From Streptomyces pseudogriseolus (GTDB lineage: Bacteria; Actinomycetota; Actinomycetes; Streptomycetales; Streptomycetaceae): DNA of 37,537 bases. Made by a program: the position numbers and the translations under genes. Location of the stretch: assembly GCA_002154585.1 (NCBI GenBank), contig MUNG01000076.1:1-37537 (forward strand), given 5' to 3'. Under the pieces are notes generated by a model. The model ran no database searches. It had not been told where the DNA came from and was given only the letters and a program-made list of their open reading frames with translations. The stretch's first letter is position 1. Every line of letters starts with the position of its first letter. This document shows, piece by piece, positions 1 through 37,537 of the stretch.

Positions 1-318
1 ACGTCAGCCCCGACGGACGCCGCTCCACACTGGCCGCCCGCTTCAGGACGGCGGTCGGGATGGGGCCGCTGGAATACCTCACCCGGTGGCGCATCGAACT
101 GGCGGCGCGGCAGCTGCGCGAGGGGAGCACGACGCTCGCCGTGATCGCCCGGTCGGTGGGGTACGGCTCGGAGAGCGCCCTGAGTGTCGCCTTCAAACGC
201 GTCATGGGCGTGGCTCCCGGCGACTACCGCAGGCGTCCGGCGGGGCAAGGGACACCTACGGTGGCGCCGCCGTCCTGAAGCGGGGGGCCGCGTGAGCGGC
301 GTCCGTCGGGGCTGACGT
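1..318. repeat. Exact 25-bp inverted repeat: arms 1-25 and 294-318
   Basis: Bases 294-318 are the exact reverse complement of bases 1-25. The arms enclose 268 bp holding the AraC 3' end. Arm 1 begins at base 1, so the repeat could extend further left. It is either a real structure or a fold-back join at a contig end. Confidence 0.85.
3..278 (+). CDS. AraC-family transcriptional regulator, C-terminal part (5' truncated by window edge)
   Basis: The frame is open from the window edge to TGA at 276-278, so only the last ~91 residues are seen. They form an AraC-type double helix-turn-helix. The first recognition helix region is RSTLAARFRTAVGMGPLEYL, then a linker WRIELAARQLREG, then the second HTH with the family signature VIARSVGYGSESALSVAFKR and ending VAPGDYRRRP. 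The sensor domain lies outside the window, so ligand and targets cannot be told. The ATG at 60 is internal to the HTH and is not the start. The first eight codons (VSPDGRR) fit the family poorly and coincide with one arm of a 25-bp inverted repeat (1-25 / 294-318), so the extreme 5' end may be artefactual. Confidence 0.85.
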   Translation, partial: VSPDGRRSTLAARFRTAVGMGPLEYLTRWRIELAARQLREGSTTLAVIARSVGYGSESALSVAFKRVMGVAPGDYRRRPAGQGTPTVAPPS

Positions 319-342
319 CCGGTGCCACCGTCCCTCGGGTGG

Positions 343-1155
343 TCAGACGGCGTGGACCTTGATGCCCGCGTCCGTGAGGCGGGCGGCCGTCTCGGCGGGC
401 AGGCCGGAGTCGGTCACCAGCACGTCGACGCGGTCCAGGCCGCAGATCCGGGCGAAGGCGCGCCGGCCCATCTTGGAGGAGTCGGTGACCACGATGACGC
501 GGCGCGCCCGTTCGGTGAACAGACGGCTGACGCCGGCCTCGTCCTCCTGGTGCGTCATCAGCCCCAGCTCCGGGTCCACGCCGTCGACTCCGAGGATCGC
601 GACGTCGAGGACGACCTCGTTGAGGACGCCCACGGTGAGCGGTCCGACAAGCTCGTACGTCTGGGGGCGGGCGACGCCTCCGGTGACCACGATCTTCACC
701 TGCGGGCGTACCGCGAGTTCACCGGCGATGTTGAGGGCGTTGGTGACGACCGTGAACACGGGCCCCGACGTCTCGGGCGCGTCGCGGCGCCCGCGTCCCT
801 CGCGGCTGCCGCCCGCCCTGAGGGCCAGGGCGCGGGCCACCTCGGTGGTGGTGGTGCCGCCGTTGAGGCCCACCACGTCGCCGTCGGCGATCATCCCGGC
901 GACGGCGGTGGCGATGCGCTGCTTCTCGGGGGCGTGGCGGGAGGACTTGTAGCGCAGGGGCAGTTCGTAGGAGACGCCGTGGGCGATGGCGCCGCCGCGG
1001 GTGCGGACGAGCATCTGCTGCTCGGCGAGCTCGTCGAGGTCGCGGCGGATGGTGGCCGGGGAGACGCCGAGTGCGGTGGCCGCGTCGTCGACCTCGAGCC
1101 TGCCCTCGCCGGCCAGCAGTTCCAGCAGCTTGCTCCACCGATCGTGCTTGGACAT
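343..1155 (-). CDS. DeoR/GlpR-family transcriptional repressor of sugar metabolism
   Basis: 270 residues, the usual DeoR-family length. An N-terminal winged HTH (about 18-50, with VSPATIRRDLDELAEQ as recognition region) is followed by the DeoRC sugar-phosphate sensor. The sensor carries the phosphate-loop-like GLNGGTTTTEVARAL (96-110), VVTGG, a GVDGVDPELG segment and VVTDSSKMGRRAF. A short Arg/Gly-rich insertion (about 113-127) interrupts the sensor. The ATG at 1155 was chosen because GAGGGAG lies 8 bases upstream; longer in-frame extensions lack similarity to the family. It is divergent from a SIS isomerase and a class II aldolase, so it probably represses them and itself and is released by a phosphorylated sugar such as galactosamine-6-P or tagatose-6-P. 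The inducer is inference. Confidence 0.9.
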   Translation of the reverse strand: MSKHDRWSKLLELLAGEGRLEVDDAATALGVSPATIRRDLDELAEQQMLVRTRGGAIAHGVSYELPLRYKSSRHAPEKQRIATAVAGMIADGDVVGLNGGTTTTEVARALALRAGGSREGRGRRDAPETSGPVFTVVTNALNIAGELAVRPQVKIVVTGGVARPQTYELVGPLTVGVLNEVVLDVAILGVDGVDPELGLMTHQEDEAGVSRLFTERARRVIVVTDSSKMGRRAFARICGLDRVDVLVTDSGLPAETAARLTDAGIKVHAV

Positions 1156-1364
1156 GTGTCGGACTCCCTCGGGCCTCGGTACTGCGCTCCGCACACGGTA
1201 AGGGACACGCCGGGCCGCGGTGCCCCGGGGAATCGCCCTGCGTGATCCCGCCCGGAGCACGGTCACCCTGCGCGTCGCCGTGCCGTCCGTCCGCCTGTTT
1301 TCGGCAACGGCCGGATCACGACCTCTGGACGTGGGCCGCGGTGCGCCTGGATACTTCCCGACAG

Positions 1365-1401
1365 GATCAGTGTTCATTTCTGCGCGTAGAGGTGACTGAT
1401 C
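1365..1401. promoter_or_regulatory. Candidate DeoR-family operator in the divergent promoter
   Basis: The 303-bp gap between the DeoR gene and the SIS gene holds half-sites GATCAGT (1365-1371) and ACTGATC (1395-1401). They form an inverted pair spaced about 30 bp, or three helical turns. Just inside the left arm lies TGTTCATTTCT, which resembles the TTTCRTTT element of AgaR/DeoR-type sites. I see nothing else definite in the gap. Confidence 0.4.
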
Positions 1402-1458
1402 GAGCATCTTCACGCATACGACGCCCGCCTTCCCCGGTTGCTGAAGGAGCACATCGCC

Positions 1459-2406
1459 TTGTCCGCCATCCGTTCGTCCCGCACCTCGGCCGAGATCGCC
1501 TCCCAGCCCGCCGTGTGGCGTCAGGCCGCCTCGTCCCTGTCACGTCAGGCGCACGCCCTGCCGCGGCGGGGTGAGCGCGTCGCCGTCGTCGGCTGCGGCA
1601 CCTCCTGGTTCATGGCCCAGTCCTACGCCGTGCTGCGCGAGACCGGCGGCCACGGGGAGACCGACGCCTTCGCCGCCTCGGAGTTCCCCGCCGGCCGGCA
1701 CTACGACCGGGTGCTCGCCATCACGCGCTCGGGCACCACCACCGAGGTGCTCGACCTCCTGCACCGGCTGAAGGGCACCGTGGCGACCGGCGCCGTCACC
1801 GCCGACCCGGACACACCGGTGATGCGGGCCGCCGACGCCGTCGCCGTCCTGGACTTCGCGGACGAGGAGTCGGTCGTCCAGACCCGCTTCGCCACGGCCA
1901 ACCTGGCGCTTCTGCGCGCCCACCTGGAGGCGGAGGACGCCCTGCCCGCCGGTGTCCTGCCGCTGGACGCGGCCGTCCGGGACGCCGAGCGGGCCGTGGT
2001 CGAGCCCCTCGACGCGGCCGTGGTGGGCGCGGAGCAGTTCACGTTCCTCGGCACCGGCTGGACCTGCGGGCTGGCGCTGGAGGCGGCGCTGAAGATGCGG
2101 GAGGCGGCGGGCGCCTGGACGGAGGCGTACCCGGCGATGGAGTACCGGCACGGCCCCATCAGCATCACCGGCCCCGGGCGCGTGACGTGGGCGTTCGGCC
2201 GGCTTCCGGAAGGGCTGGCCGACGATGTCGCCCGGGTGGGCGGCACCCTGGTCGCGGATTCCGCAGGCAAGCCCGCCGGACTGGACCCGCTCGCCGATCT
2301 GATCCGCGCGCAGCGGCTCGCGGTCGCCTGCGCCGAGGCGCGGGGCCACGACCCGGACCGGCCCCGCAACCTCACCCGGTCCGTCGTCCTGGACGGCCGT
2401 GCCTGA
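1459..2406 (+). CDS. SIS-domain sugar isomerase/deaminase (AgaS/GlmS-C-like)
   Basis: 315 residues containing two SIS folds. The first has GCGTSW (45-50) and the phosphosugar loop TRSGTTTEV (89-97). The second begins near FLGTGWTCGLALEAALKMRE (about 195) and includes EAYPAMEYRHGP, the GlmS/AgaS-type segment that closes the active site. There is no glutaminase domain, so it is not a complete GlmS; it fits AgaS-like ketose/aldose isomerase-deaminases acting on galactosamine-6-P or GlcN-6-P. TTG at 1459 is chosen because AAGGAG (1444-1449) sits 9 bases upstream; the in-frame TTG at 1438 precedes that site. It is co-directional with the aldolase after a 119-bp gap and is probably controlled by the divergent DeoR protein. 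Confidence 0.85.
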   Translation: MSAIRSSRTSAEIASQPAVWRQAASSLSRQAHALPRRGERVAVVGCGTSWFMAQSYAVLRETGGHGETDAFAASEFPAGRHYDRVLAITRSGTTTEVLDLLHRLKGTVATGAVTADPDTPVMRAADAVAVLDFADEESVVQTRFATANLALLRAHLEAEDALPAGVLPLDAAVRDAERAVVEPLDAAVVGAEQFTFLGTGWTCGLALEAALKMREAAGAWTEAYPAMEYRHGPISITGPGRVTWAFGRLPEGLADDVARVGGTLVADSAGKPAGLDPLADLIRAQRLAVACAEARGHDPDRPRNLTRSVVLDGRA

Positions 2407-2525
2407 CCGGGCGGGCCCCGGCGCCCGGGTGGAGGCCGGAAGGCGGGCGGCCGTGACGCGCGCCGTCGCCTCGGCCGCCCCTGCCCGCGCGGGATTCCGC
2501 ATCGCCGTGACCGTGGAGGACGTCC

Positions 2526-3368
2526 ATGCCCCTCAGTCCGACTGACGCCATCGTCGGCCCCGCCGCCCGCGCCGGTGTCGGCGTCGGGGCGTTCAACGTG
2601 GTGCAGCTCGAACACGCCGAGGCGATCGTCTCCGGCGCGGAGGCCGCGGACCGTCCGGTGATCCTCCAGATCAGCGAGAACACGGTCCGCTATCACGGCG
2701 GCCTCGAGCCGATCGGGCTGGCGACCCTCGCCGTCGCGCGCGCGGCGCGCGTCCCCGTCGCCGTGCACCTCGACCACGCGCGGTCCGCGGACCTCGTGCA
2801 CGAGGCCGTACGGCTCGGCTGCTGCTCCGTGATGTTCGACGCCTCTGCGTTCCCCTACAAGGAGAACCTGCGGGCCACCCGGGAGATCGCCGAGTACTGC
2901 CATGCCCGGGACGTGTGGGTGGAGGCGGAGCTGGGTGAGGTCGGCGGGAAGGACGGGGCGCACGCGCCCGGGGTGCGGACCGATCCTGCGGAGGCGCGGG
3001 ACTTCGTCGCCGCCACCGGGGTCGACGCGCTGGCCGTGGCGGTGGGCAGCTCGCACGCCATGACCACCCGGGACGCCGTGCTGGACTTCGCGCTCATCGC
3101 GGCGCTGCGCGACGCGGTCGCCGTGCCGCTGGTGCTGCACGGCTCGTCGGGCGTGGCGGACGCGGAGCTGGTACGGGCGGTGGCGGCCGGCATGACCAAG
3201 GTCAACGTCTCGACGCACCTGAACCAGCGGTTCACGCGGGCGGCGCGGACGTACCTGGACGCGCATCCGTCGGCGGTGGATCCGCGCAGGTACCTCGGTC
3301 CGGCGCGGGACGCCGTCGCGGACGCGGTGACGCATCTGCTGGGGGTGCTGCACGGCGGGCGCGGCTGA
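2526..3368 (+). CDS. Class II fructose/tagatose-bisphosphate aldolase (GatY/KbaY type)
   Basis: 280 residues, close to GatY/KbaY (~285). The N-terminus has GVGVGAFNVVQLEHAEAIV. The metal and catalytic segment VAVHLDHA (78-85) supplies the catalytic Asp and a zinc-binding His. VEAELGEVGG (132-141), SSHAM (about 178) and VLHGSSGV provide further metal and phosphate contacts, and KVNVSTHLNQ closes the active site. It would cleave a ketose-1,6-bisphosphate into DHAP and glyceraldehyde-3-P. ATG 2526 is preceded by GGAGGA. Next to the SIS protein and DeoR regulator it suggests N-acetylgalactosamine/tagatose catabolism. No tagatose-6-P kinase, deacetylase or transporter is present here, so those steps must be encoded elsewhere. 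Confidence 0.88.
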   Translation: MPLSPTDAIVGPAARAGVGVGAFNVVQLEHAEAIVSGAEAADRPVILQISENTVRYHGGLEPIGLATLAVARAARVPVAVHLDHARSADLVHEAVRLGCCSVMFDASAFPYKENLRATREIAEYCHARDVWVEAELGEVGGKDGAHAPGVRTDPAEARDFVAATGVDALAVAVGSSHAMTTRDAVLDFALIAALRDAVAVPLVLHGSSGVADAELVRAVAAGMTKVNVSTHLNQRFTRAARTYLDAHPSAVDPRRYLGPARDAVADAVTHLLGVLHGGRG

Positions 3369-3396
3369 GCCGCCGGGGGGCGGGGGCGGGGGCACA

Positions 3397-3529
3397 GATG
3401 GCGAGGCCGATCACGCCGAAGTCCGCGGGGACGGTCACGATGTCGTGGCCGCCGCCCACCAGGGTCGCCTCGCCGGTGTTGTAGAGAGTGCCCCCGGTGC
3501 CGCGCGCGCCCACCTCTTCCCGAGCGTGG
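3397..3529 (-). pseudogene. Possible minus-strand coding remnant in the aldolase-MFS gap
   Basis: The 408-bp gap 3369-3776 has no convincing gene. On the minus strand, codons between about 3529 and 3397 have an almost unbroken run of G/C third positions. They read as protein-like sequence (LYNTGEATLVGGGHD, then IVTVPADFGVIGLAI) before running into low-complexity Pro/Arg sequence. There is no start with ribosome site and no sensible stop, so if real it is a fragment. I do not recognise the family. It could also be chance in GC-rich DNA. Confidence 0.25.
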
Positions 3530-3697
3530 GCGTCAGGGACCGGGACGGCGACGGGGGTCCCGGCATGCGGAGGGGGCGGTTGTGCCGCCCGGTTTCCTCC
3601 CCCGTCGGGGGATCTGGCAGGCTGGGGCACGCGGCAACCACGCCCGGACGACGAGGACCGGCGCCGGACCGCCCCCACCGACCCAGGCACCGCTGTC

Positions 3698-3714
3698 ACC
3701 GGACGACGTCCGGT
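3698..3714. promoter_or_regulatory. Palindrome upstream of the MFS gene
   Basis: ACCGGACGACGTCCGGT is a 7-bp-arm perfect inverted repeat with a 3-bp centre, 62 bp before the MFS start. It could be an operator (TetR/MarR size) or part of the leader. There is no adjacent regulator gene to assign it to. Confidence 0.3.
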
Positions 3715-3776
3715 ACCGCGGTGCCGCGCGGTGGGCGCCCTCACCCCGGCTCCTACGCGGAAGGTTCCCCTTCGCC

Positions 3777-5018
3777 ATGCCCTTGGCCCTGTTCGCCCTG
3801 GCCGTCGTCGCGTTCGGCATCGGCACGACCGAGTTCGTCTCCATGGGGCTCCTCCCCCAGATCGCCGACGGTCTGGCGGTGTCCGTGCCGACCGCGGGCA
3901 ACGTCGTCTCCGCCTACGCGCTCGGTGTGGTGATCGGCGCGCCGCTGCTGACCGCGATCGGCGCGCGGGTCCCGCACAAGCGGCTGCTGCTGATGCTCAC
4001 GGGCGTGTTCGTCGTCGGGAACGTGGCCTCGGCGCTCGCGCCGAACTTCGAGCTGCTGTTCGCGGCGCGTGTCCTGGCGGGGCTTCCGCACGGGGCGCTG
4101 TTCGGGGTCGGCGCGGTGGTCGCGTCCGGGCTGGTCGCGCCGGACCGTGCGGCGCGGGCGGTGTCGATGATGTTCCTCGGCCTCACGGTCGCCAACATCG
4201 TCGGCGTCCCGGCCGGGACGGCGCTCGGGCAGCAGCTGGGCTGGCGGTTCGCGTACGCGGCGGTGGCCGTCATCGGCGTGCTGGCGCTGGCGGCGCTGGT
4301 GCGGCTCGTCCCGCACCAGCCGCGGGGCGAGCAGGCCGGTGTGCTGCACGAGCTGCGCGCGATGAAGAACAAGCAGGTGCTGCTGGGTCTGGTCACGGCG
4401 GTCGTCGGGTTCGGCGGGTTCTTCGCGATGTACAGCTATCTCGTGCCGATGCTGACCCACCTCACGGGCATCTCCGACTCGTCCACGACCCTGGTGCTCG
4501 CGCTGTTCGGTGTCGGCATGACGCTGGGTACGCTCGTCGCCGGGCCGCTCACCGACCGTGCGCTGCGCCCGACCCTGTACGGCGGTTTCGCGCTGCTCGC
4601 CACGGCGCTGGTGACGCTGCACTTCGTCATCGGTCACTTGGTGCCCGCGCTGATCGTCATCACGATCACGGGCGGTCTGAGCTCGTTGATCACCACGCCG
4701 GTGCAGATGCTGCTGATGGCCAAGGCGCACGAGGCGCCGACGATGGCGGCCGCGTCCAACCACTCCGCCTTCAACCTGGCGAACGCGGGCGGCGCGTGGC
4801 TCGGCGGCCTGGTCATCGCGGCCGGCTGGGGCTGGTCCTCGCCCACGCTGGTCGGCGCCGCCCTGGCGGTGGTCGGCCTCGCCCTCGCGGCGACGGGCGG
4901 GTACCTGGACCGGGAGCGCCGCGCGTCGAAGGTCGTGCTGTCGTCGACGGGCGGCGGCACGGACACGGCGGGGCAGGACAGGCCGGCGGCGGCCTGCACG
5001 CAGGACCCGTCCGCGTAG
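3777..5018 (+). CDS. MFS efflux transporter (DHA1, AraJ/Cmx-like)
   Basis: 413 residues with about 12 hydrophobic segments. The first helix carries FGIGTTEFVSMGLLPQIADG, a signature of the AraJ/chloramphenicol-efflux (Cmx/CmlR) branch of DHA1 proton antiporters. The loop 2-3 motif is GARVPHKRLLL and motif C-like glycines follow in GVPAGTALGQQLGWRFAY. ATG 3777 places the start directly at the first helix, as in relatives, with GGAAGG (3759-3764) as a rather distant ribosome site; the frame is open further upstream but with no helix or family similarity. Probable substrates are hydrophobic drugs or sugars. It is not linked to a regulator and is convergent with the MMPL gene. Confidence 0.85.
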   Translation: MPLALFALAVVAFGIGTTEFVSMGLLPQIADGLAVSVPTAGNVVSAYALGVVIGAPLLTAIGARVPHKRLLLMLTGVFVVGNVASALAPNFELLFAARVLAGLPHGALFGVGAVVASGLVAPDRAARAVSMMFLGLTVANIVGVPAGTALGQQLGWRFAYAAVAVIGVLALAALVRLVPHQPRGEQAGVLHELRAMKNKQVLLGLVTAVVGFGGFFAMYSYLVPMLTHLTGISDSSTTLVLALFGVGMTLGTLVAGPLTDRALRPTLYGGFALLATALVTLHFVIGHLVPALIVITITGGLSSLITTPVQMLLMAKAHEAPTMAAASNHSAFNLANAGGAWLGGLVIAAGWGWSSPTLVGAALAVVGLALAATGGYLDRERRASKVVLSSTGGGTDTAGQDRPAAACTQDPSA

Positions 5019-5044
5019 GGGGCGGGCCGGGCACGCCACGCGCG

Positions 5045-5083
5045 TCGGGCCGTCGGCCACCAGGTGGGTGGTCGACGGCCCGA
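5045..5083. terminator. Bidirectional hairpin terminator
   Basis: Arms 5045-5061 and 5067-5083 pair over 17 bp (one G-T) around a 5-base loop, between the convergent MFS and MMPL genes. There is no T tract, as usual in Streptomyces. Confidence 0.75.
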
Positions 5084-5104
5084 GGTGCGTTCAGGGGACC
5101 GTGG

Positions 5105-7222
5105 TCACGCGCGTCCGGAAGCCGGCGGGGCCTTCTTCGTGTCCGGCGCGGGGCGGGACAGGGCGCCCGGCCACCAGGCCTTGGGGCCGATGTCGATCAC
5201 CAGGGCCGGGACCAGCAGGGAGCGGACGACCAGGGTGTCGAGGAGGACGCCGAAGGCGACGATGAACGCGATCTGGACCAGGAAGGCCAGGGGAATCACC
5301 ATCAGCGCGGCGAACGTCGCGGCGAGGACCACGCCGGCCGAGGTGATGACGCCGCCGGTGGTGGTGAGGCCGCGCAGCACGCCCTGGCGGGTGCCGTGCG
5401 TCAGCGCCTCCTCGCGGACCCGGGACATCAGGAAGATGTTGTAGTCGACGCCCAGGGCGACCAGGAACACGAAGCCGTACAGCGGGACCGACGCGTCCGT
5501 GCCGCTGAAGCCGAAGAGGTGCTCGAAGACCAGCGCGGAGACGCCGAGCGTGGCGAGGAAGTTGAGCGCCACGGTCGCGACCAGCAGGACGGGCACGAGC
5601 ACGGACCGCAGCAGCAGGACGAGGATCAGCAGGATCACGGCGAGGACGATCGGCACGATCAGCGTGCGGTCGTCGGAGGCGGTCTGCTGGGTGTCGACCT
5701 GCTGGGCGGTGTAGCCGCCGACGAGCGCGTCGGCGCCGGGGACGCCGTGCAGGTTCTCCCGCAGTCGCTCGACGGCCCGCTTCGCGGCGTCGCTGTCGGC
5801 CGCGGCCTCCAGCGTGGCGTCGACCCGCACCCGCCCGTCGACGACCAGGGGCTCGCCGCCGCCGGGCCGTCCGGAGGCGGAGACCGGGGCGGCGGAGGCG
5901 ACCCCCTCCGTCCTGTTCGCGGCCGCCGTGACCTGGTCGAGGCGGTCGGCGTTCGCGAGGACGACGGCCGGGTTGCCGGACCCGCCGGGGAAGTGCTCGC
6001 CGAGCGTCTTCTGGGCGGCGACCGACGGCGCGTCGTTGACGAAGATCTCGTCGAGCGGGGTGCCCTTGGCGGACAGGGACGGGGAGAAGGCCGCGAAGAC
6101 GGCCAGGATCAGCGCGGTCGCCGCCCACACGCGGCGCGGCCTACGGTCGACCGTCGCGGCGACGCGGCGCCACACGCGGTGCCCCTCGACGGTGGCGTCC
6201 GCCGCCTTGGGCTTCGCGGGCCAGTAGGCGGCGCGGCCGAGCAGGGCGAGGGCGGCCGGCAGGAAGGTGAGCGCGGAGAGCACCGAGCACACGATGCCGA
6301 TGGCGCCGACCGGACCGAGGGCGCGGTTGTTGGTGAGGTCGCTGGCGAGCAGGGTCAGCAGGCCGAGGGCGACGGTGGCGGCGCTGGCGGTGACGGCGCC
6401 GAAGGAGCGGCGTACGGCGGCGAGCGCGGCGGCGAACCGGTCGCCGCGTACGGCGAGTTCCTCGCGGAAGCGGGCGGCGAGGAGCAGGGCGTAGTCGGTG
6501 GCGGCGCCGATCACGAGGATGGACAGGATGCCCTGGACCTGGCCGTCGACGCGCACCACGTCGTGGTCGGCGAGGACGTACACGATGGCGCAGGCCAGGC
6601 CGAGGGCGAAGACGGAGCCGAGGATGATGACGAAGGGCAGCAGGACGCTGCGGTAGACGAGCAGCAGGATGAGCAGCACGGCGGCGAGGGCCACGCCGAG
6701 CAGCAGTCCGTCGATGCCGGCGAAGGCGTCGGACAGGTCGACCTGGCTGGCCGCGGGGCCCGCGACCTCGGCCGTGGTGCCGTCGACGGTGCCCGCGGCC
6801 TCGCGCACCTCGTCGATGACGTCGGCCAGTCCGTCACCGAGGTCGGGTTCCACCTGGACCACCGCTTGCAGGGCCTCGCCGTCCTCGGAGGGGAAGGCCG
6901 GCGAGGGGTCCCCGACGACGCCGGGCCTGCCGGCGAGTCCGGCGACGGCGCGGGTGGCGGCCGCGGTCCGGGCGCCGCTGATCCGTTCGCCGTCCGCGGT
7001 CCACACGACGATCGCGGGCAGCGTCTCCTGCTGGTCGAACGCCTTGCGCTCGTCGAGGACCCGCGTGGACTCGGCGCTCCGGGGCAGGAAGGAGGCCTGG
7101 TCGTTGGTGGCGACCTCGCCCAGCTTCCCCGCGTAGGGGCCGAGCGTGCCGCCCACGCCGAGCCAGACGATCAACAGAGCGAGCGGGACGAGCCAGCGGG
7201 CCCGGCGGGGTGCGGTTGTCAT
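5105..7222 (-). CDS. MMPL-family RND-type exporter
   Basis: 705 residues in two tandem halves. Each half has one helix, a large extracytoplasmic loop and a block of five helices. Recognisable MMPL blocks are GAATDYALLLAARFREEL in the first half and ALGVDYNIFLMSRVREEAL in the second, the paired sequences carrying the proton-relay Asp-Tyr. The N-terminal helix is LVPLALLIVWLGVGGTLGPY. Members export lipids, siderophores or drugs using the proton gradient. ATG 7222 is preceded by AGGGATCC on the minus strand; an in-frame start at 7249 would add nine residues. It is divergent from a MarR regulator with 102 bp between starts, so probably repressed by it and induced by a small molecule. Confidence 0.92.
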   Translation of the reverse strand: MTTAPRRARWLVPLALLIVWLGVGGTLGPYAGKLGEVATNDQASFLPRSAESTRVLDERKAFDQQETLPAIVVWTADGERISGARTAAATRAVAGLAGRPGVVGDPSPAFPSEDGEALQAVVQVEPDLGDGLADVIDEVREAAGTVDGTTAEVAGPAASQVDLSDAFAGIDGLLLGVALAAVLLILLLVYRSVLLPFVIILGSVFALGLACAIVYVLADHDVVRVDGQVQGILSILVIGAATDYALLLAARFREELAVRGDRFAAALAAVRRSFGAVTASAATVALGLLTLLASDLTNNRALGPVGAIGIVCSVLSALTFLPAALALLGRAAYWPAKPKAADATVEGHRVWRRVAATVDRRPRRVWAATALILAVFAAFSPSLSAKGTPLDEIFVNDAPSVAAQKTLGEHFPGGSGNPAVVLANADRLDQVTAAANRTEGVASAAPVSASGRPGGGEPLVVDGRVRVDATLEAAADSDAAKRAVERLRENLHGVPGADALVGGYTAQQVDTQQTASDDRTLIVPIVLAVILLILVLLLRSVLVPVLLVATVALNFLATLGVSALVFEHLFGFSGTDASVPLYGFVFLVALGVDYNIFLMSRVREEALTHGTRQGVLRGLTTTGGVITSAGVVLAATFAALMVIPLAFLVQIAFIVAFGVLLDTLVVRSLLVPALVIDIGPKAWWPGALSRPAPDTKKAPPASGRA

Positions 7223-7273
7223 GTGGATCCCTATGACGCGGAGTGACACGAGGTGACGCGAGTGACGTGAGGG

Positions 7274-7305
7274 TTATCTCAACGGTCGATTATCTCAATC
7301 ATCGA
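7274..7305. promoter_or_regulatory. Candidate MarR operator between MMPL and MarR genes
   Basis: TTATCTCAA occurs twice in direct orientation (7274-7282 and 7290-7298), 16 bp apart. The inverted pair TCGAT (7286-7290) / ATCGA (7301-7305) overlaps the second copy. This is the AT-richest stretch of the divergent promoter, where a MarR dimer would block both genes. Confidence 0.5.
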
Positions 7306-7324
7306 GTGATCTTATACTGGCCGC

Positions 7325-7822
7325 ATGAGCGGCTCACAAACCTCCGCACCTCCTCCGCCGGAGGCGTGCCCGACCGGGCTGCAGTCATTCGCCGTGCAAC
7401 TGCGCCGGATGACCGGTGAGTTCAACCGCATCGTCCAGGAGTTCGCCCAGGCGCACGGCCTGCACCACACCGACATGCTCGCCCTGATCGCGATCCTCGA
7501 CGGCGGCGGACCCGACACACCCATGACGCCCGGCCGTCTGCGCAAGCAGCTCAACCTCACGTCCGGCGCGATGACGGCCTGCCTGGACCGGCTGGAGCGG
7601 GCGGGACACATCCGGCGGGTACGGGCGGCCGACGACCGCCGCGTGGTGCATCTGGAGTACGAGGACCGGGCCAGGGGTCTGGCGCGGGAGTACTTCCGGC
7701 CGCTCGCCCGCAGCACCGACACGGCCCGCGAGCGGTTCACGACCGAGGAACTGCGCGTGGTGATCCGCTTCCTCACCGAGCTGAACCACGAGCTCGCGCT
7801 GTTGCGCGGGCACACGGACTGA
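7325..7822 (+). CDS. MarR-family transcriptional regulator
   Basis: 165 residues with the MarR layout: N-terminal dimerisation helices, then a winged HTH (LRKQLNLTSGAMTACLDRLE as helix-turn-helix) followed by the wing VRAADDRRVVHLEYEDRARG containing the conserved DDRR. The C-terminal helices ELRVVIRFLTELNHELALLR complete the dimer interface. The ATG at 7325 lies shortly after the putative operator. Its position, divergent from the MMPL exporter, indicates local control of drug or metabolite export. It is separated from the downstream Zur-type operon by a strong terminator, so it is unlikely to be part of that system. Confidence 0.9.
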   Translation: MSGSQTSAPPPPEACPTGLQSFAVQLRRMTGEFNRIVQEFAQAHGLHHTDMLALIAILDGGGPDTPMTPGRLRKQLNLTSGAMTACLDRLERAGHIRRVRAADDRRVVHLEYEDRARGLAREYFRPLARSTDTARERFTTEELRVVIRFLTELNHELALLRGHTD

Positions 7823-7828
7823 TCCGCC

Positions 7829-7881
7829 CGGCGGCGGACGGCCGGGTCAGGGCGCACGCCTGACCCGGCCGTCCGCCGCCG
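7829..7881. terminator. Strong hairpin terminator after the MarR gene
   Basis: Perfect 23-bp stem (7829-7851 with 7859-7881) and a 7-base loop, starting seven bases after the marR stop and followed by TTCTCGTTT. It insulates the metallophore operon downstream. Confidence 0.85.
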
Positions 7882-7918
7882 TTCTCGTTTCCGCGGAGCG
7901 CACGCACCTCCTCGACGG

Positions 7919-7947
7919 CTGACATTGAAAATGATTACCGTTATCGT
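7919..7947 (+). promoter_or_regulatory. Zur-like box overlapping a sigma-70-type promoter
   Basis: TGAAAATGATTACCGTTATC (7927-7946 region) is a sharply AT-rich island. Its core GATTACCGTTATC reads as GAT-N-AC-N-GT-N-ATC, an almost perfect palindrome of the size bound by FUR-family dimers. It sits between and over a candidate -35 CTGACA (7919-7924) and -10 TATCGT (7942-7947, 17-bp spacer), where bound repressor would block polymerase. Streptomyces iron control uses DmdR/IdeR boxes (TTAGGTTAGGCTAACC type), which this does not resemble, and nickel Nur sites differ too; Zur is therefore the best guess. It lies 97 bp before the first gene of the operon. Confidence 0.7.
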
Positions 7948-8042
7948 GTGTTGCGCGCGGCCCGGCCCCTCCCCCGAGGGGTCTTCTCGGGCTGCCCGTC
8001 ACGGTGATGGCGGCCTCAAGGCACGGCACGAAAAGGGGAGTT

Positions 8043-9299
8043 GTGGCTCATCTGCTGATGGTCGAGAGCTGGGTCGGATCGATGAGCAGGCTGCTGCCGC
8101 GGGCGATACAGGAGGCCGGGCACACCTTCACGTTCCTCACCCGCGACCTGCACCACTACCTGCGTACGGCGCCCGAGGGCGCGGCGCACCCGCTGCTCGG
8201 GGCGCGCGACGTGGTCACCGCGGACACCAACGACCCGGAGTCCCTGGTGCCGTACGTGGAGCGGCTGCACGAGGTTCTCGGGTTCGACGGGGTGCTCACG
8301 TCCTGCGACTACTACCTGCCGACGGCGGCGCTGCTCGCCGAGCGGCTCGGACTGCCCGCGCCGGACCCCGAGGCCGTGCGGAACGCCTGCCGCAAGGACG
8401 CCACCCGCCGCGTGCTGGAGAAGGCCGGCGTACCGGGTCCCCGGTTCGCCGTCCACGAGGACCGGGCCGAACTGGGCGCGGCCGCCCGGGACATCGGCTT
8501 TCCGCTGGTCGTCAAGCCCGTCGACCTGTGCGCGGGGATGTTCGTGCGGCGCGTGGACGACGACGGGCAACTCGCTGCCGCCGTACGCGCGCTGGGCGAC
8601 TTCCCGGTCAACGCGCGGGGGCAGCGGCGCGCTCCGGCGGTGCTGCTGGAGGAGCTGCTGGACGGACCGGAGGTGAGTGTCGAGACCGTGTCCCACGCGG
8701 GTGCCGTGCGGGTGGCCGGGGTGACCGACAAGAGCATCGGCGGCGCGCCCGCGTTCATCGAGACCGGCCACATGTTCCCCGCCGCGCTGTCCGGCGCCGA
8801 GACGGAGGACGTCGTACGGACCGCGGTGGACGCGCTCACGGCCCTGGGCCTCACCGACGGGGTCGTGGCGCACACGGAGATCAAGCTGACGTCGGCCGGG
8901 CCGCGCGTGGTCGAGGTCAATCCGCGGCCCGCCGGCAACCGCATCACCGAACTCGTCCGCCGGGTCACCGGGGTCGACCTCGTCGCGGCGTTCGTCGACG
9001 TCTCGCTGGGCCGGGCACCCGACCTGCGGCGCACGGACACCGGACTGCGGTCCGCCGCCGTCGGGTTCCTCGTGCCGGAGGCCACGGGGACGCTCGCCGC
9101 CCTGGACGGCTCCGGGCTGCGCGGCGCGCCGGACGTGCTGGAGGCGGAACTCGCCGAACCCGGCAGGCAGGTGCGGGCGGCGGGCAGCAACAACGAGTAC
9201 CTCGGGCACGTCATGGTGGGCGACACCGAGGGGGCGGGGGCCCGCGTACGGGTCGAGGGCCTGCTCGCCTCGCTGCGGTCGGGACTGGTGATCCGATGA
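8043..9299 (+). CDS. ATP-grasp ligase (first gene of putative zincophore operon)
   Basis: 418 residues. The N-terminal pre-ATP-grasp domain begins HLLMVESWVGSMSRLLPRAI. The ATP-grasp fold spans about 115-305: KDATRRVLEKAGVPGPRF, the lysine of PLVVKPVDLCAGMFV, LLEELLDGPEVSVE, and the metal-binding end EVNPRPAGNRITEL. A C-terminal domain follows, with AGSNNEYLGHVMV. Such enzymes phosphorylate a carboxylate and join it to an amine, so an amide or peptide-like bond is expected in the product. GTG 8043 was chosen because AAAGG (8032-8036) is 6 bases upstream and the preceding codons do not fit the family. It is the first gene after the Zur-like box and overlaps the next by ATGA. Substrates are unknown. 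Confidence 0.88.
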   Translation: MAHLLMVESWVGSMSRLLPRAIQEAGHTFTFLTRDLHHYLRTAPEGAAHPLLGARDVVTADTNDPESLVPYVERLHEVLGFDGVLTSCDYYLPTAALLAERLGLPAPDPEAVRNACRKDATRRVLEKAGVPGPRFAVHEDRAELGAAARDIGFPLVVKPVDLCAGMFVRRVDDDGQLAAAVRALGDFPVNARGQRRAPAVLLEELLDGPEVSVETVSHAGAVRVAGVTDKSIGGAPAFIETGHMFPAALSGAETEDVVRTAVDALTALGLTDGVVAHTEIKLTSAGPRVVEVNPRPAGNRITELVRRVTGVDLVAAFVDVSLGRAPDLRRTDTGLRSAAVGFLVPEATGTLAALDGSGLRGAPDVLEAELAEPGRQVRAAGSNNEYLGHVMVGDTEGAGARVRVEGLLASLRSGLVIR

Positions 9300-10132
9300 C
9301 CGCCGTCCGCCCGGCGTCCGCCGGCACGGTGACGTACGAGACGCTGCTGGCGCGGGCCCGGGGCGGGGAGCTCGGCCCGGACCCGGCGGGGCTGCGGGTG
9401 GCCGTGGCGTTCACGACCCGGCAGGCCGTACGGCACGACGGGCGGGGCACCGGTTACCGGAACGAGGTGCTCGGGCTGCGGGTCGGCGCGGCCGTCGGCA
9501 GCTGCGCGGTGGAGCCCGGTGCGACGGCCGACGGCGTGGTCGAGGAGTGCGCCGGCGCGGCTCTGGACCGGCTGCTGGACCATCCGCTGGAGCCTGTGCG
9601 GGTGGCCGCGCTGGACGCCTACCTGATGCACGTCGCTCCGCACTCTCCGGCGCACGGGGCCCGGCCCGTGCGGGTGCCCGCCGGGACCTCGCTGGAGAAG
9701 TCCCGTGCGCGGGCGCGGGCGGTCGTCGGGCTGCTGAAACTGCCGCCGGGGGCCACGGTGTTGGTGGTCGGGGTGGTCAACTCCCTGCTGGAGGCCCTGC
9801 GTGCGCGCCGGCTGGCGTACGTTCCGTGCGACTTCAAGGGCGGGGTCACCGAGTGGGGCGAGGCGGTCGCCGGTGACGCGCTCGCCGAGGCGCACCGGTG
9901 CGACGCGCTGCTGGTGTCCGGGATGACGCTGGGCAACGGGACGTTCGAGCCGCTGCGGCGGCACGCGCGGGAGCACGGCAAGCAGCTGGTGATGTTCGCC
10001 CAGTCGGGCAGCGCCGTGCTGCCCCGGCTGCTGGGGCATGGGGTGAGCGCGGTGTGCGCGGAGCCGTATCCGTTCTTCTGGCTGGACGGCGGTCCGAGCA
10101 CGCTGCACCTGTACCAGGGGGGTGCGCGGTGA
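9296..10132 (+). CDS. DUF4213/DUF364 Rossmann-like protein ('putative heavy-metal chelation')
   Basis: 278 residues. The N-terminal part (about 15-110) matches the DUF4213 enolase-N-like domain, with LGLRVGAAVGSCAVEPG. The C-terminal part (about 115-270) is the DUF364 Rossmann-like domain: VLVVGVVNSLLEALRARRLA as nucleotide-like loop, LLVSGMTLGNGTFEPL corresponding to the family's TGTTLxNGT block, and MFAQSGSAVLPRLLGHGVSA. The family is annotated in Pfam as putative heavy-metal chelation from structural genomics; no reaction is established to my knowledge. It overlaps both neighbours by four bases (ATGA, GTGA), tying it to ATP-grasp and CysK-like enzymes. It may bind metal, or act on a PLP-derived intermediate with its Rossmann domain; both are inference. 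Confidence 0.78.
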   Translation: MTAVRPASAGTVTYETLLARARGGELGPDPAGLRVAVAFTTRQAVRHDGRGTGYRNEVLGLRVGAAVGSCAVEPGATADGVVEECAGAALDRLLDHPLEPVRVAALDAYLMHVAPHSPAHGARPVRVPAGTSLEKSRARARAVVGLLKLPPGATVLVVGVVNSLLEALRARRLAYVPCDFKGGVTEWGEAVAGDALAEAHRCDALLVSGMTLGNGTFEPLRRHAREHGKQLVMFAQSGSAVLPRLLGHGVSAVCAEPYPFFWLDGGPSTLHLYQGGAR

Positions 10133-11226
10133 CGGCCGCCGTCGCTCCCCTCGCCCGGCCGGTCGCGCGTCCGGAGCTGCTGTCCCTGCTGGGGCGTACT
10201 CCCGTCGTGCGGGTGACGGCCGGGCTGCCGGATCCGCACCCGGGGTTCTGGGCGAAGCTCGAAGGGCTGGCGGCCGGCGGTATGAAGGCGCGGCCCGCCG
10301 TGTCGATGCTGCTCGACGCCCGTGAGCGGGGCGCGCTGCGTCCGGGCGCCCCGGTGGTGGAGTCGACGTCCGGCACGCTCGGCCTCGGACTCGCCTTCGC
10401 GGGGCAGGCGCTCGGCCATCCCGTCGTCCTGGTGTGCGACAGCGAACTGGAGCCGTCGATGCGGCGGTTGCTGCGCGCCCACGGGGTGCGGCTGGAGATC
10501 GTGGACCGTCCGGCCGTGCGGGGCGGCTGGCAGGCCGCGCGGCTGGCCCGGCTGCGGGAACTGCTGGCGGAGCTGCCCGGCGCGTACTGGCCCGACCAGT
10601 ACGACAACCCGGGAAACAGCGCCGGTTACGCCTCCCTCGCCGCCGAACTCGCCGTCCAGCTGGATCATCTGGACATCCTGGTGTGCAGTGTCGGCACCGG
10701 CGGGCACAGCGCGGGCGTCGTCGGTCCGCTGCGCCGGCACTGGCCCGGGCTGCGGCTGATCGGCGTGGACGCCACCGGCTCCACGATCTTCGGGCAGCCG
10801 GCCAGGCCGCGGCTGATGCGCGGGCTGGGCAGCAGCATCCATCCGCGCAACGTCCGCTACGAGGCGTTCGACGAGGTGCACTGGGTCGGGCCGGCGGAGG
10901 CGGTGGACAGCTGCCGGCGGCTCGCCCGCGAGAGCTTCGTCTCGGGCGGCTGGAGCACCGGCGCCGCGGCCCGGGTCGCCGCCTGGGCGGCCCGCGTCCA
11001 TCCGGGCGCGGTCGTCGCCGCCGTCTTCCCCGACGGCCCGCACCGCTACCTCGACACCGTCTACGACGACGGTTTCACCGCCGCGCACGGTCTCGACGTC
11101 GCCGCCGCGGCCACCCGGCCCGTGGAGATCCCGCACCCCCGCGCGGCCGAGGCGACCGGCTGGGTCCGCTGCACCCGCGTCACCGATCCGCTGAAGACCG
11201 CACCCGCTGCGAGGAGGACCCCGTGA
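10129..11226 (+). CDS. CysK/SbnA-like PLP-dependent synthase
   Basis: 365 residues of fold-type II PLP enzyme. The Schiff-base lysine is K53 in GGMKARPAVSML, matching GSxKDR of cysteine synthases. The substrate/phosphate loop is STSGTLGLGLAF (79-90) in place of TSGNTG. The PLP phosphate loop is GTGGHSAG (about 189-196), and the C-terminal SGGWSTGAAARVAAW matches the SSGAA element. The enzyme should form an aminoacrylate from serine, O-phosphoserine or O-acetylserine and add an amine or thiol, as SbnA does in 2,3-diaminopropionate synthesis. The altered loops suggest a substrate other than ordinary O-acetylserine/sulfide. No SbnB-like partner is in the operon. A C-terminal extension of ~40 residues has no obvious domain. 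GTG start overlaps the previous stop (GTGA). Confidence 0.85.
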   Translation: MTAAVAPLARPVARPELLSLLGRTPVVRVTAGLPDPHPGFWAKLEGLAAGGMKARPAVSMLLDARERGALRPGAPVVESTSGTLGLGLAFAGQALGHPVVLVCDSELEPSMRRLLRAHGVRLEIVDRPAVRGGWQAARLARLRELLAELPGAYWPDQYDNPGNSAGYASLAAELAVQLDHLDILVCSVGTGGHSAGVVGPLRRHWPGLRLIGVDATGSTIFGQPARPRLMRGLGSSIHPRNVRYEAFDEVHWVGPAEAVDSCRRLARESFVSGGWSTGAAARVAAWAARVHPGAVVAAVFPDGPHRYLDTVYDDGFTAAHGLDVAAAATRPVEIPHPRAAEATGWVRCTRVTDPLKTAPAARRTP

Positions 11227-12299
11227 AGGCCGCCACGCGCACCGTGCGGCTCGAACTCACCGAGCCGCTGCGCATATCCCGTTCCGTCATGGCCGCCCGT
11301 GACGCCGTGTGGCTGAGCGTCGAGCACGACGGTGTCACCGGTCATGGCGAGGCCGTCACCAGCGTGTACCACGGCCTGGACGCGGCGACGCTGCGCCGCT
11401 GCTTCGCCGACGCCTCCCGGGAGTTGTGCCGCTTCCCGGACCCCGATGCCGCGCTGGAGGCGCTGCGTGCGGGCGAACTGACGGGAGGCGCCACTCCCCC
11501 GGCCGTCCGGGCCGCCGTGGAGGCGGCGCTGCTCGACCTCGCCGGCGTCCGCGCGGGCCGCCCGGTGCACCGGCTCCTCGGCCTCCCGCAAGCGCCGGTG
11601 GCGGCCACCGCCCGCACGATCGGCATCACCTCGCCCCTCGACGCGGCGGCCCAGGCACGCGCGCTCACGGCGTGCGGGTTCGAGGTCCTCAAGCTGAAGG
11701 CGGGGCTGCCCGACCCGGAGGAGGACGTCGAGCGGCTGCGGGTCGTGCGGGACGCCGCGCCCGGCGCCCGCCTGCTGCTCGACCCGAACGGCGCCTGGAC
11801 GCCCCGCCAGGCGGAGGCGCTGCTGCCGCGTTGCGCCGAGCTCGGTGTCGAGGCCGTCGAGCAGCCCGTCGCCCCCGGCGATCCCGACGGGCTGGCCGCG
11901 CTGGCCGCGCGCTCACCCCTGCCGGTGATCGCCGACGAGGACGCGGTCGGTCTGGAGGACGTACGCCGGCTCGCCGGACGCGTCCACGGCGTCAACGTCA
12001 AGCTGGCCAAGTGCGGCGGCGTGCATGCCGCGCTGCGTATCGCGGAGACGGTCGCGGGCAGCGGCACCGCGCTGATGCTGGGCTGTCTGACCGCCAGCAG
12101 CCTGGGTCTCGCGCCCGCGGTGCATCTCGCAGGGACGGCCCGCTGGGCGGACCTCGACGGCCATCTGCTGCTCGCCCACGACCCGTGGACCGGCATCGGC
12201 GGCGAGGACGGGTACGTACGGACGAGCGGGCTGCCCGGGCTGGGCGTGGAGCCGCGAGCCGTGCGCGGGGAGCGCCGGGCGGCGGTGGGGGAACGGTGA
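11223..12299 (+). CDS. Dipeptide-epimerase-like enolase-superfamily enzyme
   Basis: 358 residues with the muconate-lactonizing/dipeptide-epimerase layout. An N-terminal capping domain precedes a barrel carrying catalytic KLK (K157, K159), metal ligands D187 (LLLDPNGAW), E213 (VEQP) and D238 (IADED), and the second lysine in VKLAKCGG (260-266). Near the end DLD (310-312) in WADLDGHLLL matches the DxD motif by which dipeptide epimerases hold the substrate's alpha-amino group. All key residues are present, so it should be active. It probably inverts an alpha-carbon of an amino-acid or dipeptide-like intermediate made by the ATP-grasp and PLP enzymes. Peptidoglycan Ala-Glu recycling is unlikely given the operon. 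GTGA overlap with the preceding gene. Confidence 0.87.
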   Translation: MKAATRTVRLELTEPLRISRSVMAARDAVWLSVEHDGVTGHGEAVTSVYHGLDAATLRRCFADASRELCRFPDPDAALEALRAGELTGGATPPAVRAAVEAALLDLAGVRAGRPVHRLLGLPQAPVAATARTIGITSPLDAAAQARALTACGFEVLKLKAGLPDPEEDVERLRVVRDAAPGARLLLDPNGAWTPRQAEALLPRCAELGVEAVEQPVAPGDPDGLAALAARSPLPVIADEDAVGLEDVRRLAGRVHGVNVKLAKCGGVHAALRIAETVAGSGTALMLGCLTASSLGLAPAVHLAGTARWADLDGHLLLAHDPWTGIGGEDGYVRTSGLPGLGVEPRAVRGERRAAVGER

Positions 12300-13585
12300 C
12301 GGCCTGGCACGAGATACGCCGCTTCCCGCCGGCCGTCCAGCTGCTGCTGGTCAACCAGTTCGGCGTGAACACCGGCTTCTACCTGCTCATTCCCTACCTC
12401 GCCACCCACCTCACCGAGAACCTCGGCATGTCGGCCGCCGTCGTCGGCGCGGTTCTCGGGGCGCGCACCCTCAGTCAGCAGGGCCTGTTCGTGGTCGGGG
12501 GGTCCGCCGCGGACCGGCTCGGCGCGCGGGGCGTCATCATCGCTGGATGCGCGCTGCGCACCCTGGGGTTCGCGCTGTTCGCGTTCGGGGACGACCTGGT
12601 GGTGCTGGTGGCCGCCTCCGTGCTCAGCGGCTTCGCGGGGGCGCTGTTCAACCCCGCCGTGCGCGCCTACCTCGCCGAGGAGGCGGACGGGCGCACGGCT
12701 GAGGCGTTCGCCCTGTTCGGCATGTTCGCGGCGGCCGGCGCGCTGGCCGGGCCGCTGCTGGGCAGCGCGCTGCTGCTGGTGGACTTCCGCACGTCGGCGC
12801 TGACGGCCGCCGCGGTCTTCGCCGTTCTGACGATCGCCCAGGTGCTGGTGCTGCCCGCCGGCGGGACGCGGCGGCGCGCCGGCGGTCCGGTGCCGGCCGA
12901 CTGGCGGGAGGTGGCGCGGAACCGGCCGTTCCTGGCGTTCTCGCTCGCGATGGTCGGCATGTTCACCCTGGAGAGCCAGCTGTATCTGCTGCTGCCCGAC
13001 GGCGCGCGGCAGGCCACCGGCTGGGACGGCGCCGCGGGTCTGGTGCTGCTCGTCGGCACGCTCGCTCATCTGACCTTGCAACTGCGGGTCACCCGCGCCC
13101 TGAAGAGGCGGGGGCAGCGGGGGCGCTGGATCGTCACCGGGCTCGGTCTGACGACGGTGGCGTTCCTGCCGCCGGCGCTGACGGCGGGCGCCCCGGACGG
13201 ACCGGACGGCGTGGTGGACGGGGTACTGCGTGTGCTGCCCGTGCTGGCCGGGGCGCTGCTGCTGAGCCTGGGGGTGATGGTGGCGCAGCCGTTCGTGATG
13301 GAGCTGATACCCGCTTACGGCCGGGCCGGGCTCACCGGCACCTACTTCGGGGTGTTCTACGTCGTCTCGGGTGTCGCGGCGGCGGTGGGAAACACCGTCG
13401 TCGGGTGGGCCATGGACACCGGAGGGCGGGGCGGGCCGGCGTGGCTGCCGTGGGTGTGCTGTGCCCTGTTCGGGCTGGTGTCGGCGCTCGGGGTGGCGTG
13501 GCTGCGGCGGCTGGGGTCGTTGCCGGCGGCGTCGGAGCCGCGGGCCGTGGGGGCGGCCGTGCGGGGCGAGGGGACGGCCGCATGA
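12296..13585 (+). CDS. MFS exporter (putative metallophore efflux)
   Basis: 429 residues, about 12 membrane helices. It opens FPPAVQLLLVNQFGVNTGFY, followed by the loop 2-3 motif GGSAADRLGARGVIIAG and LSGFAGALFNPAVRAYLAEE, typical of small-molecule/multidrug MFS pumps. The second half begins NRPFLAFSLAMVGMFTLESQ. In Cnt-type metallophore systems an MFS protein exports the finished ligand; here the gene lies between the biosynthetic genes and the importer and overlaps the epimerase gene by GTGA and the methyltransferase gene by ATGA. Export of the operon's product is therefore the best inference. Confidence 0.85.
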   Translation: MTAWHEIRRFPPAVQLLLVNQFGVNTGFYLLIPYLATHLTENLGMSAAVVGAVLGARTLSQQGLFVVGGSAADRLGARGVIIAGCALRTLGFALFAFGDDLVVLVAASVLSGFAGALFNPAVRAYLAEEADGRTAEAFALFGMFAAAGALAGPLLGSALLLVDFRTSALTAAAVFAVLTIAQVLVLPAGGTRRRAGGPVPADWREVARNRPFLAFSLAMVGMFTLESQLYLLLPDGARQATGWDGAAGLVLLVGTLAHLTLQLRVTRALKRRGQRGRWIVTGLGLTTVAFLPPALTAGAPDGPDGVVDGVLRVLPVLAGALLLSLGVMVAQPFVMELIPAYGRAGLTGTYFGVFYVVSGVAAAVGNTVVGWAMDTGGRGGPAWLPWVCCALFGLVSALGVAWLRRLGSLPAASEPRAVGAAVRGEGTAA

Positions 13586-14409
13586 GTGCCGAAGCCGGGC
13601 CGCCGGCCCGTGAAGCGGCTTCGCCCGCCCGCACTCTTCTCACGGACCGTCCCGAGCTGTACGAGGCCCGCTTCCCCGATCCCGGGCGGCTCGCCGGACG
13701 GTGGGCGGAGGACTGTCTGCGACGGCACGGCGCGGGACCGCGTGTGCTGGACATGGGGTGCGGCACCGGCCGCGACGCCGCCCATCTGCACGCGGCGGGC
13801 CGCCGGGTGACCGCGGCCGACCTGTCCGAGCCGATGCTCGCGTACGCCCGCACCCGCCATCCGGGGCCGGAGTACGTACGGGCCGACCTGCACGGATGTG
13901 ACTTCGGGACGGACGTGTTCGACGCCGTCGTGTGCCTGGACAGCGCGCTGCTGTACTGCCACACCAACGAGCAGCTCGACCGTTTCCTGTCGTGCTGCCG
14001 GCGCGCGTTGAGCCCCGGCGGTCTGCTGGTGGCGGAGATGCGCAACGGCGCGTACTTCCTGGGCCGCACCGACCTGCTCGACTCCGCCGCTCCTGCCGAG
14101 TTCGTGTGGCAGGGCGTCGTGCACCGGTCCGTCACCACGCTCACGGTGGACCGTACGGCGCAGCTTCTGCGCCGGATGCGGGTGTGGCGCGCGGGCGGCG
14201 GTGCGGAGCCGGCCGTGGAGCGGTCCGCCTGGCGGCTGTTGTTCCCGCAGGAGCTGCGCCGCTTCCTGACGGCGCACGGGTTCGAGGTGCTGGAGCTGCA
14301 CGACGGGCCGGGACCGCGCACCGAACCGCCCTGGCGTGAAGGGCTCCCGCCCGGCCGCACCGCCGACGCCGACCGGCTGCACGTCGTGGCCCGTCTCGCC
14401 CGGCCCTGA
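13582..14409 (+). CDS. Class I SAM-dependent methyltransferase
   Basis: 275 residues. Motif I VLDMGCGTGRDAAHLHAAG (about 55-73) is followed by motif II acidic VTAADLSEPML, then DVFDAVVCLDSALLYC and LSPGGLLVAEMRNGAYFLG, the usual Rossmann methyltransferase order. The C-terminal half carries extra beta strands (LTVDRTAQLLRRMRVWRAGG), as in small-molecule N- or O-methyltransferases. ATG overlaps the MFS stop (ATGA). It would decorate the operon's product, for example N-methylation of an amino-acid ligand; the target is inference. After it there is a 39-base gap, the only non-overlapping junction in the operon, before the importer genes. Confidence 0.85.
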   Translation: MSAEAGPPAREAASPARTLLTDRPELYEARFPDPGRLAGRWAEDCLRRHGAGPRVLDMGCGTGRDAAHLHAAGRRVTAADLSEPMLAYARTRHPGPEYVRADLHGCDFGTDVFDAVVCLDSALLYCHTNEQLDRFLSCCRRALSPGGLLVAEMRNGAYFLGRTDLLDSAAPAEFVWQGVVHRSVTTLTVDRTAQLLRRMRVWRAGGGAEPAVERSAWRLLFPQELRRFLTAHGFEVLELHDGPGPRTEPPWREGLPPGRTADADRLHVVARLARP

Positions 14410-14448
14410 CATCCGTAGCTCACTCTCCTCCGACAGAAGGACTCCCTC

Positions 14449-16047
14449 ATGCATGACGACTCCGTTCCTCCCCTGTCCTCCGACGGACGCTTCGCGGGAC
14501 TGCGCCGCCGTGGTTTCCTCGCCGCCACCGGCGCCGCCTCGCTCGGCGCGCTGTCGCTCGCCGGGTGCGGCGGCTCCGGTGACGGCGGTGATCCCAAGGC
14601 GGGCGGCACGCCGCAGCGCGGCGGACGGCTGCGTGCCGCGTTCGCGGGCGGCGGCGCGAGCGAGACGCTCGATCCGCACCGGGCCAACCTGTTCGCCGAC
14701 GCCGCCCGCGCGAAGGCGCTGTTCGACAAGCTCGCCGACCACGGCCCCGACCTGGCCGCCCGCCCGCGCCTCGCGGAACGCTGGGAGCCGAACCGGACGC
14801 TGGACCGCTGGCAGGTGACGCTGCGGGAGGCGACCTTCCACGACGGCCGTCCGGTCACCGCCGAGGACGTGCTGCACAGTTACCGCCGTATCGCCGATCC
14901 TCGGGAGGCGTTCCGCGCCAAGGCGTCGCTGGAGCCCGTCGATCTGAACGCGAGCCGGGCCACGGGCCGCCGGTCCGTCGAGTTCGTGCTCAAGCGGCCC
15001 ACCGCCGAATTCCCCAACGTCCTGGCCGCGTTCGGCGCGTACATCGTCCCGGCGCACGCCGGCGACTTCGACGCGAACCCCGTGGGCTCCGGCCCGTTCC
15101 GGTTCGTGTCGTTCGCACCGGGCCGCTCGGCGGTCTTCCGCCGCTACGACGGCTACTGGGACGGCGCGCCGTACCTGGACGAGCTCGAGTTCGTCGTCGC
15201 CAACGAGGAGTCGGCGCGCGTCAACGCGCTCCTCGGCGGGCAGGTCGAGTACGCGCACGAGCTGAACCCGACGACGGCCCGCGCCCATGAGGGCAGCGGG
15301 CAGATCGACATCGTGCGGCTGCGGAACAGCGCCATGCAGGCGTTCTGCATGAAGACCGACCGGCCGCCCTTCGACGACGTGCGGGTGCGGCGGGCGTTCT
15401 TCCTGATCGCCGACCGGGAGGAGCTGGTCGACGCCGCGCTGGCCGGGGCGGGCGAGACGGGCAACGACCTGTTCGGCAAGGGGTACGAGTACTACGCCGA
15501 CGGACTGCCGCAGCGGGCGCAGGACCTGGAGCAGGCGCGGTTCCTGCTCAAGAGGGCCGGCGCCGAGGACCTGCGCGTCACGCTGGACACCTCGGCCGTC
15601 GCCGCCGGGTTCACCGAGGCCGCGAGCGTCTTCCGTGACCAGGCGCGGCAGGCGGGCGTCACGGTGGACGTGCGGATGGGCAGCAAGGACTCGTACTGGA
15701 GCGACATCCTCGACGGCGGCATCCTGTGCTGCTACCGCTCCGGGGCCATGCCGATCGAGGCGCACATCTCGCAGCGGCTGCTCACCGACTCCACGACCAA
15801 CGCCACCCACTGGCGGCACCGGGACTTCGACGCGCTGTACCGGCAGGCGCAGTCCACCCCCGACAGGGAGGACCGCGCCGCCCTGTACCGGCGTATGCAG
15901 CGACGGCTGTACGCGGAGGGCGGGTTCCTGGTGTGGGGGTTCGCCGACTGGATCATCGGAACGGCCCGCTCGGTGCGGGGTGTCGAGGCGGACGCGCCCG
16001 CCAACACCCTGGACTGGGCGCGGTTCGACAAGGTGTGGCTCGCGTGA
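14449..16047 (+). CDS. Family 5 ABC solute-binding lipoprotein (Dpp/Nik/CntA-like)
   Basis: 532 residues. A Tat-type signal (LRRRGFLAATGAA, 18-30) leads into lipobox LAGC with the lipidated cysteine at 40. The mature protein is an SBP_bac_5 fold: ETLDPHRANLFADAARAKAL, then WQVTLREATFHDGRPVTAEDV, the hallmark block of peptide/nickel binding proteins, and PVGSGPFRFV and DDVRVRRAFFLIADREELVD later. Relatives bind oligopeptides, nickel chelates or opine-type metallophores such as staphylopine-metal. ATG 14449 is preceded by GAAGGA. It overlaps permease 1 by GTGA. In this operon it most likely captures the metal-loaded ligand at the outer face of the membrane. Confidence 0.9.
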   Translation: MHDDSVPPLSSDGRFAGLRRRGFLAATGAASLGALSLAGCGGSGDGGDPKAGGTPQRGGRLRAAFAGGGASETLDPHRANLFADAARAKALFDKLADHGPDLAARPRLAERWEPNRTLDRWQVTLREATFHDGRPVTAEDVLHSYRRIADPREAFRAKASLEPVDLNASRATGRRSVEFVLKRPTAEFPNVLAAFGAYIVPAHAGDFDANPVGSGPFRFVSFAPGRSAVFRRYDGYWDGAPYLDELEFVVANEESARVNALLGGQVEYAHELNPTTARAHEGSGQIDIVRLRNSAMQAFCMKTDRPPFDDVRVRRAFFLIADREELVDAALAGAGETGNDLFGKGYEYYADGLPQRAQDLEQARFLLKRAGAEDLRVTLDTSAVAAGFTEAASVFRDQARQAGVTVDVRMGSKDSYWSDILDGGILCCYRSGAMPIEAHISQRLLTDSTTNATHWRHRDFDALYRQAQSTPDREDRAALYRRMQRRLYAEGGFLVWGFADWIIGTARSVRGVEADAPANTLDWARFDKVWLA

Positions 16048-16997
16048 GCGGACTGCGCTCGTTCGTCGCCCGGCGGCTGCTGCTCGGGGCCGCGCAGATC
16101 GTGGCCGTGGTGCTGCTGGTCTTCGCGCTCACCGAGGCGCTGCCGGGTGACGCGGCCGTGGCCCTCGCCGGTGACCAGCCGGACCCGGCGCGTGTCGAGG
16201 CGATCCGTACGGCGATGGAGCTGGACCGGCCGGCGTGGGAGCGGCTGGCGGACTGGGCGGCGGGCCTGCTCCACGGTGATCTGGGCACCTCGCTGACGTC
16301 CGGGCGCCCGGTGGCGGGGTACCTCGCCGACGGCTTCGGCCCCACCCTGCTGCTGGCCGCGCTCACCGTGGTGCTGCTGGTGCCGGCGGGCGTCGGGCTG
16401 GGTGTGCTGGCCGCGCGGTACGAGGGGCGGCTCGTGGACCGGCTGATCAGCTCGGTGACGCTCGCGGTGTACGCGGTGCCGGAGTTCGCCCTGGGGGTGC
16501 TGCTGGTCACGGTGTTCGCGCTGCGGCTTGGCTGGCTGCCGCCGACGGCGGTCGGTCACGGCGCCGATCTGCTCGCGCATCCGGGTGTGCTCGTCCTGCC
16601 CGTCCTGGTCCTGCTGGCGCGGCCCGTGTGCTCGCTGGTCCGCCTGGTGCGCGCGGGCATGATCGACGCGCTGGCGTCCCCTTACGTGGCGCACGCCCTG
16701 CGGTGCGGGGTCCCCGGCGCCCGGGTGCGCCGGCTGCACGCGCTGCCGCATGCTCTCGCGCCGGCCGTGCAGCAGCTGGCGCGGACGGTCGACTGGCTGC
16801 TGTGCGGGGTCGTGGTGGTGGAGACGCTGTTCGTGGTCCCGGGGCTCGGGACCGTGCTGCTGGGGGCGGTGGGCGAGCGTGACGTGCCGGTGGTGCAGGG
16901 GCTCGCGGTGGTGTTCGGCGTGGTCACGGTCGTGCTGAACCTGGGGGCGGACGTGGTGGCGCACCGGCTCGCCCCGCGGGCGGGGGTGGTGGCGTGA
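16044..16997 (+). CDS. ABC transporter permease 1 (DppB/NikB/CntB type)
   Basis: 317 residues. The N-terminal helix RRLLLGAAQIVAVVLLVFAL is followed by an extracytoplasmic segment with ALPGDAAV and GDLGTSLTSGRPV, conserved in the DppB branch. A BPD_transp_1 domain follows with VRAGMIDALASPYVAHALRCGVPGARVRRLHALPHAL as the EAA loop contacting the ATPase. GTG start overlaps the binding-protein stop. It pairs with permease 2 to form the channel. Confidence 0.9.
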   Translation: MSGLRSFVARRLLLGAAQIVAVVLLVFALTEALPGDAAVALAGDQPDPARVEAIRTAMELDRPAWERLADWAAGLLHGDLGTSLTSGRPVAGYLADGFGPTLLLAALTVVLLVPAGVGLGVLAARYEGRLVDRLISSVTLAVYAVPEFALGVLLVTVFALRLGWLPPTAVGHGADLLAHPGVLVLPVLVLLARPVCSLVRLVRAGMIDALASPYVAHALRCGVPGARVRRLHALPHALAPAVQQLARTVDWLLCGVVVVETLFVVPGLGTVLLGAVGERDVPVVQGLAVVFGVVTVVLNLGADVVAHRLAPRAGVVA

Positions 16998-17830
16998 GGG
17001 CACGCACGGGCCGGTTCGTCCTGGGGGTCACGGTGGTGGCCGTGCCGGTGGTGATCGCGCTGCTCGGACCGGTCGTCGCGGGTGAACCGCCGTCGCGGGA
17101 CGGCTCGTTCGCCGGGGGCGGGGCCTTTGGGTTCGGCACGGACTTCGTGGGGCGGGACGTCTGGTACCAGGTGCTGCACGGCGGGCGGCCGGTGGTGCTG
17201 ACGGCGCTCGCGGCCACCGCCCTGGCCTATCTGGTGGCGCTGCCGCTGGGGCTGGCCGCCGCGCTCACCCGCCGGCGCCTGGTGGAGGAGGCGCTGATGC
17301 GGCCGCTGGACGTGCTGCTCGCCGTGCCGTCGCTGCTGATGATCCTGCTGGCGGCCACCGTGTTCGCGCCGGGGGCCGTCGGGCTGGCTCTGCTGGTCGC
17401 GGTGGTCAACGTGCCCGACGCGGCCCGGCTGGTGCGCGCCGCGGCCACGGAGATCGCGGCGCGCCCCGCCGTGGAGGCCCTGCGGATGCAGGGCGAGACG
17501 TGGTGGCGGATCGCGGTGGGGCACGTCGGGCGCGCGATGCTGCGCACCCTGGCCGCCGATGCCGGCACCCGGCTGACCGGGGTGCTGTACCTGGTCGCCA
17601 CGGCGGCGTTCCTCGGCGTGGGGGTGGCGCCCGACGCCGCCGACTGGGCGGTGATGGTCGACCGGAACCGCACCGGCCTGTTCGTGCAGCCGTGGGCCGT
17701 GGCCGTGCCCGCCCTGCTGATCGTCGCCCTCACCACGGGCAGCAACCTGCTGTTCGACGCGGCGCTGGAGGGGCGGGGCCGTGTCGGGGCGCCTGCCGGA
17801 AGGGAGAAGGGGCGTGTCCGTGGAAGGTGA
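16994..17830 (+). CDS. ABC transporter permease 2 (DppC/NikC/CntC type)
   Basis: 278 residues. The N-terminal helix FVLGVTVVAVPVVIALLGPV is followed by FGFGTDFVGRDVWYQVLHGG, the DppC-type segment between helices 1 and 2. The core BPD_transp_1 domain has RAAATEIAARPAVEALRMQGETWWRIAVGHVGRAML as EAA loop. GTG start overlaps the permease 1 stop (GTGA). Its 3' end overlaps the start of the ATPase gene by 17 bases. Confidence 0.9.
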   Translation: MRARTGRFVLGVTVVAVPVVIALLGPVVAGEPPSRDGSFAGGGAFGFGTDFVGRDVWYQVLHGGRPVVLTALAATALAYLVALPLGLAAALTRRRLVEEALMRPLDVLLAVPSLLMILLAATVFAPGAVGLALLVAVVNVPDAARLVRAAATEIAARPAVEALRMQGETWWRIAVGHVGRAMLRTLAADAGTRLTGVLYLVATAAFLGVGVAPDAADWAVMVDRNRTGLFVQPWAVAVPALLIVALTTGSNLLFDAALEGRGRVGAPAGREKGRVRGR

Positions 17831-19421
17831 GAACGGCCTGGGTGAAGGGCCCGTGGCCGAGGAGGGGGAGAGCGGCACGGGTGAGGGGCCCGTGGTCGAG
17901 GTGCGGGATCTGCGGGTGGAGGTCGACGGGCGGGCGATCGTGGACGGGGTCTCCTTCCGGGTGCTGCCGGGCCGGGTCACCGCGCTGGTGGGGGCGTCCG
18001 GAAGCGGCAAGACGACGACGGGGCTCGCGCTGCTCGGGGAGTATCCGTACGGCGCGCGGGTGGGCGGGGAGGTGCGGGTGACCACCGGAGGGCCCGTGGG
18101 GTACGTCCCTCAGCATCCGGCGAGCGTGCTGGCGCCGGCCCGCCGGATCGACGCACTGCTGACCGACATCGCCCGGCCGCGGGCGCTCCGCCTGCCGCGC
18201 GGGGAGCGGCGGGCGGCGGCGCGCGCGCTGGTGGTGCGGGCACTCGAGGACGCGCAACTGAAGGACGCGGAAGCTCTGTTGCGGCGGTACCCGCACCAGT
18301 TGTCGGGAGGACAGCAGCAACGGGTCGTGCTCGCCCAGGCGTTGCTGCTCGGCTCCCGGGTCGTGGTCGCCGACGAACCGACGACGGGGCAGGACACCCT
18401 GACCAAGCGCCGGGTGGTCGCGCAGCTCGCGGCCCTCACGGCGCGCGGGATCGCCGTCGTCCTGCTCAGCCACGACCTGGACGTCGTGCGGGCGCTCGCC
18501 GACGAGGTGGTCGTGATGCGGGAGGGGCGGGTGGTCGAGTCGGGACCCGCCGAGCGGCTGTGGGCCGCGCCGGGCCATCCGTGGACACGGGAACTGCTCG
18601 ACTCGGAGCGGACGTCGGTGCCCTTCGACGATGTCGCGCGGACACGGCGCCCTGTGATGCGGGTGCGCGACCTGGTGGCACGGCACGGGGCCGGAACCCG
18701 GTCCGCCACGGTCGTGCTGCGTGTTCCCGCGCTCGATCTGCGCGCCGGGGAGTGTCTGGCCGTGGTCGGCCGGTCCGGCAGCGGCAAGACGACCCTCGCG
18801 CGGTGTCTCGCCGGACTGCATCGCGATCACGACGGTGAGGTGCGTCTCGACGAGACGGTGCTGCCCGGCAGCCTGCGCCGACGCACCCGTGCGCAACTGG
18901 CGTCCGTGCAGTACGTGTTCCAGGACGCCCACCTCGCGTTCGACGCACATCGGCCGGTGGTGGAGCAGGTGGCCCGCACCGCCGTGCGTCTGCGCGGACT
19001 CGGCGCCGATGCAGCACGGCGGGAGGCGCTGGGCGTCCTGGCCCGCCTCGGTCTGCCGGGAGCTCTGGTGCGGCGCCGGCCCGGCGGGCTGTCCGGGGGC
19101 GAACTCCAGCGTGCCGCGCTCGCCCGCGCCCTGCTGGCCCGCCCGCGCGTGCTGCTGTGCGACGAGATCACGTCGGGCCTCGACACGGCCACGCGCCGGG
19201 ACATCCTGGGGACCCTGACGGAACTGATGCGTGAGCGGGGCGACCTGGCGCTGGTCCTGATCACCCACGACCTGGCCACCGCCGGTCTCGCGCACCGTGT
19301 CGCCGTCCTCGACGCGGGCGAGGTCGTCGAACAGGGGCCGGCGCGGACGGTGCTGGCCGATCCCCGGCATCCGTTCACCCGGGCGCTGGTCGGCACGGCG
19401 GAACCCGTCGCGCGGACATGA
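17814..19421 (+). CDS. Fused double ABC ATPase (DppD-DppF type) of the importer
   Basis: 535 residues with two full ABC modules in one chain. Module 1 has Walker A GASGSGKTTTG (about 60), Q-loop GYVPQHPAS, signature LSGGQQQR (about 163) and Walker B VVVADEPTTG. Module 2 has Walker A GRSGSGKTTLA (about 319), VQYVFQDAH, signature LSGGELQR (about 426) and Walker B VLLCDEITSGLD. The two modules replace the separate D and F subunits of peptide/nickel importers. The linker near 260-285 carries the DppD-type C-terminal piece. GTG 17814 is favoured because GGGAG (17802-17806) lies upstream; GTG 17781 and 17820 are alternatives. It is the last gene of the operon and convergent with the SGNH hydrolase gene. 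Confidence 0.88.
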   Translation: MSVEGENGLGEGPVAEEGESGTGEGPVVEVRDLRVEVDGRAIVDGVSFRVLPGRVTALVGASGSGKTTTGLALLGEYPYGARVGGEVRVTTGGPVGYVPQHPASVLAPARRIDALLTDIARPRALRLPRGERRAAARALVVRALEDAQLKDAEALLRRYPHQLSGGQQQRVVLAQALLLGSRVVVADEPTTGQDTLTKRRVVAQLAALTARGIAVVLLSHDLDVVRALADEVVVMREGRVVESGPAERLWAAPGHPWTRELLDSERTSVPFDDVARTRRPVMRVRDLVARHGAGTRSATVVLRVPALDLRAGECLAVVGRSGSGKTTLARCLAGLHRDHDGEVRLDETVLPGSLRRRTRAQLASVQYVFQDAHLAFDAHRPVVEQVARTAVRLRGLGADAARREALGVLARLGLPGALVRRRPGGLSGGELQRAALARALLARPRVLLCDEITSGLDTATRRDILGTLTELMRERGDLALVLITHDLATAGLAHRVAVLDAGEVVEQGPARTVLADPRHPFTRALVGTAEPVART

Positions 19422-19439
19422 GGCCGGGTGTGCCGCGCG

Positions 19440-20246
19440 TCAGCCGTCCGTCACCGGGCGGCGGTCGGCCTGTACCGGAAGGAGCAGCGGGCGTTTGGCG
19501 GTGCGGCCGTCGCCGGACGACCTTCCCGTCAGGCGGCGGAGCAGCCAGGGGCCCAGGAAGCCCGCCAGCCAGCGGAGTTCGGCGGTGACGGCGCGCACGC
19601 CGGTGGGCAGGGCCTGCGGCGGGAGGGGGTGGGTCCAGGTGTCGTCGCTGCCCGGCAGGCGCAGGGCGTGGGCGAGGGCGGCGGCGATGCGTTCGTGGCC
19701 CAGCGGGCCGGCGTGGAGACGGTCGGGGCTCCACAGCCGGGGGTCGCCCGCGACCGGGTGAAGGGCCGTCTCCGCGACGATCACCCCGTGGCGGCGCGCG
19801 GTGCGGCGTATGCCCTCGTTGAGGGCGGTGACGCGCGGGACCAGGGGGCGTGCGACGGGGCAGACACGGGAGAGGTCCGGGACGGTGATCGTGGCGACCT
19901 GGGTGCCCTGCTCGGTGAGCGCCCCGAACATGGCGTCCAGGTGGGCGCACACCTCGTCGGCGTCGAAGCCGGGTCTCAGCAGGTCGTTCACACCGGCGAC
20001 CACGGTGGCGAGGTCGGGCCGCAGCGCGAGGGCGGGGGCGAGCTGCTCGGTGTGGATCTGGGCGGCGAGGCGGCCGCGTACGGCCAGGTTGGCGTACTGG
20101 AGGGCGGGTTCGTGCCGGGCCAGGTGCTCGGCGAGGCGGTCGGCGAAGCCGCGCAGGCCGGTGACGTCGTCGCCGTCGCCGACACCTTCGGTCTGGCTGT
20201 CGCCGAGGGCGACGTAGCGGAGGTAGGTCGTCTCAGTTCCGGGCAC
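19440..20246 (-). CDS. SGNH/GDSL-family hydrolase
   Basis: 268 residues. Block I YVALGDSQTEGVGDG supplies the nucleophile serine, block III is VVAGVNDLL (GxND oxyanion residues), and the Asp-His pair is in SPDRLHAGPLGH. These are the complete SGNH motifs, so it should be an active esterase or lipase. No signal peptide is seen, and the C-terminal ~50 residues have hydrophobic and basic character (LAGFLGPWLLRRLTG). GTG start at 20246 lies inside the end of the PadR gene (14-base overlap), so the two are translated together. The substrate is unknown. Confidence 0.88.
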   Translation of the reverse strand: MPGTETTYLRYVALGDSQTEGVGDGDDVTGLRGFADRLAEHLARHEPALQYANLAVRGRLAAQIHTEQLAPALALRPDLATVVAGVNDLLRPGFDADEVCAHLDAMFGALTEQGTQVATITVPDLSRVCPVARPLVPRVTALNEGIRRTARRHGVIVAETALHPVAGDPRLWSPDRLHAGPLGHERIAAALAHALRLPGSDDTWTHPLPPQALPTGVRAVTAELRWLAGFLGPWLLRRLTGRSSGDGRTAKRPLLLPVQADRRPVTDG

Positions 20247-20802
20247 GGGTGTGCCGCCTCTCTTCCAGTACGGCGACGGTCCGCAGGCACCAGTCGCGGT
20301 TCTCCTGCTCGAAGGCCACGCCGCGCAGACACGTCAGGTAGGGGCCGATGCGGTCGCCGTGGCGGAGGAAGTCCTCCTCGCTGCGGTCGCCGCGCAGGCG
20401 CCGGAGCAGCGCCTCGAACAGCTCGACGCGGGCGCGGGCGATCTCGGCGCGCTCGGTGAGCTGGTCGACGAGGGTGGCGGTGTCGACGCTGTCGGCCGCC
20501 TGGACCTTGACCATGAGGTCGTCGCGCACGAAGACGGGCTTGGTGGAGGCGGCGGTGAAGGCCTCCAGCTCGGCCAGGCCGGCGTCGGTGACGTGGAACA
20601 GCCGCTTGTTGGGGCGGCTCTCCTGCACGACCTCCCGGCCGGCGACGAGGCCCTGCTGCTCCAGCCGGGTCAGCTCGGCGTAGAGCTGCTGCGGCTGGGC
20701 GTACCAGAAGTTGGCGACGCCGACGTCGAACGCCTTGGCCAGCTGGTAGCCGCTGAGCTCGCCGTCGAGCAGCGCGGCCAGTACGGCGTGCTTGAGTGCC
20801 AT
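20233..20802 (-). CDS. PadR-family transcriptional regulator
   Basis: 189 residues. An N-terminal winged HTH has the PadR signature MALKHAVLAALLDGELSGYQ, then FWYAQPQQLYAELTRLEQQGLV and wing PNKRLFHVTDAGLAEL. A C-terminal coiled-coil (AphA-like, about 105-180) completes the dimer. ATG 20802 was chosen because AAAGGGA sits 5 bases upstream and the protein then starts at the signature; an upstream in-frame start at 20853 would add 17 basic residues. It is divergent from the SnoaL-like gene and heads a two-gene unit with the SGNH hydrolase; probably autoregulated and controlling both sides. Confidence 0.9.
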   Translation of the reverse strand: MALKHAVLAALLDGELSGYQLAKAFDVGVANFWYAQPQQLYAELTRLEQQGLVAGREVVQESRPNKRLFHVTDAGLAELEAFTAASTKPVFVRDDLMVKVQAADSVDTATLVDQLTERAEIARARVELFEALLRRLRGDRSEEDFLRHGDRIGPYLTCLRGVAFEQENRDWCLRTVAVLEERRHTRARN

Positions 20803-20850
20803 GCGTTCCCTTTCCGCCTGCGGCTGTCCCGCCCCTGTCGCCTTGCGCGC

Positions 20851-20893
20851 CACCCATGATAGTCATCATTCTGACTACTCACACCCATGACTA
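20851..20893. promoter_or_regulatory. Candidate PadR operator pair
   Basis: TAGTCA (20860-20865) and TGACTA (20872-20877) form an inverted repeat with a 6-bp centre. A third TGACTA lies at 20888-20893, and CACCCATGA is repeated at 20851-20859 and 20882-20890, 31 bp apart. The stretch is AT-rich and sits exactly between the divergent PadR and SnoaL-like genes. Confidence 0.5.
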
Positions 20894-20909
20894 TGAAGGT
20901 GGTGCGTCC

Positions 20910-21323
20910 ATGGACACCGTGGACCGTTTCCGTGCGGCCGTCGATGCTCGTGATCTGGCGGCGCTGGACGATCTGTTCACCGACGGCATCCGGCTCTACA
21001 GCCCGGTGAAGTTCACGCCGTTCGAGGGCAAGGCGATGGTCATGGGCCTGTTCGGCGTGCTGCTGCGGACGTTCGAGGACTTCCGGTACGTCGGCGAGTA
21101 CAGCGGGGCGGCGCAGACCAGCGCGGAGGGGGTGACGCTGCCGTCGGCGGTGCTGGTCTTCCGGGCGACCGTGGGCGGGAAGGAGATCCACGGGATCGAT
21201 CTGCTGCACTTCGACGAGGACGGGCGGATCACGGAGTTCACCGTGATGGTGCGGCCCCGCTCCGCGGTGGAGACGCTGGGGGAGGCGGTGCTGAAGGGGC
21301 TGGTGGCGGAGGGGCTCGCCTGA
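20910..21323 (+). CDS. SnoaL/NTF2-like protein
   Basis: 137 residues of the alpha+beta cone fold. The opening helix is VDRFRAAVDARDLAALDDLF, then strands with LYSPVKFTPFEGKAMVMGLF and the late IDLLHFDEDGRITEFTVMVRP, typical of SnoaL-like nuclear transport factor 2 family proteins. Members include polyketide cyclases, isomerases and simple ligand-binding proteins; there is no polyketide gene nearby, so the substrate is unknown. ATG 20910 is preceded by GAAGGTGG. It probably shares the divergent PadR-controlled promoter region. Confidence 0.82.
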   Translation: MDTVDRFRAAVDARDLAALDDLFTDGIRLYSPVKFTPFEGKAMVMGLFGVLLRTFEDFRYVGEYSGAAQTSAEGVTLPSAVLVFRATVGGKEIHGIDLLHFDEDGRITEFTVMVRPRSAVETLGEAVLKGLVAEGLA

Positions 21324-21460
21324 GGCGCGGCCACCGGCGTCCTGGGTGCGCTCGGTCGCCGAGTGCGGGTGCGTGCGACTGGTCGCGCAGTCCCTCGCAC
21401 CCCTGGGGCGGTTGGCCTCTGCGGTGTCGTGAGTGCGGGGTCGTCGTGGCTGGTCGCGCG

Positions 21461-21475
21461 TATTCTGGTGAGGTG
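21461..21475 (+). promoter_or_regulatory. Possible leaderless promoter of the AraC gene
   Basis: TATTCT (21461-21466) resembles a -10 and lies 6 bases before GTG at 21473, the spacing expected of a leaderless transcript. There is no convincing -35 and no ribosome site before that GTG. Confidence 0.35.
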
Positions 21476-22183
21476 GGGCTGCAGTTCGAGACGCGCGGGT
21501 CCGACTCGCCGTGGGTCGACTCCGTGTGGACGTGCACCAGCGCGCGCGTCACCACCATGACGTCCGTCGCCGGGGCGCGGCTGGGGCTCGTCTTCTGGCA
21601 GCAGGACGGGACGGCGTACGCGGCGGTCACGGGACCGGAGACGCGGACCGGCCGGGCGCCCGTGCCGGAGGGTGCCGTGTTCACCGGGATCGACTTCGCC
21701 GTGGGCGTCTCGCTGCGGATGGCGCCGACGGGGGACCTGCTCGACGGCGGGGTCACGCTCCCCGACACCTCGCGCCGGACGTTCCGGTTGGACGGGACGC
21801 GCTGGGAGACCCCGGGCCCCGACGACGCGGAGGCGCTGGTCGACCGGCTGGTGCGGGCCGGGGTGCTCGACCGCGATCCCCTCGTCGCCGACGTGCTCCG
21901 CGGCCACCGTCCCGCCGTGTCGCAGCGGACCGTCGAACGGCGCTTCCGGTCCGCGACGGGGCTCACGCGGGGCGCCGTACGGCAGATCGAGCGGGCGCGT
22001 ACGGCGGCGCGGCTGCTGGCCGCCGGCGAACCGGCGGCCGGCGTCGTCGTCAAGCTGGACTACTTCGACGAGCCGCATCTGGCCCGGGCGCTGCGGACGT
22101 ACGTCGGGCGCACGGCGGGTGAGCTGCGCGCGGGCGCCGGAGGGGCGATCGCGCTCGACGTGGATCAGCGCCTGACGTCGTAG
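21473..22183 (+). CDS. AraC-family regulator
   Basis: 236 residues. The N-terminal sensor half (about 1-130) starts LQFETRGSDSPWVDSVWTC and has VAGARLGLVFWQQDGTAYAAVTGPET. The C-terminal AraC HTH is RTVERRFRSATGLTRGAVRQ, then ARTAARLLAAGEPAAGVVVK and YFDEPHLARALRTYVGRTAGEL, the usual paired helices. The start is uncertain: GTG 21473 is preferred because the protein then begins at the conserved FETR segment, while GTG 21446 would add nine residues. It is convergent with the RibD/DHFR-like gene, overlapping it by 19 bases. The N-terminal half resembles that of Streptomyces AraC regulators commonly found near RibD/DHFR-like or small-oxidoreductase genes, but targets are unknown. Confidence 0.82.
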   Translation: MGLQFETRGSDSPWVDSVWTCTSARVTTMTSVAGARLGLVFWQQDGTAYAAVTGPETRTGRAPVPEGAVFTGIDFAVGVSLRMAPTGDLLDGGVTLPDTSRRTFRLDGTRWETPGPDDAEALVDRLVRAGVLDRDPLVADVLRGHRPAVSQRTVERRFRSATGLTRGAVRQIERARTAARLLAAGEPAAGVVVKLDYFDEPHLARALRTYVGRTAGELRAGAGGAIALDVDQRLTS

Positions 22184-22743
22184 ACGAGCTTGACGATGCC
22201 GTTGGAGTAGGTGTCCGACTCCCTCAGGGCCAGCATCTGCTTGTCCCGGTCGGCGCGGCCGAACAGGCTCTTCCCGGCGCCGAGCAGCACGGGGAACATC
22301 AGCAGGTTGTACTGGTCGATCAGGCCGGCGTCCGACAGGCGCCGGGCCAGGTCCGCGCTGCCGTGGATGTGGACCGCGCCGCCCTCGCCCTCCTTCAGCA
22401 CGGCGACGTCCTCGGTGGAGCGCAGGATCGTCGTCGGGCCCCAGCCGTCGGTCAGGGCGTCCTCGGAGAGCGTGGACGACACCACGTACTTCGGCAGGTC
22501 GCGGTAGTCGGCGTGGTCCTCGGAGCCGGGCCAGACCGGCGCGAACGCCTCGTAGCTCCGGCGCCCGAACATCAGCGCCGTCGTGTCGGCCAGTTCCTCG
22601 CCCTTCAGCGACCAGGCCTCCTCGACGAACTCCAGGTCCTTGAACACCCAGCCGCCGCTGCGGTGCTCCTCCCCCGGCCCTCCGCCGGGCGAGTCCACGA
22701 CGCCGTCCAGGGACATGAACCCCGTGTACACCAGTTTCCGCAT
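22165..22743 (-). CDS. RibD/DHFR-like family reductase
   Basis: 192 residues. The N-terminus is KLVYTGFMSLDGVVDSPGG, then TALMFGRRSYEAFAPVWPG, KYVVSSTL, and VHIHGSADLARRLSDAGLID followed by FPVLLGAGKSLF. This is the 'dihydrofolate reductase family' with the RibD C-terminal fold that binds NADPH. True DHFR or riboflavin activity is not implied. ATG 22743 fits the family N-terminus. A second, different member occurs at 36600-37226. Confidence 0.88.
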   Translation of the reverse strand: MRKLVYTGFMSLDGVVDSPGGGPGEEHRSGGWVFKDLEFVEEAWSLKGEELADTTALMFGRRSYEAFAPVWPGSEDHADYRDLPKYVVSSTLSEDALTDGWGPTTILRSTEDVAVLKEGEGGAVHIHGSADLARRLSDAGLIDQYNLLMFPVLLGAGKSLFGRADRDKQMLALRESDTYSNGIVKLVYDVRR

Positions 22744-22831
22744 GCCGCGCCTCCTCCTCGGGACCGCCGGGTCGACGCCTTCACCGTAGAGGGCGCGGGA
22801 GCGGCCGTCTTGGACGGAAACGACACGCGGG

Positions 22832-24364
22832 TCAGCGGCGGGCCGGGGAGGCGTACGGCTGGAGGAGCTGGTCGACGGGGGCGTAGTCGTCGGTGAGGAC
22901 GGGAGCGCCGGCGGTCCAGGCGGCGAGGGCGTCGCCGGTGGCAGTCGTCCAGCCGGTGCGGCGGGCGTCGAGGGCCTTGCGGACGGCGGCCAGGTCGACG
23001 GGACGGTCGGAGGCGACGGCCACGACGTTGCCTCCGGCGGGGGCGCCCGAGCGGGCGAGGCCGATGTCGACGGGTTCGCCGAGGAGGGCGACGTGGTCGA
23101 AGACCTCGCGGAGCGTGGCCAGTTCGGCCTTGGCGAAGGCCTGTTCGCCGTGGTCGATGAGGTTGACGACGTAGAGGCCGTCGCGGGCGAGCACACGCCG
23201 TACCTCGGTCAGCGCCTCCACGGTGGTGAGGTGCCAGGGCACGCTGACACCGCCGAACGCGTCGCCCACGACGAGGTCGAGTGAGCCGGGGTCCAGGCGT
23301 GCCAGCCCCAGCCTGCCGTCCTCGGTGCGGACGTCGACGCCGGACTGCGGGCGCAGGCCCAGCCGTTCGCGGTCGATGCGTACGACGCCGTCGTCGATCT
23401 CGGACACCGTGCTGCGCGTGCCGGGGCGGGTGGCCGCGAGGTAGCGGGGCAGGGTGAGGCCTCCGCCGCCCAGGTGGTGGGCGGTGAGCGGGCCGCCCTT
23501 CGGGAACGCGGTGTCGGCGACCGACGCGACGGCCTTGACGTAGGTGAACTCCAGGTGGGCCGGATCGTCGGCGTCGACGTAGGAGTGCCGGACGCCGTCC
23601 AGCACGAGCGTGCGGCCGCCGGCGGGGTCGGTGACGACCTCGGCGCAGTGGTACCGGGTCTCCACGTCGCAGCCGCCCGGCGCGACCGAGGCGGCCAGAC
23701 CGCCCGCCGCCAGGACGAGGGCGAGGGCGGGTGCGGCGCCGCTCCGGCCGCGCATCCGCAGGCCGACCGCCACCGAGGCGGTCACCAGCAGGGCGCCGAG
23801 GCCGACCAGGATGCCGCTGACCGGGAGCCGGGACAGCAGCACGAAGCCGGTGAGGACCGTGCCGACGATGGAGCCCACGGTGCCGACGCCGGACAGCCGG
23901 CCGACGACCGTGCCGGTCTCGGCGAGGCTGGTGAGCCGCACCTTGGTCACCAGGGGCGTGACCGCGGACAGCAGCGCGCCCGGCACCAGGATGGTCAGCG
24001 CCGCGACCAGGATCAGCGCCGGCCGCGCCCACTCCCCGACGCCGCGCAGCACGGCCGGGGTGAGGGCCACGACCACGCCCGGGATGCCGAGGGCGGGCGC
24101 GAGGAGCCGTAGCGGGTCGACCTGGTCGGCGACGCGCCCGCCCAGCCAGGAGCCGAGCGCGATCGCCGTGAGGGCGATGCCGATCACCAGGGTGCTGGTC
24201 TCGAGCGTGAGGCCCAGGTACGGGGCCAGCAGACGCAGGGCGACGATCTCGACCACCAGCACCGCCGCCGAGGCTCCGAACACCAGGACGGCGGCGAGGC
24301 GAGGCCCCAGAACGGGGCGGCGGGCGGTGTCCTCGGCGACGGGCGAGGCAGACAATCCGGTCAC
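22832..24364 (-). CDS. Membrane-fused spermidine-synthase-like protein
   Basis: 510 residues. The N-terminal half (about 15-235) has roughly seven membrane helices, e.g. [20 protein letters not shown] and the loop [16 protein letters not shown]. The C-terminal half (about 250-480) is a spermidine-synthase-like Rossmann domain with [13 protein letters not shown], the acidic [11 protein letters not shown] in the position that binds the nucleoside, and [18 protein letters not shown] with the catalytic-type Asp. These fused MFS/SpdSyn proteins are common in Streptomyces; whether they make polyamines is unclear. GTG 24364 is chosen because GCGAGG ends 9 bases upstream; ATG 24373 is an alternative. 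It is divergent from the ComB-family gene. Confidence 0.82.
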
Positions 24365-24524
24365 ACACGGCATCCTCGCACGCGGGCGGGCGCCGGCATG
24401 CCGTCTTGCCGCCACCGCCCGCCCTTGCTGCGAACTCCCCCGCGCCGCACACCGGTCGGCCCCCGTCCGCGGTCGGCGCAAAAGTCGCGTGCGTCCGGCT
24501 TTCACCGTGCCGCATCATGACCGG

Positions 24525-25220
24525 ATGCGAGCTCGCTTCCTCGGCATCCCCGAGCTGACCGACGTACCGGACGTGGCCGTGGTGGTGGACGTCATGCGGG
24601 CGTACACCGTGGCCGCCTGGGCGTTCACCCGAGGCGCCGAACGGGTCGTCCTGGCCGAGTCGTTGGAGGACGCCCTGGCGCTCAAGGCGCGGCGTCCCGG
24701 CTGGGTGACGCTCAAGGACGGCTCGCCCGCGCCCGGCTTCGACCTGGTCAACTCCCCCGCCCTGCTGCGGGACACGGACCTCGCCGGGCGCACCGTCGTG
24801 CAGAAGACCACGGCGGGGACCGTCGGCGCCCTCGCGGTGAAGGACGCCTCGCTGGTGCTGTGCGCGAGTTTCGTGGTGGCGGAGGCGACGGCCCGGCTGC
24901 TGCGGCAGCGGGCGCCCCGTGAGGTGACGTTCGTCGTGACCGGCGGGGACGGCCGCGCCGAGGAGGATCTGGCGTGCGCGGAGTACATCGCCGGGCGGGC
25001 CGACGACGGGGACGTGGTCGACGCCGCCCCGTACCTGCGGCGGGCCGGCGCGTCCCGTGCCGCCGACGAGCTGAGGACGGGCGTGCGCGACGGCTCCGCT
25101 CCCGAGGACGTCGCGCTCTGCCTGGAGTTGGACCGGTTCCCCTTCGCGATGGCCGCCGCGGTGGAGGACTCGCTGATGGTGCTGCGGCAGGTCACCCCCG
25201 CCGACGCGCCGCCGGCCTGA
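24525..25220 (+). CDS. ComB-family 2-phosphosulfolactate phosphatase-like protein
   Basis: 231 residues. It begins [20 protein letters not shown] with the acidic and basic residues of the ComB active site, then [39 protein letters not shown] and [20 protein letters not shown]. This order matches the Mg-dependent ComB phosphatase family known from coenzyme M/sulfolactate metabolism. No other coenzyme M gene is here, so in this organism it likely acts on another phosphate ester or in sulfolactate handling. ATG 24525 has no clear ribosome site. A small hairpin follows the stop. Confidence 0.8.
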
Positions 25221-25225
25221 CGTCC

Positions 25226-25244
25226 CGCCGCGGTCGCCGCGGCG
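25226..25244 (+). terminator. Hairpin after the ComB-like gene
   Basis: CGCCGCGG (25226-25233) pairs with CCGCGGCG (25237-25244) around a 3-base loop, six bases after the stop. Confidence 0.5.
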
Positions 25245-25322
25245 CGGCCCCCTCGTGTCGCCGCTCCGCGGCCTCCGTGTGTCACCGTCCCACGGGCCCT
25301 CGTACCGCCGTGCGGCCCCTTG

Positions 25323-25363
25323 TGTCAGGGGTATTGACAACGATGTCAGGGCCGTGATCTAGT
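25323..25363 (+). promoter_or_regulatory. GH92 promoter with LacI-type operator
   Basis: TTGACA (25334-25339) is a consensus -35, with TCTAGT (25358-25363) as -10 after an 18-bp spacer. TGACAACGATGTCA (25335-25348) is an inverted repeat with a central CG, the form bound by LacI-family sugar repressors, and overlaps the -35. TGTCAGGG is also repeated at 25323-25330 and 25344-25351. Confidence 0.6.
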
Positions 25364-25413
25364 CCGCTTCCGTCCAGCCCGGTGCGACAGGTGAGCAACA
25401 GGAGCCGCTGCCC

Positions 25414-28400
25414 ATGAATCCACCCCTCCACAGATGGCGCCGCCGAGCGTCGACCGTCCTCGCCGCACTGGTCGTCACCGGGGCCGGTCTCGCGCCCGTG
25501 CCGGCCCTCGCCCAGCCGTCGTCGGCGTCCACCACCGCGTCCGCGTCCGACGGGCAACTGACCTCGCTGGTCAACCCGTTCATCGGCACGCAGAACTTCG
25601 GCAACACCTTCCCCGGCGCCAGCGCCCCCTTCGGGATGGTGCAGGTCAGCCCGGACACCGGCGGCCAGGGCGGGTACGACTACCAGCAGGACAAGATCCA
25701 CGGGTTCAGCCAGACCCACCTCTCCGGCGTCGGCTGCTCCGTCATGGGCGAGCTGCCGCTGATGCCCACCACCGGCGCGGTCGACACCGTGGATCCCGAC
25801 GCGTACCGGTCGACGTACTCGCACGACGACGAGAAGGCCGAACCGGGCTACTACCGCGTCGGGCTGAAGACGTACGACATCGACGCCGAGCTTACGGCCA
25901 CCCAGCGCACCGGATGGCAGCGCTACACCTTCCCCGCGACCGACCGCGCCAACGTGCTGTTCAACACGGGCAAGGCCAATCAGCGGGTGTACAGCTCGGA
26001 GGTGCACGTCGTCGGTGACCGGACCGTCGAGGGCCGGGTCGAGGCGGGCAACTTCTGCGCCGGCAAGGACCGGCACACGGTGTACTTCACCGCCACCTTC
26101 GACCGTCCCTTCGCCTCGCACGGCACCTGGCGGGGCTCCACGCGGAGTCCGGGCGGGCGGGACGCGGCCGGTGAGGGCGGCAACGGCGCCTGGGTGACGT
26201 TCGACGCCGAGGACGACCGTGACGTGGTCGTCAAGGTGGGGCTGTCGTACACGGGCCTGGAAGGCGCACGGAAGAACCTGGCGGCGGAGACGGCGGACTC
26301 GTACGACTTCGACGCCACGCGGGAGGCGTTGCACGCCACGTGGGAGCGGCAGCTGGCCACGGTGAAGATCGACGGCGGGTCGGCCGAGCGGCGGCGCGCG
26401 TTCTACTCGGCGCTGTACCACGCGCAGTTGCACCCGAACCTGGCCGGCGACGTCGACGGCCGGTACGCGGGCTTCGACGGGAAGGTGCACACGGCGGACG
26501 GGTTCACGCCGTACCAGAACCTGTCGCTGTGGGACACGCACCGGCCGCAGAACCAGCTGTTGCAGATGCTGGAGCCGAAGGTGGCGCGGGACGTGGCGCT
26601 CTCGGTCGTCGCGATCGGGCGGGACGGCGGCTGGCTGCCGCGCTGGTCGCTCGCCAACAGCGAGACCAACATCATGACGGGCGACCCGGTGACCCCGTTC
26701 CTGGTCGAGGCGTGGTCCAAGGGGCTGCTCGCCGGTCATGAGCAGGAGGCGTACGCGCTGCTGCGGAAGAACGCCCTGTCGACGCCGCCGGACGACTCGC
26801 CGTACAACGGGCGGGCCGGCATCGAGCAGTACCTGGAGCGCGGGTACGTGCCCAGCGGGCTGAAGCTGGGCGAGGACTGCCCGGACAAGGGCGGTGACAA
26901 CGACTGCGTGCACCCGGCGTCGGCGACCCTGGAGTACGCGGCGGCGGACGCGTCGCTGGCCCTGATGGCGAAGGGGCTGGGCCGCTCGGCGGACGCGCGG
27001 ATGTTCGCGGAGCGCGGGCAGTGGTACCGGAACCTGTGGGACTCCTCCATCCAGCAGTTCCGTCCCCGCACCACCGAGGGCACCTGGGTGACGCCGTACG
27101 ACCCGGTCGAGGCGGGGCACCAGTTCCACGAGGGCGGCGCCTACCAGTACCAGTGGCTGGTCCCCCAGGACCCGGCCGGCCTGGTGTCGCTGATGGGCGG
27201 CCGGAAGAAGACGGAGCAGCGGCTCGACGCCTTCTTCGCCTACGACAAGCTGCTGAAGGACCCGGCGAGGACGGCCCGTGAGGACTGGATCTCCGCGCCG
27301 TACGACTACTACGGCAAGCCGACCTACAACCCGAACAACGAGCCGGATCTGCACGCGCCGTACATGTATCTGTGGGCGGGCGCGCCGGCGAAGACGGCGA
27401 CCGTGACCCGTGCGGCGATGACGCTGTTCACGGACGGTCCTGACGGGATGACCGGCAACGACGACCTGGGCACCATGTCGGCCTGGTACGTCTTCTCCTC
27501 GCTGGGTCTGTACCCGACGACGAACGGCGGTGACTTCCTCGCCGTGTCCTCCCCGCAGTTCCCGTCGGCCGAGATCCGCATCGGCGCCTACGGCAAGTCG
27601 CAGGGCGGCACCCTGACCGTGCGCGCTCCCGGGGCGAGCGACACCCGGCGGTACGTGCAGCGGGCCACGTTCGGCGGGAGGGACCTGCGCGCCACCTGGC
27701 TGGACTGGGACGCGGTCGCCAAGGGCGGCCGGCTCGCCTTCGAGATGGGCGACAAGCCGTCGGCGTGGGGCACCGGCAGGGGCGCCGAGCCGCCGTCCGT
27801 GAACCGCGCGACGGCCGACTCCCGCCGTCACCTCGACGCGTCGCTGCGCACCTCCGCCGACGTGGTGCCGACGTCGGACAGCGCGCAGGACGTGCGGCTG
27901 CGGCTGGACGTGCTGGGCCAGGCGCCGGGCGCGCTGCGGGTGAAGGTCGCCGCCGAGGCGCCCCGCGGCTGGACGGTGAAGGCGTCCGGCGCGTTCACGC
28001 TGGCCTCGCACCGGCTGCCGGTGCAGCGGACCGCGACGGTGGACGTGCGCGTGCCGGCCGGGACCGCGCCCGGCACGTACACCGTGCGGATAGCGGCGTC
28101 CGCCGGCGGGGTGAGGACGGTGGAGCGGGTCGCCACCGTCGAGGTGCGCGAGGCCGCGCGCTGCGCCGGTGAGAGCGGTGACATGTGCGCCGTCGACCTC
28201 GGCAAGGAGCTGAACCACGACGGCGCCGCGACCGTCGCGGCGTCCGACGAGGGCGACTTCGACGGCGGCGGGTGGAGCTACGACGCCGAGCTGCTGCCCG
28301 CTGCGGGACCGGTGGTGTGGGACGGCGTGACCTACCAGGCGCCCGACCCGTCCGGCACGGCCCCGAACTTCGTCGAGGCGCGCGGCCAGGCCATGCTGCT

Positions 28401-28719
28401 GCCGGCCGGTTCGTACGGCACGCTGCGGCTGGTCGGCGCGTCCCACCACGGGCCGGTGACGACGGACCTCACCGTCCGCTACACCGACGGCACCACCGCC
28501 GAACTCCCGGTCACCGTGGGCGACTGGGCGGGCTCCACGCCCGCGGGCGGCTCCGTGGCGCTGGAGATGCCGCACCGGATCAAGCGGGGGCAGGGTGTGG
28601 ACGGGCCGCCGGTGCGTCTGTTCGCCGCGTCCGTGGCGCTCGACGCGTCGAAGACGGTGCGCTCGCTCGGTCTGCGGAACGACCCGCGGGTGCAGATCTA
28701 CGCCCTGACGCTCGGGTAA
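25414..28719 (+). CDS. Secreted GH92 alpha-mannosidase
   Basis: 1101 residues. A signal peptide (WRRRASTVLAALVVTGAGLAP, cut near ALAQP) precedes the GH92 domain (about 45-790). Hallmarks are LVNPFIGTQNFGNTFPGA, APFGMVQVSPDT, HGFSQTHLSGVGC, LSLWDTHRPQ, and GNDDLGTMSAWYVFSSLGLYP, which carries the calcium and substrate residues. An NPCBM-associated (NEW3) beta domain follows (about 825-910) and a C-terminal beta-sandwich, possibly carbohydrate-binding (about 920-1101). GH92 enzymes remove alpha-mannose, mostly alpha-1,2, from fungal or plant N-glycans, using calcium. ATG 25414 has GGAG 9 bases upstream. It is likely repressed by an unlinked LacI-type regulator through the site at 25335-25348. 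Confidence 0.93.
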   Translation: MNPPLHRWRRRASTVLAALVVTGAGLAPVPALAQPSSASTTASASDGQLTSLVNPFIGTQNFGNTFPGASAPFGMVQVSPDTGGQGGYDYQQDKIHGFSQTHLSGVGCSVMGELPLMPTTGAVDTVDPDAYRSTYSHDDEKAEPGYYRVGLKTYDIDAELTATQRTGWQRYTFPATDRANVLFNTGKANQRVYSSEVHVVGDRTVEGRVEAGNFCAGKDRHTVYFTATFDRPFASHGTWRGSTRSPGGRDAAGEGGNGAWVTFDAEDDRDVVVKVGLSYTGLEGARKNLAAETADSYDFDATREALHATWERQLATVKIDGGSAERRRAFYSALYHAQLHPNLAGDVDGRYAGFDGKVHTADGFTPYQNLSLWDTHRPQNQLLQMLEPKVARDVALSVVAIGRDGGWLPRWSLANSETNIMTGDPVTPFLVEAWSKGLLAGHEQEAYALLRKNALSTPPDDSPYNGRAGIEQYLERGYVPSGLKLGEDCPDKGGDNDCVHPASATLEYAAADASLALMAKGLGRSADARMFAERGQWYRNLWDSSIQQFRPRTTEGTWVTPYDPVEAGHQFHEGGAYQYQWLVPQDPAGLVSLMGGRKKTEQRLDAFFAYDKLLKDPARTAREDWISAPYDYYGKPTYNPNNEPDLHAPYMYLWAGAPAKTATVTRAAMTLFTDGPDGMTGNDDLGTMSAWYVFSSLGLYPTTNGGDFLAVSSPQFPSAEIRIGAYGKSQGGTLTVRAPGASDTRRYVQRATFGGRDLRATWLDWDAVAKGGRLAFEMGDKPSAWGTGRGAEPPSVNRATADSRRHLDASLRTSADVVPTSDSAQDVRLRLDVLGQAPGALRVKVAAEAPRGWTVKASGAFTLASHRLPVQRTATVDVRVPAGTAPGTYTVRIAASAGGVRTVERVATVEVREAARCAGESGDMCAVDLGKELNHDGAATVAASDEGDFDGGGWSYDAELLPAAGPVVWDGVTYQAPDPSGTAPNFVEARGQAMLLPAGSYGTLRLVGASHHGPVTTDLTVRYTDGTTAELPVTVGDWAGSTPAGGSVALEMPHRIKRGQGVDGPPVRLFAASVALDASKTVRSLGLRNDPRVQIYALTLG

Positions 28720-28739
28720 CGCCCTCACGCTCGGGTAAC
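28701..28739 (+). repeat. Tandem 19-bp duplication across the GH92 stop codon
   Basis: CGCCCTGACGCTCGGGTAAC (28701-28720) is repeated with one mismatch at 28720-28739, a 19-bp period. The copy lies just past the stop and repeats the terminal codons and TAA out of context. Confidence 0.8.
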
Positions 28740-28750
28740 CCCCACCCGAG

Positions 28751-28787
28751 GCCGGGCGTCCGTGTCACCGTGACACGGACGCCCGGC
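28751..28787 (+). terminator. GH92 terminator hairpin
   Basis: Bases 28751-28768 and 28770-28787 are perfect 18-bp inverted arms about a single central base (28769), 31 bases past the GH92 stop. Confidence 0.8.
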
Positions 28788-28891
28788 TTGTCACGTCCCG
28801 CCCGGTGTGCGCGGTAGCGTGCGGCACGAACCGAGGCGTCGTGACCCGCGGGCCCCGAGCCGCGCGGGCCAGTGAATCGAGGTGGCCGCCG

Positions 28892-29698
28892 ATGGGTGTC
28901 GAGAGCGTCCTGCATCCGGGCCTGATCGTCCCCGTGGGGCACGTCGAGCCCGTGCCGCGCCGGCTGCGCGGGTTCGTGGACGGGCACGTCGTGTTCGACA
29001 CCCGCCGCGCCCTGTACGTGTGGGAGTGGCCGGCCTATCCGCAGTACTGCGTGCCCCGCGACGACCTGGTCGAGGCGTCGCTGATCGACGACGACCGGAC
29101 GGAGCGGCTCGGCGCGGGCCCCGCGCGCCGCCACTCGCTGCGGGTGCGGGACGGGGTGCGGGAGGGCGCGGCCTGGGTGTGGCAGGACGGCGCGCCGGAA
29201 GCCGTCCGGGGCACGGTCCGGTTCCGCTGGGACGCGCTCGACGAGTGGCTGGAGGAGGACGAGCCGGTTCACGTCCATCCGCGCAGCCCGTACGCCCGGG
29301 TCGACGCGCTGCGGTCCTCCAGCCGGGTGCGGGTGGAGATCGACGGGGTGGTCCTCGCCGACGCGCCGCACTGCGTCAAGCTGTTCGAGACGGGCCTGCC
29401 GACCCGCTACTACCTGGACCGCGCCCACATCAACTGGCCGCTGCTGCGCCGCACGGACCATGTCACCCGGTGCCCGTACAAGGGGACGACGAGCGGCTAC
29501 TGGTCCTTCGACGGCGGAACCGGCCCGCACGAGAACATCCTCTGGACGTACGGCTTCCCGACCGTCCAGGTCGCCTCCGTCGCGGGTCTCGCGGCGTTCT
29601 ACAACGAGTACGTGGACCTGTACGTCGACGGCGCCCTCCTCCCCCGCCCGACCGGCACGCCGGGGGTGCCGGCGCGGCCGGGCGGCAGGCGGGAGTGA
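28892..29698 (+). CDS. DUF427 domain protein (double)
   Basis: 268 residues with two DUF427 beta-tent repeats. The first runs from VEPVPRRLRGFVDGHVVFDT to about residue 120, and the second from VRVEIDGVVLADAPHCVKLF to VDLYVDGAL, with TRYYLDRAHINWPLLRRTDH and CPYKGTTSGYWSFDG as the conserved blocks. The family is common in actinobacteria and fungi, has a likely ligand-binding pocket, and no settled function. ATG 28892 is preceded by GAGGTGG. It stands alone between the GH92 terminator and the convergent reductase gene. Confidence 0.88.
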   Translation: MGVESVLHPGLIVPVGHVEPVPRRLRGFVDGHVVFDTRRALYVWEWPAYPQYCVPRDDLVEASLIDDDRTERLGAGPARRHSLRVRDGVREGAAWVWQDGAPEAVRGTVRFRWDALDEWLEEDEPVHVHPRSPYARVDALRSSSRVRVEIDGVVLADAPHCVKLFETGLPTRYYLDRAHINWPLLRRTDHVTRCPYKGTTSGYWSFDGGTGPHENILWTYGFPTVQVASVAGLAAFYNEYVDLYVDGALLPRPTGTPGVPARPGGRRE

Positions 29699-29743
29699 CG
29701 CGGCCCGGGCGGAGGGCGCGGGCTCGGCCCGCCGGTGCGGTCG

Positions 29744-30634
29744 TCAGGCCGGGCGGCGCAGCAGGAGGTCGATCACGCCCGTCAGGTCCTCCTCGCCGCC
29801 GCCTTCGGCCAGACGACGGCGCATCAGCGCGAAGTAGGGAGTGAGCAGTTCCGGGCTGACGCCCTGTTCCTCGGCCGTGGCCAGGAAGGCCGGTGTGCCG
29901 GCCGTCTGCATGGCGAGGGTGGAGGTGACGCCCTTGGTGTAGTCGCCGCTGCGGAGCTGTTCGGCGGTCAGGTGGACCGCCGGGGCCATCGCGGTGAGCC
30001 AGTCGGCCAGCAGCGGGGCGAACGCCGTGGGGTCGATGTCCTCGCTGCGGATCAGGGCGAAGGCGTGCGCCGCGCCGGCGAACATGCCGTACATGGCGCT
30101 GAGGAGGGCCACGTCGTGCAGGGCGGCGTGGCCCGGGTTCTCGCCGACGTAGGCCGTGCCGGCGGGGACGGCCAGGGTGTCCCGGTGCTGCTCGAACAGG
30201 TCCGGTGCGCCGCTGTAGAGGACGTACCCGCCGGCGTCGGGGACGCCGATCATGGGCGGGACGGCCATGATGCCGCCGTCGAGGTAGCGGGCGCCGCGCG
30301 CGGCGGCCCATTCGGCGCGGGTGCGGGCCTGGGCGGGTGTGCCGGTGGTGAGGTTGACGAGGTCCTTGCCGGTCAGGTCGACGCCGGTCAGTGTGTCCTC
30401 GACCGAGGCGTCGTCCAGCAGGCACACGACGACGAGCGTGTTCGCGGCCACCGCCTCGGCGGCGCTTCCCGCGGTGCGCGCGCCGTCCGCGGCGAGGGCC
30501 TGGGCGCGGGACGGTGTGCGGTTCCATACGGTGAGGGGGTGGCCGGCGGCGAGCCAGGCGCGGGCCAGCGCGGTGCCCATCGCGCCGAGGCCGAGCAGGG
30601 TGACGGGGGTCTTGTCCGTAACGGGGTGTGTCAT
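29744..30634 (-). CDS. NAD(P)-binding 6PGDH-like / imine-reductase-like dehydrogenase
   Basis: 296 residues. N-terminal Rossmann TLLGLGAMGTALARAWLAAG (GxGxxG) with the NADP-type VWNRTPSRA, then LVNLTTGTPAQARTRAEWAA and GARYLDGGIMAVPPMIG, and an all-helical C-terminal dimer domain. The DGGIMAVPPMIG block is nearer to imine reductases and related beta-hydroxyacid dehydrogenase-fold enzymes than to 6-phosphogluconate dehydrogenase, and the usual catalytic lysine of the 6PGDH group is not evident. ATG 30634 begins THPVTDKTPVTLLG; no clear ribosome site. Divergent from an HxlR regulator, which probably controls it in response to electrophiles or quinones. Confidence 0.85.
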   Translation of the reverse strand: MTHPVTDKTPVTLLGLGAMGTALARAWLAAGHPLTVWNRTPSRAQALAADGARTAGSAAEAVAANTLVVVCLLDDASVEDTLTGVDLTGKDLVNLTTGTPAQARTRAEWAAARGARYLDGGIMAVPPMIGVPDAGGYVLYSGAPDLFEQHRDTLAVPAGTAYVGENPGHAALHDVALLSAMYGMFAGAAHAFALIRSEDIDPTAFAPLLADWLTAMAPAVHLTAEQLRSGDYTKGVTSTLAMQTAGTPAFLATAEEQGVSPELLTPYFALMRRRLAEGGGEEDLTGVIDLLLRRPA

Positions 30635-30670
30635 GCCGATGAGGCTGGCCGCCGGTCCGGTAGTGATCAA

Positions 30671-30696
30671 GTACGCACTCGGGAGTGGGTGGTTAC
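30671..30696. promoter_or_regulatory. Candidate HxlR operator
   Basis: CACTCGGGAGTG (30676-30687) is a perfect palindrome inside the 99-bp gap between the divergent reductase and HxlR genes. It is flanked by GTAC (30671-30674) and GTTAC (30692-30696), giving the imperfect GTAC...GTAC-like frame often seen for HxlR dimers. Confidence 0.45.
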
Positions 30697-30733
30697 CTCC
30701 GGGTGAGCGTGCACGTCGAAGGGGTGGAAGCGG

Positions 30734-31096
30734 ATGACGACGGTGAACCGGCCGGGCGCGCCGGACGGACACGTGTGCGGGATCGACACGGCGATGGAGG
30801 TAATCGGCGGCAAGTGGAAGGTGCTGATCCTGTGGGCGCTGCACGAGCGCCCGCACCGCCGTTTCGGTGAGCTGCGGCGGCTGCTGCCGGGCGTCACCGA
30901 GAAGGTGCTGGCCTCGCACCTGCGGGAGATGGAGGCGGACGGCATCGTGCGCCGGGTCTCCTACGACGAGGTGCCGCCCCGTGTGGAGTACTCGCTGACG
31001 GAGGACGGCAGGCGGCTCAACGACGCGCTGGAGCCGCTGGCCGCCTGGGGGCGTGAACGGTCGGCGGCCGGGCGGCGGGGCCTGCCGGCCGGGTGA
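30734..31096 (+). CDS. HxlR-family transcriptional regulator
   Basis: 120 residues, the normal HxlR length. The opening CGIDTAMEVIGGKWKVLILW contains the near-N-terminal cysteine (Cys15) that senses electrophiles or redox state in several members. The winged HTH is RFGELRRLLPGVTEKVLASH, then LREMEADGIVRRVSYDEVPP and VEYSLTEDGRRL. ATG 30734 is preceded by GAAGGGGTGGAAG. Divergent from the imine-reductase-like gene, which is the likely target. Confidence 0.9.
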   Translation: MTTVNRPGAPDGHVCGIDTAMEVIGGKWKVLILWALHERPHRRFGELRRLLPGVTEKVLASHLREMEADGIVRRVSYDEVPPRVEYSLTEDGRRLNDALEPLAAWGRERSAAGRRGLPAG

Positions 31097-31147
31097 GGGG
31101 CGGCGCGGTCGCCGGGGTCGCGCCTCCTCGGTCGGGCGGGTGCTCAC

Positions 31148-31172
31148 GTCAGGCGAAGAGGACGCGCCTGAC
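31148..31172. terminator. Hairpin between convergent HxlR and GH5 genes
   Basis: GTCAGGCG (31148-31155) pairs with CGCCTGAC (31165-31172), 9-base loop, just after the GH5 stop on the minus strand and 52 bases past the HxlR stop. Confidence 0.55.
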
Positions 31173-31178
31173 ACACGC

Positions 31179-33107
31179 TCAGGACAGCGGGCGGCAGTAC
31201 AAGGCGTCCGGGGTGCGGGAGGAGCCGATGCGGCCGGTCCAGGCGATGCCCGCGGCGTACTCGTCGTCGGCGCACTGGCCCTTGTAGTGACCCCGTGCGA
31301 AGTCGCCGCCCTTGGGTGACGTGCCCCGGTTGTCGCCGCGGTCGAACCAGACGGTGCGGCCGCCCGCGGCGGTGAGTGTGCCGGGTGCGGCCTTCCGGCA
31401 CAGGGCGGCCGAGACGGCGGCGCCGCGCACGCTGTACCCGGCGAGGAACTGACCGTCGGCACACTGCAGTTTGGTGTGGCCGGAGGCCCAGTCACGGCCG
31501 GGTATGACGTGCCGCTCGTCCTTGACGACCTCGTGTCCGCCGCCCGGGTCGTCCAGGGCGGCCGCGCCGGCGTCGGTGCACAGACCGCGGTTGCCGGTGT
31601 GGCTCAGTCCGGCCAGGCGCAGTCCGTCGGGGCAGGCCGCCTTGCGCGCGCCCGGGTCCCAGTCGGGCAGCGCGCGCATCCGGCGTGAGGCCACGAAGTC
31701 GCCGTGGTCGGGGCTGAGCATCGCCCACCGCGTCACGGGCGGGACGTGGCCGGTGCGGCCGGGGGTCTCGACGAGGCGCCGCCAGGCGTCCGACCGCCAG
31801 TCGTCCCCGTCGTGGACGGCCATGCGCCGGCCGGCCGCGTCCCAGTGGAGCAGGGCCCAGCCGTTGCCGCGGCGGTTCTCGTGCCGGCCGACGAGGGGCC
31901 AGTACGCGAAGTCGGCGTCGGTGCGGATCAGGTGGTCGACGAACCGCTCGAACCAGGCGCGCGGGGCCGCGCCGGTCTCCTCGCGTCCGCCGACGCCGAA
32001 CTCGGAGATCCACACCGGAGCGGTGTAGTGCCGGTCCATGTCACCGGTGACGAAGAACGCCTGGCGGTTCAGCACGTCGACGAGTTCGGCGGGGGTGAGG
32101 TCCTGGTAGCGGGGGTCGCTGGTCTCGCCGATGCCGGTCGCGCCGGAGTGGCGGGGGCCTGTGTAGCCGTAGAAGTGGGCGGAGTAGACGAGTTTGCCGG
32201 AGTCGACGAGGGTGTGCGACAGGTCGCGTACGGGTTCGAGGGTGGGGCGTCCGTGCGGGAAGCCGTCGACCGGCAGGCCGGTCCAGTTGATGCCCTCGAC
32301 GATGATCAGCAGGTGCGGGTTGGCCTCGGTGAGGATGCGGTCGCCGGCCCTCTGGCTCGCGGCGAACCAGTCGTGCCCGTCGCCGAGGCCCCAGTTGGGG
32401 TCGTCCCAGACGCTGCGGCGGACCTCGTTGTAGAGGTCGGCGCCGACCACGCGCGGGTTGTCGCGGTAGCGGCGGGCCATGAACAGCCAGTCGTTCTCCC
32501 AGGTCCCGTCGGACTGGCTCGCGTTCCAGCGTTCGTTGCCGTCGACGCCGCAGCACCAACGGGTGGTGTTGGTGTGGTTGTTGAGGATCACGGCGAGACC
32601 GGCGTCGGTGAGGGCGCGCACCACGGTGTCGTACACCTGGAGCGGCGTCTTCCCTTCCAGCCCGGGGTTGGCGGTGACGGCGTCGGCGGGGACGGGGTGG
32701 GTGTCGCGGATCATCTCGTTGGAGAAGGGCAGCCGGACGCTGTTGATCCCGATCTCCTGGAAGCTCGCGACGATCTCGGCCATCGGGGCGCGGTCCAGGC
32801 CGAGCGGGATGCGGTGGGAGTTCTCGCCCGCGTGGTGAGCGGCGTCGTCGTCGGCGCTGCCGCTGCCGTTCCATGTGCCGCTGGCGCCGTGCCAGTTGCC
32901 GGAGCGCAGCTTGAAGCGGTCGCCGTTCGCGTCGACGATCCAGCGTCCGCGTGTGCTGAGCGGCGGGGTCCAGTCGGCGGGCGCGGCGGCGGGGTCCGCG
33001 GCCGGCGCGGTCGAACGGTCCGCCGTGCGGGCCGCCGCCGGGGCGGGCACCGACAGGGCGAGCAGGAGAAGCGCGGACGCGATCTTCGGTACCCAGGAAC
33101 CTCGCAC
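31179..33107 (-). CDS. Secreted GH5-type glycoside hydrolase with C-terminal Cys-repeat domain
   Basis: 642 residues. The signal peptide is WVPKIASALLLLALSVPAPAAA. The catalytic (beta/alpha)8 domain (about 45-400) has INSVRLPFSNEM, AVILNNHTNT, the acid/base VVGADLYNEVRR and the nucleophile VWISEFGVGG, the two glutamates of clan A cellulase-type enzymes. After a spacer, three ~55-residue repeats (about 482-642) each hold a cysteine pair: CPDGLRLAGLSHTGNRGLC, QCADGQFLAGYSVRG...LC and QCADDEYAAGIAWTG...YC. They look like a carbohydrate-binding or cell-wall domain I cannot name. GTG 33107 was chosen because GGGGAG lies 9 bases upstream. Substrate (beta-glucan, mannan or other) is open. Confidence 0.85.
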   Translation of the reverse strand: MRGSWVPKIASALLLLALSVPAPAAARTADRSTAPAADPAAAPADWTPPLSTRGRWIVDANGDRFKLRSGNWHGASGTWNGSGSADDDAAHHAGENSHRIPLGLDRAPMAEIVASFQEIGINSVRLPFSNEMIRDTHPVPADAVTANPGLEGKTPLQVYDTVVRALTDAGLAVILNNHTNTTRWCCGVDGNERWNASQSDGTWENDWLFMARRYRDNPRVVGADLYNEVRRSVWDDPNWGLGDGHDWFAASQRAGDRILTEANPHLLIIVEGINWTGLPVDGFPHGRPTLEPVRDLSHTLVDSGKLVYSAHFYGYTGPRHSGATGIGETSDPRYQDLTPAELVDVLNRQAFFVTGDMDRHYTAPVWISEFGVGGREETGAAPRAWFERFVDHLIRTDADFAYWPLVGRHENRRGNGWALLHWDAAGRRMAVHDGDDWRSDAWRRLVETPGRTGHVPPVTRWAMLSPDHGDFVASRRMRALPDWDPGARKAACPDGLRLAGLSHTGNRGLCTDAGAAALDDPGGGHEVVKDERHVIPGRDWASGHTKLQCADGQFLAGYSVRGAAVSAALCRKAAPGTLTAAGGRTVWFDRGDNRGTSPKGGDFARGHYKGQCADDEYAAGIAWTGRIGSSRTPDALYCRPLS

Positions 33108-33165
33108 GGCCGGTGCTCCCCTCGACAAGGTCGCTTCCGCTTCATGATGCGGCCATGACACACCC

Positions 33166-33179
33166 CTGGTCCATACCTG
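33166..33179. promoter_or_regulatory. DasR-like (dre) half-conserved site upstream of GH5
   Basis: CTGGTCCATACCTG matches 10 of 14 positions of the DasR consensus CTGGTCTAGACCAC and lies about 60 bp before the GH5 start. TCATG/CATGA (33142-33146/33154-33158) is a second small inverted repeat. The rest of the 318-bp gap 33108-33425 shows nothing definite. Confidence 0.3.
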
Positions 33180-33425
33180 GAATGCGCCGCGCTGCTCCGC
33201 GCCGGGGGCTCGCCGTCCCTGCCCCGGGAGGCCGCCGTGGTTGTCCACACCGGCCCCGCTTCGGCCATCCGCGTGCGGCATCCGGGGCGCGTCCGCGCCC
33301 GACGGGCGTGTGGCGTGGCGGGCCCGTCCGGCGCCGCCCAGCATGAGGAGGTGCCCCACCGGCCCCCGGGGCGCCCCACCGGTGCGGGGGCGCCCGGGGT
33401 CCCGCCCTCGACGAGGAGCGTGCCC

Positions 33426-33815
33426 ATGACCTTCAACCCGCTGGAACAGCGCGGCATCCCGCTGGACCGCCAGCTGCGCAACTGGCGCGAGCTGAACGTG
33501 GACCCCATCGACCCGGACCGCTGCGACCCGTACACCCGCTGCCGGATCATCACCATGAACGGGATCGAGGTGGAGGCGATCCTGTTCAGCCACCAGCTCG
33601 CCCGCAACACCGTCGACCCGGAGATCAAGCGTCAGCTGGCCACCACCAGGTACATCGAGGCGCAGCAGCAGAAGGCGGTGAACTGGCTGCTGCCCGGCCT
33701 GTCCTCGGTGCTGGAGACGACCATCGCGTACGAGCAGGTGGCCGTGGACCTGACCGCGTGAGTGGCGCGGATGGAGCCGGACCCGTATCTGAAGCAGGCC
33801 TACCAGTTCGGCGTC
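33426..33815 (+). pseudogene. Decayed gene: internal stop and lost 3' end
   Basis: ATG 33426 has GAGGAG 7 bases upstream and opens 111 codons (FNPLEQRGIPLDRQLRNWRE ... LETTIAYEQVAVDLTA) ending in TGA 33759-33761. The same frame continues straight on as VARMEPDPYLKQAYQFGV, clearly protein-like, to about 33815, and then collapses to unrelated low-complexity sequence. From memory, Streptomyces homologues of ~280-320 residues read DLTAW-VARMEPDPYLKQAYQFGV-LEDFDHL, so the TGA is most simply a TGG-to-TGA nonsense change and the remaining ~two thirds are deleted. The function of the intact family is unknown to me; a ferritin-like helical protein is possible (EAQQQKAVNWLLPGLSSVLE). Confidence 0.7.
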
Positions 33816-33897
33816 CCATGGCCGGCACCGGGGTGGAAGGCGCGGCTCGGGGTAGGCGGCGGGCGGCAGCCGATCGTTCGGAAGGACGGACCGCACC

Positions 33898-34389
33898 GTG
33901 AGCACCTCCGACCCGTGGCCCGGCACGGCCACCTCAGGACGCCCCGAGCCCCGACGGTCGCTGCTGGTCTGCGCGGTCGTCGGGGCCGCCGTCATGGCGG
34001 CCGTGGACGAGATCGTGTTCCATCAGCTGCTGCACTGGCACCACTTCTACGACCGGTCCACATCGGGCGTGGCCCTGCTGTCGGACGGACTGCTGCACAC
34101 GGCCGAACTGCTGGCGCTGGTCGCCGGGTTGTTCCTGTTCGCGGATCTGCGACGACGGCGGGCACTCGCCCCGGGCCACGCGTGGAGCGGTGTCTTCCTG
34201 GGCGCGGGCGCCTTCCAGGTGTTCGACGGGATCGTGGACCACAAGGTGCTGCGTGTGCACCAGGTCCGCTACGGCGTCGACGTCACCCCCTACGACTGGG
34301 CATGGAACACGGCGGGGCTGCTGCTGTTGCTGGCCGGGAGCGTGCTGTGGGTGCGCGCCCGCGCCGCCGGGGCGCGGCGGCCGTCGTGA
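33898..34389 (+). CDS. DUF2243 membrane protein
   Basis: 163 residues, four membrane helices (SLLVCAVVGAAVMAAVDEIV, LLHTAELLALVAGLFLFADL, SGVFLGAGAFQVFDGIVDHK, AGLLLLLAGSVLWVRARAAG). Conserved histidines and acidic residues lie near the membrane: DEIVFHQLLHWHHFYD and FDGIVDHKVLRVHQVR. The His-rich pattern suggests a metal or heme role. GTG 33898 overlaps nothing upstream; AAGGA lies about 12 bases before. It overlaps the CtaG-like gene by GTGA, the standard Streptomyces pairing. Confidence 0.88.
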   Translation: MSTSDPWPGTATSGRPEPRRSLLVCAVVGAAVMAAVDEIVFHQLLHWHHFYDRSTSGVALLSDGLLHTAELLALVAGLFLFADLRRRRALAPGHAWSGVFLGAGAFQVFDGIVDHKVLRVHQVRYGVDVTPYDWAWNTAGLLLLLAGSVLWVRARAAGARRPS

Positions 34390-35168
34390 CCGCCGGTCCG
34401 GTGGCGGCGCCCCTGGTGCTCGCCTGTGTGCTCGCCGCCGTGGGGTACGCGGTGGGCGCCGCACGGCTGCGACGGCGGGGCGACGCCTGGCCGTGGCGGC
34501 GAGACTGTGCCGTCGTGGCGGGATGTGCGGCCGTGGTGTGGGGGCTGGCGGGGCCGGTGCCGGGCGGGCCGTTCACCGCGCACGCCGGCCGTCATCTGCT
34601 GGTGGCGATGGCGGGTCCCGCGCTGCTGGCGGCCGGCCGTCCGCTCACTCTCGTCCTGCGGCTGCTGCCGCCGGGCGCGCCGCGCCGGGGGCTGCTGCGG
34701 GTGGCGCACTCCCCCGCCGCCGGGTGGCTGCTGTTCCCTCCGGTCGCCGCGGCCGTCGACCTGGGCGGGCTGTGGCTGCTGTACCGCACGGACCTGTGGG
34801 CGGCCGCCCACCGGGACCCGCTGGCGGGCGGTCTGCTGGAGCTGCACATGCTGCTGGCGGGGCTGGTCCTCGCGATGGCCGTGTGCCGGCTCGACCCGGT
34901 GCGCGGCCGGTGCGGGCTGCCGCTGCGGGCGGTGACGCTGCTGGCGGCCGGGGCGGCGCACGCCGTCCTCGCCAAGAGCCTGTACGTCGCGGGGCCCCCG
35001 GGGACCGCGTTCGCGGCGGCCGATCTGCGGGCCGGGGCGCGGCTGATGTACTACGGCGGGGACGCCGTGGAGGTGTTCCTCGCGCTGGTGCTCGCCGTGC
35101 AGTGGTACGCGGCGGCCGGACGGCGCCGGGCACGGCGGGCGGCTTCCGTCGCCGTGGGCGCGCGCTGA
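34386..35168 (+). CDS. CtaG-like cytochrome c oxidase assembly protein
   Basis: 260 residues, about seven membrane helices. Recognisable blocks are GPFTAHAGRHLLVAMAGPAL (HxxxH-like, membrane-proximal), LELHMLLAGLVLAMAVCRLD, HAVLAKSLYVAGPPG and LMYYGGDAVEVFLALVLAVQ, all typical of the caa3-type CtaG family involved in copper/oxidase assembly. GTG start overlaps the DUF2243 stop. Likely acts with it in the membrane. Convergent with the phosphatase gene. Confidence 0.87.
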   Translation: MTAGPVAAPLVLACVLAAVGYAVGAARLRRRGDAWPWRRDCAVVAGCAAVVWGLAGPVPGGPFTAHAGRHLLVAMAGPALLAAGRPLTLVLRLLPPGAPRRGLLRVAHSPAAGWLLFPPVAAAVDLGGLWLLYRTDLWAAAHRDPLAGGLLELHMLLAGLVLAMAVCRLDPVRGRCGLPLRAVTLLAAGAAHAVLAKSLYVAGPPGTAFAAADLRAGARLMYYGGDAVEVFLALVLAVQWYAAAGRRRARRAASVAVGAR

Positions 35169-35178
35169 CCCCGGCGCG

Positions 35179-36420
35179 TCACAGCCGTACGACGACCAGG
35201 GCGATGTCGTCGCGACCGCCGTCCGCGACTCCCAGGCGGGTGAGCAGGGCGTCGGCGAGGGGCTCCGGGTCCAGGTCGCCGTGGCGGGCCAGCGTGTCGG
35301 TGAGGCGCAGCAGGCCCGCGTCGATGTCCTCGCCGCGGCGTTCGATCAGGCCGTCGGTGTAGAGCACCAGGGTGTCGCCGGGGCTGTAGGGGACGGTGGC
35401 CTGCGGGCGCGGGGTCTGTTCGGTGAGGACGCCCAGCGGCGGGTCGGTCGCCTGGTCGAGCAGCACCACGGTGCCGTCCCGGCGTCCCAGCACCGGCGGG
35501 GGGTGGCCGGCGCAGGTGTAGGTGACGGTGCGGCCGCGGGTGTCGACGACGGCCTTGGCCGCGGTGGTCGCCAGCGCGCCCTCGAAGCTCCGGGCGTACC
35601 GGCTGAGGAGGTCCATCGCCGCACCGGGTTCGTGGATGGCGCGCACGGCGGCGGACAGGGCGCTGCGCAGCATGCCCATGACGGCGGCGGCTTCGAGGCC
35701 GTGCCCGACGACGTCGCCGACCGCGACGGTGAAGCTGTCGTCGGCCAGGTCCACCACGTCGTACCAGTCGCCGCACACGTTGAGGGAGCGGGTGGCCGGC
35801 ATGTAGCGGACGGCGATGCCGCGGTGCGCGGCCAGGTCGGGGGCGTGCAGCATGACGTCCTGGAGGGCGAGCGCGGTACGGCGTTCCCAGTCGTGGGCGG
35901 CGCGGAGCTTGTCGTTGGTCTCCTGGAGCTCCCGCGCCCTCGCGTACAGCTCGGCCTCCGTGACGGCCCGGGTCCGCACGCGGCGGGCCGGTGTGTCGTG
36001 CACCGGGCGGGACAGCAGGAACTCGGTCATGTCCTCGACGCGGTGGACGATCCACAGGATGTCGCCGTCGGGGCCGAGGACGGGCGTGTTGACCGGCGAC
36101 CACCAGCGTTCCTCGAAGGCCCCGGGACGGCCGGGCACCGCGAGATCGTACCGCTGCGCGGCGAGGGCGTCGGGTTCCTTGGAACGCAGGACGCGCTGGA
36201 GGGAGGCGGCGAGATCGCGGATGCCGTCCGCCGCCGGGTCCTCGGGGTTGTCCGGGTAGACGTCGAAGAGGTGGCGGCCGATCAGCTCCTCCCGGGTGCG
36301 GCCGCTCACGCTCAGGTACATCTGGTTGACGTCGACGACCACGAGGTCGGCGTCCAGCACCAGGTACGGGCTGGGCAGGACCGAGAAAAGGGCCTGGTGG
36401 TCGACCCGCGATGGGCTCAT
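35179..36420 (-). CDS. PAS-SpoIIE (PP2C-type) serine phosphatase
   Basis: 413 residues. A PAS sensor (about 8-125) begins LFSVLPSPYLVLDADLVVVD, with a short helical linker (ELYARARELQETNDKLRAAH). The PP2C/SpoIIE catalytic domain (about 190-410) has NVCGDWYDVVDL, FTVAVGDVVGHGLEAAAVMG, YTCAGHPPPVL, DTLVLYTDGLIERR and the terminal GGRDDIALVVV, with all metal-binding aspartates. Such proteins dephosphorylate anti-anti-sigma factors in the SigB/SigF-type stress network. No anti-sigma partner is adjacent. ATG 36420 follows GGGAGA by 8 bases. Confidence 0.93.
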   Translation of the reverse strand: MSPSRVDHQALFSVLPSPYLVLDADLVVVDVNQMYLSVSGRTREELIGRHLFDVYPDNPEDPAADGIRDLAASLQRVLRSKEPDALAAQRYDLAVPGRPGAFEERWWSPVNTPVLGPDGDILWIVHRVEDMTEFLLSRPVHDTPARRVRTRAVTEAELYARARELQETNDKLRAAHDWERRTALALQDVMLHAPDLAAHRGIAVRYMPATRSLNVCGDWYDVVDLADDSFTVAVGDVVGHGLEAAAVMGMLRSALSAAVRAIHEPGAAMDLLSRYARSFEGALATTAAKAVVDTRGRTVTYTCAGHPPPVLGRRDGTVVLLDQATDPPLGVLTEQTPRPQATVPYSPGDTLVLYTDGLIERRGEDIDAGLLRLTDTLARHGDLDPEPLADALLTRLGVADGGRDDIALVVVRL

Positions 36421-36599
36421 GTGCGGTCTCCCGTCCGGCGCCGGCACGTCACCGTCAGTATGCGCCGCGAAGCCCCGGACCGTCGGATCACCCGGCGCCG
36501 GAGAGGGACGGACGCCACCGATGAGTTCCGGGGGCCGGCTCGGTCCCGTCCGAAGGAGGCGGCGCACCGGACGCCGTCCCGGCGACCGGGAGAGACACC

Positions 36600-37226
36600 A
36601 TGAAGCTGACCACCGTCACCAACGTGTCCGTCGACGGCGTCATGCAGGGGCTCGGTCTGGCGGACGAGGACCGCCGGGGCGGTTTCACGCGCGGCGGCTG
36701 GGCCCTGCCGCTGGTCGACGAGGAGACCACGGCCCGTCTCGGCGAGGTCTACGGGCGCGCCGAGGGGTTCCTGTTCGGGCGCGTCACCTACGAGATCTTC
36801 GCCGCCTCGTGGGGCGCCATGGCCGACCCGGAGCACAACCCGGTCGGGGCGCCGCTGCACGCGCGGCCGAAGTACGTCGTGTCGAAGACGCTCACCGACC
36901 CGGGCTGGGCGCGGACCACGGTGCTGTCCGGTGACCCGGCCGCCGCGGTGCGGGAGCTCAGGGAGCGGACGCCGGGCGAGGTCCAGGTGCACGGCAGCGG
37001 GCAGCTGGTGCGGTGGCTGGCCGCCGAGGGCCTGATCGACGAGATGATCCTGCTGATCCATCCGGTGATCGTGGGGCAGGGCACGCGGCTGTTCCCGGCG
37101 GACGGCCCGGACGGCGCGCTCGACCTGCTGGAGTCACGGGTCACGCCGGGCGGGGTGGCGTTCCAGGTGTACCGGCCCGCCGGCCGGCCCCGGTACGCCA
37201 CGGAGGTACCGGACCGGCCGTCGTGA
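36600..37226 (+). CDS. RibD/DHFR-like family reductase (second copy)
   Basis: 208 residues with the same fold as the protein at 22165-22743 but clearly diverged: KLTTVTNVSVDGVMQGLG, GFLFGRVTYEIFAASWGAM, PKYVVSKTLTDPGWARTTVL, VQVHGSGQLVRWLAAEGLID and HPVIVGQGTRLFP. NADPH-binding RibD C-terminal fold; substrate unknown. ATG 36600 is preceded by GGGAGAG. It stands alone, divergent from the SpoIIE phosphatase gene. Confidence 0.9.
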   Translation: MKLTTVTNVSVDGVMQGLGLADEDRRGGFTRGGWALPLVDEETTARLGEVYGRAEGFLFGRVTYEIFAASWGAMADPEHNPVGAPLHARPKYVVSKTLTDPGWARTTVLSGDPAAAVRELRERTPGEVQVHGSGQLVRWLAAEGLIDEMILLIHPVIVGQGTRLFPADGPDGALDLLESRVTPGGVAFQVYRPAGRPRYATEVPDRPS

Positions 37227-37245
37227 CCCCGCCTGCCGCACCGTG

Positions 37246-37488
37246 TCAGAACGGCATCTTGCCGCGCGCGCGGCGGCCGGCGGAGCCGCTGCGGCCGACG
37301 GCGCGGGAGCTGGAGCTGAAGGGCTTGCTCAGGAGCCGGCCGAGCGGCCCCGGAGCCTTGGAACCGGCGCGCGAGCCGAACCCCAGGGTGCGTTGCGTCC
37401 CGTTCTGCGGGTGCCGGGACAGGCGCGGGACGAAGAAGGCGAGCACGGCGATGACCACGCAGACGACGACGATGCCGACGACCATCAT
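37246..37488 (-). CDS. Small DUF6411-type membrane protein
   Basis: 80 residues. One N-terminal membrane helix (VVGIVVVCVVIAVLAFFVPR) then a basic Ser/Arg/Gly tail (FSSSSRAVGRSGSAGRRARG). This matches my recollection of the conserved Streptomyces DUF6411 family. ATG 37488 follows GGAGGA; a second ATG is the next codon. Function unknown. It is convergent with the RibD-like gene. Confidence 0.8.
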   Translation of the reverse strand: MMVVGIVVVCVVIAVLAFFVPRLSRHPQNGTQRTLGFGSRAGSKAPGPLGRLLSKPFSSSSRAVGRSGSAGRRARGKMPF

Positions 37489-37537
37489 GAAGTCCTCCAG
37501 GACGTTGCGGTGAGGCGGTGAGCCGCGGACCGGGCGG

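Follow-up and report, generated by a model that had tools for sequence, protein, structure and literature searches.

A candidate zinc-controlled metallophore operon with a DUF364 gene in Streptomyces

A ten-gene operon of Streptomyces pseudogriseolus probably encodes a self-contained zincophore system, with products predicted from sequence to make a ligand, export it and re-import it. The operon lies on contig MUNG01000076.1, in a stretch of 37,537 nucleotides that was analysed whole and is called the window. Known means of zinc scavenging in Streptomyces are znuABC and coelibactin, and EDDS is found in a related genus. The gene set makes a new ligand class likely. With somewhat less than even confidence we propose that the operon specifies an undescribed class of zincophore, in which an N-(2-amino-2-carboxyethyl)-amino acid core made by an SbnA-like enzyme undergoes peptide extension and epimerisation by ATP-grasp and MR_MLE enzymes, and that DUF364, as an enzyme devoted to metallophores or a factor that releases the metal, works in two Zur-controlled systems that were assembled separately. 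The first-pass annotation had proposed zinc control and a cycle of synthesis, export and re-import, with Cnt as the nearest parallel. Zinc control and the cycle gain strong comparative support from the operator (79/79 loci), the gene order (73/73 loci) and the lack of an iron-type box upstream, but the parallel with Cnt did not hold. No published account of the operon was recognised in the literature searched, outside which lie the original EDDS (Spohn 2016) and EDHA (Spohn 2018) papers.

Operon organization

The ten genes span 8043–19421, all on the plus strand (Table 1). They had been described as co-directional with overlaps of 4–17 bases at all junctions but one, and the coordinates bear this out. 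Eight junctions overlap, seven by 4 bp and one by 17 bp, and a 39-bp gap separates the methyltransferase and binding lipoprotein genes. The 17-bp overlap lies between the second permease and the ATPase, given an ATPase start at 17814. Alternative starts of the ATPase are at 17820 or later. The ATP-grasp gene had been started at 8004; the GTG at 8043 was chosen as the better start. Searches with Pfam and NCBIfam profiles upheld the families assigned to the ten genes.

Table 1. Features of the operon and its promoter (window coordinates)
Feature	Coordinates	Strand	Evidence
Sigma-70-type promoter, -35 CTGACA, 17-bp spacer, -10 TATCGT	7919..7947	+	Search: 1 found vs mean 0.0 in 50 shuffles
Zur-box-like operator TGAAAATGATTACCG	7926..7940	.	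Entirely within promoter spacer
ATP-grasp L-amino-acid-ligase-like enzyme, 418 aa	8043..9299	+	PF13535, PF18130, LAL_C2 PF18603 above cut-offs
DUF364 protein, 278 aa, putative heavy-metal chelation family	9296..10132	+	PF04016, AF2, Foldseek
SbnA/CysK-like PLP enzyme, 365 aa	10129..11226	+	PF00291; TIGR03945 best
Dipeptide-epimerase-like enzyme, MR_MLE family, 358 aa	11223..12299	+	PF13378, PF02746
Putative MFS exporter (direction inferred), 429 aa	12296..13585	+	PF07690
Class I SAM methyltransferase, 275 aa	13582..14409	+	PF13649, PF08241
Family 5 solute-binding lipoprotein, 532 aa	14449..16047	+	PF00496
ABC importer permease 1 (Nik/Dpp type)	16044..16997	+	PF00528, PF19300; Opp2B/NikB-like, below cut-offs
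ABC importer permease 2 (Nik/Dpp type)	16994..17830	+	PF00528; Opp2C/NikC/CntC-like, below cut-offs
Fused double ATPase of importer	17814..19421	+	Two PF00005 stretches; NikD/CntD/CntF-like and NikE-like halves, below cut-offs

Conservation of the operon

Conservation was examined in the best 80 of 286 loci found. All are titled Streptomyces except L117 ('Actinobacteria bacterium'), and two (L118 and L149) are from MAGs. The 80 loci are near relatives and therefore not independent. A locus was counted as complete by tblastn, at identity cut-offs of our own choosing. All ten genes are present in 73/80 loci, with the same order and strand in 73/73. The ten genes also occur in the same order in two loci of other families (L174 and L175). 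Six of the seven incomplete loci are truncated by the end of their contig. One locus, L037, has just the leading five genes at this place, L106 has lost all genes past the epimerase, and the binding protein of L035 appears truncated. L124 was counted as complete despite weak hits to the methyltransferase (45%) and the first permease (54%). The gene upstream of the operon in L149 is 100% identical to that in L031; L149 is therefore the same locus as L031, or nearly so, and the 80-locus set is not summable with seven further loci.

Downstream flanks were long enough in 10/81 sets, eight of which are the window and the seven further loci. A secreted hydrolase gene is divergent from the operon in 41/76 upstream flanks. 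The ten genes may therefore not be the whole unit there, and part of the intergenic conservation in those loci may serve the hydrolase.

Exporter and importer

The best NCBIfam match of the MFS protein is MdtH-like and that nearest to the binding lipoprotein is Opp5A_nikA, both below cut-off. The best PDB relative of the lipoprotein is the nickel-binding protein 3t66; its own AlphaFold model has a pLDDT of 43 and the pocket is unreadable. By analogy, a Nik-type binding protein would be the right kind of receptor for a metal complex. NikA is described as binding the Ni-, Zn- and Co- complexes of aspergillomarasmine A (PMC11091072).

Promoter and operator

The promoter hexamers and the spacer between them are kept across 80 aligned sequences, the window among them, and the spacer is the most conserved stretch of the alignment. 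Promoter spacers usually vary freely. The conserved spacer carries the half-sites TGACA and TGAAAAT, which resemble those of znuA boxes. An AT-rich FUR-type palindrome had been placed over the promoter. A FUR-type site does lie in the spacer, but it is a poor palindrome, symmetric at 14/29 positions over 7919–7947 and at 8/15 in the Zur-box register (7926–7940). The best symmetric 15-mer is at 7932–7946 (10/15). The box overlaps the promoter as expected of the Zur regulon, despite mismatching the S. coelicolor Zur motif tGaNNatSatNNtCa (taken from PMC5472717) at 2/11 specified positions.

A genome scan with this 15-bp motif, proposed in the first-pass annotation as a check, was carried out with one mismatch allowed. 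It gave 78 sites per strand versus 9 for the reversed control and was uninformative alone. There are five exact matches in the genome, four of them inside predicted ORFs. Because the published motif was too loose, a matrix was built from znu boxes. The training set was six distinct 15-mers and their reverse complements, drawn from the 8/12 znuA loci showing boxes and from a site in L042; no box was seen in the four second-copy znuA loci. Trained on znu boxes only, the matrix scores the operator at 10 bits or more in 79/79 loci with a readable upstream region, L100 being left out of the upstream counts because its contig start is too near. As background, 48 other positions reach 10 bits in 1,499,452 bp (1.50 Mb). 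In the window alone, a site at position 684, within a predicted ORF (343–1452), outscores the operator (16.75 vs 16.28). The operator therefore stands above chance by its conservation in 79/79 other loci, not by its score in the window.

Placement and conservation of this site make it very likely that the operon is under Zur control. In the draft genome a FUR-family gene lies 1.8 kb downstream of znuA, the usual place of zur. Iron control was rejected, as no IdeR/DmdR-like site exceeds 12/19 in 79 upstream regions; the control is weak, as 20-kb stretches hit 13/19 by chance (e.g. L172).

Zur might be just a convenient switch for a metallophore that mainly serves nickel, cobalt, copper or several divalent metals. 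The importer is nearest to nickel systems, and the aminopolycarboxylate aspergillomarasmine A is reported to bind Zn, Ni and Co (PMC11091072). Against this, the operator is znu-like in 79/79 loci and zinc control explains it most simply, making a mainly non-zinc metallophore unlikely. We also wondered whether the site could be the box of another FUR-family regulator, or chiefly a conserved promoter, in an operon that does not respond to zinc. The draft genome has five FUR-family matches, the site falls on the -35/-10 spacer, and part of the operator conservation is that of the promoter itself. Nevertheless the conserved part is the spacer, with its znuA-like half-sites, and a zinc-unresponsive operon is decidedly improbable.

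Biosynthetic enzymes

The third gene had been assigned to a CysK-like enzyme. The family stands, but the nearest relative is SbnA by both NCBIfam and PDB searches, so that the operon has an SbnA/CysK-like PLP enzyme as EDDS and EDHA systems do. The SbnA model TIGR03945 is the best of 24 NCBIfam matches at 246.6 bits, below its curated cut-off of 349.95 bits (about 350). In the PDB search SbnA (5d87) ranks first, followed by CmnB. Among the PLP-enzyme relatives examined that lie outside the operon, the closest adjoin an MFS gene (L199 and L200), and no Zur-like box was found upstream of these pairs.

The ligase combines an ATP-grasp core with the C-terminal domain of L-amino acid ligases (PF18603, 38.9 bits vs 29.4). 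Its best solved relative is the L-amino acid ligase BL00235 (3vot) and its second is BacD. Dipeptide epimerases have a KxK motif, three acidic metal ligands, a second lysine and a DxD motif. The operon's epimerase has all of these residues (K157/K159, D187, E213, D238, K260 and D310/D312), invariant in 8/8 orthologues, and is predicted to act on dipeptides. Its best PDB match is 3iji, with the dipeptide epimerases 3jva and 1jpm among its relatives.

An L-amino-acid ligase and an epimerase recall bacilysin-like dipeptides, as does BacD in second place. The operon could then specify a zinc-controlled antimicrobial or antimetabolite dipeptide, made and exported by the ligase, epimerase and MFS protein, with the ABC transporter, of a family 5 type that also carries peptides, recovering the toxin or giving immunity. 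This is very unlikely: the SbnA-type enzyme, DUF364, the Zur-type box and the pairing of export with import fit metal scavenging better, and the ten proteins have no resistance-type family match save for the MFS protein's weak hits to efflux pumps. Least credible is the uptake and catabolism of foreign aminopolycarboxylates or metal-peptide complexes by enzymes that are not biosynthetic, for although EppA, a NikA/DppA/OppA-type protein, is described as part of an EDTA importer (PMC7312458), the epimerase matches DgcA best in NCBIfam (below cut-off) and a secreted hydrolase is divergent at many loci, the ATP-grasp ligase, beta-replacement PLP enzyme and MFS exporter would be hard to explain and their genes precede the importer in 73/73 complete loci.

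The DUF364 protein

The second gene had been labelled DUF4213/DUF364. DUF364 is retained with a PF04016 score of 25.8 bits (gathering cut-off 23), but DUF4213 gave no Pfam match at E 0.001. The AF2 model of the protein (pLDDT 80.8) has the DUF364 fold. Foldseek with this AlphaFold model gave the DUF364 structures 3l5o and 3npg as best matches (3l5o_A: E 2.7e-8, TM 0.56 and 0.63). The first DUF364 structure dates from 2010, and a role in heavy-metal chelation was merely suggested (PMC2954201).

A second DUF364 family has a CysK-like gene of another clade nearby in 12/12 fetched loci and a Zur-like box upstream in 12/12. In the one locus of this form that was annotated, an MFS protein and a FecCD-type importer are present as well. 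With this recurrent company of a CysK-like gene and a Zur-like box, DUF364 gains a testable role. At least 87 genomes have the second form as their best match, made up of 70 and a further 17 from outside that count. The form found in the operon occurs in 99/392 sampled Streptomyces genomes, about a quarter by hand tally, and the two forms together in 169/392; the 99/70/1 split of DUF364 genome matches was made by hand from the genome rows.

Comparison with known metallophores

The closest known kind of system is the SbnA-based aminopolycarboxylate metallophores, EDDS and EDHA. The ethylenediamine unit of both is generally defined by an OCD (SbnB-like) protein and a PLP decarboxylase. A Pfam scan of the ten proteins found neither. 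[S,S]-EDDS, specified by the aes genes of Amycolatopsis japonicum, is described as a Zur-repressed aminopolycarboxylate zincophore with a pathway distinct from NRPS and NIS routes (PMC9252823, PMC4993170, PMC13379591). The comparison with EDDS covers the published description of the system. The ethylenediamine core of EDDS would require decarboxylation, whereas the operon appears to have no gene for such a step.

The EDHA siderophore locus of Streptomyces scabiei 87-22 is scab_5231–5311 (PMC8914351). By position and content L202 is probably this locus. Its SbnA-like enzyme is 37% identical to that of the window, from which it stands apart in a tree, and its importer genes, for a family 5 binding protein, a pair of permeases and an ABC ATPase, are homologous to the window's (35–42%). 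It likewise has an exporter, of the MATE family. In contrast, it has TauD, an OCD (SbnB-like) protein and an Orn/Arg-type decarboxylase, the last two absent from the operon. The window's ATP-grasp, DUF364, epimerase, MFS and methyltransferase proteins have no match in 20 kb of L202. The divergent intergenic region of L202 has no Zur-like box and two iron-box-like sites (14 and 13 of 19), which count mainly because they lie in that region. Identity with the EDHA system was rejected, as gene set and box type differ and S. scabiei has both loci.

Cnt and other opine systems are defined by a nicotianamine-synthase-like enzyme and an opine dehydrogenase, and Cnt exports staphylopine by an MFS protein. 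The operon shares the architecture of an MFS exporter with a Nik/Opp-type ABC importer, the CntA, CntC, CntD and CntF models hitting below cut-off. Membership was rejected since neither defining enzyme was found in the Pfam scan of the ten proteins, and EDDS and EDHA replace Cnt as the nearest relatives.

In staphyloferrin B synthesis SbnB frees diaminopropionate. Of the relatives with solved structures, SbnA of that pathway and CmnB of capreomycin synthesis are nearest to the PLP enzyme, but the draft genome has no match to the SbnB model TIGR03944. The expected SbnA product would be chemically similar to aspergillomarasmine A, described as an aminopropionate-aspartate chelator of Zn, Ni and Co (PMC11091072); that compound is fungal, and the present system adds a ligase, an epimerase and DUF364. 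Coelibactin of S. coelicolor is reported as a Zur-repressed zincophore cluster (PMC5472717) with a putative NRPS product (PMC3430247), whereas no NRPS is encoded among these ten genes.

Proposed mechanism

When zinc is plentiful, Zn-Zur would block transcription by sitting within the spacer of the operon's one promoter; when zinc is scarce, the ten genes would be expressed together. The SbnA-like enzyme would act on an activated serine, putting the amine of another amino acid in place of its beta-leaving group. The resulting N-(2-amino-2-carboxyethyl)-amino acid would be a small chelator core of the aminopolycarboxylate type. This core would stay whole because there is no SbnB to cleave it. 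The ATP-grasp ligase would add another amino acid to it. In the dipeptide so formed the epimerase would invert one centre, and the methyltransferase would supply a cap. DUF364 may be a cytoplasmic protein that either helps to assemble the ligand or frees the metal once the complex has come back. Export of the ligand would fall to the MFS protein, and re-import of the metal complex to the transporter formed by the lipoprotein, the two permeases and the double ATPase.

Implications

The predicted product is a small, non-NRPS, peptide-type aminopolycarboxylate, which may escape genome mining. EDHA of S. scabiei did so (PMC8914351), and antiSMASH 7 is described as having an aminopolycarboxylate rule. 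DUF364 would be given a concrete place in metallophore systems, one open to test. If the proposal is true, the ten-gene system would be a main zinc-acquisition route in soil actinomycetes, as its DUF364 marker in 99/392 genomes suggests.

Gene content and conservation of the operon

Ten genes run in one direction in the window. Overlaps of 4–17 bases had been claimed in the first-pass annotation for all but one junction, and this was upheld: the overlap is 4 bp at seven junctions and 17 bp at another, and the remaining junction is a 39-bp gap. A MarR-family gene lies upstream, separated from the operon by a 23-bp perfect inverted repeat. The repeat directly follows the MarR-family gene and was not reported by the terminator scan; perhaps it is a terminator without a T run that isolates the operon promoter. 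The window is part of contig C732; the genome comprises 7.26 Mb in 773 contigs.

Features of the operon, its flanks and the compared loci (window coordinates unless a locus or contig is named)
Feature	Coordinates	Description
Operon	8043-19421	ten genes
Gene 1		ATP-grasp enzyme, L-amino-acid-ligase C-terminal domain
Gene 2		DUF364 protein
Gene 3		CysK/SbnA-like PLP enzyme
Gene 4		MR_MLE epimerase
Gene 5		MFS transporter
Gene 6		methyltransferase
Gene 7		family 5 binding lipoprotein
Genes 8 and 9		two Nik/Dpp permeases
Gene 10		double ATPase
GDSL lipase gene	19440-20246	convergent, downstream end of operon
Inverted repeat	7829-7881	arms from 7829 and 7859
Promoter-like site	7919-7947	CTGACA-17-TATCGT
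Zur-box-like 15-mer	7926-7940	TGAAAATGATTACCG
Best 15-mer palindrome	7932-7946	at promoter
Truncated operon	L106:8700-13300	first four genes
znuA, own genome	C468:4087	
FUR-family gene, own genome	C468:6760	1.8 kb downstream of znuA
Zur-type box, L042	C533:19234	own genome
Divergent hydrolase, example	L031:2366-3853	
Candidate EDHA locus	L202:1769-12785	S. scabiei
SbnA-like/MFS pairs	L199:10577-13041; L200:8454-10783	SbnA-like 57-61%, MFS 42-43% identical to the window's
Second cluster	L167:7546-15139	MFS, FecCD permease, ATPase, Peripla_BP_2 binding protein and divergent GHMP kinase adjoin (Pfam)

Among 61 genomes, the window's own included, seven others have an ATP-grasp orthologue (70–78% identity; next match 38%). 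The complete gene order is present in 6/7, the exception being L037 with only the first five genes at that place. No downstream ORF is common to the window and these seven loci. All ten genes were recovered in 73 of the best 80 of 286 loci, with order and strand identical in 73/73. Of the seven incomplete loci, six are interrupted by the end of a contig; the seventh, L106, has nothing past the epimerase. The operator is kept at L106, and the remaining six genes were unmatched across the next 7 kb; this locus is a degraded or rearranged copy.

The closest DUF364 relatives (87–90% identical) are at three loci, all Streptomyces. The DUF364 marker was found in 170/392 sampled Streptomyces genomes (E 1e-20). 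By hand tally, the best match was the close form in 99 and a second form in 70, with 1 fragment. Class-wide, 30/394 genomes in 8/137 genera were positive (E 1e-8). Two genomes from other families (L174, L175) also carry the complete operon.

Putative Zur control

One promoter-like site was found within 7780–8060 (shuffled mean 0.0). The Zur-box-like 15-mer lies entirely inside its 17-bp spacer, and the promoter spacer is a classical position for a repressor. The FUR-type palindrome that had been proposed over the promoter is correctly placed but weakly symmetric, with 8/15 positions in the box and 10/15 in the best palindrome. In an alignment of 80 sequences (79 loci and the window) conservation peaks in the spacer TGAAAATGATTATCG, which has the -35 and -10 on either side. 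The window box differs at 2/11 specified positions from the S. coelicolor Zur ChIP motif, as given in PMC5472717.

A weight matrix was trained on znuA and znuB/C-type boxes, this operon's boxes being excluded. At ≥10 bits it matched 79/79 upstream regions (250 bp each) and, elsewhere in 1,499,452 bp, 48 positions; raising the threshold to 16 bits left 73/79 and 15. Inside the window alone one site outscores the operator; it is at 684, in a predicted ORF. At L174 the matrix gives 18.9 bits to a box-like site about 50 bp upstream of the operon. No upstream site >9 bits was found by the matrix at L175, where the likeness is by eye only. No iron-type box better than 12/19 was found in the 79 upstream regions. 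The FUR-family gene downstream of znuA occupies the usual zur location. These sequence comparisons make Zur control of the operon very likely.

Two Zur-like boxes, 22 bp apart, occur in the znuA promoters of 6/8 first-copy loci (L053, L054, L056, L057, L058, L060), and no Zur-like box was found at 4/4 second-copy znuA loci. At L042, a Zur-type box lies between divergent ORFs resembling a znu-type ABC ATPase and permease, 2.2 kb from a second znuA match.

In 41/76 upstream flanks (37/68 from the 80 loci) a divergent gene encodes an alpha/beta hydrolase (Abhydrolase_1, Abhydrolase_4) that looks secreted and has a TAP-like domain at its C-terminus. The start of this gene is 127–286 bp from that of the ATP-grasp gene. 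Because the operator sits between the two genes, the hydrolase may be a co-regulated accessory. It is absent upstream of the window operon, its three nearest relatives among the 80 loci and 31 further flanks.

Predicted product and transport

The ATP-grasp enzyme is closest to the L-amino acid ligase BL00235, followed by BacD, and among solved proteins the epimerase most resembles dipeptide epimerases. Catalytic and DxD residues are kept in 8/8 epimerase orthologues. Ligase then epimerase would form a natural pair.

The nearest solved relatives of the PLP enzyme are SbnA and then CmnB; its score on the SbnA model is 246.6 bits, under the curated cut-off of 349.95. In the tree, the operon's enzymes group with their SbnA-like counterparts from L199 and L200 (support 100/99), the EDHA enzyme falling outside; deeper nodes are unsafe owing to long branches elsewhere. 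At both loci the SbnA-like gene adjoins an MFS gene, with no Zur-like box upstream; the pair is possibly a minimal unit for making and exporting a chelator. In other actinomycetes, SbnA-like genes (~42–44% identical) share one reading frame with a distant ATP-grasp gene (L010, L018, L201) or lie next to one (L020, L022). These are further unexplored SbnA/ATP-grasp clusters.

SbnB would cleave the SbnA product to diaminopropionate. Among eight genomes searched, the SbnB model had some match in six, three of them above the cut-off, and none in G029 or the window's own genome. Because the latter has no match, the SbnA-type product would be kept whole, probably as an N-(2-amino-2-carboxyethyl)-amino acid. 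The chances are roughly even that the specific product is an aminopolycarboxylate-peptide.

Both family and solved-structure matches point to an importer of Nik type. NikA binds Zn-, Ni- and Co-complexes of aspergillomarasmine A, an aminopolycarboxylate, according to PMC11091072. The operon probably encodes a system that makes, exports and re-imports a metallophore.

Relation to known systems

EDDS, an aminopolycarboxylate zincophore, is under Zur repression, as described in PMC9252823, PMC4993170 and PMC13379591. The S. scabiei EDHA locus is scab_5231-5311 (PMC8914351), to which L202 probably corresponds. L202 shares with the window operon an SbnA-like enzyme and homologous importer genes, and differs from it in carrying genes for TauD, OCD, a decarboxylase and MATE. 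The operon, without OCD and decarboxylase, has instead the ligase, epimerase, DUF364 and methyltransferase. Between the divergent importer and biosynthetic genes of L202 there are two iron-box-like sites, at 6677 and 6747, and no Zur-like box was found in that intergenic region. The parallel previously drawn with Cnt holds for the logic, but the operon itself is not a Cnt system. It would count as a variant of SbnA-based, Zur-controlled metallophore systems. No publication describing it was found in the literature searched, the original EDDS and EDHA papers lying outside that search.

A second cluster type with DUF364

The predicted structure of the window DUF364 protein has a fold like DUF364 structures 3l5o and 3npg. 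The second form, 39–43% identical, was fetched at twelve loci (L167–L173, L176–L180), of which seven are Streptomyces and five belong to other genera. In 12/12 there is a CysK-like gene, belonging to another clade, within ~2.5 kb of the DUF364 gene. Pfam annotation of this cluster type covers one locus, L167. An AT-rich znu-like site >12 bits is present in 12/12, 0.2–3.8 kb upstream of the CysK/DUF364 block, a distance in which other genes may intervene; some loci have further >12-bit matches elsewhere, the background being 33 positions in 1.50 Mb. DUF364 is thus shared by two systems that both have Zur-like boxes and differ in the clade of their CysK-like enzyme. This sharing is the most surprising result, and it makes the function of DUF364 testable.
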